From contig CACYSG010000022.1 of NCBI GenBank assembly GCA_902776955.1, forward strand, positions 1 through 51,864: a stretch of 51,864 nt of DNA, given 5' to 3'. The stretch is from an uncultured Bacteroidales bacterium. Lineage in GTDB: Bacteria; Bacteroidota; Bacteroidia; Bacteroidales; Muribaculaceae. The notes below the pieces were generated by a model. The model ran no database searches. It saw only the letters and a program-made list of their open reading frames with translations, and was not told the DNA's origin. Position numbers and translations under genes: made by a program. Shown piece by piece: positions 1 to 51,864 of the stretch. Position 1 is the first letter of the stretch. The number at the start of each line of letters is the position of its first letter.

Positions 1-957
1 ATTATCGACGCTGAAATCATTACCGAAGATACCCGCTCCCCATTCATCGAATCAAACACCTCCGGCATTACGCTCGAGGAATTGAAACGAAAATGTATTG
101 TACCGAGTTTTAAAGACTCATCCTTAACATTAAGCCACCAAGTTTTTGCAGAGAATGTACTTGGGGCTGCTATGGATTATTTTAACGGCGAAACATTTGG
201 AGATCTTGAATGTCGGGTTTCACATCCCATCTCGGGACGAACCCCAAACGCTCTCCTAAAACCCGAAAAATTCCTTACTGAAGCAGATAAAACTCTATTT
301 TTTCAGAGATTTTGTTTCTGCTTCGAACTGACATCGATGACCAAAACAATAGACGGTCAACCGATATGCCTCACTATTGGTGGGGTAAGAGCATATAACG
401 AACAGAACCTTTACGCAAACAAGAGCCCTGAGAAGCTGAAGATATTCATCGGTTGGAGGGTGAAAGTATGCAGTAACCTTATGTTATCATGCGACGGATT
501 ACAAGACAGACTGGAAGTAATGAGCAGTTTAGACATTTACAAGTCAGCGCTCGACCTTTTCACAGCCTTTGATCCTATCGACAATTTCAACATGCTTGAA
601 AACCTGGTCAACACGAGATTATCGACACAGGAGTTTTGCAACATCATTGGACGAATGAGACTGTACCAAGCTTTACCGGCAAGGACAAGACAAGAACTTC
701 ATCTGCCCGAACTGCTTTTGGGCGATTCACAGATAAACGCGGCAACACGTGAATTTGTGGGAAACGAGAATTTTGGACTTAACGGACAAGATTCCATCTC
801 TTGCTATCAGCTTTTGCAGTGCCTCAATGAATCGAGCAAGTCTTCATACATAGATACTTTTTTGACCAAGAATCGAAACTGTGTAGAAATTGCGACTGGT
901 ATCCAAAAGGCGATTGAAGGACGAGACACGGAAAACTACTCATGGTTCCTGTCATAG
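1..957 (+). CDS. DUF3871 family protein (5' end outside window)
   Basis: The frame is open to base 1, so the gene starts upstream of the window; a TTG at 82 is an internal codon, not the start. The visible 318 residues match the Bacteroidota DUF3871 family: motifs SPFIE, LTIGGVRAYNEQNLY, KIFIGW, IIGRMRLYQALP and SSYIDTFL lie in the usual order and the protein ends with the typical WFLS tail. The family is found almost only in conjugative or integrative elements and plasmids of Bacteroidota; its biochemical role is not known. It is followed by an intrinsic terminator at 986-1025, so it closes its own transcription unit. Family assignment is from recognition of motifs and is fairly secure. Confidence 0.85.
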   Translation: MIDAEIITEDTRSPFIESNTSGITLEELKRKCIVPSFKDSSLTLSHQVFAENVLGAAMDYFNGETFGDLECRVSHPISGRTPNALLKPEKFLTEADKTLFFQRFCFCFELTSMTKTIDGQPICLTIGGVRAYNEQNLYANKSPEKLKIFIGWRVKVCSNLMLSCDGLQDRLEVMSSLDIYKSALDLFTAFDPIDNFNMLENLVNTRLSTQEFCNIIGRMRLYQALPARTRQELHLPELLLGDSQINAATREFVGNENFGLNGQDSISCYQLLQCLNESSKSSYIDTFLTKNRNCVEIATGIQKAIEGRDTENYSWFLS

Positions 958-985
958 TGGAGTAATTCCAAGATTGTATCCGAAG

Positions 986-1025
986 AGGAGGACATCACAA
1001 AAACAAGTGGTGCCCTCCTTTTTTA
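986..1025 (+). terminator. Intrinsic terminator after the DUF3871 gene
   Basis: AGGAGG (986-991) pairs with CCTCCT (1014-1019), continued inward by CATCAC with GTGGTG (one G-U pair), followed by a run of six T. It separates the DUF3871 gene from the gene starting at 1067. Confidence 0.75.
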
Positions 1026-1066
1026 TATCAACTAACAATATATCAACAATTTAAAGAACAAGAAAA

Positions 1067-2659
1067 ATGAACAAGATTCAATCATTTGCAAATGCCAAAG
1101 AGTATCAAGAGCTTTTTGGCTATGTTGAACACGGAAACGGCGTTAAGAACCGTAGAAACAAAATCCTGCTTGCCCTTTTGAAGAGTAAATCAGTATGGGC
1201 GTATTGCAGAGAACGTGAAGATTGGTCGTTACTGGCTATTAAAAGTATGGCCGAGTTGAAGACCAAACTGACGAAGATGATTGCAGATGCCGGGGTTCAT
1301 CAGGGCCTCGACTATACTGTGGTTTTGAACGGGACCACTTTTCACAGCGATGTATATGAAACAGACTCATATCGCGGAATCCCAGAAGATGGCTCAATAG
1401 CATTCGTTCGGTATATCAACCACGAGAACAATGACGGAATTTTCAAGATGAGAGCAGGACGATTCTATTCCAAACTCATCGACGAAACTAACATTGGCCA
1501 AGCACTTCCACAACAGGTTAAGACTTGGCTTTGTGAGGAATTTTCTCAAGACTGGCAGGTTTATATCGCCGGTACCTTACCCAACTACACTTTGATTGTA
1601 GATCATGATTTTGCAGAAATCTATTCCGGTGAGGCTTGTGCTCCTGGAATGAACTCGTGTATGATTGACCGAAACTTTCATACCTTCTATCGAGACAGTG
1701 TAAAAGCTAAAGCTGCTAGACTCGTAGATGAAGACGGTATCATTTTGGCCCGTTGCATTATCTTTACTGAGGTACTCGACGAAGAGGATAAAGTATGGCG
1801 TTTAGCAGAACGACAATATGCAAAAGACCAGAGCGATATCCTTAAGAGAGCACTTGTTGATGCCCTCATTAAAGCCGGAGAAATCGATGGTTATAAAATC
1901 GTAGGGGCCGACTGTGGAAATTCTCGTGGATTTGTGGATGTAGAAGGAAATTCACTTTCACACAAGAAGTTCTATATCGAATGTGACTTGGATTGGGGTG
2001 ACAAACTCAGTTACCAGGATTCTTTCAAGTATTACAATCTCAACTCAAACATCGCTTACAACTATACCGATGTGGATTACTCGTATAACCTCGATACCAC
2101 TAATGGTCAGCTTGAGGACGATGACGAGGAGATGTACTATGCAGAATATCAAGATAGAGACGCGTTTGCAATCTGTGATGTATACTTTCATGGATCTGAG
2201 ATAACTTGCGACAGTGATTGTATGGAGGACTTTGAATACTTCCAGGAGAACTACTATCACAGCGAGGACGATCTTACCAACTGTCCTGAATGTGGTTCAC
2301 GTATGCTGGAGCCTGAATATTACCGTGATGAACTTTTCTATAGCGAACTTACAGAGGAATACTATTGCTGTCAAGGTTGCAAGGAGAAGGCTGAGCTCCA
2401 ATACAAGAAGGACAACTGGCATTATTGCGATTTCGACCAGAAGTACTACGAGGAAGACGACATCCTTACAACCTTCAATGCCTGGAATGAGGATCTGGGC
2501 ATGTATGAGACCAAGACCGTGAACATCGAAATGGTTGAAGTATATATCAACTGCCAGATCCTGTTCCGTATTGGCGATGAACTTTACGATGAGATTAATG
2601 AACAAACCGAGCTGCCCCTTGATGTAGAAGTCGAGGATGAGGCTCTTATTGAAGCTTAG
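1067..2659 (+). CDS. Acidic tyrosine-rich protein with cysteine pairs, unknown function
   Basis: 530 residues, not recognised as a named family. The first half contains SCMIDRNFHTFYRD followed by a stretch ending in ARCIIF and WRLAERQYA. This layout resembles uncharacterised phage and plasmid proteins that share an SCM...ARALxW...LDRIY pattern, but that is recall and not tested. The second half (about 330-490) is very acidic and rich in Tyr, with CPECG (about 406-410) and CCQGC (about 431-435) forming a likely zinc ribbon, and another CD pair near 453. It heads a gene set that runs to 4806 with very short gaps (6 bp to the peptidase-like gene). A nucleic-acid or protein-binding accessory role in the mobile element is a guess. 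Confidence 0.75.
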   Translation: MNKIQSFANAKEYQELFGYVEHGNGVKNRRNKILLALLKSKSVWAYCREREDWSLLAIKSMAELKTKLTKMIADAGVHQGLDYTVVLNGTTFHSDVYETDSYRGIPEDGSIAFVRYINHENNDGIFKMRAGRFYSKLIDETNIGQALPQQVKTWLCEEFSQDWQVYIAGTLPNYTLIVDHDFAEIYSGEACAPGMNSCMIDRNFHTFYRDSVKAKAARLVDEDGIILARCIIFTEVLDEEDKVWRLAERQYAKDQSDILKRALVDALIKAGEIDGYKIVGADCGNSRGFVDVEGNSLSHKKFYIECDLDWGDKLSYQDSFKYYNLNSNIAYNYTDVDYSYNLDTTNGQLEDDDEEMYYAEYQDRDAFAICDVYFHGSEITCDSDCMEDFEYFQENYYHSEDDLTNCPECGSRMLEPEYYRDELFYSELTEEYYCCQGCKEKAELQYKKDNWHYCDFDQKYYEEDDILTTFNAWNEDLGMYETKTVNIEMVEVYINCQILFRIGDELYDEINEQTELPLDVEVEDEALIEA

Positions 2660-2665
2660 TGAGAT

Positions 2666-3643
2666 ATGAAACTGCTGAAAAAACTCTACTCGATACATTC
2701 AAAATCGGGTAAAGAACAGAAGATGATCAAATTTCTGCTTTGGTGGATACGTAACAATGTCCCAGGAGCAAGAGTTGATATTGACCGAGAGATTGGAAAC
2801 ATCTACGTGACTAAAGGCGTTTCCGATACCTACCCCTGCATCGTGAGCCATATCGACCAGGTGCAGACGATTCATTCACGAGATTTTCAGGCGATAGAAA
2901 CCAAGGACATCATTTTCGGCTATAGTCCCAAGAATAAAAGACTTGAAGGACTTGGAGCAGATGATAAAAATGGTGTATGGATCTGCCTGAAGTGTTTGAT
3001 GAAATACGACAACCTTAAAGTAGCATTTTTCGTTGGAGAAGAAATCGGATGTGTTGGTAGTTCTAAGGCCAACATGGAATTCTTCAACGATGTAAGATTT
3101 GTGATTCAGTGTGATAGACGAGGAAGCAAAGACTTAATCGCTTCCATCTGCTCAACTGAAATATCATCAAAGGAATTCATCGAGGCTACAGGACATGAGG
3201 CTTTCGGTTATCATCTAGAGGAAGGGATGATGACTGATGTGCTTACCCTTAAAGAGAATGGTCTTCAAGTTAGTGCCGTTAACATGAGCTGCGGGTATTA
3301 CGAGCCCCACACGGATCATGAATTTACGGTAAAACAAGACCTTCTTAATTGCTTGTCACTCGTCGAGCATATCATCGAAAACTGTACAAAAGTCTATCCC
3401 CATGAGTATGATTACAAGATGGGAGGGTTTTATGGTTATGATGATTACTTTTATGAATACTACGATGAACTCTATGAGCTGCTGCAAACCTATCCCGACT
3501 TGACTTTTGGCGAGATAGAAGCAGCTTACCAACAACACAATCCCAAACTTGACAGGACAGAGCTGAAATCCACTTATGAGATGGTAAAGGCTGATCTGGA
3601 TTTCTGGAGAAAGGAGGAAGAATATTATGCAAGACATTATTGA
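2666..3643 (+). CDS. M20-like metallopeptidase carried in the mobile block
   Basis: 325 residues. The residues expected for a two-zinc M20/peptidase-T-like enzyme are all visible in order: H62xD64 (SHIDQ), D99 in GLGADDKNGV, E125E126 in VGEEIGCVGS, D150 in QCDRRGS, and H215 in EPHTDHEF. The lid domain typical of classical M20 enzymes seems to lie between D150 and H215 and is very short. The last 90 residues are Tyr- and Glu-rich and are not part of the fold. It starts 6 bp after the upstream gene and its last 17 bp overlap the DUF3853 gene, so it is translated as part of the set. The substrate is unknown; a peptide or amidated metabolite is likely. Loss of secretion signal suggests a cytoplasmic enzyme. 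Confidence 0.75.
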   Translation: MKLLKKLYSIHSKSGKEQKMIKFLLWWIRNNVPGARVDIDREIGNIYVTKGVSDTYPCIVSHIDQVQTIHSRDFQAIETKDIIFGYSPKNKRLEGLGADDKNGVWICLKCLMKYDNLKVAFFVGEEIGCVGSSKANMEFFNDVRFVIQCDRRGSKDLIASICSTEISSKEFIEATGHEAFGYHLEEGMMTDVLTLKENGLQVSAVNMSCGYYEPHTDHEFTVKQDLLNCLSLVEHIIENCTKVYPHEYDYKMGGFYGYDDYFYEYYDELYELLQTYPDLTFGEIEAAYQQHNPKLDRTELKSTYEMVKADLDFWRKEEEYYARHY

Positions 3644-3968
3644 TGACATCCAATTACCAGACGAGTTGCTGGAGAAACGGTGTGTGGATTTGACAGGCGA
3701 GGATATTTATCAAATCGTCACTGCAGCTATCAATTCTACAAACACACCAATGAATGAGCCGCAGAAACCAGTTAGGCTGCTGCGTGGTTATAAAGAACTT
3801 GCAGAATTTCTACATTGTTCCAGAGCAACTGCATGTAGAATTGTTGCAATAAAGGATATCCATGCTCCTGCCGTGCTGAAAAGCGGAAAAACCATATTGT
3901 TTAATGCCGACCTGGTTCTTGAGCAATTATCAGAGCATAAGAATAGATGGTCAAAAAAACAAAAATGA
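3627..3968 (+). CDS. DUF3853 family DNA-binding protein (copy 1)
   Basis: 113 residues. The central part (about 50-100) reads RGYKELAEFLHCSRATACRI then a region ending FNADLVLEQL, the pattern of DUF3853 proteins and of excisionase-like winged helix-turn-helix proteins of Bacteroidota mobile elements. It overlaps the end of the M20-like gene by 17 bp, with a GGAGG just ahead of its start inside that gene. A second member of the same family lies at 14022-14372 on the other strand, with the identical core CSRATACRI. Likely role: DNA binding in element control or excision, by family context only. Confidence 0.75.
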   Translation: MQDIIDDIQLPDELLEKRCVDLTGEDIYQIVTAAINSTNTPMNEPQKPVRLLRGYKELAEFLHCSRATACRIVAIKDIHAPAVLKSGKTILFNADLVLEQLSEHKNRWSKKQK

Positions 3969-3969
3969 A

Positions 3970-4206
3970 ATGGCACAGAAAACAAAGAAAATGACGATCA
4001 AGTATTGGACTGATCTTAGCGTCGGGAGCCGAAAGAGAGCGCTTCAGTACGTATTTCCAATTCATCCGGCTATCGTTGAGATGCTTTTGAATGAGAAACC
4101 CGACCTAAAGAATAGTGATTGGTGGCGGATGGTTTTCAAGAAAGTGAGAATCCCTGCCCCCGGAAGCTATTACAAGACCGTAGTAAACAACACTTATCTA
4201 AACTGA
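3970..4206 (+). CDS. Small basic protein, unknown
   Basis: 78 residues from the ATG at 3970, one base after the stop of the DUF3853 gene; this start is preferred to an upstream in-frame ATG that would overlap that gene by 65 bp. It is basic (KKMTIKYWTDL, GSRKRALQYVFP) and rich in Trp/Tyr. The spacing says it belongs to the same transcript. No family recognised; a nucleic-acid-binding accessory protein is possible but unsupported. Confidence 0.6.
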   Translation: MAQKTKKMTIKYWTDLSVGSRKRALQYVFPIHPAIVEMLLNEKPDLKNSDWWRMVFKKVRIPAPGSYYKTVVNNTYLN

Positions 4207-4213
4207 ACGCATT

Positions 4214-4417
4214 ATGATTTTTACAGAAGAAGATCGACTGAGAGAATTACGACTGGCACAGAGGGATATCTACAATGCCGGTAATGATCTCGTAAGTGCC
4301 GGACTAAGACTCCAAGGCACTAAGTATGAAAAGAGCTATGAACGGTTGTATAAGGCACTCAATGCTCTCAACCGAAGGCTCATCAGTGAAATCAACAAAA
4401 ACAAAAGGAGGAAATGA
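4214..4417 (+). CDS. Small helical basic protein, unknown
   Basis: 67 residues, almost entirely helix-forming, with a heptad-like middle (RLAQRDIYNAGNDL, YERLYKALNALNRRL) and a KNKRRK tail. Its stop overlaps the start of the next gene in an ATGA junction at 4414-4417. No family recognised. Confidence 0.55.
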   Translation: MIFTEEDRLRELRLAQRDIYNAGNDLVSAGLRLQGTKYEKSYERLYKALNALNRRLISEINKNKRRK

Positions 4418-4806
4418 TTATGGACGAAGATTATAGCAGAGAGATTGCTGGTTATATCCTCAGCATCTTCAGAACTAATCCTTTTGTCGTAATGAGCTGG
4501 GGAATAAATCCGGCTATCATTACAATCGTTGAAGTCGGGGTAAAGATGCATGTCCAAGGTTTTCTTCATACCGGCTATGTTCAAATTCAGCTCAATGAAG
4601 GAGAAGATCTTTTTGAAGTAACGCTCATTTCCGAAGAGGGCGAGACTTTGAAAACGATTGAACACATCTTCGTTGATAACCTGATATGTGTGATTGACTC
4701 GGTTGTAGAGAAATGTGAGAATTATAGTGAACGCATATCTCAAGAATACGGCATTACTACAGAGTCGAGTTTATGTGAGAACGATACCAGCCAAACCACT
4801 CCTTGA
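4414..4806 (+). CDS. Conserved-looking mobile-element protein, unknown
   Basis: 130 residues. The start is set by a strong AGGAGG (4406-4411) and the ATGA overlap with the preceding gene; a second ATG at 4420 is possible. The protein is a mixed alpha/beta domain (SWGINPAIITIVEVGVKMHVQGFLHTGYVQIQL) with an acidic, Ser/Thr-rich tail. No family recognised. A terminator at 4831-4876 closes the gene set that began at 1067. Confidence 0.6.
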   Translation: MIMDEDYSREIAGYILSIFRTNPFVVMSWGINPAIITIVEVGVKMHVQGFLHTGYVQIQLNEGEDLFEVTLISEEGETLKTIEHIFVDNLICVIDSVVEKCENYSERISQEYGITTESSLCENDTSQTTP

Positions 4807-4830
4807 GACCGGTTGATGTGTTCAAATAAT

Positions 4831-4876
4831 GGGTGTGTTCAAAAAAGTCTGTAAGGGCCAATGAATACACCCTTTT
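4831..4876 (+). terminator. Terminator closing the 1067-4806 gene set
   Basis: GGGTGTGTTC (4831-4840) pairs with GAATACACCC (4863-4872, one G-U), followed by TTTT. Confidence 0.7.
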
Positions 4877-4904
4877 CGTGTAACCAATTTTATCAAAGAT
4901 TTAT

Positions 4905-5552
4905 ATGATGACACAACCAACCAAGAGGGCCGTGATCTATGCCCGAGTGAGTTCTGAAAACGACAGACAGGACACATCACGACAAATCACAGACCTTCAA
5001 AAATTCAGTGAAGCCCAGGATATGGAAATCGTGAAAATCTACGAGGAGCATATATCAGGGGCGAAGAAAAATGAGGAAAGACAAGTGTTGACCGAGTGCT
5101 TGGACTATTGCACCGTGAACAATGTCGATTACTTGTTGCTATCTGAACTGAGCCGACTGGGAAGATCGACGCTGCAAGTTTTGAAATCCCTTGAACGGCT
5201 ACATGAGGCTAAGGTTTCAGTCTATATACAGAACCTTGGTATCTACTCGCTTCAACCCAATGGAGAAGTCAATCCTATCGCGTCCATTCTCATCACCGTT
5301 TTAGCTGAGATGGGCAATATTGAACGGAGTAATATCCAATACAGGCTTAACTCCGGAAGGGTCCAATATGTGATGAACGGTGGAAAACTCGGACGCAAAA
5401 CCGGGAGCATCAAGAGCGAGGATAAAAAGAAAGAGGAGTACAAGGAGGTTATATCGCTGCTGAAACGGGGTTATTCGATCAGAAATACAGCGAAACTTAC
5501 CGGCTGCTCGATATCAACAGTACAAAGAATCAAAAACCAATTTGTAAGATGA
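4905..5552 (+). CDS. Serine site-specific recombinase (resolvase/invertase family)
   Basis: 215 residues, the usual length of a small serine recombinase. The N-terminal catalytic domain shows YARVSSEND with the nucleophilic Ser16, then LLLSELSRLGRS, which carries the conserved Arg residues, and the helix E region ILAEMGNIERSNIQYRLNSGR. The C-terminal 45 residues contain GRKTGS and a helix-turn-helix (GYSIRNTAKLTGCSISTVQRI) typical of Hin-type DNA binding. It would cut and rejoin DNA at short dimeric sites: resolution of cointegrates or inversion. ATG at 4905 and 4908 are both possible starts. Its stop overlaps the start of the 5549 gene. No obvious inverted sites were recognised next to it. 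Confidence 0.93.
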   Translation: MMTQPTKRAVIYARVSSENDRQDTSRQITDLQKFSEAQDMEIVKIYEEHISGAKKNEERQVLTECLDYCTVNNVDYLLLSELSRLGRSTLQVLKSLERLHEAKVSVYIQNLGIYSLQPNGEVNPIASILITVLAEMGNIERSNIQYRLNSGRVQYVMNGGKLGRKTGSIKSEDKKKEEYKEVISLLKRGYSIRNTAKLTGCSISTVQRIKNQFVR

Positions 5553-5770
5553 AAAAGACAATCATTGAACTGCTTTTAGAATGGTGGGCAAGAACCTCTA
5601 CCACCAGAATGCCTATACCCACGATCTATACCTATGACGTGGAAGTAGATGGCAGGATAATCCAAATCGAAAGTATGAGCAAGAGTCGGATGTATGTACA
5701 CTATAAGGCGAGACGGAAATATCCCAAAGCCAAGTACATCCGGGTAGTGAAACAGACAAGACAATATTGA
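5549..5770 (+). CDS. Small basic protein coupled to the recombinase
   Basis: 73 residues, start overlapping the recombinase stop in an ATGA junction, which implies translational coupling. It has a beta-rich core (IYTYDVEVDGRIIQIESM) and a strongly basic tail (HYKARRKYPKAKYIRVVK). Possible DNA-binding accessory factor; no family recognised. Confidence 0.55.
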   Translation: MKKTIIELLLEWWARTSTTRMPIPTIYTYDVEVDGRIIQIESMSKSRMYVHYKARRKYPKAKYIRVVKQTRQY

Positions 5771-5801
5771 CTTTATTCAAGTGGTGTAAATATGTTTTTA
5801 G

Positions 5802-5832
5802 AGAAAAACGGCATTATCAAAGCCGTTTTTCT
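5802..5832 (+). terminator. Terminator of the recombinase operon
   Basis: Perfect 11-bp stem: AGAAAAACGGC (5802-5812) with GCCGTTTTTCT (5822-5832); the right arm supplies the T-run. Confidence 0.8.
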
Positions 5833-5870
5833 TTTGGTTCCGATATTACCATAAAAAGGTGTTTACCTAA

Positions 5871-6038
5871 GCTAGACACACCTTTGCTACCCTACTGCTT
5901 AACTTAGGTGTGGATATGGTATCAGTCAGCAAGATTCTAGGTCATACAGATAGCCGAATTACTGAAGGAATCTATGCCAAAATGCTTCCAGAAACAATCT
6001 TCAACAAGGTTCATGAAATCAAGGACAATTTGGTCTAG
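5871..6038 (+). pseudogene. C-terminal fragment of a tyrosine recombinase (integrase)
   Basis: Immediately after an in-frame TAA, 55 codons read ARHTFATLLLNLG..., LGHTDSRITEGIYAKM and end at TAG. These are catalytic box II of tyrosine recombinases: the Arg and His of ARHTF, the His of LGHTD, and the Tyr nucleophile in IYAKM. The first 250 or so residues, including box I, are absent. It is a remnant of an integrase whose 5' part was lost when the recombinase block or the downstream defence gene was acquired. It cannot encode an active enzyme. Confidence 0.85.
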
Positions 6039-6058
6039 TAGAGGTTATCCAGCATAGT

Positions 6059-6084
6059 AAAGGGAAGGCTTCAACCGTCCCTTT
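6059..6084. terminator. Bidirectional hairpin between integrase remnant and AbiGi gene
   Basis: AAAGGGA (6059-6065) pairs with TCCCTTT (6078-6084). It lies 8 bp beyond the stop of the minus-strand AbiGi gene and could terminate both strands. Confidence 0.5.
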
Positions 6085-6091
6085 ATTGTCT

Positions 6092-6940
6092 CTAATAGTC
6101 CATTTTAATTCTTTCAAAAGAACTTATTTTTGATATTAATATGGCTTTTTCAGCGTCATCTAAAACATGTTCACCTATCGCTTTTAATCCATTAATTCCT
6201 TCAATAATATCTGGGATCTCACTTTCATTAAATACTATAATATGATTAATATCTGATGGCTCAAAAACGAGTGCTTCAGCCTTCATTTTTTGGGTTGGTT
6301 CAGGTTTTTTTCTCACCTTAACTAATTTGCCAGTTTTTTTGCTAATGTAGTTATTTTGTCCTCGCCACTTCAAATATTCTTCTTCACCCTGTAACCACTT
6401 AACACCATTAATAGCATCATCTTCAATTATATATCTCCACTCATTCTCATTATAGTTAATATACCCTTTTTGATAATCATCACCATAATAATTCTTCAAG
6501 AAGCCCAATGCATACATATTAGCATCATTTCTTTGTAATGATTTAAAGAATTTATCAAAATTAAAAGCAAGTCCTTTAATCGTTAAGAGTTCAGTTACTG
6601 ATTTATTTATCTCTCTCATTTCTTCATCACGAAATGCTGCCCCGATTATAATTCTTTCATTACTAACATATTGTACGGGATTGCAACCCTTTTTAATACC
6701 CCATTGTTTACTAAAGGCTATCGCATACTTGCCATATCTTTCTAAAAACAAATCTGCCATTGTAATTGGAATATCACAAAGACAAACCTCAGGTATCCCA
6801 AATTTGAAATCAGGATAACTATCAGAACTTAAATCCTCAAGACTATAATTGGGATATAAAGCACCTGTTTTTAGTATTTCTAGGATTGTTTTGATTCTCT
6901 TTGTATAATGAAAGAGAGAACTTGTTCTATAATTAGCCAT
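6092..6940 (-). CDS. AbiGi-family abortive infection protein
   Basis: 282 residues. Motifs match the family annotated as abortive-infection AbiGi: LFHYTK at 9-14 followed by ILEILKTGALYPNYS, CLCDIP at 53-58, YGKYAIAFSKQWG at 69-81, and NPVQYV at 87-92. The opening FHYT...IL..G pattern also recalls ADP-ribosyltransferase-like folds such as DarT; that is inference. In Lactococcus AbiG is a two-gene system (AbiGi/AbiGii); no AbiGii partner is visible here, so this copy is an orphan. It has its own canonical promoter at 7093-7122 and a leader of about 145 nt. The gene is clearly more AT-rich than its neighbours and sits between a broken integrase and a decayed gene, which points to horizontal acquisition. 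Expected role: phage defence. Confidence 0.8.
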   Translation of the reverse strand: MANYRTSSLFHYTKRIKTILEILKTGALYPNYSLEDLSSDSYPDFKFGIPEVCLCDIPITMADLFLERYGKYAIAFSKQWGIKKGCNPVQYVSNERIIIGAAFRDEEMREINKSVTELLTIKGLAFNFDKFFKSLQRNDANMYALGFLKNYYGDDYQKGYINYNENEWRYIIEDDAINGVKWLQGEEEYLKWRGQNNYISKKTGKLVKVRKKPEPTQKMKAEALVFEPSDINHIIVFNESEIPDIIEGINGLKAIGEHVLDDAEKAILISKISSFERIKMDY

Positions 6941-7092
6941 ATCAATAACTATAACATAATCAGTTAAGGATTTAGCATTCTTTCAGTGGAAAGGGAAGGA
7001 TTCGTATCACTTCTCTTAACTTGCTATATGTAAACCCTTTAACTTGGTTTCCAATTTTATCCAGTCGCAAATTGAAACATCAAATTGCACCG

Positions 7093-7122
7093 CAAAGATA
7101 AGTCCACTTCAGGGATTTGCAA
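7093..7122 (-). promoter_or_regulatory. Promoter of the AbiGi gene
   Basis: On the minus strand TTG (7122-7120), 19 nt, TATCTTTG (7100-7093): an exact match to the Bacteroidota -33/-7 consensus. It leaves an untranslated leader of about 145 nt before the ATG at 6940. Confidence 0.75.
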
Positions 7123-7365
7123 AAGGATTTGTGTTGAAGAATACGGAATGGAAGTGATTTTTCATGGGAACTCACCCCATTGGCATATCCCCATAGTTGA
7201 GTAGGGGACAAAAGATAATAGCCTTTCAGGTCTGTTGGAGCAAAAAAAAGTTGATTTATTTGGTGGTTCCAGGTATTACGGCTACTTTTGTCCCTACAAC
7301 AATAATGTTTTTTTGTGACTGCCTAATGAAGTAGAATTACAGGAGTAAGTCGCTTCCATCAACTA
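7123..7365. other. Gene-free AT-rich stretch
   Basis: No open frame, repeat or convincing hairpin was recognised. It lies between the AbiGi promoter and the decayed gene and is probably debris of earlier insertions. Confidence 0.4.
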
Positions 7366-7518
7366 GTGTATAAGTATAAAAGTTCTTGGAAAAAGGGTAG
7401 TTATTTCAAGCTTGACGACTATTACGATACAGATTTTGCTGAATACGGAGGCTGACTTGGTAATGATGATTCTAAAGAAGAAGCTGTGTCTCATGTATTC
7501 CTGATTCCTATAATATAA
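7366..7518 (+). pseudogene. Decayed coding fragment, unknown family
   Basis: After a TAG, one frame reads VYKYKSSWKKGSYFKL, then DDYYDTDFAEYGG, meets a TGA at 7453, and continues LGNDDSKEEAVSHVFL to TAA at 7516. The composition looks coding on both sides of the stop, and TGA for a Trp codon (TGG) would restore it. It ends 14 bp before the TPR gene. Interpreted as the 3' end of a degenerated gene; no family recognised. Confidence 0.45.
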
Positions 7519-7531
7519 CCTAAAACGAAAT

Positions 7532-8341
7532 ATGATTGAAGACATGAATGATATTGATAATCAATTGAAGCAAGCTAGGGCCCTTGATAAGCAGGGCTAT
7601 AAATATCTTGCTGAAAAGGATTTTGATGGAGCAATTATGTCTTTTTATAAAGCGCTTCAGATTCGTCAAAATATCTTCGGCGAAGATTATGAACACTTGT
7701 CTTTATCGTATAGAAATCTTCGAAGAGTGTTTTATCAATTAGACAACAAGCAAATACTTATTGACATTCAGTTAAAGTGCGTTGACTTATTGATAAAAGA
7801 ATATGGTGAGGAGTATAGGCTTTTAGTATACTACTATAAAGATATTGGTTCTCTTTATCTGAGTATAGAGAACTACCAAATGTCGTTAGAGTATTATCGT
7901 AAAGCTCTATTTCTTAATATAGAGATGTATGGGATTTTAAATCGCCTTACGGCCGACCTCTACAGCGAAATTGGGCGTCTATATTCATGTGAACAGCTGA
8001 AGGATTTTGATGAATCAATAAAAGCGTTCATGAAAGCGCACTCAATTTATAAAGAATTACTAGGAGAGGAAGATCATCAAACTGTAGAAAGAAGAAATGA
8101 AATAATTAAGATTATCGAACTTTATATACGCGATCATAAAGAGTATTTTGCTGAATTGATAAGTGTATTTATTAAAGCTCATTCTCTTTATGAAAGACTA
8201 CTTGGAACAAATAATGATTTAACGGCACAAATAAGAAAACAAACGAATAAGATAATTGATATAGCTAAAAAACACAAATCATCGCCTGATCTTCTCCGAA
8301 TTCACAGGAGCAGACGTCGCTCGATTGGGAAAAGGCAATGA
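7532..8341 (+). CDS. Tetratricopeptide repeat protein
   Basis: 269 residues forming at least three kinesin-light-chain-like TPR units: GYKYLAEKDFDGAIMSFYKA, then LLVYYYKDIGSLYLSIENYQ leading to SLEYYRKALFL, then LYSEIGRLYSCEQLKDFDES leading to a helix with AHSIYKELLG. TPRs are protein-binding scaffolds. There is no signal peptide, so it is cytoplasmic. The last 20 residues (from SSPDLL to SIGKRQ) are Arg-rich and read through DNA that looks coding in another frame (see 8265-8426), so the natural C-terminus may have been lost at an insertion junction near 8275. Low GC like the AbiGi gene. Partner unknown. Confidence 0.75.
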   Translation: MIEDMNDIDNQLKQARALDKQGYKYLAEKDFDGAIMSFYKALQIRQNIFGEDYEHLSLSYRNLRRVFYQLDNKQILIDIQLKCVDLLIKEYGEEYRLLVYYYKDIGSLYLSIENYQMSLEYYRKALFLNIEMYGILNRLTADLYSEIGRLYSCEQLKDFDESIKAFMKAHSIYKELLGEEDHQTVERRNEIIKIIELYIRDHKEYFAELISVFIKAHSLYERLLGTNNDLTAQIRKQTNKIIDIAKKHKSSPDLLRIHRSRRRSIGKRQ

Positions 8342-8426
8342 AAAAGTTCATCATTATTTTTTCAAAAACCACAAAATGCAAATGACTGGACAAGATCACG
8401 GTAATGAAGAAAGTCATATTTCTTGA
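8265..8426 (+). pseudogene. Tail of an interrupted gene overlapping TPR and HAD genes
   Basis: Following a TAG at 8262, one frame stays open to TGA at 8424 and reads HRLIFSEFTGADVARLGKGN, then EKVHHYFFKNHKMQMTGQDH, then GNEESHIS. It looks like the genuine C-terminus of a protein, overlaps the HAD start by 23 bp as coupled genes do, and has no start codon of its own in a suitable place. I read it as the 3' end of a gene whose 5' part was replaced by the TPR-containing insertion. Confidence 0.4.
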
Positions 8427-8910
8427 TATTGACGGAGTGTTGAATACTGAACGGCAGCACGACCGTTGCGTGGAGGATGGAATTTCTCCTGTAGACGGAT
8501 TCGGTTTTGCCTTTGACCCCGAAGCTGTCGCCAACCTCAAAAGTATTGTGGAGAATACAGGTGCCGACATCGTGATTTCCTCGTCATGGAAACTTTGGGG
8601 ACTCGATGCCATGCAACGGATGTGGACCCGAAGAGACCTGCCTGGCGAGGTCATTGATATCACCCCCAACACCGAGAGCGATGAGATGCTATTGAGCATT
8701 GATCTCGACTATATGGATATTCCAGCTATAAAAGGCCGCGAAATCAAGGAATGGCTTACAACCGATGGCTATGAAGTGACTCACTACGCCATCCTCGACG
8801 ACCTGCCCGACATGCTCCCCGAGCAGGAGTCTCATTTTGTTCAAACAGATCCAAGAATCGGCATCACCAAAGAAGATGCTAACCAAGTCATTGAGATATT
8901 GACAAAATGA
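8404..8910 (+). CDS. HAD-superfamily hydrolase (HAD_SAK-like)
   Basis: 168 residues. HAD motif I is FLDIDGVLN (Asp8, Asp10), motif II is SSSW at 59-62 with Lys63, and motif III/IV is AILDDLPD with Asp132/133; VQTDPRIGIT follows. The layout matches the short HAD proteins grouped as HAD_SAK (HAD domain of the 'Swiss army knife' RNA-repair set), which have a small cap. Expected activity is phosphate-ester hydrolysis; the substrate cannot be read from the sequence. It begins 62 bp after the TPR stop and overlaps the tail of an interrupted gene. Confidence 0.8.
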   Translation: MKKVIFLDIDGVLNTERQHDRCVEDGISPVDGFGFAFDPEAVANLKSIVENTGADIVISSSWKLWGLDAMQRMWTRRDLPGEVIDITPNTESDEMLLSIDLDYMDIPAIKGREIKEWLTTDGYEVTHYAILDDLPDMLPEQESHFVQTDPRIGITKEDANQVIEILTK

Positions 8911-8958
8911 TCTGAAGCCAGTTTTCTCACACCAGAAGAAACACACATCAACTAGTTA

Positions 8959-9567
8959 TCAATCAAACATTACCGCTTTTACGCGGGACAAGGCTTCGCG
9001 GCATCGTTGACGGAACTGAAGAATATTGCTATGCATGAAATTGCCACAATTCAGTCCCCATACATCTATCCCTTGTTCACAAGCCATATAAATGAAACGC
9101 TCATTGTGGAACCGCTGCGAAACCACAATGTAAGGTTGTCCTCCAGTGAATTCGGCTGCATGTTTCGCCGACTCAAGTGTATGGGAGCCGTTGAAGTCCA
9201 GTGATATTACTTCTGCAGGAACACCTTCTGTAATAAGCGTGTCGGCCATCCATCGAGGTTCGTTATAATCCACACTAGCACTGTCCCCTGTAATGTATAT
9301 ACGTTTGATCTTTCCTGCTCGATAGAGGTCAAGGATTCCATTGATGCGTGGTCTGAAATACGGGTTAACGTCAGTATAACGCCCTCTAATGCTCGTACCC
9401 AGCAGAACCCCGGTTTCACACTCTGGCAATGAATCAATACTCTCAAAGCAACGATCGGCCGAAGCACTGACAACCTTAGTATCGCAAACATATATTATGC
9501 CCGCTATGGCTATAACGGACAACAAAATGAGCCCACTTACTATTTTTTTCGTTCTAGTTATCTTCAT
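8959..9567 (-). CDS. SanA/YdcF-like (DUF218) membrane protein
   Basis: 202 residues: one N-terminal membrane anchor (about 9-27) followed by a periplasmic DUF218 domain. Family motifs are present: VLLGTS (54-59), NPYFRPR, IYITGDS (90-96), YNEP (101-104), Asp124, and SQRFHNER (150-157). E. coli SanA and relatives affect envelope permeability and vancomycin resistance at high temperature; the reaction is not established, though a lipid-linked or sugar-phosphate substrate is proposed for the family. It has a TATCTTTG -7 box at 9588-9595. It is the length expected for the family. Confidence 0.85.
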   Translation of the reverse strand: MKITRTKKIVSGLILLSVIAIAGIIYVCDTKVVSASADRCFESIDSLPECETGVLLGTSIRGRYTDVNPYFRPRINGILDLYRAGKIKRIYITGDSASVDYNEPRWMADTLITEGVPAEVISLDFNGSHTLESAKHAAEFTGGQPYIVVSQRFHNERFIYMACEQGIDVWGLNCGNFMHSNILQFRQRCREALSRVKAVMFD

Positions 9568-9587
9568 CGTTTAAAAGAAATATACTG

Positions 9588-9595
9588 CAAAGATA
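9588..9595 (-). promoter_or_regulatory. -7 box of the SanA-like gene
   Basis: TATCTTTG on the minus strand, 20 bp ahead of the ATG at 9567. No TTG is found at the expected -33 distance, so support is from the -7 box and position only. Confidence 0.45.
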
Positions 9596-9688
9596 ATGAA
9601 TATTAGAGTAAATAACTAGTTGTTGTAATAGCTAAAATTTCCTCCGCCTCAAATCCCCCAGCTGCCTTATAAATAACTAAAGAGAATT

Positions 9689-9931
9689 ACGCCCCATTTT
9701 GGACCGCCGGCTTTAACAGAAGAGACATGCCGGCGGATGTTAGGGGCGACAACAATATAATGATGGAGAAGGACCCGTTATGTGAAGAGCAAACGGGAAA
9801 ACCACCATCAGGACGCTATTATCTTGTTGGGGAGACCAGGCCTTAAGTTGCCACAGTCAAGCTAATGAGAGAGTCCGATCGAAGTGTGATATCAATGCTG
9901 GAGAAGTGTTGATGTCGCTCTTCTTTTTTTT
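9689..9931 (+). ncRNA. Candidate structured RNA with terminator
   Basis: A gene-free stretch folds into consecutive nested helices on the + strand. P1 CGCCCC (9690-9695)/GGGGCG (9743-9748) encloses P2 CCGCCGGC (9704-9711)/GCCGGCGG (9729-9736). P3 TGATGG (9761-9766)/CCATCA (9805-9810) encloses P4 CCCGTT (9774-9779)/AACGGG (9792-9797). P5 GGAC (9811-9814)/GTCC (9873-9876) encloses P6 (9818-9826/9858-9866, eight of nine pairs). A last 12-bp stem (9888-9899/9905-9916, all pairs or G-U, loop GGAGA) is followed by a T-rich tract to 9931, so it doubles as terminator. It does not look like tmRNA, RNase P, 6S, SRP RNA or a group II intron. No protein gene lies on this strand nearby, favouring a trans-acting or element-borne RNA. 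Confidence 0.5.
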
Positions 9932-10025
9932 CGGTTCGGTAATGGGAAAAAAGAAAGGGAACAGCCATTACAGCCATTCCCCTTCAAACCTAAATTACAC
10001 TATGAACTACACTATGACTATTTCT

Positions 10026-10370
10026 TCACTCCTTTGCTTTATACATCTGTCTGAACATTTCGGTTAACCGCTTATGCAAATCATTGCGATGCTCAAGCCA
10101 GGAGTCATCAAAGCTGTAGCCCTTGTCCAATAAATAACCTTCAAAAAACAAAGCCAGATACTCACCCATCATATTCATCAGAATACTGAAAGCATTTAAT
10201 TCCTTTCCACAGTCGAACACAAGTACTCCGGCTGCGTTCTTGGTAGCATGATCCTTGAAAATGCTCTCAAGTACGTCTCTTGCAAAGTCATTGTCGCAAA
10301 AGATTTTCTGAGCTGTCATCAGTTCATCTTTAGTCCACTCTCTCTTTTCAATAAATAATGATTGAGCCAT
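10026..10370 (-). CDS. Small protein, paralogue of the 10475 gene, unknown
   Basis: 114 residues. The N-terminal half (EWTKDEL ... ARDVLESIF ... ATKNAAGVLVFD ... LNAFSILMNMM) aligns with the neighbouring gene at 10475-10753 (IWTKNDL ... ERDAVEYEF ... STKNSTGELVIE ... LNGTWLLINLQ), so the two arose by duplication. It is the last gene of the minus-strand cassette running from 14372. No known family recognised; a cytoplasmic acidic helical protein. Confidence 0.6.
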   Translation of the reverse strand: MAQSLFIEKREWTKDELMTAQKIFCDNDFARDVLESIFKDHATKNAAGVLVFDCGKELNAFSILMNMMGEYLALFFEGYLLDKGYSFDDSWLEHRNDLHKRLTEMFRQMYKAKE

Positions 10371-10410
10371 AATTTTCTACTTATTAAATAATTTGTTGTT
10401 CGAAAAATTA

Positions 10411-10433
10411 GGCCCGCCCTCTCACCACGGGTC
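10411..10433. other. GC-rich hairpin ahead of the 10026-10370 gene
   Basis: GGCCCG (10411-10416) pairs with CGGGTC (10428-10433, one G-U) in an AT-rich gap between two minus-strand genes. There is no T-run, so it is more likely an mRNA-processing or leader element than a terminator. Same type as 10796-10826 and 12421-12460. Confidence 0.45.
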
Positions 10434-10474
10434 CAGTACAAGTAATAGTTTATCTATCTCGGTTGTCTAGTCTT

Positions 10475-10753
10475 CTAAATGTAAAGGCCACCAAGCATAG
10501 CGGTTAATAACACATGGAGCTTATTATAATCCTCAAGATTCAAGCCTTTATAACCATTTTCTTGAAGATTAATCAACAACCAAGTACCATTAAGCCCCTC
10601 TTCAGACTCAATCACCAACTCGCCAGTAGAATTCTTAGTAGACATTGTTTCAAATTCGTATTCAACTGCATCTCTTTCCAATTGGTTATCAGCAATTTTC
10701 AATAAGTCATTTTTTGTCCAAATTTTCTTGTTTATTTTTTTAAACTTTCCCAT
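10475..10753 (-). CDS. Small protein, paralogue of the 10026 gene, unknown
   Basis: 92 residues with a basic N-terminus (MGKFKKINKKIW) and an acidic remainder. It shares the WTK-D/N-x-L, RD..E.F, TKN..G.LV and LN.....(I/M)N motifs with the next gene downstream, and both end in a helix with L(H)..LT.M...LY. This marks a tandem duplication within the cassette. Function unknown. Confidence 0.6.
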   Translation of the reverse strand: MGKFKKINKKIWTKNDLLKIADNQLERDAVEYEFETMSTKNSTGELVIESEEGLNGTWLLINLQENGYKGLNLEDYNKLHVLLTAMLGGLYI

Positions 10754-10795
10754 TGTTTTGTGGATTAAAGTGTTGTTCGTTTATCTTTTAAGAAT

Positions 10796-10826
10796 AGGCC
10801 CGCCGTCTTATTGCGATGACGGGCCT
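10796..10826. other. GC-rich hairpin ahead of the 10475-10753 gene
   Basis: AGGCCCG (10796-10802) pairs perfectly with CGGGCCT (10820-10826), and four further inner pairs form after one mismatch. It sits between the stop at 10847 and the next start at 10753. No T-run follows on the minus strand. Confidence 0.5.
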
Positions 10827-10846
10827 GAGAATAACTGTTCTATTAA

Positions 10847-11119
10847 TTATTTGTCATTTTTCTCTTTATCCATCGTATCATTTTCAGGATTATTGACATA
10901 GTGGATTTGAGGGTCATCGTTACCATTAATGTACTGCTGGACAAAGTCAAAAAGTGCTTCCTGCTGCTCTTCTTCACATTCAAAACCAATGTTGAACTCG
11001 TCGACCTGCTGGTCAAACAACTCCTGAAGTGCAGCAAGCTCGCCATAACTAATATCACGCTGTTCACCGTTACCTACAAAACCTGACGGTATAGCTTTAT
11101 TTATTTTTTTCTTCTCCAT
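10847..11119 (-). CDS. Small acidic protein, unknown
   Basis: 90 residues: a short basic start (MEKKKINKAIPSGFVG), then acidic helix (GELAALQELFDQQVDEF, CEEEQQEALFDFVQQYI) and an Asp/Asn-rich tail. Belongs to the minus-strand cassette by spacing and strand. No family recognised. Confidence 0.55.
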   Translation of the reverse strand: MEKKKINKAIPSGFVGNGEQRDISYGELAALQELFDQQVDEFNIGFECEEEQQEALFDFVQQYINGNDDPQIHYVNNPENDTMDKEKNDK

Positions 11120-11137
11120 TTCTATCGTTTTATTGGT

Positions 11138-11290
11138 GGCCGCTTGGCCGGTTGTTTTTATATGGTAGACACCGTATGGTGTTGCCGCTCGCTGAAGCGG
11201 GGTGACGGCTCTGGGTCGTGAGTTTATTCAGTCGTTCGGTGGTCGCATTGCTGTGGGAGGCCCTCAGCCGAGGCGGTTCATTCTATGCTT
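11138..11290. other. Cluster of four hairpins between cassette genes
   Basis: GGCC/GGCC (11138-11141/11146-11149), ACACC/GGTGT (11169-11173/11178-11182), CCGCT/AGCGG (11185-11189/11196-11200) and a CCTC/GAGG stem near 11263-11274 follow one another in a gap without genes. They lie downstream of the radical SAM gene on its transcript and upstream of the 10847 gene. A structured inter-cistronic leader is likely. Confidence 0.4.
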
Positions 11291-11292
11291 CA

Positions 11293-11991
11293 TCACATCC
11301 ATACTTGAGCATTCTCCTTCATGATGACACGGGTGAACTTCTCGATTTCGGTCCTCAGGGCAAATACCTCGTAACGGAAGGGCTCAGGTACTTTTACACG
11401 GCGGAGGGACTCTCGACCGATGAACACGAACTCAGGGTTACACTGCTCGACCATCGCTGCAAAGTTCTTGGCGCTACTGAACTTCATCAGCGGCTCCAGC
11501 GTGGTATAGGTCTTGATACCTGATGCCGCAATAGCCTGCATAGCATAGGCTCTGTCAGCGCGGGAGGGTGCAAAGCCCATATACTCCTGGCCCAACTCCA
11601 AGTCACTCTCCAGGGTGGTACCGATATAGGCATGTTCCCAAATCCCATGTTCGGTGAAGTTGAGCAGCCTCTCGGGATTCTTGCTCTGCACCCAGAAGGT
11701 GTGACGGGGATACTGGTGGCAGTAATCAAGAATACGCGTTATGTCCTGGTCGCTAAGCGCTCTGGAGCAGATGTCCGTACCTTCGCAGATGAATATAGTC
11801 TTCGGCTCCCCATAGTTGAGGTCGATATTGAAGTCTTCCTCGATAAAATGGTGCTTTGACTCGGTCGTGGAGTCACCTTTGAATCGATCCTTCCAACAGT
11901 AAGGGCAAGAGAATTCACAGCTGAATTTCCCGCCGAACAGGGAAAGGGTCCAGATGTCCCCGTACATATGGCCTGATGAATACTTCAGCAT
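11293..11991 (-). CDS. Radical SAM protein next to a ParB-like protein
   Basis: 232 residues. The iron-sulphur motif CEFSCPYCW (Cys25, Cys29, Cys32; C-x3-C-x2-C) sits near the N-terminus and is followed by a half-barrel-like pattern: IFICEGTDI, TFWVQSKNPERL, YIGTTLESD and FVFIGRES. The overall shape resembles small spore-photoproduct-lyase-like or phage Gp37/Gp68-like radical SAM proteins found in mobile elements. It would cleave SAM to start radical chemistry; the substrate is not known, but a nucleic acid is plausible given the ParB-like neighbour. The next gene (11997-12404) ends 5 bp upstream, so they are co-transcribed. Confidence 0.8.
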   Translation of the reverse strand: MLKYSSGHMYGDIWTLSLFGGKFSCEFSCPYCWKDRFKGDSTTESKHHFIEEDFNIDLNYGEPKTIFICEGTDICSRALSDQDITRILDYCHQYPRHTFWVQSKNPERLLNFTEHGIWEHAYIGTTLESDLELGQEYMGFAPSRADRAYAMQAIAASGIKTYTTLEPLMKFSSAKNFAAMVEQCNPEFVFIGRESLRRVKVPEPFRYEVFALRTEIEKFTRVIMKENAQVWM

Positions 11992-11996
11992 AGTCG

Positions 11997-12404
11997 TTAC
12001 AGTTTAAAGTAGTTAACGTCAAGTATCGTGATGGAGCCATCGTCAGATACCGTCGGGAACAAAGCTGTACCGCAACTTTCGCTCAATGCAGCGGCAAGTT
12101 CATGGACACTAATGTTGGCCTTGTTGTAGGATGCTTCGTTCAGGATTTCCAGGATTACAGTGCCGGCGGGGTGCCTCTTGATAGCGACTTCGGTCTTGAG
12201 CAATTCGTAAAGGACATATCGGTCGTCCTCGAAGTCCAGCAACCCGACGTTGAACTCGGAACTAGTGAAGCTCCGCAGCGCCTCCTTCCCGCGAGTTGAG
12301 AATCCGTCTTCCTTCGGACAGATAGTCACCATATGAGGCTTGATCTGACCCTCGCCGAAGAACGGTGTAACTGTGTTCAAAATATTACTTTCAACAATCG
12401 TCAT
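11997..12404 (-). CDS. Cassette protein between ParB-like and radical SAM genes, unknown
   Basis: 135 residues from the ATG at 12404; an in-frame ATG further upstream (12443) would run through the hairpin at 12421-12460 and is less likely. Mixed alpha/beta protein (PHMVTICPKEDGFSTRG, VAIKRHPAGTVILEIL, DDGSITILDVNYFKL). Ends 5 bp before the radical SAM gene. No family recognised. Its fixed place between the other two suggests a shared job. Confidence 0.6.
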   Translation of the reverse strand: MTIVESNILNTVTPFFGEGQIKPHMVTICPKEDGFSTRGKEALRSFTSSEFNVGLLDFEDDRYVLYELLKTEVAIKRHPAGTVILEILNEASYNKANISVHELAAALSESCGTALFPTVSDDGSITILDVNYFKL

Positions 12405-12420
12405 AATCGTTTGTTTTTTA

Positions 12421-12460
12421 AACCCCACCGCCCACCATATCATCGACAGGAGGTGGGGTT
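12421..12460. other. GC-rich hairpin ahead of the 11997-12404 gene
   Basis: AACCCCACC (12421-12429) pairs perfectly with GGTGGGGTT (12452-12460), 9 bp, in the gap between the ParB-like gene and the next start. No T-run follows on the minus strand. Confidence 0.5.
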
Positions 12461-12476
12461 AAATAAATAGCTAGGG

Positions 12477-13958
12477 TTAGAGACTATCCTTAAAGTCTTT
12501 GTATGCCTTCTTCGCTGCCTTGATGGCATCGTCCATCTTCGCCTTTTCTTTGTCCAGCTTAGCTCGGTTAGCCTTACGCTCCTTCATCTTCGTTACAACG
12601 TCGGATATGGAGCCGTGTTCATATACCTTACCAGTGCTGGATACACCAGCGGCAATGATGCTCTGGATCTTTTCGTCAATGGTCTTGAGCTGCTCATCAC
12701 TGGCGGTAGTCAGCGGGGTCTTCTTGACGAAGGCCTTGAAGTTCTTAGCGAACTCCTGAATGAAGGTACCCACGACAGCTTTGTCCGTCATATCGAGTCC
12801 CTTTTGGCTCTCCTGATTCATATAGAGCTTGAGGTGTTTGATGAAGTCGACATCGCCTTTGTTCTTGTTGTACTCCTCTTTCGCCTTGAACACCTCTATG
12901 AGCCAAGACATAGTGAGCAGTCCGTTCTTTTTACAGTCGGGATTGAGTAACCTGGTGGACTTGAAGATACCGATTCCACGATTGGCCTTTTCGTCGTCAC
13001 AAACAGGCACATTTCCCTTGAGAAGATCATTCTTCTTGACAGCGTCCTTCTCACCCGTCAGGCCATAGTCGCGGTATTTCGTGCTGGTCTTGGGGAGAAT
13101 CTTCTCAGCCTCTTGCTCCTTGACCTTCAGTTTGTCCTCAACTCCGCTAATGACTTCATTCTGGTTCCTGATAGCAATCATATCCCAGTTGGAGTCGTAG
13201 GCATTAATTACGCGGACGTATTCATTGATGTCTTCAGGTGCCGAGATGATAACGACATCAGCCTCGTACTCGAAGTCACTACCCTTAATAGCGGCCAGAC
13301 GATGTTGACCGTCGAGCACGACGAACATGAGGTCGATATCAGGATGATCGAGGGTGACTGCATTACCATCATCATCGTTGAGTTTAGCACCCAACATCAG
13401 AGCAGGCTTTGCAGGGCAAATAGTGATCGGCTCCGAGAAGCGCTTTTTGCCATCTTGCTTTAAAGCATGAATGAGTCGGTTCACATGTTTCTCATCCACC
13501 TTGCGGTTCCCCGCATATGTGAGGAGGATGATAGCTGCAGCCAACAACTTCTTCAGATCATACTTCAGAACCACCTGAGCCTCTACACCATTCTCGCTCA
13601 TGCGTGCCTTCAGATTGTCACGCACCTGCTGGTCCTCAACTTCAATCAGTTTGAGCTTTTCTGCTTTTTCTGCCTGAGCCTGCGAGTCCTGCTCAGCGGA
13701 CGTGTTCTCATCACCCTGGACAGCATTTTCGCTCTCCGTGGGTACAGCGGCATCACCTGCGTCGGTAGCTTTGGTGTTAGCCGGTACCTGCTTACTGGTA
13801 GCGTCAGCGGCTTCCTCGTCGCTGGCTTCGGTATCGTCCGGCGACAGGGGAGTAGAACCTTGGGTGGGCTCTGCTACTACGTTCTCAACTTGGGCCTTGG
13901 TCAGGTCCATTTCACCCTCAGTGGGGGCGGCAGCAAAGTTTCTAATCTCTTTTGCCAT
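12477..13958 (-). CDS. ParB/sulfiredoxin-fold DGQHR-type protein
   Basis: 493 residues. The first 95 are a low-complexity Ala/Thr/Glu region. A ParB-like core follows: YAGNRKVDEKHVNRL, SEPITICP, and VVLDGQHRLAAIKG, where DGQHR is at 216-220. This motif also marks DndB and related proteins. The C-terminal third is Lys-rich with a coiled-coil tail (MKERKANRAKLDKEKAKMDD). Such proteins bind DNA and some have nuclease or nucleotide-hydrolysing activity; here the role is open: partition, DNA protection or regulation of the element. The gene leads the cassette after the DUF3853 gene and is followed by the unknown 11997 gene and the radical SAM gene. Confidence 0.8.
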   Translation of the reverse strand: MAKEIRNFAAAPTEGEMDLTKAQVENVVAEPTQGSTPLSPDDTEASDEEAADATSKQVPANTKATDAGDAAVPTESENAVQGDENTSAEQDSQAQAEKAEKLKLIEVEDQQVRDNLKARMSENGVEAQVVLKYDLKKLLAAAIILLTYAGNRKVDEKHVNRLIHALKQDGKKRFSEPITICPAKPALMLGAKLNDDDGNAVTLDHPDIDLMFVVLDGQHRLAAIKGSDFEYEADVVIISAPEDINEYVRVINAYDSNWDMIAIRNQNEVISGVEDKLKVKEQEAEKILPKTSTKYRDYGLTGEKDAVKKNDLLKGNVPVCDDEKANRGIGIFKSTRLLNPDCKKNGLLTMSWLIEVFKAKEEYNKNKGDVDFIKHLKLYMNQESQKGLDMTDKAVVGTFIQEFAKNFKAFVKKTPLTTASDEQLKTIDEKIQSIIAAGVSSTGKVYEHGSISDVVTKMKERKANRAKLDKEKAKMDDAIKAAKKAYKDFKDSL

Positions 13959-14021
13959 AATTCAAATAATTTTAAAATGTTGATAAAAAAGTATTATTAA
14001 TAAATAATGTGGAAATGTCTC

Positions 14022-14372
14022 TTAGGCGGCTCCAGAGGGAGACTTGGGCGACTTCTTGTTATTGCCGTAGCGGACTTTGCCCTTACGCTTCTGCTGGACA
14101 TTGAGGAGGCCAAGTGCAAGATCTGCATCAATCACGATAATCTTACCCTGCTGTGAGATGGCGGGATCAAGAACACCGCTTGCTTTGATTCGACATGCAG
14201 TAGCGCGACTACAACCGAGCAGTTGCATCAGCCCGGCAATGCCATATACATAATGTTTCTTCACTTGAGGCGCGCTATCTTGTTCAATATCACGTCCCAA
14301 GCCTAAACCTTCTTGAAGAGCCTCAACGAGGTCCTCGACGGTTGCATTAATAAGGAGAGTGTCTTTTCTCAT
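14022..14372 (-). CDS. DUF3853 family DNA-binding protein (copy 2)
   Basis: 116 residues. The region GIAGLMQLLGCSRATACRIK is the same helix-turn-helix core as in the 3627-3968 protein, followed by a short region ending VIDADLALGLL. The tail is Lys/Gly/Ser-rich. It lies at the head of the minus-strand ParB/radical SAM cassette with a TACTTTTG -7 box at 14398-14405, so it may be the cassette's regulator. The presence of two members on opposite strands suggests two element modules merged here. Confidence 0.75.
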   Translation of the reverse strand: MRKDTLLINATVEDLVEALQEGLGLGRDIEQDSAPQVKKHYVYGIAGLMQLLGCSRATACRIKASGVLDPAISQQGKIIVIDADLALGLLNVQQKRKGKVRYGNNKKSPKSPSGAA

Positions 14373-14397
14373 CTCTTGAGTATTTTTGTTTTCCTTG

Positions 14398-14405
14398 CAA
14401 AAGTA
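14398..14405 (-). promoter_or_regulatory. -7 box ahead of the DUF3853 copy 2
   Basis: TACTTTTG on the minus strand, 25 bp before the ATG at 14372. No TTG at the expected -33 distance. Confidence 0.45.
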
Positions 14406-14976
14406 CTCAACAGGGGAATGTGCAGAATTTGCTAATTAACCCAATAAACGATAAACAACTTAATTACGTAAATCGTTGAAAATTTAACATTCTAATAAAC
14501 TATATCAATATTTTTTTTGTGTGGCGTAACCGGTGCAAAGCTTAGTGGCCGAAACCTTTATGGGATATTCAGTTAATTGCCGTTGAACATATACGCCAGC
14601 ATATCGTCGGGAAACGTTTAGGTCGGGCATGATGAACATAACACCTGTCTCGCCATCGGGAGACTGCAAAGGAGGTAGCCCTTCCTTCCTCGAAAGAAAT
14701 GGAATGCATCCTTCTAGTAACTTCCTTCAACGGTAGTTGCCACGGATGTGTCCGAGTTCGCTCAAAGCAAAGCTCACATGGTTTTTCACATAATCGAACT
14801 CTGTAAAGCTAAGAGCTGGCCGTATGATAATCTTTGTATCCTCACGCACATTACAAAATATCCCCCGATACCGCCCATGATGAGCCGTTCGGAGGATTAT
14901 TGCGAAGTAAAAAATAATCTATCAATTTAACAAACTGACAGTTAACTATTTCTAAGTATGCCAATCTAGTCGATGC
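14406..14976. other. Gene-poor stretch with coding-like debris on both strands
   Basis: No convincing complete gene. Around 14510-14730 the minus strand stays open for about 73 codons (a piece reads LPPLQSPDGETGVMFIMP, then DLNVSRRYAGVYVQRQL) without a start codon. The + strand has an overlapping short ORF from about 14629 (MMNITPVSPSGDCKGG). This may be the remnant of one gene; the coding strand cannot be decided by eye. Confidence 0.3.
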
Positions 14977-16779
14977 TTACTTTCTGCCTCTTCTTGAAGT
15001 GTTCTCAACATTAATGAATCCACACTCTTGGAGAATCTCAATAGCTTCTTTAAATTGCTGGTAAGAACGTTTGTTTGGATTCTTATAGTACTCTTCCAAT
15101 TCAATGTGTTTTGCTGACGGAAGATATGGATGGTTTCCGTCTTCGTCTTCAAACAGTTCTCCAAACTTGCCTAAGCCTTCGGTACCTGAGTTTCGATATG
15201 TGAAAAGACAACGGGCGATATATCCAAGCAGTCTATCCACTCCTTTCCAGCATATAGTTTGATCTTTGCTATAAAGCTCACCAAGCCCTGTGAATCGATA
15301 GAGGAATAACTCTTTATCGGTGTTATCATCAATATAATCTCTCTCAATCAGAATGCAATATAACTTTTCAAGACATTCACGACGTCTTGAGACTCTTTCT
15401 GATTCAGGACCTGGAATTTTCTTGTCATGTACTCTGATATACAAAAAATCAGTATTATTAGAATTAGCATTTTTGGTCTCATCATTTGTAGTGGTACCAC
15501 CTATTGAAACGGACTCATTAATGCCAGGTTTTTCAACAGTATCATTACTAACGGGAGCAGAGTCTTTCAAAAAATACTTTGTGGTAAAATCTTCAACAAG
15601 TTTATTGAAGATCGTATTGTAGTGAGTTCGCTCTAGCAACCAGTTAATCGTAGCTCTTCTTTCATCAGAAAGAATATCATGAACTATAGTATAGGCGGCG
15701 GCTAAATGCTCTAGCTCTATTTTAACATGACCCTTTAAAAATGATGCATCAATCTTTTGTTTTGCTAAAGAGGGATTTAATCCAGGCACCTTCCACCCCC
15801 GTTTAGCAAGAAATAGAAGAAGAGAATTATTAAGTTCCTCATCTAATTCCTTTTTTCTTTCTACGTATTCCTCATTTCTTCTTCCTGATTGAATCCATCT
15901 TGCAAAATCAATATTGTTATTATTTGAATCAAAATGAGCGAGCCAATCGTCCCCCCATCCCATAAACTTGCAATCTGAGAAGTAATGCTTATTCTGGAAC
16001 AGTTCCTTAAAGTCATCATGAACTACTTTTTGTGCTTTTTCCATTATTGCATCACGGTCCAACAATGGCCATGTTCTCATGCGGAAATTGTTTATTTTAA
16101 TAAATACAGGATCCAATAGGGTAGAATGATAACACAATGTGTGTACATAATTGTAGACTAATACAGCAAAAAATAACGGAGGATAATCTTCACGCTTGAT
16201 TATTTCAATAAAACGATGGTGACTAGTTTCGGAGAAGGCCTTTTCTCTATTAAGAAACTCAATTACGTCTGAAGGAGTGACCCCCGTGGATAAATAACTC
16301 TGAAGTCTTTGGTAATTTCGATCCTTATCGTCTATTAAAATTTCACGAATTTCAATCAGGGTTTTAGTACTAAATCCAAAAAACTCGAACCAAGAAGGTC
16401 TAAAAAGCAGCATGTTATCAGTATCAGCAATGAATTTATGAACATCTTCAAATGTTGCAAAATACTTATTTTTTATAGAATTGAAGTTCCGATTAACAGA
16501 TTCAAAAAAATGAAGAAAACCTTCAAAAATATCGTCAATAAAAGCATGCACTAGTATACGAGAGATTGGATCAAAAATGCCGTAGTGGAAAAAGACATAC
16601 TCACAAAAACACATTACATTATCATCAAGTCTATCCTTATCAGATATGATGCAAGCATTTGATCCCTTAAGCGCGTTTTTATTACGATCTTTAGGATATA
16701 ACAAACGATTAATGCCAGCTTTTATAAACGGTAGGCTTACCAGCTCCTTTTCTATAGCAGCGACAATAGATTGTTCCAT
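14977..16779 (-). CDS. 600-residue protein of unknown function
   Basis: Single long gene, AT-rich, no signal peptide or membrane segments. The N-terminal 400 residues are helical and rich in aromatic residues (VMCFCEYVFFHYGIFDP, DNMLLFRPSWFEFFGF). A Ser/Thr/Asn-rich linker follows at about 415-450, and the C-terminal 150 residues form a separate domain (ECLEKLYCILIERDYID, ICWKGVDRLLGYIARCLF, SYQQFKEAIEILQECGFI). The C-terminal pattern recalls helical domains seen in several uncharacterised Bacteroidota mobile-element proteins, loosely including RteC, but I cannot assign a family. It stands alone with a canonical promoter at 16846-16876. Its place next to a tRNA-like site suggests cargo of an integrated element. 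Confidence 0.75.
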   Translation of the reverse strand: MEQSIVAAIEKELVSLPFIKAGINRLLYPKDRNKNALKGSNACIISDKDRLDDNVMCFCEYVFFHYGIFDPISRILVHAFIDDIFEGFLHFFESVNRNFNSIKNKYFATFEDVHKFIADTDNMLLFRPSWFEFFGFSTKTLIEIREILIDDKDRNYQRLQSYLSTGVTPSDVIEFLNREKAFSETSHHRFIEIIKREDYPPLFFAVLVYNYVHTLCYHSTLLDPVFIKINNFRMRTWPLLDRDAIMEKAQKVVHDDFKELFQNKHYFSDCKFMGWGDDWLAHFDSNNNNIDFARWIQSGRRNEEYVERKKELDEELNNSLLLFLAKRGWKVPGLNPSLAKQKIDASFLKGHVKIELEHLAAAYTIVHDILSDERRATINWLLERTHYNTIFNKLVEDFTTKYFLKDSAPVSNDTVEKPGINESVSIGGTTTNDETKNANSNNTDFLYIRVHDKKIPGPESERVSRRRECLEKLYCILIERDYIDDNTDKELFLYRFTGLGELYSKDQTICWKGVDRLLGYIARCLFTYRNSGTEGLGKFGELFEDEDGNHPYLPSAKHIELEEYYKNPNKRSYQQFKEAIEILQECGFINVENTSRRGRK

Positions 16780-16845
16780 TTGTTTATTATAATTCTGAAG
16801 TTACATTAAATATGGCTTGATGATGACGAAGCGACATATTTCCCG

Positions 16846-16876
16846 CAAATGTATAGAACTTTTTTGAGGTTTGCAA
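16846..16876 (-). promoter_or_regulatory. Promoter of the 600-residue protein gene
   Basis: Minus strand: TTG (16876-16874), 20 nt, TACATTTG (16853-16846). Leader of about 60 nt before the ATG at 16779. Confidence 0.65.
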
Positions 16877-17015
16877 CAATCATTAAATTAGATTTTGTGG
16901 GCTAAATTAGTAAACTCCTGAATTTGTGAGAGGTAGAAGTATTATAAAGTATTATAGTAGTAGTGGCTAGAACGTTTTCTTGTTAAAGTTTACTAAAAAC
17001 TTTGGTAGGCCAGAA

Positions 17016-17040
17016 GGGGGACCCTTTCGGGGGACCCTTT
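17016..17040. repeat. Perfect 12-mer direct repeat near the tRNA-like gene
   Basis: GGGGGACCCTTT occurs at 17016-17027 and 17029-17040, one base apart, just beyond the T-run of the tRNA terminator and at the boundary between AT-rich and GC-rich DNA. It may be part of an element end. Confidence 0.5.
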
Positions 17041-17041
17041 G

Positions 17042-17083
17042 AAAAAAAAGAACGGAAACCCTTGCAAATTAAGGATTTCCGTT
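17042..17083 (-). terminator. Terminator of the tRNA-Ser-like gene
   Basis: Minus-strand stem: AACGGAAA (plus-strand 17051-17058) with TTTCCGTT (17076-17083), one mismatch, then CCTT/AAGG; followed by eight T on the minus strand (17049-17042). It starts 9 bp beyond the tRNA-like 3' end. Confidence 0.75.
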
Positions 17084-17092
17084 TCACGGTTG

Positions 17093-17155
17093 CGGAGAGG
17101 ACAAGATTCGAACTTGCGGTAGAGTTACCCCTACGGCAGTTTCACCCACCTCTCC
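17093..17155 (-). tRNA. tRNA-Ser-like gene lacking D arm and anticodon arm
   Basis: On the minus strand a 7-bp acceptor stem GGAGAGG (17155-17149)/CCTCTCC (17100-17094) with G discriminator, a serine-type long variable arm GTAGGG-GTAA-CTCTAC, and a normal T arm (CAAG-TTCGAAT-CTTG) are all present. Between GGTGA and AACTG about 24 nt are missing; an intact Bacteroidota tRNA-Ser has the D arm and the 5' half of the anticodon arm plus the anticodon there. AACTG fits the 3' side of a GCT anticodon stem. Total length is 63 nt instead of about 87. No CCA is encoded, as is usual in the phylum. A canonical promoter (17189-17218) and a terminator are intact. Either a recent internal deletion in a tRNA gene or a small transcribed tRNA mimic. 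As it stands it cannot decode. Confidence 0.75.
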
Positions 17156-17188
17156 GAAAGCTAGCTGAAGTATTTTCAATAGCGACTG

Positions 17189-17218
17189 CAAAGGTACTGC
17201 TTTTTTTTATACCTGCAA
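17189..17218 (-). promoter_or_regulatory. Promoter of the tRNA-Ser-like gene
   Basis: Minus strand: TTG (17218-17216), exactly 19 nt, TACCTTTG (17196-17189). Transcription would start near 17182, about 27 nt before the acceptor stem. Confidence 0.75.
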
Positions 17219-17304
17219 GGTTTTTTGCGATTTTTTTTGAAAAAACATTTTCATGGACATTTTACCGAAGAGTTGCCACTGGGACGTCGGCGGTGCGTAA
17301 CAAA

Positions 17305-17340
17305 ACGTGGGACAAAGCGTTAAATTGCTCTGCCCCACGT
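17305..17340 (-). terminator. Terminator of the ECF S-component gene
   Basis: ACGTGGG (17305-17311) pairs with CCCACGT (17334-17340), with further pairing inside (CAAAGC with GCTCTG, imperfect). It lies 20 bp past the stop at 17361; on the minus strand TTTTG follows. Confidence 0.6.
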
Positions 17341-17360
17341 GTTTTTATATCTTTTAGGGT

Positions 17361-17936
17361 TTACCTCTCCATGAAATGGTAGCGCTCGCGGGGGTTCCAA
17401 TGACGGGTGACGAGCCATATCGAGATGAGGGCGAGCACAAAGGTCAGGGCGAGCATGGTGCTGAGGACGGACATGCTGAGCATACGTCCCTGGGTGGCAT
17501 AGTACACATCCTCGTAGTTGTAGATGTTCATATCGGAGGCGAGCTCAAAGTTGATCCACCAGACGCAGGTCTTGGTGAACGGGATGAACGACATGACTAC
17601 ATAGCTGGCGATGGTGCCCTTGCGGCTGCGGTAATTGCCGAGGAACTTGCGCAACCCCTCGGCGATGAAGCCCAGGACCACGCATCCCAGTGCGAACACG
17701 ATGTGTCCCTGGCCGAAGAGGAAGTTGATCATCAGCAACAACACGGCGCACAGCATGGCGATGCCCGGCAGGGGATAGCGCTCATTGAGCTTGTAATAGG
17801 GCCAAGCGGCCAGGATAGCTGCCGGCACGGCGCTATAGGTCCACAGGTAAGGATGGCTCATTCCCATTCCCTCTACTATGAGGAATGCCAGAACGTAAAG
17901 CATAGCCAAACCGATTAGTTTTATCGCTCGTTGCAT
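17361..17936 (-). CDS. MptD/Trep_Strep-family putative ECF transporter S component
   Basis: 191 residues with five to six membrane helices (starting at about 6-24, 33-46, 58-76, 80-94, 120-131 and 155-175). The segment GHIVFALGCVVLGFIAEGLR, followed by GNYRSRKGTIASYVVMSF, matches the family annotated as MptD or Trep_Strep: substrate-binding membrane proteins of energy-coupling-factor uptake systems. The usual partner genes (EcfT and the two ATPases) are not adjacent, so it would use a shared module encoded elsewhere. The substrate is unknown, probably a small vitamin-like compound. It has a canonical promoter at 17978-18007. Confidence 0.75.
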   Translation of the reverse strand: MQRAIKLIGLAMLYVLAFLIVEGMGMSHPYLWTYSAVPAAILAAWPYYKLNERYPLPGIAMLCAVLLLMINFLFGQGHIVFALGCVVLGFIAEGLRKFLGNYRSRKGTIASYVVMSFIPFTKTCVWWINFELASDMNIYNYEDVYYATQGRMLSMSVLSTMLALTFVLALISIWLVTRHWNPRERYHFMER

Positions 17937-17977
17937 AATTTCGTCGTCAATAAGGGTGAAATAAAAAACTATTGCGG

Positions 17978-18007
17978 CAAAATTACTTAAATTTGCTCGT
18001 TATACAA
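17978..18007 (-). promoter_or_regulatory. Promoter of the ECF S-component gene
   Basis: Minus strand: TTG (18007-18005), exactly 19 nt, TAATTTTG (17985-17978). Leader of about 35 nt. Confidence 0.75.
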
Positions 18008-18132
18008 TAAAAAAAGCAATAAATAATTGGTTTCGGGGTATTTTTAGCAATAAAAGTGGCATGAGACAGGGTTTCACAGGGTCGTCTGCGGCCATGATGA
18101 CCTCGAGAGGGTGATGATTGGAAAAAATGTTG

Positions 18133-18140
18133 TACCTTTG
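18133..18140 (+). promoter_or_regulatory. -7 box directly ahead of the HExxH gene
   Basis: TACCTTTG lies only 5 bp before the GTG start at 18146, so the transcript would begin at or next to the start codon (leaderless), unless translation starts further inside. No TTG at the usual -33 distance. Confidence 0.4.
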
Positions 18141-18145
18141 CGGCA

Positions 18146-18493
18146 GTGAAGATTATCAGGACGACGATATTGCCTTTCAGAGGATTCTCGGCCATCAATC
18201 TGCTCGGTGTGCTGTTTGTGCACCCGGGCGTTTATTTGAGTAATGAGATGATGACCCACGAACGTATCCACACGGCTCAGCAGCGCGAGCTGTTGTTTGT
18301 CTTTTTCTATGTGGTCTACATCGTGGAGTGGCTGGTGCGGCTGCCGATGCGCGGCAACGCCTACTTCAATATCTCGTTTGAGCGCGAGGCCTATGCCAAC
18401 CAGCGCGATCCTGATTACCTGAAGCACCGCCGTCACTACGCGTGGCGCCAGTACATGAAGCAACCAAAACCCTTTCATCATAAGAGACATTAA
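18146..18493 (+). CDS. Small HExxH-motif membrane protein
   Basis: 115 residues starting with GTG. HERIH (HExxH) occurs in NEMMTHERIHTAQQRELL, followed by a likely membrane helix (FVFFYVVYIVEWLV) and a downstream Glu in NISFEREAYANQRD, the arrangement of small zinc-metalloprotease-like proteins widespread in Bacteroidota. The next in-frame Met is 32 residues in and would remove the N-terminal hydrophobic segment, so GTG is preferred. It lies 9 bp ahead of dacB and is probably co-transcribed, which hints at a cell-envelope role. Proteolytic activity is inferred from the motif only. Confidence 0.65.
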   Translation: MKIIRTTILPFRGFSAINLLGVLFVHPGVYLSNEMMTHERIHTAQQRELLFVFFYVVYIVEWLVRLPMRGNAYFNISFEREAYANQRDPDYLKHRRHYAWRQYMKQPKPFHHKRH

Positions 18494-18502
18494 TTATTAA
18501 TA

Positions 18503-19945
18503 ATGAATAGACGCGTTATCATCCTATCTGCCCTGCTGGCGCTAACCGCCGCACTGCGTTTATCGGCCTATACCGCCCAGGAGGCGGTGGACCGTTTTGT
18601 TTCACACAGTTCGCTACGCTATGCCTCGGTGGGCGTTCAGGTGATCGACCTGGACTCGGCCAAATCCATCGCTAGCTACCGCCCCGAGCAGGCCAACATC
18701 ACCGCCTCGACGATGAAGACGGTCGTCTCGTCGGCCGCGCTGGGTCTGCTGGGCCCGCACTTCCGCTTCGAGACGCCGGTATATCTCGACGGCGAGGTTA
18801 AGGACGGCTGTTTCACGGGCACAATCGTTATCCGCGGCCTAGGCGACCCCACGCTGGGCTCGGTGTTCCTGCCCTATCAAGCCAACATCGTCGATGAAAT
18901 CATCTCGGCTCTGCGCACCCGCGGCATCACCGAGGTCAAGGGTGGCATCTATGGCGACGACAGCTACTACACCTTCCCCTACCACCACGGCGAATGGGAT
19001 GTGAACGACCTGGCCTATGGCTACGGCACCGCCGTGCATGCGCTCAACTTCCACGACAACCTGGTGAAGGTGTCATTCACGATGGATGGCAACGGACGCG
19101 TGGCGCGCTCGACGTTCACGCCGTCGGTCCCGGGCCTGAGGATCATCAGCCGTTGCCGCGGCAGCCGCAGCCGCAACTCCATCACGCCCTATCTGGACTA
19201 CAATGTGCCGGCACTCGTGCTCACCGGCGAGACCTCGTCCAAGAGCTACAGCCCCACCTATGCCAACCCCATTCCCGCCCCCATGCTCGTCGACAGCCTG
19301 GAGCGCGCCTTGAAGACCAACGGCATCGGCTACGTCCGCGACATTGACGACGTGGCATCCTATCACGGGAGCGAGCGCACGCTGCTCGTGCTGCACAAGT
19401 CACCCGAGCTGACCGAAATCATCACCTCGTTGCTCGACCGCAGCGACAACATGTTTGCCCACGCGCTGCTGCGCGCCATCGGCGCTCGCGAGTGGGAGAT
19501 GCGGGGACTGGACGTTACGACATCCGACCTCGATTACGTCGGCGTTGACGCCGTCAAGCGATGGCTGGAGCAGCAGGGGGTCAACTCCGAGTCGTTGTTC
19601 ATGCGTGACGGCAGCGGCCTGGCGAGGGGCAACAAGGCTCCGGTGAGTTTCTTCGGCGACATGTTGACGATGATGGCCGACAGGAGGTTTGACGGCGTGC
19701 GCCTGTGCGACCTCATGCCCAAGGCCAACGACCGCGTGGGCAAGACCCTGAAAGAGAATCCGCTGAGCGACAAGATTGTGCTCAAGTCGGGCAGTATGCG
19801 CCACGTGCAGTGCTTCGTGGGCTATTATCCCGCCGAACAGCCCCGCTACGCTTTTGCCGTGCTCGTCAACAATTTCACCTGTTCCCAGGCCAACATCAAG
19901 GAGCAAATCGGCACCTTCCTTTGCAATCTTTTTGAAGGAAAATAG
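18503..19945 (+). CDS. dacB: D-alanyl-D-alanine carboxypeptidase/endopeptidase (PBP4 type, S13)
   Basis: 480 residues with a signal peptide (about 1-22, ending LRLSAYTAQ). The three active-site motifs of class C penicillin-binding proteins are in order: SxxK as STMK (Ser69, Lys72), SxN as SDN in LLDRSDNMFAHALL, and KSG in VLKSGSMRH, which replaces KTG. The motif RDGSGLARGNK is also typical of PBP4. It trims or cleaves peptidoglycan cross-links in the periplasm. Length fits the family. It is probably co-transcribed with the HExxH gene 9 bp upstream. Well supported. Confidence 0.93.
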   Translation: MNRRVIILSALLALTAALRLSAYTAQEAVDRFVSHSSLRYASVGVQVIDLDSAKSIASYRPEQANITASTMKTVVSSAALGLLGPHFRFETPVYLDGEVKDGCFTGTIVIRGLGDPTLGSVFLPYQANIVDEIISALRTRGITEVKGGIYGDDSYYTFPYHHGEWDVNDLAYGYGTAVHALNFHDNLVKVSFTMDGNGRVARSTFTPSVPGLRIISRCRGSRSRNSITPYLDYNVPALVLTGETSSKSYSPTYANPIPAPMLVDSLERALKTNGIGYVRDIDDVASYHGSERTLLVLHKSPELTEIITSLLDRSDNMFAHALLRAIGAREWEMRGLDVTTSDLDYVGVDAVKRWLEQQGVNSESLFMRDGSGLARGNKAPVSFFGDMLTMMADRRFDGVRLCDLMPKANDRVGKTLKENPLSDKIVLKSGSMRHVQCFVGYYPAEQPRYAFAVLVNNFTCSQANIKEQIGTFLCNLFEGK

Positions 19946-19975
19946 TTGGTGTTTCAAAAAAAATGCCTAAACTTG
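19946..19975 (+). promoter_or_regulatory. Promoter for the 20032 gene group
   Basis: TTG (19946-19948) begins right after the dacB stop; exactly 19 nt later lies TAAACTTG (19968-19975), one mismatch from TAnnTTTG. Leader of about 50 nt. Confidence 0.6.
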
Positions 19976-20031
19976 CAGGTTAAAAGTAAAGCAACATCTT
20001 GGTTAATCCAAGCTAAGCAACATAGTAACAG

Positions 20032-21105
20032 ATGATTATGAATATGTCGATAGAGAAAATGCTGTCTCATGTCTATGAGATAGAAGGACTGATGCTCGTC
20101 ACCCGTCGCCTGGGTGAGGAGAACACTCCCGATGTCATCACCAATAAAATCAAGCGCAAGGTGCGCGAGCTGGCCGAAATGTGCGGCGTTGACCTGGTAG
20201 AGCAGGCCCCCAAGGCCGAGCCCGCGGCTGCGGCTCCCCCCCCTGCCCCGGAACAGCCCGCCGAGCCTGAGCCCGCCGAGCCCCAAGAGGAAACTCCCGC
20301 CCCCGTGGAAGCCCCCGAGGAAGAGGAGCACTTGCCCGAGGAGGACTATGACGCCGACGAGACCTGGCAGCATGACAACGGAGAGGAATTCAAGGAGGTT
20401 TTCTCGCTTGACTATCAGGAACCCGAACACCAGCCGGTCATGACCGACAAAGTGCCCGTCGCCGACCGCGAGCCCGATGACGACATCACAGTGGAATTCA
20501 TCGAGGCCCCCGATGAGCCAGACGAGGAACCCCAGGTTGCCGAAGAGCCCCAGGCTACTGAAGAGCCCGCTCCCGTCGAGGAACCCGCTGCCGAGGTGCC
20601 TGTTGCCGAAGAGCCCGCTGCGCCCCAGCAGCCTGCTTCCATCCCGCAGCCCCCGGTATTCCGCATGCCTGTCGACACCAGCGACGAGCCCGTTCCCGAA
20701 CCCGATCCCGCCATCGTTCCCGAGGACGACCGCGAGTTGGAGGACATCACCGTCGAGTTTATCGAGGCTGCCGACGAGGCACTGCCCGAGCCCGAGGACG
20801 AGATGCCCGTTCCCCCTACGCCCACCGAGTTTCCCGAACCCACCGAGCCGTTACGCGTCGACCAGAAGTTGCAACGCCACCTGTCCAAGGACATCCGCAA
20901 GGCCTTCTCGGTCAACGACCGTTTCCGCTTCCAGCGCGAATTGTTCGCCGGCAGCGCCAATGCGATGGACACCGCCATCGAGCACATCGAGGTGATGACG
21001 AGCTACGGCAATGCCGAGCTGTATTTCTTCAGCCAGCTCCACTGGGACCGCGACAATCAGGACGTCCAGGACTTCATGGAAATCGTCCGCAACCATTTCC
21101 AGTAA
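20032..21105 (+). CDS. Pro/Glu-rich linker protein with a conserved C-terminal domain
   Basis: 357 residues. A helical N-terminal head (about 1-55) and a conserved-looking C-terminal domain (about 285-357: LSKDIRKAFSVNDRFRFQRE, then LFAGSANAMDTAIEHI, ending MEIVRNHFQ) are joined by a 220-residue linker rich in Pro, Glu and Ala. Inside the linker, DITVEFIEAPDE and DITVEFIEAADE occur about 90 residues apart, an internal duplication suggesting two binding motifs. The C-terminal domain with RFRFQRELF and FFSQLHWD recurs in Bacteroidales proteins of unknown role. No membrane segment. rsmI follows after 7 bp. A tether or adaptor is a reasonable guess. Confidence 0.7.
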   Translation: MIMNMSIEKMLSHVYEIEGLMLVTRRLGEENTPDVITNKIKRKVRELAEMCGVDLVEQAPKAEPAAAAPPPAPEQPAEPEPAEPQEETPAPVEAPEEEEHLPEEDYDADETWQHDNGEEFKEVFSLDYQEPEHQPVMTDKVPVADREPDDDITVEFIEAPDEPDEEPQVAEEPQATEEPAPVEEPAAEVPVAEEPAAPQQPASIPQPPVFRMPVDTSDEPVPEPDPAIVPEDDRELEDITVEFIEAADEALPEPEDEMPVPPTPTEFPEPTEPLRVDQKLQRHLSKDIRKAFSVNDRFRFQRELFAGSANAMDTAIEHIEVMTSYGNAELYFFSQLHWDRDNQDVQDFMEIVRNHFQ

Positions 21106-21112
21106 TCTCCCG

Positions 21113-21853
21113 ATGCCCGGAAAACTGTACATAGTGCCCACCCCCGTCGGCAATCTCGACGACATGACACCCCGCGGTATCGAGGTGTTGCGCTCGGTCG
21201 ATACCGTGCTGGCCGAGGACACGCGCACCAGCGGCGTGTTGCTCAAGCACTATGACATCTCCACACCCATGCGCAGTCACCACAAGTTCAACGAACATGA
21301 GGCGGTGGCCGCCGTCGCCGACCAGTTAGAAGCCGGTGCGGTGATGGCCTTGATCAGTGATGCCGGCACGCCGGGCATCAGCGACCCCGGATTCCTGCTC
21401 TCGCGGGAATGCAGGCGTCGCGGCATCGAGGTCGAGACCCTGCCCGGAGCCACAGCGTTTGTTCCGGCACTGGTCAACTCGGGATTGCCATGCGACAGGT
21501 TCGTTTTTGAGGGTTTCCTGCCTCAGAAGAAAGGCCGCTCCACCCGCCTCGAGGAACTCAAGTCACAACCCCTGACGATGGTCTTCTATGAATCGCCGAT
21601 GAGGCTGGTCAAGACACTGCAGCAGTTTGTGGACACCTTCGGCGCCGAGCGCGAGGCGAGCGTGGTGCGCGAGATCAGCAAGCTGCACAACACCACCCAC
21701 CACGGCACATTGAGCCAACTGGTGGAACATTTCACCACCAACGCACCACGGGGCGAGATTGTCATCGTGGTGGCCGGATGCCCCGCTCCGGCGACGGTCA
21801 AGGTGGACAAATATGCCAAATTCAAGCAGAAAAAAGCAATAAACACAGAATAG
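21113..21853 (+). CDS. rsmI: 16S rRNA 2'-O-ribose C1402 methyltransferase RsmI
   Basis: 246 residues from ATG 21113 (7 bp after the upstream stop), beginning MPGKLYIVPTPVGNLDDMT, the RsmI signature. The SAM site DAGTPGISDPG is at 83-93, LPGATAFVPALV follows, then FEGFLPQKKGR, FYESPMRLVKTL and GAEREASVVREISKLHN. It transfers a methyl group to the 2'-OH of C1402 in the ribosomal P site, with RsmH methylating N4 of the same base. Bacteroidota versions are shorter than the roughly 285 residues of E. coli because the extra C-terminal domain is absent. Well supported. Confidence 0.93.
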   Translation: MPGKLYIVPTPVGNLDDMTPRGIEVLRSVDTVLAEDTRTSGVLLKHYDISTPMRSHHKFNEHEAVAAVADQLEAGAVMALISDAGTPGISDPGFLLSRECRRRGIEVETLPGATAFVPALVNSGLPCDRFVFEGFLPQKKGRSTRLEELKSQPLTMVFYESPMRLVKTLQQFVDTFGAEREASVVREISKLHNTTHHGTLSQLVEHFTTNAPRGEIVIVVAGCPAPATVKVDKYAKFKQKKAINTE

Positions 21854-21913
21854 AGAATTTTCAAGCACTTTACAGTCATAATAATTAGCAATTAAAACAA
21901 ACATCAATAGGTC

Positions 21914-22801
21914 ATGAAGAAGATTTTATATTTAGTTCTGTTAATGATAGGGTTGGCACTCATGCCGTCATGTCGACGCGCCAATCAGTTGGAACAAGAG
22001 GTACTGCGCCAGGATTCCATCAACGCAGCGTTGCAAGACTCTATCAACACGGCTAACGCCGAGAAAGACAGCCTCATGCAGCTCATGGGCGATATCGCCG
22101 ACGGTATGGACCAAATCAAGGAGCTGGAGGATATCGTATCAGTCAACAACCTGAGCGGAGAGACGCCCGACCGTAAGAAACAGCTGCGCGACGACATCGT
22201 GCTCATCCAGCAGTCCATCAACAAGCACAAACAGCGCCTTGAGGACCTGGAGAAACGACTCAAACAGTCCACCAACTACAACGCGTCAATGCAGAAGTCC
22301 ATCGCTAACCTCAAGCAGCAGCTCGAGGATCAGCAGAAGACCATCAACAGCCTGACCGAGCAACTCGCCGCCGCACACATTCAGATCAAGAACCTCAACC
22401 AGAGCGTCGATTCCCTGAGCTCGGTCAACAAGGCCGTTGTCAAGGAGAAAGAGGCTGCCCAGGAAGAGTCCAAGCACCTCACCAACGAGGTGAATAACCT
22501 CAACACCTGCTACTACGTCGTCGGTTCAAAGAAGGAACTCAAGGCCAACAAGATTATCGAGACCGGTTTCCTGCGCAAGACCAAGATCCTGCAAGGCGAC
22601 TACGAGATGTCCTACTTCACCAAGGCCGACCGCCGCACGCTCAACGAGATTCCCCTTCACAGCAAGAAGGCCGAACTCATGACCAACCACCCCAAGGGTT
22701 CCTATGAGATCGTTGACCAGGGTGGCAGCAAGGTGCTGCACATCCTCAGTCCCGACCGATTCTGGGAGAAGTCCAACTTCCTTGTCATCAAGGTGGATTG
22801 A
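21914..22801 (+). CDS. Coiled-coil lipoprotein
   Basis: 295 residues. A type II signal with lipobox LMPSC puts the mature N-terminal Cys at about residue 20. Residues 25-190 are nearly continuous coiled coil (HKQRLEDLEKRLKQS, LKQQLEDQQKTINSLTEQL). A compact C-terminal domain follows (TCYYVVGSKKELKANKIIE, YFTKADRRTLNEIPLHSKKA, SYEIVDQGG) that is common in Bacteroidota lipoproteins of unknown role. It is probably anchored to the outer or inner membrane with the coil spanning periplasm. Its TGA stop overlaps the glycerate kinase ATG by one base, implying coupling. Confidence 0.75.
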   Translation: MKKILYLVLLMIGLALMPSCRRANQLEQEVLRQDSINAALQDSINTANAEKDSLMQLMGDIADGMDQIKELEDIVSVNNLSGETPDRKKQLRDDIVLIQQSINKHKQRLEDLEKRLKQSTNYNASMQKSIANLKQQLEDQQKTINSLTEQLAAAHIQIKNLNQSVDSLSSVNKAVVKEKEAAQEESKHLTNEVNNLNTCYYVVGSKKELKANKIIETGFLRKTKILQGDYEMSYFTKADRRTLNEIPLHSKKAELMTNHPKGSYEIVDQGGSKVLHILSPDRFWEKSNFLVIKVD

Positions 22802-23913
22802 TGAAGGTTGTTCTGGCATTTGACAAGTTCAAAGGCTCGGTAACATCCCGACAACTCAACGACGCCGCCCGCGATGTTTTGACCCATCAGGAAGGCGTGG
22901 AAGTGACCTGTGTGCCTGTCGCCGATGGCGGTGACGGCACCACTAGCGTGCTGGCTGCGTCAATGCAGGGAAGGTGGATCACCTCCCCCACCATGCCACC
23001 GCTGTTGAACCTGCCCCCTGTCGCGGCATCCTATTTCCTGTGTGACGACGGCACCGCCCTCATCGAAGTTGCCGCAGCCAGCGGGCTGACACTCGTCCCC
23101 CCCGACGGCCGCGACATCATGCGGGCCAATTCGTTGGGCACGGGACTGCTGATGCGCGACGCCCTCGAGCATGGCGCGCAACACATTATCCTGGGGCTGG
23201 GAGGCTCGGCGACCTGCGATGCCGCGATGGGCATCATGTGCGCCCTCGGAGCCGAATTTCTGGATGCCGATCATCGCCACCTGTTCCCCTGCGGTGAATC
23301 ATTGGGAAAAATCGCCCACATCGAGGTTGCAGGAATCCCTCAAACCATCAAAGACTGCCGCTTTACCCTATTGACCGACGTGGATAACCCCCTGAACGGT
23401 CAACGGGGGGCAGCAAGAATCTATGGACCGCAGAAAGGCGCTTCTCCCGAGCAGGTGGAACTGCTTGACGAGGGGTTGGCCCATGTCGCCGGCATCGTCG
23501 GCAGTGACATCGCCGACAAGCCGGGTTGCGGGGCCGCGGGAGGCATTCCCGCCCTGATGATGCACCTGCTGAACTGCGAACTCCTGCCAGGAGGCCCTTA
23601 TGTTCTCGCAGCAGGCGGCATGGACAAGGCCCTCAACGGCGCCGACCTGGTCATCACGGGCGAGGGACGCCTCGACGCTCAGACCCTCATGGGCAAGGGG
23701 CCAGGATGCGTCATTACGATAGCACGCGAGCGCGGTATCCCCGTTGCCGCAATTTGCGGCATGATAGCCGCTGACTTTGACCCAGCAGAGGCCGGTCTCG
23801 CCGCCGCCATCGCCGTGAGCGACGGTTTACCCGAAGACCTGGCGATGGACCCCGACTCGACACTCGAGCGTGTCGCCCAAGCAGTAACAAAACTTATCAA
23901 CCACGATACATGA
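22801..23913 (+). CDS. glxK: Glycerate kinase (GlxK/GarK family)
   Basis: 370 residues starting at ATG 22801, overlapping the upstream stop by one base. Family motifs: AFDKFKGSVTS at the N-terminus, VADGGDGT, GLGGSATCDAAMG, GAAGGIPA and LVITGEGRLDAQTLMGKGP. The enzyme phosphorylates D-glycerate with ATP, giving 2-phosphoglycerate in this family, and feeds lower glycolysis. Length matches the family (about 375). The following AAE-type transporter, 4 bp away, may move a related carboxylate or amino acid. Confidence 0.92.
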   Translation: MKVVLAFDKFKGSVTSRQLNDAARDVLTHQEGVEVTCVPVADGGDGTTSVLAASMQGRWITSPTMPPLLNLPPVAASYFLCDDGTALIEVAAASGLTLVPPDGRDIMRANSLGTGLLMRDALEHGAQHIILGLGGSATCDAAMGIMCALGAEFLDADHRHLFPCGESLGKIAHIEVAGIPQTIKDCRFTLLTDVDNPLNGQRGAARIYGPQKGASPEQVELLDEGLAHVAGIVGSDIADKPGCGAAGGIPALMMHLLNCELLPGGPYVLAAGGMDKALNGADLVITGEGRLDAQTLMGKGPGCVITIARERGIPVAAICGMIAADFDPAEAGLAAAIAVSDGLPEDLAMDPDSTLERVAQAVTKLINHDT

Positions 23914-23917
23914 ACTG

Positions 23918-25582
23918 ATGGATTGGCTCACTGACACATTGATGACCCACTCGGCAGTACAGGCAGTCATTGTCCTGTCGCTGCTGTGTGCCTGCGGACT
24001 CGCCCTGGGCAAGGTGCGGGTCCTGGGCGTATCGCTGGGTGTGGCCTTTGTGTTCTTCCTGGGCATCCTGATGGGCCATCTGGGTGTATCCATTGACCCC
24101 GACATGTTGCAATATGCCCAAAACTTCGGCCTTGTGCTCTTTGTCTACGCATTGGGTCTGCAGGTGGGACCAGGCTTCTTCGGCTCGTTCCACAAGACGG
24201 GTCTCAAACTCAACCTGTGGGCCATTGCCGTCGTGCTGGTGGGCACGATATTGACCTTGCTCCTGCCGTTGCTGGGCATCGGCCTGAGCGATGCGGTGGG
24301 CATCATGTGCGGCGCGACGACCAACACGCCGGCACTGGCAGCAGCGCAGCAGACGCTGGCCCAGCTGCATCAGCCCGAGAGCGGAGCGGCGCTGGGCTGT
24401 GCCGTGACCTATCCCCTGGGTGTGGTGGGTGTCATCTTGGCTTTTGCCTTGATGCGCAAGGTGCTGGTGCGTCCCAGCGACCACCTCGTCGATGACAGCG
24501 ATGAGGAAGCCGACCACACGTTCATCGCCACCTATCAGGTGCGCAACGAGGGCATCATCGGCAAGACGGTGGGCGACCTGGCGCGCATCAGCCCGCGTAA
24601 GTTCGTCATTTCGCGCCTATGGCGTGATGGCAAGGTGACCATCCCCGAGGCCGACACCGTGCTCCTGGCCAACGACCGCCTGCTAGTCATCATGCGCGAC
24701 CATGATGCCGCCGAGGCCATGGAAGTCCTCTTCGGCAAGCAGGAGAAGACCGACTGGAACACCGGCGACATCGACTGGAACGCCATCGACAGCGACCTCG
24801 TTTCCCAAGCCATCCTGGTGACCAAACCCGAAATCAACGGCCGCAAACTGGGTTCACTGCGCTTCAGGCAACACTATGGCGTGAACATCAGCCGCGTGAA
24901 CCGCGGCGGCTTGCAACTGCTGGCCACCCCCGACCTGCGGTTGCTGCTGGGTGACCGCATCATCGTCGTGGGTCACCGCGAAGCCATCAAAAATGTAGAA
25001 AAAGAGGTGGGCAACGCTGTCAAGATGCTTGACGAGCCCAACCTGATCACCGTTTTCCTGGGCATGACATTGGGACTGATTCTCGGTTCCATCCCCATCG
25101 CCCTGCCCGGCATCTCGGCACCCGTCAAACTCGGCCTAGCCGGCGGACCGATTATTGCGGGCATCCTCATCGGTGCCTTCGGCCCCCGCATCCACATCAA
25201 CGCCTACACCACCTCGAGCGCCAACCTCATGTTGCGCTCCATCGGCCTCGCCTTGTATCTCGCATGCCTGGGACTGGCATCTGGCCCCGATTTCTTTGCC
25301 ACGGTCGTACGACCCGAGGGACTCTTGTGGGTGGGCGCCGGCTTCCTGCTTACCATCATTCCCGTCATCCTAGTCGGATGGCTGGCGTTGCGGATGGCCC
25401 ATGTGGACTTCGCCGCCGTGTGCGGTATGCTCAGCGGTGCGATGGCCAACCCGATGGCGATGACCTATGCCAACGACAGCCTCTCCAGCGACCGCCCGTC
25501 GGTGGCCTATGCGTCGGTTTATCCGTTAAGCATGTTCCTGCGCGTCATCATCGCACAGGTTCTCCTGCTCATTTTCCTGTAA
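23918..25582 (+). CDS. AspT/YidE-family transporter with two RCK_C (TrkA_C) domains
   Basis: 554 residues: two blocks of about five membrane helices (20-180 and 370-554) around a cytoplasmic centre with two TrkA_C-like domains (about 205-285 and 290-370). Motifs GATTNTPALAAAQ and AVTYPLGVVGV in the first block and LSGAMANPMAMTYAND in the second are those of the AAE (aspartate:alanine exchanger) family, which includes E. coli YidE/YbjL. Substrate not readable; dicarboxylate or amino acid exchange is typical. Coupled by a 4-bp gap to glycerate kinase and convergent with the glycan locus. Confidence 0.88.
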   Translation: MDWLTDTLMTHSAVQAVIVLSLLCACGLALGKVRVLGVSLGVAFVFFLGILMGHLGVSIDPDMLQYAQNFGLVLFVYALGLQVGPGFFGSFHKTGLKLNLWAIAVVLVGTILTLLLPLLGIGLSDAVGIMCGATTNTPALAAAQQTLAQLHQPESGAALGCAVTYPLGVVGVILAFALMRKVLVRPSDHLVDDSDEEADHTFIATYQVRNEGIIGKTVGDLARISPRKFVISRLWRDGKVTIPEADTVLLANDRLLVIMRDHDAAEAMEVLFGKQEKTDWNTGDIDWNAIDSDLVSQAILVTKPEINGRKLGSLRFRQHYGVNISRVNRGGLQLLATPDLRLLLGDRIIVVGHREAIKNVEKEVGNAVKMLDEPNLITVFLGMTLGLILGSIPIALPGISAPVKLGLAGGPIIAGILIGAFGPRIHINAYTTSSANLMLRSIGLALYLACLGLASGPDFFATVVRPEGLLWVGAGFLLTIIPVILVGWLALRMAHVDFAAVCGMLSGAMANPMAMTYANDSLSSDRPSVAYASVYPLSMFLRVIIAQVLLLIFL

Positions 25583-25596
25583 TCAACGATTTTCTT

Positions 25597-26817
25597 TTAT
25601 TGGGCGACCTTGTTGTTGTCGTCTTTGATCCAGCGGATGTACTGGCTGTAGTCGTGGGCGACCAGGACGCCGTTCTCGCGGTCGTCACGCCAGGTGTCGG
25701 TCCAGTCCATGTCGTAGCCGTGGCCCGTTGCATCGTGGAAGATGTGGCCCTCGCCCTCGTTCATCTTCCAATAGGCCACCAAGCCGTCGCTCTGGGCATT
25801 CACGCCGGCAAAGCCCATGGCAATCTCGCTGGCCGTGAGGGCACGGTTCCACACGCGCACCTCGCACAAGCGGCCCTGGAAGAACTGGCTATTGCGGTAA
25901 TTACCCCACGACATGCCCAATTCAAAGCGCTGGAAGGGCGTTGCCTTGCCCGTGCCGCTCGCTTGCGCATCCTCGACACCGTCAACAAACATCTTGAACG
26001 TCGAGCCGTCATAGGTACATGACACGAGATACCAACGATTGGTCTTGAAATGGGTGTTGGAGAAACAACGGCCACCGGGCAGCACCCACTGCAGGATGTC
26101 GCCACCAGCCGAGCCGTTCTCGCCGAAGCGGAACATGTTGGCTTCCTCCTCGTTCTTGCCCTCGATGGCGAGCACACGCTTGATGTTGCCCACGTTGCCG
26201 AAGTTGTAGGAATAGACCTTGAACTCGATGGTATAGTTCGTCAGGTTCACCATCTTATCGTCAGGGAAGATGTAGTTGGACGAGGCATTCTGGTTGTTCT
26301 CGAGCGAGTAGAACGAGATGATGCGCGAAATCTGCAGGAATATCGTGCGGGAACTCTCGATGATTTCCCCACCCTCGCCCGTAACCTCCCGAATGGTCAC
26401 AGGAATGACATAGGTGGCTCCCTCGACAAAGCCATCGGTACTGACGACCTTGACCTGGGCTGAAGAGGACAACGCCTCGCCCTGCTGAATAGTCACCACA
26501 CCGTTCTCGAGGGTGACACACGAGGCGGGGACGGGATAATAGGCTGTGCCGTGCTCCTTGTTATAGGCACGCACCAGCGACGTGTCGATGGCCAACTTAA
26601 CGGCAACGGGCTGCTCACAACGACGCGTGGCCTTGACGGTGACGGCATAGGCCGCGGGCAGTTCATCGACGGTAAACCGCTGCACCGGCACCTGCTCGGT
26701 GCCCGTGATGAGCAAGCCCACCTTGTTGTAGTCAAACTTGTCTCCCTCGCTGTCACAAGCGGTGAACAGGCCGCCGACAACAAGCAGCAGGAGGATATTG
26801 TAAATCGTTTTTCTCAT
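25597..26817 (-). CDS. Lipoprotein with DUF1735 and LamG-like domains
   Basis: 406 residues. Lipobox LFTAC gives an anchored Cys at about 21. Residues 30-160 form the DUF1735 (BT_3987-type N-terminal) domain (AYNKEHGTAYYPVPASCV, GATYVIPVTI). Residues 185-375 form a concanavalin-like LamG domain (YTIEFKVYSYNFGNVG, WYLVSCTYDGSTFKMFVDGV, CEVRVWNRALTASEIAMGF, DGLVAYWKMNEGEGHIFHDA). It is last in the glycan locus after the GH18 protein; such proteins are usually surface glycan-binding partners. No catalytic residues recognised. The gap upstream holds short repeats (26831-26909). Confidence 0.85.
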   Translation of the reverse strand: MRKTIYNILLLLVVGGLFTACDSEGDKFDYNKVGLLITGTEQVPVQRFTVDELPAAYAVTVKATRRCEQPVAVKLAIDTSLVRAYNKEHGTAYYPVPASCVTLENGVVTIQQGEALSSSAQVKVVSTDGFVEGATYVIPVTIREVTGEGGEIIESSRTIFLQISRIISFYSLENNQNASSNYIFPDDKMVNLTNYTIEFKVYSYNFGNVGNIKRVLAIEGKNEEEANMFRFGENGSAGGDILQWVLPGGRCFSNTHFKTNRWYLVSCTYDGSTFKMFVDGVEDAQASGTGKATPFQRFELGMSWGNYRNSQFFQGRLCEVRVWNRALTASEIAMGFAGVNAQSDGLVAYWKMNEGEGHIFHDATGHGYDMDWTDTWRDDRENGVLVAHDYSQYIRWIKDDNNKVAQ

Positions 26818-26830
26818 CGTTATTCTTATT

Positions 26831-26909
26831 TAAGGACATTAAGGACATTAAAGACCTTAAGGAATCATCTCTTAACTCTTATCTATTAACTCTTAACTCT
26901 TATCTCTTA
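26831..26909 (-). repeat. TAA-rich short repeats filling the GH18-LamG gap
   Basis: On the + strand TAAGGACAT occurs at 26831-26839 and 26840-26848, then TAAAGACCT and TAAGGAATC, all period 9. The rest of the gap, read in the direction of transcription, begins with the GH18 stop codon itself and is made of TAAGAGATA/TAAGAGT-type units. A 16-nt piece, AGTTAATAGATAAGAG, is also found at 50688-50730 after another gene's stop codon, in the same orientation relative to transcription. Confidence 0.75.
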
Positions 26910-27836
26910 TCTCCCTGCCGGGTTCATGATCTGGATAGCTCGGCGGATGGCGCCGTAGGGGACGCCGTCGCTCGTGTTATAGTAGTTGCGCTCCACATAG
27001 TAGGCACCGCAGCCGCCCTTGTGACCGTTAGCGGGCTCCCAAGCGGCATAGTTGAAGATTTCGCCGCCTGTGGGCTTCTGTCCGAAAGACTCGCAGTAGA
27101 CGGTCTTCTCGTCGGGATGTCCCATGGCGCCCACGCCTGCTCCCTGCTGGCTGTAGGCCTGCCTGACGTAGTAGTCCACATAGGGGTCACACGCCACTGG
27201 AGGAGAGGCCGAGAAATAGTCCACGATGACCAATTTCTCGGGATATTGGCCGTTAGGACCGAAGATTTTGTCACATTCCTCGATGGCCCAGGTCAGATGC
27301 TGACCGCCCCAGCCCTCGTAGTCAAAGTCGGCGCCGTCAAGGCCCGTCTCGATGACCGTGTCACACACCCAGCGGGCATAGGCGCGGATGGCCTCCTCGC
27401 TGCGGTCGGTCGAGAGGTCATAGGAGCGGCCGCCGCTGGTGAAGCGGTGATTGTAGTTTGACGCGTCGGCATGGAAGACGAAGCGTGTGCCCTTCTTCTC
27501 ACGCGTCTCGATCATGTCCTGATAGGCTATCGGGTGGGTCTCGGGCGTCGGGATGCCCATCCACAGATTGACGATGTCGATGCTGTCGGGCAGGCCGATG
27601 ATGCGCTCGCCCCACGAGGCCGGGTCCTTGTAGCCGCTGGCCCCCTCGATGGGCGCCCAGTCGGCATAATAGACGTAGCAAATCTCGTGCTGACTTGCCT
27701 TGTAGTCACGCAGCGCCTGGTAATACTCCTCGCTGTACTCCTTCAACGGCTGCAGGTCAAGGGCCTCGGGCTCGGTATCACACGCAGTGACAACAAGGAA
27801 AAGCAAAGCAGCCGATATATATATTGTCAGTTTCAT
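26907..27836 (-). CDS. GH18-family lipoprotein, likely endo-beta-N-acetylglucosaminidase
   Basis: 309 residues. Lipobox VVTAC (Cys19) for surface anchoring. The GH18 catalytic motif DxxDxDxE is complete: Asp167, Asp170, Asp172, Glu174 in GLDGADFDYEGWG. The barrel pattern fits: CYVYYADW, IDIVNLWMG, TRFVFHAD, KLVIVDYFSAS. It resembles the BT1044-like GH18 group, which cuts the chitobiose core of N-glycans by substrate-assisted catalysis; that specificity is inferred from the resemblance and the SusC/SusD context. A short C-terminal stretch closes the barrel. Middle gene of the locus. Confidence 0.85.
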   Translation of the reverse strand: MKLTIYISAALLFLVVTACDTEPEALDLQPLKEYSEEYYQALRDYKASQHEICYVYYADWAPIEGASGYKDPASWGERIIGLPDSIDIVNLWMGIPTPETHPIAYQDMIETREKKGTRFVFHADASNYNHRFTSGGRSYDLSTDRSEEAIRAYARWVCDTVIETGLDGADFDYEGWGGQHLTWAIEECDKIFGPNGQYPEKLVIVDYFSASPPVACDPYVDYYVRQAYSQQGAGVGAMGHPDEKTVYCESFGQKPTGGEIFNYAAWEPANGHKGGCGAYYVERNYYNTSDGVPYGAIRRAIQIMNPAGR

Positions 27837-27862
27837 AATTCCTAACTCCTAATTTCTAATTC
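27837..27862 (-). repeat. Short TTAG-type repeats between SusD-like and GH18 genes
   Basis: The 26-bp gap is a run of near-identical units (GAATTAG, AAATTAG, GAGTTAG, GAATT in the direction of transcription), starting at the TAG stop of the SusD-like gene and ending at the ATG of the GH18 gene. Confidence 0.6.
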
Positions 27863-29485
27863 CTAATTAGCTCTACGGTCCCACCACAGTCGGGTGCCGC
27901 CGTTATCCTGACCACCGCCAAGGGCCTCACTGTCCAGCAACCGGGTTGCGGCCTGAACGGCAGCCTCGTTGGTATTATACTCCTGTACGGGGAAGGGACA
28001 GCGGCGCACCTGTATCTGGGTGTCGATCAGGCCCTGGCTGTCGTTGTTCACGACGGGCAGCAGGCGCGGATAACCCGTGCGGCGGAACTCAGCCCAGCCC
28101 TCGCAGCCGTCGGGATACATGGCAATCCACTTCTGGGTGATGATACGCTCCAGATTGGTCTCGAAGTCGGCCTCATCGTTCCAAGCAATGGTGATATCAC
28201 TGGGTGCGTTGACAGCGTTGCCGCCACCGGTGCGGTCCACATAGCGGGTGGGTTTCAACGTCGAGTTGGCGATATAGGCGTCTTCGCCGCTGACGTTGTT
28301 CTCGCTGAACGACGCGCGGATACCGGCCTCATAGAAACCCTTGGCCGTTCCGCCCATGTTCCAGCCGCGCAGGGCGGCTTCGGCACGCAGGAAGAAACCC
28401 TCGGCTGCCGTCATCCACACGATGGGCGTGGTGGCGCGGTCGATTCTCAGGTTGGAAATATACACGCCCGCATAGCGCGTGGGGTTCATGTTGTGGACTC
28501 CCAGGCGCACGCCGTGGTACTTGTTGTCGTTGCTCGCGGGCACGAAGTAGGCGGGCAGGCGCGGGTCGCTGTAGCCGTTCATGTAGCAATCCATTGTCGC
28601 ACCCATGCGCACCTCGCCCGCATTGAAGTTGTAGGCCATGTCGTAGTTCGGGTGGAAGTAGGTCAAGCGGCCATGCTGCAACTGGGCACGCTCGGCAGCC
28701 GTCTCAATGAAGCCCACTGAACATGCCGCCGACTTCTCGGCCTCACGCTGTGCCAGCGCAGGGTCGGCATAGACCACACGCAGGGCCAAGCGCAGGCGCA
28801 GGGTGTTGGCGAACTTCACCCAGCGGGTGACGTTGCCCTCATAGACGTTGTCGTAATCAGGCAAGAGCAGACCTCCCGACTCGGCCAGCGGCGTGAGCAC
28901 GTCGATGGCACTGTCCAACTCGGCAAAGAACTTCTTATATACTTCCTGCTGGCGGTCATAAGTCGTGCCCAGCGTTCCGCTCCCAAAATGGATATAGGGT
29001 ATAGGGCCGTACATGTCGGTCACGCGGTGCAGGGCCTCGACCTTTACGATGGTCGCCAGGGCGGCCACGGCAGGCTGATTCATCTCGCCAGCCACGCGTG
29101 TGACACGTTGCCAAGCGGGCATCACCTCGCTGAAGGCGCGTGTGAACATCTGGTCATACCAGCCGCTCACAAAGCTGTAGGAGCCGTTATGGACACCGTT
29201 GAGCCAGGTGCCCGTCAAGCCTACATAACCCGAAAACGGGTCGGCACTCAGGCCCTGAGCCACCTGATAGTCCGACGAGAGGCAGTTGCCCGACCCGTCG
29301 TCAAAGAGCACCACCCTCGAGACCATCTGCGAGAAAAAGGCGCCCACGTTCTGGTAATCGTTGGCGAGTTCCTCGTCGGTGAGTTGGTGCTGGTTGGTGT
29401 TGATGTCATCAAACGACTTGGTGCATCCTGCAAACAGCATTGCAGCACATATATATAATAGATATCTTGTCTTCATAGCCGTCAT
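27863..29485 (-). CDS. SusD/RagB-type surface glycan-binding lipoprotein (SusD_like_2)
   Basis: 540 residues. Lipobox LFAGC within the first 22 residues, then TKSFDDINTNQHQLTDEEL, typical of the SusD_like_2 group. Later family landmarks are VEALHRVTDMYGPIPYIHFG, FANTLRLRLALRVVY, AAEGFFLRAEAALRGW and IITQKWIAMYPDGCEGWAEF. SusD proteins form the lid of the SusC importer and bind the oligosaccharide. The start used overlaps the SusC stop by one base (TAATG); a second ATG at 29476 gives a more standard signal peptide. Confidence 0.92.
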   Translation of the reverse strand: MTAMKTRYLLYICAAMLFAGCTKSFDDINTNQHQLTDEELANDYQNVGAFFSQMVSRVVLFDDGSGNCLSSDYQVAQGLSADPFSGYVGLTGTWLNGVHNGSYSFVSGWYDQMFTRAFSEVMPAWQRVTRVAGEMNQPAVAALATIVKVEALHRVTDMYGPIPYIHFGSGTLGTTYDRQQEVYKKFFAELDSAIDVLTPLAESGGLLLPDYDNVYEGNVTRWVKFANTLRLRLALRVVYADPALAQREAEKSAACSVGFIETAAERAQLQHGRLTYFHPNYDMAYNFNAGEVRMGATMDCYMNGYSDPRLPAYFVPASNDNKYHGVRLGVHNMNPTRYAGVYISNLRIDRATTPIVWMTAAEGFFLRAEAALRGWNMGGTAKGFYEAGIRASFSENNVSGEDAYIANSTLKPTRYVDRTGGGNAVNAPSDITIAWNDEADFETNLERIITQKWIAMYPDGCEGWAEFRRTGYPRLLPVVNNDSQGLIDTQIQVRRCPFPVQEYNTNEAAVQAATRLLDSEALGGGQDNGGTRLWWDRRAN

Positions 29486-32400
29486 TAGAATTTGAGTTTC
29501 ACGTTAAATCCCATCGTTCGCAGGCTGGGCTGCATGAAGTAGTCGATGCCCTGGTAATAAGTGCCCGTGTTGGAGGTCGCCTCGGGGTCATAGGGAGCCT
29601 TGTTGTACAGCATGCACAGGTTGTGGGCGACAAAGGACACATTCAGGCCCTTGATCCACTTCACCCAGCGATTAACCGGCACGTCGTAGCCGACACTCAA
29701 CTCGGCAAGGCGCAGGTTGGTCGCGCTATAAACATAGCGTGAATCGACCGTGCCGTTGGGATTGCCCACAGTCTGGTAATAGCCCTGGGCGTTGATTTTC
29801 TTGCCGTTGATGACCACTCCGCCGTCGTTACGGGCATTTTGGGTGGCCTCACTGGCTCCGTAGTAGTCGAGGATGGCCTGGGTCTCGCTCACGACGATGC
29901 CGCCATAGCGGTAGGCAAACAGGGCAGACAGGGTCACACCCTTGAAATTGATCGAGTTGCCCCACGACAGGTTGTACTTGGGAGCAGCTTGGCCAGCATA
30001 GATGTAGTAGGCGTTGTTGTTGGGATTGGCCTCGACGGTCTGACGCTCGGGGTTGACGTAGATGGCGCCGTGCTCGTCGGTCTTGAGCGTGGAGACATAG
30101 ACATCGCTGAGCGTGCCGCCCTCGGTCAAGCGAATCTGGTAGCCCGAGGTGCCGCCCATGTAGAGTTCGTCAAGGTTGTAAATCTCGCCGTCGATGGGGT
30201 TGCGCCAGTCCTTAAGCAGCTCCTTCACCTTGTTTTGGTTAAGCGTCCATGTTAGGAAAGTTTCCCAAGTGACCGGGCCTAGGGGCTGGGTATAACGCGC
30301 AGTGAGTTCTACGCCCTCGTTATCGACACGGCCACCATTGACCACCGCACTGGTGTAGCCCGACGAAGCAGGCAGCGTAGGATAGAAGAACTGGTTGCGT
30401 GTGATGGATTTATATAGCGTCATATTCACTTTCAGACGGCTGCGGAACATATACAGGTCGATACCAGCCTCCTGCGACTCAGTGCGCTCGGGCTTGAGAT
30501 CGGTGAGCATCCGTGTTGATGTCTCGGCAAGGCCGGTCGAGGGGTTGATGGCATAGGTCTCACGCGTCAGGAAAGGCTCGCCCGGCTCGTTACCCACCTG
30601 GGAGTAGCCTATGCGGGTCTTGAAGAAATTGAGCCAATCAAGTTTTACACCAATCTGACGCAGCGCTTCGGTCCATATACAAGAAAGACCAGCAGACCAG
30701 TAGAAGTAACTCTTTTCGAGTTTGCTCGACCAGTCATTGCGGGCAGTAAGATCAATATAGACCATATCAACACCACCCAACTGGGCGGTGGCATACACGC
30801 TCTGCAACTGGGTGCGGTAGCCGCTCTGCACGGGTTTGAATGTCGAGTTGGAAGTCTCCACGTTGGCCAGGGTGAACTTGTTGGCGGTACCTTTCAGGTG
30901 GCCACTGAAGCCCTCGATGGCGTTGTCGCGCTGGTCAAAACTCGTGCCCAGCACACCGGTTAAACTCAAGTGGCCATCAGCAATGTAAAAGTATTTGTCG
31001 AACTTGGCAAAGGCCTCGGCATACAACTGGCGGTTGCTCACGTTGCGCAGGGCGTAGTGGCCATATTTGGAGGCGTAAAGCGTATTGGTCGAGGCGAAGA
31101 ATTTTTCCTCATATTTGTCGCTGCTCTTGTCATACTTCACGCGGCCCGTGATATCAAGCCACGGGGTGATGCGCCAGTTAAGCGAGACGGTTGCCTGGTG
31201 GCGCTCCTTGTGGTTGACAAAGCGCTCGCGCTCGGTCTCCCAATAGGGGTTCTCCATCGAAATGTCGTAGTTGTAGGGCCAATACTGCACGGGGAAGTTG
31301 CGGCCCGTGTCGTAACGCTCGTAGTAGCCCAATTTGCTGAAATCGTCACCGGCAGGGAACAGATAGACAGGCACCAGCGGGTTGTGGTACTGGCCCTGAC
31401 TTATCATGTTCTGCTCCTTGACGGCGGTGAGCATGTACCCTAGGTCGAGCGTCATGCGGTCGTCGAGGAAGTTGGTGGTGTTGCGCACGCTCACGTTGTA
31501 GCGGTCGTAGTTGTTGCTGTGGATGATGCCCTGGGCATTGGTGGCGCCGAGCGAAAGATAGGTCTGGTTCTTGTCGGTGCCGGTGCTCAGGCTCACCGAG
31601 TTGGCGATGTTGGTGCCCGTCTGGAAGAAGTCGGCGGGACGGTAATCGCTGGGTGCAGCCAGTTTCTCGCCCCAACTGAAATAACTGCCCGTCTCACTGG
31701 GACCGTACTGGTTCTGGAAACGGGGCAACACAAAGGGCTTGGAGAACTGGAAACTGCCGTTGTAGGTCACATCCACCCTACCCGCGCGACCGCGCTTGGT
31801 CGTGATGAGGATGACACCGTTGGCGGCATTGGCGCCGTAGAGGGCCGCTGCCGAGGGACCCGTCAGGGCGCTGATGCTCTCGATATCATCGGGGTTGATG
31901 TTACTGGTGGCGTCACCCGTCTGGCCCGCTCCGGCAAAGATGCCCTCGGGCTGTTCGCTGGCGAGGTTCTGCATGGGAATGCCGTCCACGACATAGAGCA
32001 CGTTGTTGTTACCGTTGATGGACTTGGCTCCGCGCATCACCACGCGGCTGCTACCGCCCGCACCCGTCGCACTGGCATTAATGGTCACACCGGCGACCTT
32101 TCCCGTCAGCGAGTTGACGAAGTTGGCGTCCTGCACACGCATCAAGGCATCGCCTTCGACCTGCTGCACGTTGTAGGACAGCGACTTGGCCTCCTTCTTG
32201 ATGCCGAGGGCTGTCACGACGACCTCGTTAAGCACTTGGGCTCCCTGCTCCAGATTGACGGTCAACGCATTGCCGTCAACTTGCACTTCCTGGGTACCAT
32301 AGCCCACATAACTCACCGTCAAGGTAGACCCCTGGGCGGCACGAATGGTGAAACGCCCGTCAAAGTCGGTAACGGCGGTCACATTTGTTCCCTTAACGTT

Positions 32401-32589
32401 GACGGTCGCCCCGATGACGGGGTCACCGTTCTCGTCAAGCACCTGTCCCGTCACCGTCGAGGGCTGCACCGTGCCGCTGTGCACCTGCGGCGACGGCCCT
32501 GCCAGCGCCGTGCCACCGCCCATAACGAGCGCCGCCACCGCCAGCAGCCTGACCAAGTGATGGAACCTAAATCCAAGTTTTTTCATCAT
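29485..32589 (-). CDS. SusC/RagA TonB-linked outer-membrane transporter
   Basis: 1034 residues from the ATG at 32589; upstream in-frame ATGs (32622, 32643) would overlap or abut the ATPase stop at 32619 and give no better signal peptide. After the signal peptide come a carboxypeptidase-D-like domain (VTGQVLDENGDPVIGATVNV), the linker EVVVTALGIKKEAKSLSYNV, and a plug with LTGKVAGVTI, VVMRGAKSINGNNNVLYVVD and ITTKRGRAG. The remaining 800 residues are a beta barrel ending in NVKLKF. It imports glycan fragments, driven by TonB-ExbBD. The matching SusD, GH18 and LamG proteins follow on the same strand. Confidence 0.95.
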   Translation of the reverse strand: MMKKLGFRFHHLVRLLAVAALVMGGGTALAGPSPQVHSGTVQPSTVTGQVLDENGDPVIGATVNVKGTNVTAVTDFDGRFTIRAAQGSTLTVSYVGYGTQEVQVDGNALTVNLEQGAQVLNEVVVTALGIKKEAKSLSYNVQQVEGDALMRVQDANFVNSLTGKVAGVTINASATGAGGSSRVVMRGAKSINGNNNVLYVVDGIPMQNLASEQPEGIFAGAGQTGDATSNINPDDIESISALTGPSAAALYGANAANGVILITTKRGRAGRVDVTYNGSFQFSKPFVLPRFQNQYGPSETGSYFSWGEKLAAPSDYRPADFFQTGTNIANSVSLSTGTDKNQTYLSLGATNAQGIIHSNNYDRYNVSVRNTTNFLDDRMTLDLGYMLTAVKEQNMISQGQYHNPLVPVYLFPAGDDFSKLGYYERYDTGRNFPVQYWPYNYDISMENPYWETERERFVNHKERHQATVSLNWRITPWLDITGRVKYDKSSDKYEEKFFASTNTLYASKYGHYALRNVSNRQLYAEAFAKFDKYFYIADGHLSLTGVLGTSFDQRDNAIEGFSGHLKGTANKFTLANVETSNSTFKPVQSGYRTQLQSVYATAQLGGVDMVYIDLTARNDWSSKLEKSYFYWSAGLSCIWTEALRQIGVKLDWLNFFKTRIGYSQVGNEPGEPFLTRETYAINPSTGLAETSTRMLTDLKPERTESQEAGIDLYMFRSRLKVNMTLYKSITRNQFFYPTLPASSGYTSAVVNGGRVDNEGVELTARYTQPLGPVTWETFLTWTLNQNKVKELLKDWRNPIDGEIYNLDELYMGGTSGYQIRLTEGGTLSDVYVSTLKTDEHGAIYVNPERQTVEANPNNNAYYIYAGQAAPKYNLSWGNSINFKGVTLSALFAYRYGGIVVSETQAILDYYGASEATQNARNDGGVVINGKKINAQGYYQTVGNPNGTVDSRYVYSATNLRLAELSVGYDVPVNRWVKWIKGLNVSFVAHNLCMLYNKAPYDPEATSNTGTYYQGIDYFMQPSLRTMGFNVKLKF

Positions 32590-32618
32590 AATTCTTGCTA
32601 TAATGGTTGATGTTGATT

Positions 32619-33758
32619 TCATATCATTCTGTGGTTCATCCACAGTTGGAAGACCGGGTCTGTCAGATATATTTCGCCTCGCCCTCGCACCTCAATCAAG
32701 TCCTTCTTGATTAGTGCATCCTTCAAGCGAGTGATGTTAGACGGGCTACCCAGGTTAAAATCATCCCTGATGGCTTTGTCGCCGAATGCTATGTGATGGC
32801 CAGCAGCCACGGCACGGAGGAAATTCATCTGATAGGCCGATAGTGACTCTATTTGCTGCATGAACAGGGCTTCATTGGCATCCAGCAAATCGTTCATTGC
32901 CATATTGAGTTGGGCCGCAATCGCCGTTTCCCCTTCATTGAGACGGGAAAATAGCAACCACGCCAGTTGCTGTACATAGGAAGAGTAATTATCTACCAAA
33001 CCGCACAATTGCTGTGCAAGTTCATCGCTAATCGACCGGTTACGATCTTCAAAATGCTTCACGATATATTGCACCCAGTCGCTTGTAGCAATTTTGCCCA
33101 GGAAGATCATGTCGCCAAACTGATAGAAAGGCATATTGCGACGCTGGAAAATCGAGCTCATCAGGTGTTGCTTACTGCCGAACAGACAATAACTGGTTCG
33201 CTGCTGATGCTGCCATATGGAGCGCAACTTCTTCTGTACCGTCAATGAGTCGGGCAACTCTCCCATTTGCTGGAATTCGTCAATGCACACGACGATGTGC
33301 TTATCACGCTTGCGCGCAATTTCCTCGGCCAAACTCAATACCTCCTCGGGCGAATGGGTTCGTGGGGTGATGCCCAGTGATAACGAGAAGTCGGAATTGG
33401 CCTCGGGCGAGAAAGTAATCTTCGGGGTGAGGCGAACAAGGAACTCCTTGGCATACTCCATCCATTTGTCAACATGGGATGCGGTCTGTTTCAACACAGC
33501 GGCTGCCAAGGCATTATAAAACTCATATTCGGTCTTGCAGGCAAACATGTCAAGATAGACCACAATCACGTTAGGATTGGATTCGAGGCCCTTTTTCACG
33601 TGCTTCACAAGCGAAGTCTTGCCTATGCGGCGCGGTGAGATGAGAATCGTGTTGATGCCTTCCAAAAAATTAGCCTTCAGTCGAGCGGTCTCGGTCTCAC
33701 GGCCAATAAAATTATAATCACTTACGGCTGTGCCGAAAATAAAACTCTTGCGTTCCAT
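32619..33758 (-). CDS. AAA ATPase (archaeal-type ATPase_2-like) with C-terminal winged helix
   Basis: 379 residues. Starts with FIFGTAVSDYNFIGRETE, then Walker A SPRRIGKTS (41-49) and Walker B VVCIDEFQQM near 153-162, with a sensor region SYCLFGSKQHLM. The last 90 residues form a winged-helix-like end (SAYQMNFLRAVAAG ... DALIKKDLIEVRGRGEIYL). Bacteroidota carry many copies of this ATPase_2-like family; no function is established, though relation to STAND/ORC-type ATPases is suspected. It has a canonical promoter at 33784-33814, overlapped by a perfect 50-bp palindrome. Its stop lies 29 bp before the SusC start. Confidence 0.85.
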   Translation of the reverse strand: MERKSFIFGTAVSDYNFIGRETETARLKANFLEGINTILISPRRIGKTSLVKHVKKGLESNPNVIVVYLDMFACKTEYEFYNALAAAVLKQTASHVDKWMEYAKEFLVRLTPKITFSPEANSDFSLSLGITPRTHSPEEVLSLAEEIARKRDKHIVVCIDEFQQMGELPDSLTVQKKLRSIWQHQQRTSYCLFGSKQHLMSSIFQRRNMPFYQFGDMIFLGKIATSDWVQYIVKHFEDRNRSISDELAQQLCGLVDNYSSYVQQLAWLLFSRLNEGETAIAAQLNMAMNDLLDANEALFMQQIESLSAYQMNFLRAVAAGHHIAFGDKAIRDDFNLGSPSNITRLKDALIKKDLIEVRGRGEIYLTDPVFQLWMNHRMI

Positions 33759-33783
33759 ATTCCATCAATAAAGGTTAGATGCG

Positions 33784-33814
33784 CAAAGATAACAAGAATT
33801 TCTTAATTACACAA
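33784..33814 (-). promoter_or_regulatory. Promoter of the AAA ATPase gene
   Basis: Minus strand: TTG (33814-33812), 20 nt, TATCTTTG (33791-33784). The -33 element lies inside the left arm of the palindrome 33806-33855, so a palindrome-binding protein would block it. Confidence 0.7.
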
Positions 33815-33855
33815 GGTTGTGTTACACAAATTTGTGTAACACAACCTTGTGTAAT
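33806..33855. repeat. Perfect 50-bp palindrome over the ATPase promoter
   Basis: Two 25-nt arms (33806-33830 and 33831-33855) are exact inverse complements with no spacer; pairing breaks at the next base. Each arm carries TTGTGTAA/TTACACAA-like half-sites, giving several nested dyads (ACACAAGG, TTGTGTTACACAA, ACACAAATTTGTGT). It spans the -33 element of the ATPase promoter and ends 22 bp short of the VanX-like gene's stop. Candidate operator with multiple binding sites, or a cruciform-forming element. Confidence 0.9.
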
Positions 33856-33876
33856 GCATAATTCGTTGTTTTACAA

Positions 33877-34653
33877 CTACTTTTGGTTACCTTTCAAGGT
33901 GGTAACGGGGAAGTTGAAGTAGGTGTCGGGGAAGGGCTCGTCCTTGAGGGTGAAGTGCCACCACTCGTTGTCCAGCGGCTTAAAGCCGTGACGCATCATC
34001 GCGCTGCGCAGCACCATGCGGTTATAGAACTGCTCGGACGTGAAAGTGGGATACATCTGCTGGAAGTCGAGCGTCTCGGGATTACCGCCGCCATAGTCGG
34101 GGTGGCTCTCGATACCGAACCAGTCAAATGTGCCGCCCATATCCAATTCCTTGCCCAACTTCATATCCACCAGCGTCAAGTCAATCGTCGAACCGCGCGA
34201 GTGACCGCTGCGTTTGGCGACATATTCTTTCTCAAAGACTTCCTCCTTGGTCAAGCGGGGATAGAAATAGGCCTTGGTCAACGTGTCGCTGGTGTCTAGG
34301 GCCCAGCGCATGAAGTGATCCACAGCACGCTGCGGACGATAGGCATCATAAATCTTGAGGCAATAGCCGTGACGCTTCAGGTCGTCGCTCACGGCACGCA
34401 GGCTGTCGGCAGCAACTCGGGTGAGCAAGGCCACGGGCTGCTCATAGCCGTCAACACGTGCGCCCACAAAGTTATAGGTGCTGAAATAGCGAATCTCGAG
34501 AATGGCGTCAGGCACCACGTCGGTGATGTTGACAAACTGGCTCGAATCCATCGTCTTGTCACTCACGCGCGCCATGTCTTGGGCACTGCGGCACGATGCC
34601 AGCGTGGCACAAACGCCCAGCAGGAAGGCTATCAACAGATGATTGTACTTCAT
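33877..34653 (-). CDS. D-Ala-D-Ala dipeptidase (VanX/DdpX type, M15D) lipoprotein
   Basis: 258 residues. Lipobox TLASC (Cys21). Zinc ligands and catalytic residues are visible: SGHSRGSTIDLTL with His151 and Asp158, and NEWWHF with catalytic Glu230 and zinc His233. YDAYRPQRAV provides the conserved Arg106. GTFDWFGIESH is also typical. The enzyme cleaves D-alanyl-D-alanine; with lipoprotein anchoring it most likely recycles wall-derived dipeptide in the periplasm rather than giving glycopeptide resistance (no vanA/vanH neighbours). The SxHxxGxAxD motif has Thr in place of the usual Ala. Confidence 0.9.
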   Translation of the reverse strand: MKYNHLLIAFLLGVCATLASCRSAQDMARVSDKTMDSSQFVNITDVVPDAILEIRYFSTYNFVGARVDGYEQPVALLTRVAADSLRAVSDDLKRHGYCLKIYDAYRPQRAVDHFMRWALDTSDTLTKAYFYPRLTKEEVFEKEYVAKRSGHSRGSTIDLTLVDMKLGKELDMGGTFDWFGIESHPDYGGGNPETLDFQQMYPTFTSEQFYNRMVLRSAMMRHGFKPLDNEWWHFTLKDEPFPDTYFNFPVTTLKGNQK

Positions 34654-34686
34654 CGGGAAAATCGTTTTATTCGGGTTAATAGAAAG

Positions 34687-34722
34687 GGAGCCGCCCGTCC
34701 TGATACCAGGGGTGGCGGCTCC
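34687..34722 (-). terminator. Terminator of the T9SS-type secreted protein gene
   Basis: GGAGCCGCC (34687-34695) pairs perfectly with GGCGGCTCC (34714-34722), 57 bp beyond the stop at 34780; on the minus strand the hairpin is followed by CTTTCTATT. Confidence 0.7.
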
Positions 34723-34779
34723 TTATACATCAATCATCTCAACCGGGGGCACATGCCAGCACCCTCCAGTCGGTCGTCA

Positions 34780-35997
34780 TCACTTGATGACCTTGGCAGT
34801 GGTACGGGTGCCGTCACTGTAGGTGGTGACAACGATGTTCACACCCTCCATGGGCTCAGCGCTCTGCTGACCAGCCAAGTTGTAGTACTCAACGTTGGCA
34901 ACAGCCTTGTCGGCGTTCACATCCTCAATCGAGGTCGTGTTGTTGATCTCCAGGTTGATATCCTTGGTGATATCCTCGAAGTTGAACGAGCCACGGGCCT
35001 TGCCATTGGAATAAACGGTGTAGGTCTTGGTGTGGTCGAGGCTGTAGTAGTTGCCATCGGCGTCACGAGTCATCACATTGCCGTCCTCATCCTGCAACTC
35101 ATACTCGGTAGCGAAGCCCGTCACGGTTACAAACACGTCGTTGGTGTAATAAGGAGTGCGGAAAGCGGGCAGGCGGTGCTTCGGGAGCTCATACATCAGA
35201 TTCACACCGAAGTACTGATAAATCATATCGTAGGTATCGCTGTTGAAGCAGTAGTTACCCGAACGCATCAAGCTAGCCATCTCGCCCTCGGCCTCATCAA
35301 AGGCCATGTAGCGATACTTCATGTGAACGTCAGACCAGTTGTTCATCCACAGGGTCAGGTAGATGTTCTCGCCAGTGTACACAAACGGGATGTTGTTGCC
35401 GTTCTCATCAGGCACATTGAACGGAATCTCAACGATGGTGGCGGGATTCTCGGCAGAAGCCTCGCTGTCAAAGGTGGTGATGTAACCTGGATGGTTGAAG
35501 TAGCCACGACAGTTGATCGTGTCAATCAGCAACTGGCCGCGCGGGGGACGAGTGCGCCAACCGTCGAACAGGTCGGTACCGTCACCGAAGAAGCCCGGTT
35601 CAAACGAGGTCTTCTCGCGGGGGATATTGTAGCACCAAGCGGTCACCTCAAGGTAAATACCATGGCTGGTCATGTCACTGGCTACATCATAGCCATCGAG
35701 ACCCAGGCCGATAACCTTGGCGTTGGCGGGCAGCGTAGCGGTACCCTTGTTGGTGTCGCCACGGGTGAAGTCCTGTGCGGTAACAATGTACTCAGGCTGG
35801 AATTTCATCAGGCGTGAGTTGGGGTCATCCTCAGGATAGTTCTGGATATCCTGATAAATGTCTACATTAACCGGCAGCGCAAACAGCAGGGTGTCGTTTT
35901 CCGGCTGATCAATGTTGGTGGGAGTAACAACAATCTCGGCTTGAGCGAAACCGCATGCCAAGAAAGCAGCAACTGACAAAAGTAATGATTTCTTCAT
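34780..35997 (-). CDS. Secreted protein with type IX secretion C-terminal domain
   Basis: 405 residues from the ATG at 35997; the longer frame adds 20 non-signal residues. Signal peptide MKKSLLLSVAAFLACGFAQA. The body is beta-rich with many Asp/Asn/Tyr residues and no recognised enzyme motif. The end, VEYYNLAGQQSAEPMEGVNI followed by VVTTYSDGTRTTAKVIK, is a T9SS sorting domain of the type found in Bacteroidales. It closely matches the end of the 2151-residue protein at 40237-46692 (YYNLMG, GINIVVTFYSDGSRT). It is therefore exported by the Por system and surface-attached or released. It has a canonical promoter at 36055-36084. Confidence 0.8.
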   Translation of the reverse strand: MKKSLLLSVAAFLACGFAQAEIVVTPTNIDQPENDTLLFALPVNVDIYQDIQNYPEDDPNSRLMKFQPEYIVTAQDFTRGDTNKGTATLPANAKVIGLGLDGYDVASDMTSHGIYLEVTAWCYNIPREKTSFEPGFFGDGTDLFDGWRTRPPRGQLLIDTINCRGYFNHPGYITTFDSEASAENPATIVEIPFNVPDENGNNIPFVYTGENIYLTLWMNNWSDVHMKYRYMAFDEAEGEMASLMRSGNYCFNSDTYDMIYQYFGVNLMYELPKHRLPAFRTPYYTNDVFVTVTGFATEYELQDEDGNVMTRDADGNYYSLDHTKTYTVYSNGKARGSFNFEDITKDINLEINNTTSIEDVNADKAVANVEYYNLAGQQSAEPMEGVNIVVTTYSDGTRTTAKVIK

Positions 35998-36054
35998 AGA
36001 GCTTAAAAGTATTATAAATTTGATAATTATGTTCACGTAAATATATAGATGTTG

Positions 36055-36084
36055 CAAAATTAGGCTAAATTACTGAATCAACAA
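36055..36084 (-). promoter_or_regulatory. Promoter of the T9SS-type protein gene
   Basis: Minus strand: TTG (36084-36082), exactly 19 nt, TAATTTTG (36062-36055). Leader of about 50 nt. Confidence 0.75.
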
Positions 36085-36118
36085 AATTTAAAACCATTTT
36101 TTTCAACTTTGTAAATAT

Positions 36119-38824
36119 TTACTCTTTTTTCAAGGATTTCTTGACCTTGAAAACAAGCTGCCCTATCAAGAATACCGGAGAGGTGCCCACAATGATCATC
36201 AGCCAGGTCTTCAGGTCGAGCGGCGCACAGTTGAACAACAGCGGGAAGAACTGCACAAGCGTAATCTGGCCGACAAATATCACTACCGCCACACTCCAGA
36301 ACACCTTGCTGTCCTCGATGTTGTTAAAGGCACTCTTGCCCGTAGCAAATGCCCTGGCATTGAGCATATTCCAAAATTGCATAAACACGAACACGCTGAA
36401 GAAGATGGCCATCTCATGAGGGCTGATATTGGGATTGACACCGCGACGCAGCACGGGTTGTCCACCATTGGCCGAGCGAACGAAATAGTAATACAGTCCT
36501 ATCAACAGCACGGCAAACACGATGCCCGAAATGAGGATGAATCGTTTCATCGCCGGGGTGATTATGCTCGCGCGGGAGTCGCGAGGACGTTGTTTCATCA
36601 GGATGCTGTTAGGTGGCAACGCCGCCAGCGCCAGGGCCGCAAAGGTATCCATAATCAGGTTCACCCACAGCATCTGGGTCACCGTCAACGCCGGCTGCTT
36701 GCTGAAGAACGATCCCACGGCCACCACAATGCAGGCACACACGTTCACCGCCAGCTGGAAAATGATGAAACGCTGGATATTACTGTATAGCGAGCGTCCC
36801 CACAGGACGGCCTTGTTGATGCTAGCAAACGAGTTGTCGAGGATAGTGATGTCGCTCGCCTCCTTGGCCACGGCGGTGCCGTCGCCCATCGACAAGCCCA
36901 CCTGGGCTGCGTTCAGCGCGGGAGCGTCGTTGGTGCCGTCGCCCGTGACGGCCACTACCTCGCCCTGCTGTTGCAGCAGGCGCACGAGGCGTGCCTTGTC
37001 ATCGGGACGCGCGCGGGCCATGATCTTCAGGGAGTGGGCACGCTGGGACGCCTCGCTGTCATCCAGGGCGGCAAAGTCGGGCCCGTTGATAATGGCCTCG
37101 TCGCCGTCGTCATCGCTCCACAGCCCCACTTGACGCCCGATCTCGCGAGCCGTGGCTCCCGTGTCGCCGGTGACGATTTTCACCTTCACGCCGGCATTGC
37201 GGCAGTCGGTAATGGCAGCAGGCACATCGGGACGCACGGGGTCGCTTATGGCGACAATGCCCAGCAACGTGAGGGAGGGCGCGCTACCGGCCTTGAGGCG
37301 TGTGAAGGCCTGATCGGAATCCTCGTCGACACCCAACTCACAGCTGGCGAACGCCAGGGTGCGCATCGCCTTGGTCTGGTAATTGGTCAGTTCATCGCTC
37401 ACCTGCTGGAAAGTCACGCCACCTACCACGCTGCCACACAGGCGCATGATAATCTCGGGAGCGCCCTTGACCAGGAGCAGCCGACGTCCGCCGGCGTTCT
37501 CGATGACGGTGGCCATATATTTGGTCATCGTCGAGAAGGGCTGTTGGGCCAGCACTTCGGTATTGTCGCGCAGGGTCATATAGTCGATGCCGGCATCATG
37601 CAGCCAGAGCAGCAGAGCGCCCTCGGTGGGGTTACCCAGGGCGACCACATGACCGGCGTCGCTGTCGTCGAGAAAAGCCGTGCTATTGCAGGCGATGCTC
37701 GCCTGGACCAGAAGGCTCGCCTCGTCGTCAGCAAGTTGGTCGCCTTCCTGCAAGCCATAGAAATGAGCCTTGTAAATCTGCATCTTGTTCTGGGTGAGCG
37801 TGCCCGTCTTGTCGGTACAGATAACCGTGGCGGCGCCCATTGTCTCGCAAGCGTGCATGCGGCGCACCAGGTTGTTGTGTTTCAACATCTTACGCATACT
37901 TAGGGCCAGCGACAACGTCACACTCATCGGCAGTCCCTCGGGGACCGATACGACAATCAGCGTCACAGCCAGCATGACCGTTTCGATGAAGTATTGGGCA
38001 TCAGCCACAAGTCCCTCACTGCCGACCCAGAAGTATTCCACCACGCGGCCAAGAACCAGCAGGCCCGCCATCACATAGCTGCCTCGTGCGATGAGGCGCC
38101 CCAGGCGGTCGAGTTGCTGCGTGAGCGGCGTCTTGATGTTATTGTCGATTTGGGCATCACGATACACCTTGCCATACTCGGTCTTGTCGCCAACGCGGTC
38201 CACGCGCATCGTCGCATGGCCCTCGATGATGGTGCTCGCGCGCAGCAGCATCGTAGGCGGATAAGTCGCCTCATGGGCCTCGCGGGCGGCAGCCTCGTCA
38301 TGGGTCTTCCATGCCGACGGCTCGCCGGTGAACGAGCTCTCGTCGACCGTCAGGTTGAAACTGTCGATGATGGTACCATCGGCCGGCACCTTCTCGCCCG
38401 TGTCCAGGATGACGATGTCGCCCACCACGATGTCGCAACGCGGCACCTGGGTGATGTGGCCGTCGCGCAGCACTTTCACCCCGACATGGTCATCGGACTG
38501 ATTGAGCAGACGGAATTTCTTGTTGGCATTCACCTCGACCAGGAAGCCCACCAGCGTGGCGAGCACGATAGCCACCAGGATACCCACGGGCTCAAAGAAA
38601 ATGCTCACCCCCATATGGAGGCCGAAGTATTCATAAAACGACAATCCCACCGATAAGGCGAGTGCAAACAGCAGAATCCTAATCAGCGGATCGTCAAACT
38701 TGTGCAGGAATTGCTTCCACAGGGGTTCGCGGGCAGGGGGCGTCAGCACGTTGCTGCCATGTTCCTCACGGCTGGCAAGCACTTGGCTGGCGGTTAACCC
38801 TATGTCGTGTCTTTTTTTCTTCAT
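36119..38824 (-). CDS. P-type calcium-transporting ATPase (PMCA-like, P2B)
   Basis: 901 residues from ATG 38824 (an upstream TTG at 38836 is less likely). Landmarks: actuator loop DESSFTGEPSAWKT, membrane helix 4 with VSVPEGLPMSVTL, phosphorylation site CTDKTGTLTQNKM (Asp near residue 336), nucleotide-domain LLVKGAPEIIM, hinge VAVTGDGTNDAPALNAAQVG, and helix 6 NLIMDTFAALALA, which supplies the single calcium site of PMCA-type pumps. The actuator has TGEP where TGES is usual; the essential Glu is kept. It exports Ca2+ across the inner membrane using ATP. No autoinhibitory C-terminal tail; it ends soon after the last helix, with KVKKSLKKE. Confidence 0.93.
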   Translation of the reverse strand: MKKKRHDIGLTASQVLASREEHGSNVLTPPAREPLWKQFLHKFDDPLIRILLFALALSVGLSFYEYFGLHMGVSIFFEPVGILVAIVLATLVGFLVEVNANKKFRLLNQSDDHVGVKVLRDGHITQVPRCDIVVGDIVILDTGEKVPADGTIIDSFNLTVDESSFTGEPSAWKTHDEAAAREAHEATYPPTMLLRASTIIEGHATMRVDRVGDKTEYGKVYRDAQIDNNIKTPLTQQLDRLGRLIARGSYVMAGLLVLGRVVEYFWVGSEGLVADAQYFIETVMLAVTLIVVSVPEGLPMSVTLSLALSMRKMLKHNNLVRRMHACETMGAATVICTDKTGTLTQNKMQIYKAHFYGLQEGDQLADDEASLLVQASIACNSTAFLDDSDAGHVVALGNPTEGALLLWLHDAGIDYMTLRDNTEVLAQQPFSTMTKYMATVIENAGGRRLLLVKGAPEIIMRLCGSVVGGVTFQQVSDELTNYQTKAMRTLAFASCELGVDEDSDQAFTRLKAGSAPSLTLLGIVAISDPVRPDVPAAITDCRNAGVKVKIVTGDTGATAREIGRQVGLWSDDDGDEAIINGPDFAALDDSEASQRAHSLKIMARARPDDKARLVRLLQQQGEVVAVTGDGTNDAPALNAAQVGLSMGDGTAVAKEASDITILDNSFASINKAVLWGRSLYSNIQRFIIFQLAVNVCACIVVAVGSFFSKQPALTVTQMLWVNLIMDTFAALALAALPPNSILMKQRPRDSRASIITPAMKRFILISGIVFAVLLIGLYYYFVRSANGGQPVLRRGVNPNISPHEMAIFFSVFVFMQFWNMLNARAFATGKSAFNNIEDSKVFWSVAVVIFVGQITLVQFFPLLFNCAPLDLKTWLMIIVGTSPVFLIGQLVFKVKKSLKKE

Positions 38825-38940
38825 CAATAATGCCAATTATCTCAATTGATTACGCCTCGTTCCGAGCAATAATTGTGCCAACAAAAAAGATTTGACCCAT
38901 CCTCACAAGGAATGTATCAAATCTGTAACACAAGCCGGCG

Positions 38941-39711
38941 TCAAGCCGTAAGCTGTGGTGGTAGTGGGCGGCGTGTGAATCGCGCCTTGTTGAAAATCGA
39001 GTCCCAACGCAGCTTGATCACGCCCCACAACGCCTCAAAGAAGATGCTCGAGTTCATCTTGCTCGTGCCCAGCACACGGTTCACGAACACAATGGGTATC
39101 TCCTTGATCTTGAAGCCCATGCGGTGAGCAGTGAACTTCATCTCGATCTGGAAAGCATAGCCCTTGAACTCGATCTTGTCAAGGTTGATCGACTGGAGCA
39201 CCTCGCGACGGTAACACACGTAGCCCGCCGTCGCATCACGCACCTTCATGCCGGTAATCAGGCGCACATAGGCCGACGCGTAGTAACTCATCAGCATGCG
39301 GCCCATCGGCCAGTCAACGACATTCACCCCTGTCAGATAACGGGAACCCACGCTCACGTCCGCACCGCCGGTAGCACAAGCCGCCTGCAACTCGGGCAAC
39401 TTGCCAACGGGATGCGAGAAGTCGGCATCCATCTCGATGATGTAACCGTAGTCGTGCTCCAGCGCCCACTTGAAGCCGGCTATATAGGCCGTTCCCAGGC
39501 CCTGCTTGCCGGCACGCTTGAGGATGTGGATGCGCTCTGGACGCTCGGTTATCATCTCATCGACGATGGCGCCAGTACCGTCGGGGGAGTTGTCATCGAC
39601 AATGAGTACATCAAACTGGTGCTCGGCAATGGCGAGCACGGCGTTGATGATGTTCCTGATGTTCTCCTTCTCGTTGTAAGTAGGAATAATCACTAAACTG
39701 TCTGACTTCAT
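38941..39711 (-). CDS. Polyprenol-phosphate mannosyltransferase (GT2, Dpm1-like)
   Basis: 256 residues. GT2 fold with VIIPTYNEKENI, VDDNSPDGT (38-46), the DAD nucleotide-metal motif (Asp95, Asp97) in MDADFSHP, VGSRYLTGVNVVDWP, RDATAGYVCYRREVL and EIPIVFVNR. It transfers mannose (or another hexose) from GDP- or UDP-sugar to a polyprenyl phosphate on the cytoplasmic face of the membrane. There is no C-terminal membrane domain, so it is of the short, soluble Dpm1 type. The lipid-linked sugar may serve glycoprotein or lipid glycosylation. A TACTTTTG -7 box lies at 39749-39756. Confidence 0.9.
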   Translation of the reverse strand: MKSDSLVIIPTYNEKENIRNIINAVLAIAEHQFDVLIVDDNSPDGTGAIVDEMITERPERIHILKRAGKQGLGTAYIAGFKWALEHDYGYIIEMDADFSHPVGKLPELQAACATGGADVSVGSRYLTGVNVVDWPMGRMLMSYYASAYVRLITGMKVRDATAGYVCYRREVLQSINLDKIEFKGYAFQIEMKFTAHRMGFKIKEIPIVFVNRVLGTSKMNSSIFFEALWGVIKLRWDSIFNKARFTRRPLPPQLTA

Positions 39712-39748
39712 TGGTGCCTGTTTTCTTTAATCGTCAACAATTTGAGTA

Positions 39749-39756
39749 CAAAAGTA
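39749..39756 (-). promoter_or_regulatory. -7 box of the mannosyltransferase gene
   Basis: TACTTTTG on the minus strand, 37 bp before the ATG at 39711; no TTG at the expected -33 distance. Confidence 0.45.
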
Positions 39757-40236
39757 CTGCTTTTTTTTCATTATATCGTTACAGATGATGATAATATTGT
39801 GTTACAGGGACGTTTTTATTATCCTTTTGCAACGAATGACCTTTTTTTAAGAATTTTTACAGCAAAAACCATGCCATTTTGCTGCCAGGGCGATCGTTGC
39901 GGGCTTCTTCTTACCGGCATCAGGAGATGGCTATCCCCTCTCCTTCCACCCTTCACAGCTGCTTTTTGCCTGAGAGTGTTCAGTTTACGGTAGTTTTCTG
40001 CAATCGTTTGCATCAAAAATATGTTAAGTTTCGCCCCATTTCACATTATTAAAAAAATAGAGGCACTACTTTTGCCTTGATTAACCGCATGGAAGTTTTT
40101 TTTCTCGTTTCAGGCATCATGCGACCGTTTTATGCCAATCATTCACGCAATGATGCCTCGGCGGGAAATTTAACCTCTAATATTTTTGCGCTCAACGATA
40201 TTAACCAACACCAACTTTTATAACTATCATTCAAAA
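39757..40236. other. Gene-free region between divergent genes
   Basis: No convincing gene. A 65-codon minus-strand frame (39819-40016) has no ribosome-binding site and unlikely composition. Two candidate -7 boxes on the + strand are present (TACTTTTG at 40067-40074 and TATTTTTG at 40181-40188). A CTCTCAGGCAAAAA stretch on the minus strand near 39970 resembles one block of a glycine riboswitch, but the rest does not match. Confidence 0.4.
40067..40074 (+). promoter_or_regulatory. Candidate -7 box upstream of the giant secreted protein gene
   Basis: TACTTTTG, 162 bp before the ATG at 40237; a second candidate TATTTTTG lies at 40181-40188. Neither has a TTG at the expected distance, so which one is used cannot be told. 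Confidence 0.4.
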
Positions 40237-43200
40237 ATGAAACAGATGAAATTTCAAACCAGATTGACATTGAGGCTATTAGCCTTGATGTTATGCATGG
40301 CTGCGACCGTTCCGCAGCTATGGGCTCAAACCTACACTGTGGCCGGCAGCGACGCACAGGCGCTGGGCACAACTTGGGACCCAGGAAACACGAGTAACAA
40401 CATGACGCTGTACAGCGGCAACATGTACTACTTGTTGAAGACGGTCACCTATTCGTCAAATACCAACGGCGAGTACAAAATCACCGTTAACAACAGCTGG
40501 AATACATCCTATGGTGCAAATGGTGGCAGCGTCAATGCTTCCTACTCAGTGAGCAGCGGCACTGGATATGTTTGCTTCGCGTTCAACTCAAGTAGCCATG
40601 TGCCCCACATGGTTTCCTCCCTGCAGAACGTGATTGTGACCGGCAGTGACACCCAGGCGCTGGGCGTATCGTGGGAACACACCAACACGAGCAACAAGAT
40701 GAGTACCAACGACGGCATCACCTACACGCTCGTTCGCAATGTGGACTATACTGCTGCTGCAAACGATTTGCAGTGTAAGGTGTGTGTAAACGGTAGCGAC
40801 TTTTATGGTACCAGCACAGGCGGCAATGTTTATTATAACATCCCTAGCGCCGGCGCCTACACGGTGACCTACACCTTCAATGCGGTGACCGGCATTCTTA
40901 CCGTGAACGTTCAATCGGCCGCTCCGGTAATCCCCAACTATTACATCACGGGCGACAACGGCTTGGGACTGGGTGGATTCAAATTCAATCCTACCACTAC
41001 CTTGACCTATGACAGCGACAATGACGTATATACCTACAGCTACAATGTTACCTCGCTAGGCACCTACTACTTTGCATTCGCTGATGGCCCTGGTAACGAC
41101 TGGAATGATTTCAACGGCAACCACCGTATTGGCCCCACCAGTGGCAATGAAACCGTGAACCTGAATGGCGGCTGGGCCACGACCCAGAAGGGAGGTGGCA
41201 GCTATGCCGTGACTGTGGATGCCGGTCAAGTGACCATCACTCTGGATGTCGCTAACATGCGTTACAAGGTTGACGGGACAACTCCCGTCATCACGGTTGA
41301 CTATTACGTCGTGGGCGATGAGACCAGCATCTTCCCCAACGGATGGAACAATGGAGACCAAAACAAGATGACCGACAACGGCAACGGCACCTATAGCTGG
41401 AGCGCGAACGGTGTTCATCTGACTGCCGGTACCGTCTATCAATACAAGGTCCACGGCAGCGACAACTCCTGGTATCCCAGTGGAGTAAACGGCACCTTCA
41501 GCGTGAACGCGTCAGGCACTTACAACATCGTGTTCACCTTTGACGGCACCAACGTCACCGCTGTGCCGACACTCGTCACGGCCGACCAGACCTACGACTA
41601 CGACATCTACGTGCGCTACACGGGCGCCGAGCCGATTGCAAACGTGTTCCTGTATGCATGGGATAGCGCAGGCGTATTATCTGATGCTTGGAACGGAGGC
41701 AACGGCGGCACTGCACTGTCTAACCTCACGGAGCAGACCATCAACGGCTACACCTACTATAAGGCAAGCTACACGTCTTATTTCTCGACCATCAATGTTC
41801 TCTTCAACGAGAATGGCAGCAGTTCGACCCAAACCATAGACTTGACCGCACAGCCTGGTGATAACTACTTCACCTATGGCGGCGGCGCCAGTGTCGTGGG
41901 TCCCACGACCGAGCCCGACGAGGAAATCGTCATCACCTATTACGTCAAGGGCGATAATACCAATATCTTCCCCAACGGATGGGATTCCGGCTCCAACACT
42001 GCCATGACCGACAACGAGGACGGCACTTACAGCTGGTTGTCAGGACAATTCCACCTGAATGCGGGTACCGAGTACACCTACAAGGTTTGGGGTGACGACA
42101 ATACCTGGCATCCCAGCAACGTCGGTGGAAACATGACCTTCAGCAACGCTGTTGCCGGCACCTACACCGTCACCATCACCTACGACAGCAACAACGAGAC
42201 GGTAACGGCCGTGCTGAACCTTATCCAGGAAGATCCCGTCTACACCTATGACATCTACGTGCGCTACAAGGGCAACGAGCCGATAGAGAACGTGTTCCTG
42301 TATGCATGGGATGGCGTAGGCGATTTATCGGATGCATGGGACAGTGACAACCACATCGGCGGCACCTCTCTGGCCGACTTGACATCTCAGGTCATCAACG
42401 GCCACACCTATTATCATGTGACCTATACGTCTTATACCTCGGCCATCGGTATGGTCTTAAACGAGAACGGTGACGGTTCGACCAAGACAGATAACCTGTC
42501 GGTTGATCCCGGCACAAGCTACTTTACCTATGGTGGCGGCAATATCATCAGCTATGCCAGTGATACAGCCGATCCCGCTATCGTTTATTACATCGTGGGC
42601 GACGCCAACGTCTTCCCCAACGGATGGAACACCGGTGACGGCACCGCACTGACCGATAATGGCGACGGCACCTACTCGTGGAACTTGCCCGGCAACGTCC
42701 ACCTGAATGCGGGTACCAACTACCCGTACAAGGTCCTCACCAGCGAGGGTGTTTACTACCCCAGCGGTGACAATGAGTCGTTCAGCGTGAACACGCCCGG
42801 TACCTACACCATCAGCGCGACCTTCGACGGCACCACGCCTGTTGTCACCCCGACGTTGGTACAGGCCGATGCCATGTCTTACTCGGCGGTAGGTTCCAAG
42901 GAACTGTTCGGCGGCAACGAGGACTGGGCTAACCCAGTGAGCATGACCGACGACAACGACGGCACCTACTCATGGGATTCCCAAGACCTTATCTTGAACG
43001 CAGGCAACTACTACTTCAAGGTGAAAGACAATTATGGTGGCTGGTATGGCACCGAGGGCAGCGACAATGGCGATAATATCGAAGTACACGTTGCCGCTAA
43101 CGGCACCTACAGGCTGCACATTGACTTCGACGGCAGCAACGCTCCCACCTACACGCTCGTGCGCGTTGACCTCTCAACAATCTATATCACCGGTTCCGAG

Positions 43201-46200
43201 AGCCTCGGTCTGGGCTGGTCTCCGGCCCCGACGACGACGATGACCTATGACGTCCAGACCGGCTTGTACGCTTACAGCTTTGACGTTGTCAATGCCGGCA
43301 CTCACGCCTTCGTGTTTGCTACCGGCCAGGGCAGCGGTCAGGACGATGAGGCCGCATGGTATGACTTCAACACCCACTATCGTGTCGGCCCCACTAATGG
43401 AGACGAGAACGTGACGCTCAACGGCGACTGGGCTCAGACCCAGCAGGCAGGCGGCAACAATGGCGCCTACATGGTGACCACGGGTGTCGGTAAATACACC
43501 ATCTACTACGACCCGACCAACGTGAAGTACAAGGTTGTAGGTCCCGCACCCATCTTCATCACGGGTGACCTGGGACTGGGCTTGGGCTGGAGCTATGCTC
43601 CCACCACTGCGATGGCCTATAACGACTCGACCGGCCTGTACAGCTACACCTATAGGATTCCCAATCAGGGAACCTACAGCTTCGTGTTCGCCAACGGCCA
43701 GGCAACCGGCTTTGGCGAGGATCATGGCGGTGCTTGGAACTACTTCAACGCCAACTACCGCATCGGCCCGACCAGCGGCGACCAGACCGTGACCATCGGC
43801 CAGTGGGAGAACACCCAGGCTGCCGGTGGCGACAATGGCGCCTACTCAGTGAGACTGGCGGCAGGCTATGTCACCATCTACTTCGACAACACGACGAGCC
43901 CGATGAGGTTTAAGGTTGAGAGTGGCGGCGAACTCGGTGAAGACCTGTACATGGTGGGTACCATGACCTATGACAACGAGATCTACCACTATGCTCCCGA
44001 CCAAGGTATCCTCATGAAGTATGACAACGCCAAGAAGTTGTACTATCTGAACCACGTTACCATTAACACCAATTCTACCTTCTGCTTCTCGACATCACTC
44101 GGCGACACGAGCGAAGACTGGCAAGGTATGGGTACCCGTTACGGTAACAACGACAACGATCCCAATTACTTTGTAGCTCACGATGGTGACGCCACCGCCC
44201 ACCTGCGTGTGACCGGCGACAAGATCAACGTGAACATGCCTCTCGACGTTTGGGACGAGGACCTGGGCGAGTGGATGATGAACACCGCAGGCGTCTACAA
44301 CGTGATTGTCAACCTGGAGGATGGTTGGGTCAAGCTCATCAAGACCGACCAATTCTCGCTCTTCCCGATGAACGTCTATCTCCAGCAGACCGACAACGTC
44401 GAGATGGATCCCGGCACGATAGGCCACACCTACAACATCACCGATGACGGCAGCAACCCCTGGCCCCTGATTGCTTGGAACAGGCTTGAAGGCGACTGGA
44501 ATCCCCAGGAGAACGAGGGCGCTAACCACTATTCCGTCACCTATATGGGCGACACCACGACCACCGACGGCAAGACCTGGTGGCACTGGCAGGTGAGCGC
44601 ATCGATCGCCGAGATCATTTTCTCCCGCACCAACATGGCACCCTATCAAAGCGAGACCATCGCCCGCAAGGCCGGTGTGCTGTGGTACACCTGGGAGCAG
44701 GACAACACCATGACCGCCCACAGCCGTGAGTACTTCACGTCGTCGGCAACCCAGTTGCCCGGCAACGTCGAGGTCGAGGAAGGTCACTACTACGTTTACT
44801 TCATCAACACCGTCGGCTGGGAGACCGTCTACTGTGTTGCTTGGAGCAGCCAGTCAGAGCCCTATTACGACGGCCACGGCAAGGACATCCAGACCTGGCC
44901 CGGCCAGCCCATGGTGTGCATCGGTATCGACCCGAAGACGGGCTACGAGGTATGGGAGTATGACTTCGGAGCCATCGACGACAGCCAGGCCCCCGACGAC
45001 CTGCTCTTCCACGACGGCACGCCCATCGCCACGACCGACGCCAAGGAGCAGACCGGTGACTTTGACTTCATCAACGGTGGTGTATATGACTACCTCGGCC
45101 TGTTTGACGATGCTTACACGCTCAACAGCCTCATCCGCACGGCCGAGGATCACATTCGTTACACCGTCAGCAACGACCTGGTGGGTGTATATTATGACCC
45201 CGACGCTGTAACGCCTGTATCCTACCCGTCAAGCAACGGCACAATCATCCACACGACCGTTACGGGTGCCTTGTATGCCAAAGACCTGAACGATTATGGT
45301 GAGAAGTCGATTAAGCCCGACGGCGACGAGTACACCGACTACGTCTATGAGATTTGCAACGGCAACAATAACGACGGCAGACCGTCCCAGATTATGGACA
45401 AGAAAGAAGAGTATGACCAGAGTAACTGGATCAAGCTCGTCATCTCGCCCAACTATGACGGTGGTAATCCCTATCCCATTCAGGCTCCGAGCTTGAAGCA
45501 GTATGAGGACCATATCATTCCTGCCGGAACGCTGCAGCTCTACATGACCGACCAAATCAACCCGACAGCCCGCGTGGTGGCTATCCAGGCGCCCGGTGAA
45601 TACATGAAGTATGAGCCCAACGTCTATGTGTCGGCCCACTTCAACGACACCGTCGTGTTCAACTACACCCACAGGGAGTGGCAACCCGATGCTTACTCTG
45701 GTACTTACCGTACCAAGCCGACCATCGAGTGGCAGTATGACGAAGAGGGCGACACGATTTACGGTAAAGTTACCCGCACGAGGGTCGAGGATAAGCTCTA
45801 CAAGATGTTCTACGTGGCTCCCAAGCCCCAGGAGATCGCTTATCTCACCTGGATGGTCTATGACAACCCGAATGAGGACGATGCATGGCCCGGATACGAC
45901 CCCGACGTTTACATGCCGTACACCCGTCCTAACATCAACAATTATCCGCCCGACTCGGCAGGCTGGTTCTTCTCACCCAAGAACTGGGACCGCAGCGAGG
46001 AGATTCCCTACAGTTACTTCCAGCAACTGATTGCAGCCGGAAAGATGACACAAGAACAACTGGCTCATCTGGCCGATGATTACCTGAGCAATGACCAAAT
46101 GACTGATATCCTCGGCGGTTACGGTAAGGCTTATGGCCCGTACACCAACGGCTATATGCAGTACGGTGCCGTGGACATCAACTGGTCGCTGTTTGATCCC

Positions 46201-46692
46201 GAAGCCGACGCTTGCGAGGGTCAACCCTGGTGGTATATCTTCAGACCCGGCCAGGCCTATAAGTTCAAGGCCATCATCCGCTATGCCCGTGGCAGTGAAG
46301 AGGGCAACAATACGCCCTACTATTGCTTTGGCCCCAGTTCAGGACTCGTTACTGACAACTACACTGTTTACGGTGCTCCCCGCCGTGAAGACCCGTCGGA
46401 TTATTCTTATCAGGACACGTTCTATCCTAACATGTATAAGACGAACAATTATAAGAACATGGACCAGGGTAAGTTCATCATCTTCCCCATCGAGGCCAGT
46501 CCTGAAGGTTCTAACGGTTCGGACATGGGTAATGTGACAACCGTCAAGGAAGTAGTGACTGCTCGCACCGTTGTGGGCACGAAGTACTACAACCTGATGG
46601 GTGTTGAGAGCAGCAGGCCGTTTGAGGGCATCAACATCGTTGTGACCTTCTACAGCGACGGCAGCCGCACTTCAAAGAAAATTCTGCGCTAA
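40237..46692 (+). CDS. Giant secreted multi-module starch-binding-like protein with T9SS domain
   Basis: 2151 residues from ATG 40237. Signal peptide to about 31 (ending VPQLWAQ). At least eleven beta-sandwich modules of four kinds follow. A (about 32 and 131): AGSDAQALG/TGSDTQALG. B (about 234, 982, 1106): TGDNGLGLGGF with HRIGPTSG. C (about 355, 567, 782, 882): FPNGW with DNGNGTYSW. D (about 453, 669): YDIYVRYTGAEPIANVFLYA, CBM26-like. A further CBM26-like segment (about 1517-1620: YYVYFINTVGWETVYCVAW, TWPGQPM) and a Trp/Tyr-rich region follow. The last 35 residues are a T9SS sorting domain (GINIVVTFYSDGSRTSKK). B and C resemble SusE/SusF-type starch-binding domains. No glycoside-hydrolase catalytic motif was found, so it is likely a surface carbohydrate-capture protein. 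A clear terminator follows. Confidence 0.8.
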   Translation: MKQMKFQTRLTLRLLALMLCMAATVPQLWAQTYTVAGSDAQALGTTWDPGNTSNNMTLYSGNMYYLLKTVTYSSNTNGEYKITVNNSWNTSYGANGGSVNASYSVSSGTGYVCFAFNSSSHVPHMVSSLQNVIVTGSDTQALGVSWEHTNTSNKMSTNDGITYTLVRNVDYTAAANDLQCKVCVNGSDFYGTSTGGNVYYNIPSAGAYTVTYTFNAVTGILTVNVQSAAPVIPNYYITGDNGLGLGGFKFNPTTTLTYDSDNDVYTYSYNVTSLGTYYFAFADGPGNDWNDFNGNHRIGPTSGNETVNLNGGWATTQKGGGSYAVTVDAGQVTITLDVANMRYKVDGTTPVITVDYYVVGDETSIFPNGWNNGDQNKMTDNGNGTYSWSANGVHLTAGTVYQYKVHGSDNSWYPSGVNGTFSVNASGTYNIVFTFDGTNVTAVPTLVTADQTYDYDIYVRYTGAEPIANVFLYAWDSAGVLSDAWNGGNGGTALSNLTEQTINGYTYYKASYTSYFSTINVLFNENGSSSTQTIDLTAQPGDNYFTYGGGASVVGPTTEPDEEIVITYYVKGDNTNIFPNGWDSGSNTAMTDNEDGTYSWLSGQFHLNAGTEYTYKVWGDDNTWHPSNVGGNMTFSNAVAGTYTVTITYDSNNETVTAVLNLIQEDPVYTYDIYVRYKGNEPIENVFLYAWDGVGDLSDAWDSDNHIGGTSLADLTSQVINGHTYYHVTYTSYTSAIGMVLNENGDGSTKTDNLSVDPGTSYFTYGGGNIISYASDTADPAIVYYIVGDANVFPNGWNTGDGTALTDNGDGTYSWNLPGNVHLNAGTNYPYKVLTSEGVYYPSGDNESFSVNTPGTYTISATFDGTTPVVTPTLVQADAMSYSAVGSKELFGGNEDWANPVSMTDDNDGTYSWDSQDLILNAGNYYFKVKDNYGGWYGTEGSDNGDNIEVHVAANGTYRLHIDFDGSNAPTYTLVRVDLSTIYITGSESLGLGWSPAPTTTMTYDVQTGLYAYSFDVVNAGTHAFVFATGQGSGQDDEAAWYDFNTHYRVGPTNGDENVTLNGDWAQTQQAGGNNGAYMVTTGVGKYTIYYDPTNVKYKVVGPAPIFITGDLGLGLGWSYAPTTAMAYNDSTGLYSYTYRIPNQGTYSFVFANGQATGFGEDHGGAWNYFNANYRIGPTSGDQTVTIGQWENTQAAGGDNGAYSVRLAAGYVTIYFDNTTSPMRFKVESGGELGEDLYMVGTMTYDNEIYHYAPDQGILMKYDNAKKLYYLNHVTINTNSTFCFSTSLGDTSEDWQGMGTRYGNNDNDPNYFVAHDGDATAHLRVTGDKINVNMPLDVWDEDLGEWMMNTAGVYNVIVNLEDGWVKLIKTDQFSLFPMNVYLQQTDNVEMDPGTIGHTYNITDDGSNPWPLIAWNRLEGDWNPQENEGANHYSVTYMGDTTTTDGKTWWHWQVSASIAEIIFSRTNMAPYQSETIARKAGVLWYTWEQDNTMTAHSREYFTSSATQLPGNVEVEEGHYYVYFINTVGWETVYCVAWSSQSEPYYDGHGKDIQTWPGQPMVCIGIDPKTGYEVWEYDFGAIDDSQAPDDLLFHDGTPIATTDAKEQTGDFDFINGGVYDYLGLFDDAYTLNSLIRTAEDHIRYTVSNDLVGVYYDPDAVTPVSYPSSNGTIIHTTVTGALYAKDLNDYGEKSIKPDGDEYTDYVYEICNGNNNDGRPSQIMDKKEEYDQSNWIKLVISPNYDGGNPYPIQAPSLKQYEDHIIPAGTLQLYMTDQINPTARVVAIQAPGEYMKYEPNVYVSAHFNDTVVFNYTHREWQPDAYSGTYRTKPTIEWQYDEEGDTIYGKVTRTRVEDKLYKMFYVAPKPQEIAYLTWMVYDNPNEDDAWPGYDPDVYMPYTRPNINNYPPDSAGWFFSPKNWDRSEEIPYSYFQQLIAAGKMTQEQLAHLADDYLSNDQMTDILGGYGKAYGPYTNGYMQYGAVDINWSLFDPEADACEGQPWWYIFRPGQAYKFKAIIRYARGSEEGNNTPYYCFGPSSGLVTDNYTVYGAPRREDPSDYSYQDTFYPNMYKTNNYKNMDQGKFIIFPIEASPEGSNGSDMGNVTTVKEVVTARTVVGTKYYNLMGVESSRPFEGINIVVTFYSDGSRTSKKILR

Positions 46693-46718
46693 TCTCAATA
46701 GCGAATTCCACTAACCAG

Positions 46719-46752
46719 AAAGGCCGCTCCTGCACGGGGGCGGCCTTTCCTA
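46719..46752 (+). terminator. Terminator of the giant secreted protein gene
   Basis: AAAGGCCGC (46719-46727) pairs perfectly with GCGGCCTTT (46740-46748), followed by CCTATTCT. Confidence 0.75.
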
Positions 46753-46818
46753 TTCTACCCCGCGAGAACAAAATCAAAGATAATGTAGAAAAATGGAGAA
46801 AGTAACGCGAAAAAGTAG

Positions 46819-46826
46819 TATCTTTG
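46819..46826 (+). promoter_or_regulatory. -7 box of the DUF1599 operon
   Basis: TATCTTTG, 29 bp before the ATG at 46856. No exact TTG at -33. Confidence 0.5.
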
Positions 46827-46855
46827 TAGGTTAAAACAATTTTTTATTGTGCACA

Positions 46856-47416
46856 ATGACGACAATGCAGAACAACACCAGTAAACAATACGACGAAGTG
46901 ATAGCCCAGTGCCGGGAGCTGTTCATCAACAAGATGAAGGACTACGGGCCCTCGTGGCGCATCCTCAGGCCCCGCTCGGTGACCGACCAGATCTTCATCA
47001 AGGCCAAGCGCATCCGCACCCTTGAGCTCAACGGTGAGACCAAGGTGGGCGAGGACATCTGGCCCGAATTCATCGGCATCATCAACTATGGCATCATCGG
47101 ACTGATACAGCTGCGCCTGGGATACAGCGACATCGTTGACATCACGGCCGCCGAGGCCCTGCAGATGTATGACCAGTTCATCAGCGACACCAAGCAACTG
47201 ATGATGGCCAAGAACACCGACTATGGCGAGGCTTGGCGCGACATGCGCATCTCGAGCTACACCGACTTGATACTGACCAAAATCCAGCGTACCAAGGAAA
47301 TCGAGAACCACGGCGGAGCGACACTGGTGAGCGAAGGCATCGACGCCAACTATCAGGACATGATCAACTACAGCGTGTTTGCCCTCATCAAGCACAACGA
47401 ACAAGTTGAAGGGTAA
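46856..47416 (+). CDS. DUF1599 family protein (nucleotide-modification-associated domain)
   Basis: 186 residues from ATG 46856, preferred over a TTG at 46847. It contains two copies of the DUF1599 half: KMKDYGPSWRILRPRSVTDQ then IINYGIIGLIQLRLG, and AKNTDYGEAWRDMRISSYTD then MINYSVFALIKHNEQ. So the protein is an internal duplication of one helical unit, as usual for the family. Function not established; comparative work places the domain with DNA base-modification genes. It is followed by the BT_3928-like gene, an order seen in many Bacteroidales. Confidence 0.88.
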   Translation: MTTMQNNTSKQYDEVIAQCRELFINKMKDYGPSWRILRPRSVTDQIFIKAKRIRTLELNGETKVGEDIWPEFIGIINYGIIGLIQLRLGYSDIVDITAAEALQMYDQFISDTKQLMMAKNTDYGEAWRDMRISSYTDLILTKIQRTKEIENHGGATLVSEGIDANYQDMINYSVFALIKHNEQVEG

Positions 47417-47424
47417 AGAATCAC

Positions 47425-47460
47425 ACTCTAAACTCTAAACCCTAAACTCTAAACTTTTAA
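47425..47460 (+). repeat. Heptamer repeats ACYCTAA in an operon gap
   Basis: ACTCTAA (47425-47431), ACTCTAA (47432-47438), ACCCTAA (47439-47445), ACTCTAA (47446-47452) and a degenerate ACTTTTAA fill the gap between the DUF1599 stop (47416) and the next ATG (47465). Confidence 0.75.
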
Positions 47461-47464
47461 TTAC

Positions 47465-48799
47465 ATGACCGTCAAAGCCATCATCAATGCGGTTAAGGGC
47501 GAGAAATGGTGCCAGGTGCTCACGGTGCTCATGAGGCTCGTCGTGGGTGGGGTGTTCATCTTCTCAGGGTTTACCAAGGGGGTTGACCCTTGGGGCACCT
47601 GCTACAAGATCACCGACTACCTCAACGCCCTGGGACTGGGACATTGGAGCGACACGGCACTGTTTATCGCAGTGGCACTCGCTGCCGTCGAGTTCATGAC
47701 GGGTGTGGCCATCGCGGTGGGCGCCTTCAGGCGTAGCGCGCTATGGCTTGCCCTGCTCATGCTGGCGGTGATGACGCCGCTCACCCTGTGGCTGGCCGTA
47801 ACGGGCGCCGTTGCCGACTGCGGCTGCTTTGGCGACGCGTTGCACTTGAGTAACTGGGCGACATTTGGCAAGAATGTGCTGCTCGTGCTGGGCATCATCT
47901 ACCTGTTGCTGTTTAACCGTAGCGTCAGGAGCCTCTACGGCCCTGCCGTGCAATGGATGGTCATGGCAGTCTCGTTTGCGCTGGTCATGGCGGTGGCCTA
48001 CTACGGCTACTTTGTCCAGCCGCTCATCGACTACCGTCCCTACCCCGTCGGGACACGACTGGTAGGCGCCACGGCGGTAGAGGGCAACGACAGTGAGGAC
48101 GATTTCATCTTCATCTACAGCCGTGACGGCGTCGAGCACGAATTCACCATCGACAGCCTGCCCGACGAGGAAGACGGCTGGGAATATGTCACCCGTTATC
48201 ACGCCCGCCGCCCCCAGGGCAAGGTCATCGTCCAGAATGGCGGCAACAGCATCGCCATCGTTGACGAGGACGGCAGTGACGTCACCCTCGACCTGCTTGC
48301 CGACAGCCGCCGCACGGTGCTGCTGCTCTTCCCCAACCTGCCCGACGTCGGCGTGGTCAACTCCTTTGCCCTCAATGAGCTCAACGATGCCGCACTGGTC
48401 GCAGACGTCGATGTCATCGGCCTCACCCCGGCCACGGCACAGGAAATCGAGCACTGGAACGACATCTCGATGGCGTCCTATAGCATCTATAACATGGACG
48501 ACAGCGAGCTCAAGATGATCGCACGCGGCAACCCCGCGGTGGTCTATCTCGAGGACGGCGTCATCAAGTGGAAACGCACCCTCGCCTCGCTGGACGACGT
48601 CGAGCAGCCGATGGACCTGGCAGCGATGGGCGACGACTATGATGCCAATGCCATCGTCAACCGCCTGACGAGCTTATATCTGCTCATCATGCTCGGCGTG
48701 CTCGTGATGAACCGTTCACACCTGCTCATCAGGTACTTCCTCATCAAGCGCCGCAAGCGCGCCGCTTCACACAGCACCGATAATCAAAGCACCAAATAG
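47465..48799 (+). CDS. BT_3928 family DoxX/MauE-like membrane protein
   Basis: 444 residues. The first 175 are a four-helix MauE/DoxX-like membrane domain (RLVVGGVFIFSGFTKGVDPW, LAAVEFMTGVAIAVGAF, ADCGCFGDAL with a CGC pair that could be redox active). A periplasmic, mostly beta domain follows (about 190-400), then a last membrane helix and a basic tail (RYFLIKRRKRAA). The family is specific to Bacteroidota and by analogy with MauE/DoxX may act in thiol redox or electron transfer. In many relatives tpiA, a SPOR protein and folE follow; here the kinase-AAA gene follows instead (recalled synteny, not checked). Confidence 0.85.
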   Translation: MTVKAIINAVKGEKWCQVLTVLMRLVVGGVFIFSGFTKGVDPWGTCYKITDYLNALGLGHWSDTALFIAVALAAVEFMTGVAIAVGAFRRSALWLALLMLAVMTPLTLWLAVTGAVADCGCFGDALHLSNWATFGKNVLLVLGIIYLLLFNRSVRSLYGPAVQWMVMAVSFALVMAVAYYGYFVQPLIDYRPYPVGTRLVGATAVEGNDSEDDFIFIYSRDGVEHEFTIDSLPDEEDGWEYVTRYHARRPQGKVIVQNGGNSIAIVDEDGSDVTLDLLADSRRTVLLLFPNLPDVGVVNSFALNELNDAALVADVDVIGLTPATAQEIEHWNDISMASYSIYNMDDSELKMIARGNPAVVYLEDGVIKWKRTLASLDDVEQPMDLAAMGDDYDANAIVNRLTSLYLLIMLGVLVMNRSHLLIRYFLIKRRKRAASHSTDNQSTK

Positions 48800-48827
48800 A
48801 TAGAAACCAACTATAACTTAGAATATT

Positions 48828-50687
48828 ATGATTCTCAAGGAAGGACAAATCATCGACAACAAGTGGCATGTGGTTTACCTCATCAAGGAGAACCCCTATG
48901 TCGAGAGTTACCGCGTCGAGGACGAGAGCGGCAACCCCTATTTCTTGAAGATTTACTGCCTCAAGAACACGCCCGACAAACTCATCCATGACGGACAGGT
49001 GAACGAAATCGCCATCTGTCGCCAACTCAGCCACAAGAACATCGTGAGCTACATCGCCGACGGCGTCTATCAGAGCGAAGAAAACGGGGAGTGCCCCTAT
49101 CTGGTGGCCACCTACTTCAGCGGGGAGTTGCTCAGCGAGATGATTCAGCGCGAGGGCAAGCTCGACGTCATGACGGCCACCAAGATCTTCTTCGACATGC
49201 TCCAGGGCCTCAAGTACCTCCACAACCAGCCCGGCGTGCTGCTGCACAACGACATCAACCCCACTAACGTCATGCTCAGCAGCAAGACCGGCGGCACTGC
49301 CGAACTCATCGACTTGGGCCACGTCTCGCCGTGCTTCATGGGCAGCGCGCCGTTTGACACGGCCGACCTCGACCCGCGCTATGCCAGCGGACAGTCCTTC
49401 ATGGGAAAATATGACGAGCGCAACGACGTGTTTGCAGCCACTGGCGTGTTCTACACCATGCTCACCGGCAAAGCGCCCTGGGGCGTGGAATTCACCCCGG
49501 GGATGACCCGCAAGGAAAAGCTCAAACTCGTCCAGAAGGCCCGCAGCGACCAGGGCGAAATCAATATCGACGACATCCAGTGCGATTCCATGCCGCTGGA
49601 AGCCCTCCTGAGGTTGGGACTCGCGCTGAGCTATAACGTGCGCTACGAGAGCACCGACGAACTCCTGGGCGACCTGGGCGACCTCGCCGAGGCCAACGGC
49701 GACAAAGAACTGGCCCAGAAAATCCGCGCCTGCATCGACCAGCCCGACTCGGACAGCGACGACGAGGAGACGGGTGTATTTACCGACACAAAGGACACCT
49801 ACAAGGACAACACCAAGACCGCCGAGACCAGCGCCAACGTCGATATCAAGCGCGGCAACGGCAACGGCTTTGCCGACATCGCCGGTATGGAGGAGCTCAA
49901 GGACATGCTCCACAAGCGCGTCATCCTCATCCTCAAGGACAAGGAACTCGCCGAGAAGTACAAACTCACGCCGCCCAACGGTATGCTCCTCTACGGCCCT
50001 CCCGGATGCGGCAAGAGCTTCTTTGCCGAGAAATTTGCCGAGGAGACCGGCTTCAACTTCATCCTGGTCAAGGCCAGCGACCTGGGCTCCATCTACGTCC
50101 ACGGTTCACAGGGCAAAATCGCCGACCTGTTCAACAAGGCCGAGCAGAATGCCCCGACGGTGCTGTGTTTCGACGAGTTTGACGCCTTTGTTCCCACCCG
50201 CTCGGGCGACAATTCGGGCGGTAACCAGGCTGGCGAGGTCAACGAGTTCCTCTCGCAGCTGAACAACTGCTCCAAGCGCGGCATCTTTGTCATCGCCACG
50301 AGCAACCGTCCCGACAAAATCGACCCGGCAGTGCTGCGCACCGGCCGCATCGACAAGCAGGTGTATGTGCCCATGCCCGACGAGACAGCCAGACGCCTCA
50401 TGTTCGAGCTCTACCTCAAGGACCGTCCCTGTGAGGAAATCGACAGCGAGAAGCTCGCCAAGAAGGCCGACGGCTACGTCGCCAGCGACATCGCCTACGT
50501 CGTCAACGAGGCAGCCACCATCGCCGCCTTCAACCGCGAGAACATCACCCAGGACCTGCTCATCAAGACCATCGAGGGCATCAAACCGTCAATCAACAAG
50601 GACCTGCTCAAGGAGTACGAGGAAATGCGCGACAAGATGGAAGGCATCTCCCGCAACAACGCCCTGCCCCACGTAGGGTTTAAATAG
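48828..50687 (+). CDS. Protein kinase-like domain fused to an AAA+ ATPase
   Basis: 619 residues. N-terminal kinase-like domain (about 1-290): Lys41 in FLKIY, Glu60 in the C-helix (NEIAICRQL), catalytic loop LLHNDINPTNVML (His140-Asn-Asp142, Asn147), and DLG (Asp162) where DFG is usual. The key Lys, Glu, Asp, Asn and Asp are kept, so activity is possible. No glycine-rich loop is obvious. An acidic linker (about 300-345) leads to an AAA+ domain of the FtsH/CDC48 type: GMEELKDMLHKRV, Walker A GPPGCGKS (390-397), Walker B CFDEFDAF (Asp449, Glu450), and second region of homology ATSNRPDKIDPAVLRTGRID with arginine fingers. No peptidase domain. A YbjN-like gene follows after a repeat-filled gap. Likely a phosphorylation-linked unfoldase or remodeller; target unknown. 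Confidence 0.88.
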   Translation: MILKEGQIIDNKWHVVYLIKENPYVESYRVEDESGNPYFLKIYCLKNTPDKLIHDGQVNEIAICRQLSHKNIVSYIADGVYQSEENGECPYLVATYFSGELLSEMIQREGKLDVMTATKIFFDMLQGLKYLHNQPGVLLHNDINPTNVMLSSKTGGTAELIDLGHVSPCFMGSAPFDTADLDPRYASGQSFMGKYDERNDVFAATGVFYTMLTGKAPWGVEFTPGMTRKEKLKLVQKARSDQGEINIDDIQCDSMPLEALLRLGLALSYNVRYESTDELLGDLGDLAEANGDKELAQKIRACIDQPDSDSDDEETGVFTDTKDTYKDNTKTAETSANVDIKRGNGNGFADIAGMEELKDMLHKRVILILKDKELAEKYKLTPPNGMLLYGPPGCGKSFFAEKFAEETGFNFILVKASDLGSIYVHGSQGKIADLFNKAEQNAPTVLCFDEFDAFVPTRSGDNSGGNQAGEVNEFLSQLNNCSKRGIFVIATSNRPDKIDPAVLRTGRIDKQVYVPMPDETARRLMFELYLKDRPCEEIDSEKLAKKADGYVASDIAYVVNEAATIAAFNRENITQDLLIKTIEGIKPSINKDLLKEYEEMRDKMEGISRNNALPHVGFK

Positions 50688-50811
50688 TTAAGAGATAAGA
50701 GATAAAAGATAATAGTTAATAGATAAGAGATAAAAAATCTAGATTATCTAGAATATCTAGAGCATCTAGAAACTAGGGACTAGGGACTAGAAACTAACAA
50801 CTAAAATAAAA
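50688..50811 (+). repeat. Three families of short repeats between kinase-AAA and YbjN-like genes
   Basis: Starting right after the TAG stop: (1) TTAAGAGATAAGAGATAA-type units to about 50737, sharing the 16-nt AGTTAATAGATAAGAG with 26867-26909; (2) a 9-mer TCTAGANNN at 50738, 50747, 50756 and 50765; (3) a 7-mer TAGGGAC at 50774 and 50781, then TAGAAAC and TAACAAC. The block ends just before the ATG at 50816. Confidence 0.85.
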
Positions 50812-50815
50812 TAAT

Positions 50816-51232
50816 ATGGATTTACACAAGCTGATGATGGATTTTCTTGCCGAGGAAGGATTCCGCCCCCATGAGGCTCCCTTCGGCATCGCCTTCAAGA
50901 GCGAAGGCTTCAATTTCCTCTATCTCAAGGATGAGGACGACGAACAGTATTTCAGGCTCATGATGCCGGCTATCTTCGAGGTCACCGAGGACAACGAGGA
51001 CACCATCATGCGCGTGATGAACGAGGTGAACAACAGCATCAAGGTAGTGAAACTCTACACGATGGACACCGAGGACGAGGACGGTAAAACCGAGACCCAG
51101 GTGTGGGTAGGCTTTGAGATTCTGGCCGACACAACGCCCGAACTGACCGACATCGTGCCGCGTGCACTTGCCCTGCTCAGGGCCGGACGCGCCGCTTTCT
51201 TTGCCAAACTCGAGGCCGCAGCCGATAACTAA
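50816..51232 (+). CDS. YbjN/type III chaperone-like small acidic protein
   Basis: 138 residues, acidic. A helix (MDLHKLMMDFLAEEGFRP), a sheet (GIAFKSEGFNFLYLKDEDDE), IRV-type strands (QVWVGFEILA) and a C-terminal helix (LLRAGRAAFFAKLEA) give the alpha-beta-alpha layout of YbjN and CesT-like chaperone folds. Assigned by pattern only. It lies downstream of the kinase-AAA gene on the same strand and likely acts with it, for instance as a client adaptor. Confidence 0.65.
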   Translation: MDLHKLMMDFLAEEGFRPHEAPFGIAFKSEGFNFLYLKDEDDEQYFRLMMPAIFEVTEDNEDTIMRVMNEVNNSIKVVKLYTMDTEDEDGKTETQVWVGFEILADTTPELTDIVPRALALLRAGRAAFFAKLEAAADN

Positions 51233-51283
51233 TCAATCACACCGCCTCTCCACTCCTCTCCACTCCACCTCATCCCAATCATC

Positions 51284-51324
51284 AAGCGGGGACATGCCAC
51301 ACATCGTTGGCACGTCCCCGCTTT
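51284..51324. terminator. Bidirectional terminator between convergent genes
   Basis: AAGCGGGGAC (51284-51293) pairs perfectly with GTCCCCGCTT (51314-51323), with an inner TGCCA/TGGCA pair. It lies between the stops at 51232 (+) and 51360 (-). Confidence 0.8.
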
Positions 51325-51359
51325 GTTTAGGGAAAAACCGATTTCTCGGTGTCAATTCA

Positions 51360-51864
51360 TCATTCCTGATCAATAACCATGCTGATGAGCTTGGTCACGT
51401 CGGTGATGTTCACCTCACCCTCGCCGGTTACGTCGGCGCAGATCGGGCAAACAGCCTCATTGCCATCGTTCAGCACGTAGCTGATCAACAGCGTCACGTC
51501 GGTGATATTGAGGATGCCGTCGTGGTTCACGTCACCGGGCTGGGTGTGAACACTTGCGGCGGGCAGGGTGACGGTCTCAACGTTACTGGTAGCCGTGTTG
51601 TCGCCTACGTAGTTGGCAACGACATAGTACTCATAGGTCTTGCCGGGCGTCAGGTTCTCAACGAGGTACATCGTCTCGGTGATGCCGGTGAATACATAGG
51701 ACTCGCCAGCCTCGCCCGTAGTCGTGATGGCTACGTCATAGATGTACCAGCGCTGACGGCTGCCACTGCTGGTGATGGTCACGTTCTGGTCGGCCTCGGA
51801 GGGAACACCCTCAAGGACAACAGTATACTCGGCGCTCTCGCCAGTGAGTTCAACAACCTGGCTT
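51360..51864 (-). CDS. Dockerin-containing secreted protein (C-terminal part; start outside window)
   Basis: The frame is open to the window end, so only the last 167 residues are seen. A fibronectin type III-like domain (about 1-95: ESAEYTVVLEGVP, VENLTPGKTYEYYVVANYVG) is followed by a dockerin type I pair: PGDVNHDGILNITDVTLLI and ADVTGEGEVNITDVTKLI. Each has the D-x-N/T-x-D/E-G calcium loop; the second loop has ADVTGEGEV, with Glu in place of one Asp. In Bacteroidota, dockerin-like ends are found on secreted glycan-active or surface proteins without a classical cellulosome. The catalytic part lies outside the window. Confidence 0.85.
   Translation of the reverse strand, partial: SQVVELTGESAEYTVVLEGVPSEADQNVTITSSGSRQRWYIYDVAITTTGEAGESYVFTGITETMYLVENLTPGKTYEYYVVANYVGDNTATSNVETVTLPAASVHTQPGDVNHDGILNITDVTLLISYVLNDGNEAVCPICADVTGEGEVNITDVTKLISMVIDQE

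Follow-up and report, generated by a model that had tools for sequence, protein, structure and literature searches.

A tRNA-Ser(GCT) gene without its anticodon beside a mobile element in a Muribaculaceae genome, and a phage-type tRNA-Ser(GCT) as its probable backup

Introduction

In tRNA-dependent lysogeny, as described by Guerrero-Bustamante and Hatfull (2024, PMC10865867), integration disrupts a host tRNA gene and the phage carries a tRNA of the same isotype. NBU1 is referred to in the same paper as a tRNA-targeting integrative element (PMC10865867). Phage tRNAs have also been described in conflicts with the host. For instance, phage tRNA-Tyr and tRNA-Lys counter retron-Eco7 (PtuAB) and PrrC (PMC11555353), and the evasion of tRNA-cleaving defences by phage tRNAs is also a topic of PMC10264068 and PMC13096335. 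Shortened serine tRNAs are described in animal mitochondria, whose tRNA-Ser(AGY) lacks the D arm (PMC4013460). A literature search, conducted mostly at the level of search listings, found no precedent for a host chromosome in which a broken tRNA-Ser is covered by a phage-type tRNA array.

The DNA analysed here, referred to as the window, is the entire 51,864-nt contig C22 of an assembly from an uncultured bacterium of the Muribaculaceae (genome G000; 123 contigs, 3.23 Mb, 89.7% complete, 1.1% contamination). We describe a tRNA-Ser(GCT) gene in the window that has lost its anticodon, its counterparts in 101 congeneric genomes, the element DNA that adjoins it, and a second tRNA-Ser(GCT) on another contig, C70, of the same assembly.

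Results

The window copy of tRNA-Ser(GCT) differs from an intact gene by one stretch of missing nucleotides (Table 1). Removal of 24 nt (nt 15–38) from the 87-nt tRNA-Ser(GCT) of the related genome G058 gives the 63-nt window copy exactly, which bears out an earlier note on this DNA, made from the letters alone, that about 24 nt are gone between GGTGA and AACTG. For a single 24-nt deletion just two equivalent placements fit, with 1 nt of identity at the junction. Alternatively, two deletions (16 + 8 nt) at the direct repeats AAAC and TGA (4 nt and 3 nt) lead to the same product. Of the D arm, the loop and the 3′ strand are deleted and the 5′ strand is left; of the anticodon arm, the 5′ stem strand and the anticodon itself are deleted, so that the remnant has no GCT in a 7-nt loop, and the 3′ half of the stem is left. 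The acceptor stem, the long variable arm and the T arm are all present. The earlier note had listed the 7-bp acceptor, the 6-bp serine-type variable arm, the T arm and the hairpin/T8 terminator correctly. Its statement that the D and anticodon arms are cleanly missing holds for the anticodon and the D loop but not for the two stem strands that remain, and its orientation is corrected here, the locus being on the minus strand. ARAGORN reports zero tRNAs in the window, and an Rfam scan of the window gives no tRNA at the gathering score; with the threshold relaxed, tRNA-Sec scores 20.1 bits, against a cut-off of 47. Because the anticodon and most of the D arm are removed, a transcript of the gene, if made, cannot decode.

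Table 1. Positions of the tRNA-Ser(GCT) remnant, its signals and the adjoining element genes in the window
Feature	Position	Strand	Remarks
tRNA-Ser(GCT) remnant, 63 nt	17093..17155	minus	24 nt missing; discriminator base included, CCA not encoded; intact 87-nt copy is G058 L039:1589-1675
Deletion junction, GGTGA/AACTG	17141..17142	minus	lacks nt 15-38 of the 87-nt tRNA; placement ambiguous by 1 nt
Acceptor stem, 5′ strand, 7 nt	17149..17155	minus	pairs with 17094-17100
Acceptor stem, 3′ strand	17094..17100	minus	
Serine-type variable arm	17119..17134	minus	6-bp stem and 4-nt loop
T arm	17102..17116	minus	CAAG-TTCGAAT-CTTG
Bacteroidota-type promoter (predicted)	17189..17218	minus	TTG (17218-17216), 19 nt, TACCTTTG (17196-17189)
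Terminator-like hairpin (13 bp) and T8 run	17042..17083	minus	nearly the same in G058 and G124
Mobile-element DNA (putative extent)	1..17091		border at the tRNA 3′ end; reaches the left end of the contig
Gene for a 600-aa protein, no Pfam match	14977..16779	minus	adjoins the tRNA; relatives (32-34% identity) at the same position in G058 and G124
DUF3853 protein gene	14022..14372	minus	conserved with the G058 and G124 elements
Small serine resolvase/invertase	4905..5552	plus	sole recombinase among ten element ORFs scanned

The signals for transcription appear to be retained. The sequence upstream of the remnant reads TTG-N19-TACCTTTG, which we take to be the Bacteroidota promoter consensus, and the TACCTTTG box also precedes the intact tRNA-Ser(GCT) in most of the relatives' copies compared. 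The leader between this −7-like box and the 5′ end of the tRNA is 33 nt long; the earlier note had recognized the promoter, and its distance of 26 bp does not hold. The predicted fold of the remnant together with the terminator beats 200 of 200 shuffles (z −5.16), the fold being mostly acceptor plus terminator. The minimum-energy fold is predicted at −28.9 kcal/mol versus −20.4 for the three-arm fold, which is not the minimum. The intact tRNA is likewise not predicted as a cloverleaf, and the fold energies therefore say little about the remnant.

A locus that keeps promoter, leader, acceptor, variable arm, T arm and terminator could be imagined to serve as a functional short RNA, a 63-nt transcript that is made, processed, tailed and perhaps serylated, and that occupies SerRS or has some other non-decoding role. 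SerRS reads the long variable arm of its tRNA rather than the anticodon. In yeast, the anticodon does not specify serylation (PMC6827378). Such a role is nevertheless very unlikely. An exact pattern allowing any deletion of 3–25 nt between two conserved blocks detected the deleted form in 1 of the 101 genomes, that of the window itself, and in no viral contig; any recent deletion would leave the rest of the gene unchanged; and the three-arm fold is not the one predicted as most stable. The same kind of pattern scan over a wider collection of genome contigs, which may omit near relatives, gave 8 stretches, none of them Bacteroidales by record title, and the sequence of one (L087) does not read as a tRNA. 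A conserved small RNA as the leading view was rejected on the count of one genome among 101 and on its absence from viral contigs, and the earlier note's small RNA that mimics the serine tRNA for SerRS finds no comparative support, since no second genome was found with the deleted form.

The intact gene was used as a query (E ≤ 1e-8) against the 101 congeneric genomes and matched 87 of them. Full-length copies, 95–100% identical, are present in 77 genomes, with two full copies in only four (G114, G039, G116 and G004) and exactly one in the single-contig genome G101. The native gene has an interior lesion in three genomes (the window's genome, G009 and G133), is cut by a contig end in six (G021, G051, G016, G136, G138 and G040) and contains Ns in G102; one of the two copies in G022 is also cut by a contig end. 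No match at this threshold was obtained in 14 of the 101, five of which are 93–98% complete. The native tRNA-Ser(GCT), with one copy in most of the genus, reads AGC and AGU. These codons are in use, amounting to 118 of the 4785 codons in nine window ORFs, and a reader for them is therefore needed.

Judged by its identical 3′ part, its promoter and its shared upstream neighbours, the window locus is a descendant of this native tRNA-Ser(GCT). Its retained 3′ part matches the gene of the relatives at 100% identity (query 42–92 of 92), and the lack of any substitution in it indicates that the loss is recent. This agrees with the recent deletion put forward in the earlier note, as does the restriction of the deleted form to a single genome. 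When the loci were compared by BLAST, the upstream neighbours of the window gene (59–73% and 74–83% identity) were found to flank the intact gene in 8 of 50 genomes. A different upstream neighbour occurs in 20 of the 50, including G009, G133 and G124, and the remaining genomes have neither within the stretch compared. Set against window positions 17361–18493, the upstream flanks of L052, L193 and others fall into at least two gene neighbourhoods (8 and 20 of 50 genomes), and the spot thus seems to have been rearranged on the upstream side too.

Shared neighbours also bear on the possibility that an intact native copy lies in a part of the genome that was not assembled. The window copy would then be superfluous or left over from attachment, and the C70 tRNA would not matter. 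A completeness of 89.7% leaves room for such a copy, and so do the 14 genomes that have no match at the threshold, five of them 93–98% complete. However, two full copies occur in just 4 of the 101 genomes, and the window copy adjoins the very neighbours that flank the intact gene in eight relatives. We consider a hidden native copy quite unlikely.

An error of the metagenome assembler, or a mixture of strains, could likewise have produced a false or minority junction. Such an error is conceivable because the tRNA is near-identical across related species. The 123 contigs of the window's genome, the contigs that end inside the native tRNA in six genomes and in one G022 copy, the Ns in G102 and the interior lesions of the same gene in two further genomes would all fit an artefact. 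Against it, the junction is exact, is 17 kb away from the nearer contig end and has flanks with no other full-length match in the assembly, and a 24-nt deletion requires reads that carry it. In addition, the genes of G009 (L052) and G133 (L135) break at the same base, after GTTCGAATCTT, yet continue into different downstream sequences, as expected of separate events. An artefact is on balance unlikely.

Comparison of the downstream flanks gives good support to the locus as a site at which mobile elements insert next to the tRNA 3′ end. The window aligns with G058 at 83% across the tRNA and about 110 nt beyond it, terminator included, and the flank that follows the tRNA in G124 is similar to both; past the tRNA, the three have related 600-aa genes and a DUF3853-type gene in common. 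Other relatives have different sequences at the same point past the tRNA. The earlier note had read the 3′ end as an attachment site, and these flanks argue for it, with a second border not found. A direct repeat of the tRNA 3′ end was searched for in the window, where only the tRNA itself matched at up to 3 mismatches and the contig ends before the other border; in the assembly, which holds no second border repeat at up to 2 mismatches; and in the examined parts of G124 and G058, where only the tRNA itself matched at up to 6 mismatches. The attachment sequence was not found in viral contigs. The 600-aa gene stays next to the tRNA in three genomes at just 32–34% identity, and its function is possibly tied to the attachment end. 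The element also encodes an AbiGi-family protein (6092–6940, minus strand), a putative abortive phage resistance antitoxin, and a HAD_SAK_2 protein (8404–8910, plus strand) of a family named for RNA repair.

The proximity of the element raises the question of its part in the lesion. Its integrase may have recombined at the wrong position within the tRNA. In favour of this, the element directly adjoins the gene, and one breakpoint falls in the anticodon loop, where tRNA integrases often cross over, as stated for mycobacteriophages (PMC10865867). However, the tRNA is intact in G058 and G124 despite their related adjoining elements, and the element alone thus does not explain the lesion. No integrase, including tyrosine integrases, was found among the ten ORFs scanned of an element that is incomplete in the assembly. 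Moreover, two slippage steps at the 4-nt and 3-nt direct repeats (16 + 8 nt) would yield the same product. An integrase error is accordingly rated as improbable, on a par with the hidden native copy.

The earlier note had proposed to look for another tRNA-Ser(GCT) gene, and one other is indeed present in the same assembly, at C70:5083-5171. It is divergent from the native gene and has an intact anticodon, a long arm and a G discriminator. The order of the array is Ser(GCT)-Tyr(GTA)-Lys(TTT), followed by a gene for a Phage_30_3 protein (T4 gp30.3; E 5.8e-40), and HxlR and cupin genes lie upstream. The Phage_30_3 protein matches NADAR below threshold, a family whose members reverse guanine ADP-ribosylation (PMC11125620), and has relatives in 1458 phage records, all at less than 60% identity. 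With several close tRNAs and a phage-type neighbour, the C70 array is by its sequence a phage-type tRNA array. An exact-pattern search of viral contigs for its source found none. Its Tyr-Lys part is 75–76% identical to phage pairs among the matches listed, and its serine tRNA is 76–84% identical to seven phage records over part or most of its length; as these matches are partial, no source phage can be assigned to the array.

The gp30.3-type gene is present in 14 of the 101 genomes. Several of its loci have flanking genes in common, and the 75 nt before the first tRNA are near-identical in G000, G133, G025 (C35) and G017, with a close match in G055. This suggests a single cassette in the chromosome. 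In the stretches read, the tRNA content of this cassette is Ser-Tyr-Lys in G000, Ser-Lys in G133, a Ser-bodied tRNA with anticodon GTT followed by Tyr-Lys in G017, and Tyr-Lys in G055. Lys stands alone in G024, G026, G036, G037, G044, G124 and G137, and no tRNA was found in G021 and G134. G025 has two loci, Ser(GCT)-Tyr on C35 and an 18-tRNA array that includes Ser(GCT) on C34. A cassette Ser(GCT) is thus present in G000, G133 and G025, and the cassette Ser bodies are of two kinds, one in G000 and G017 and the other in G133 and G025.

The serine-type tRNA of G017 (C57, L141:2163-2251) is 92% identical to the C70 tRNA-Ser(GCT). If SerRS charges this tRNA, its GTT anticodon would place serine at asparagine codons; the native tRNA-Ser(GCT) is intact in that genome. 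Large phage-like arrays were also seen in the stretches read, with 18 tRNAs in G025 C34 (L168), adjoining a gp30.3-type gene (L197), and 15 in G034 C25 (L165).

Extra Ser(GCT) genes were sought with a model (R1) whose six source sequences include the ones from G000 and G133, and the matches were confirmed by ARAGORN. They are present in eight genomes (G000, G008, G025, G034, G039, G117, G129 and G133). A full-length native gene stands beside the extra one in five of these, namely G008, G025 (at two loci), G034, G039 and G129. G133 shows the same pairing as the window's genome, a native gene broken inside and a cassette Ser(GCT) kept. An extra Ser(GCT) is therefore found in 2 of the 3 genomes with an interior lesion (G000 and G133, not G009) versus 5 of the 77 with a full-length gene (one-sided Fisher p 0.019, post hoc), a count that omits 21 genomes: the 14 without a native match (G117 among them), the six contig-end cuts and G102. 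Within the cassette genomes, the figures are 2 of 2 lesions versus 1 of 9 full-length genes. Since R1 included the G000 and G133 sequences, and G133 was inspected for its lesion, detection was not even-handed and the test is biased. The test was devised once the pattern was known and counts three lesions; the association is a hint only. In G009 (94% complete), where the native gene is truncated, no other Ser(GCT) was found, six of its nine long tRNA matches being typed. G134 and G137 (96% and 98% complete) have no R1 match at the Ser(GCT) level, which illustrates that absence from an assembly is weak evidence of absence and that missing tRNAs are not rare in drafts.

As a control, tRNA-Ser(TGA) was matched in 92 of the 101 genomes with no interior break among the matches listed, where matches at 75–80% include other serine tRNAs and the fragments in G026 and G133 lie at contig ends. 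Three copies are short by 4–8 nt at the 5′ end (G007, G021 and G049). Apparent interior breaks inside contigs were found in tRNA-Ser(CGA)-type sequence of G134 (L213) and G133 (L214). Damage to serine tRNAs is thus not confined to the GCT gene, and a special fragility of tRNA-Ser(GCT) was dropped as an idea.

Discussion

The most probable explanation is that the window holds a recent loss-of-function allele of tRNA-Ser(GCT) at an integration hot spot, tolerated through the divergent tRNA-Ser(GCT) on C70. What the sequences show is the lesion, which none of the other congeneric genomes searched contains, and an intact second tRNA-Ser(GCT) in phage-type surroundings, within a cassette whose locus relatives share. 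We infer that C70 and the window come from one cell, that the C70 tRNA is expressed and suffices for decoding, and that it was there before the lesion. The phage-type tRNA-Ser(GCT) would have been present first and would have rendered the native gene dispensable. A small deletion at the recombination-prone site would then have removed the anticodon of the native gene, while the C70 tRNA-Ser(GCT) would read AGC and AGU and the cell would survive. A transcript of the remnant may still be made, but it would be non-decoding.

As a recent pseudogene, the lesion is ordinary in itself. Its context is unusual, in that a phage-type cassette apparently stands in for an essential tRNA that hardly varies. 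A tRNA that is near-invariant in the genus and the sole reader of its codon box should not be breakable. Here it is broken in one species and truncated in two more, with a phage-type substitute in 2 of the 3, and these are natural cases for the replacement of an essential tRNA. They also bear on whether a host can come to depend on a phage tRNA cassette. The tRNA content of the cassette varies between relatives, and the replacement question is therefore testable.

A broader reading is tentative and rather doubtful. A cassette in the chromosome, made up of phage-type tRNAs and a gp30.3/NADAR-like gene, might repeatedly replace an essential host tRNA, such that at least two species keep the cassette tRNA-Ser(GCT) while the native gene decays at the hot spot and the host then depends on it for all AGC/AGU codons. 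Resistance of its tRNAs to toxins or defences that attack tRNAs might be what keeps the cassette in place, and the shortened transcript might be transitional or even a working SerRS-binding RNA.

Among the known systems, animal mitochondrial tRNA-Ser(AGY) serves the same codon box and has likewise lost the D arm. The D-armless mitochondrial tRNAs keep the anticodon arm and decode, unlike the window remnant, which is without an anticodon. As in NBU1-type elements, element DNA starts at the tRNA 3′ end and several kinds of flank occur at one spot; unlike in them, the second border and the integrase were not recovered, and the tRNA is not whole owing to the deletion.

Similarly, the C70 array resembles defence-evading phage tRNAs in holding tRNA-Tyr and tRNA-Lys, the isotypes attacked by retron-Eco7 PtuAB and PrrC. 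By analogy, this suggests the countering of defences by Tyr and Lys phage tRNAs as a reason for keeping the cassette. tRNASer is not mentioned in the text of PMC11555353 that was searched (0 hits). Unlike those phage tRNAs, the cassette here appears settled in host chromosomes and is reduced in most of the relatives that carry it.

The closest comparison is with tRNA-dependent lysogeny. Several features differ. The backup here lies on another contig, in a chromosomal-looking cassette, and not on the adjoining element as assembled; ARAGORN found no rescuing tRNA in the window, and the element may continue past the contig end. The break is an internal deletion rather than a demonstrated attachment junction. 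The tRNA is whole in two relatives that carry the element, and no integrase was seen here. Common to both are a host tRNA gene that serves as an integration target and no longer works, and a phage-type tRNA of that isotype in the same genome (PMC10865867). The window case, as far as it is assembled, fails the defining feature of a rescuing tRNA carried on the element itself, but it shares with tRNA-dependent lysogeny the logic of rescue.
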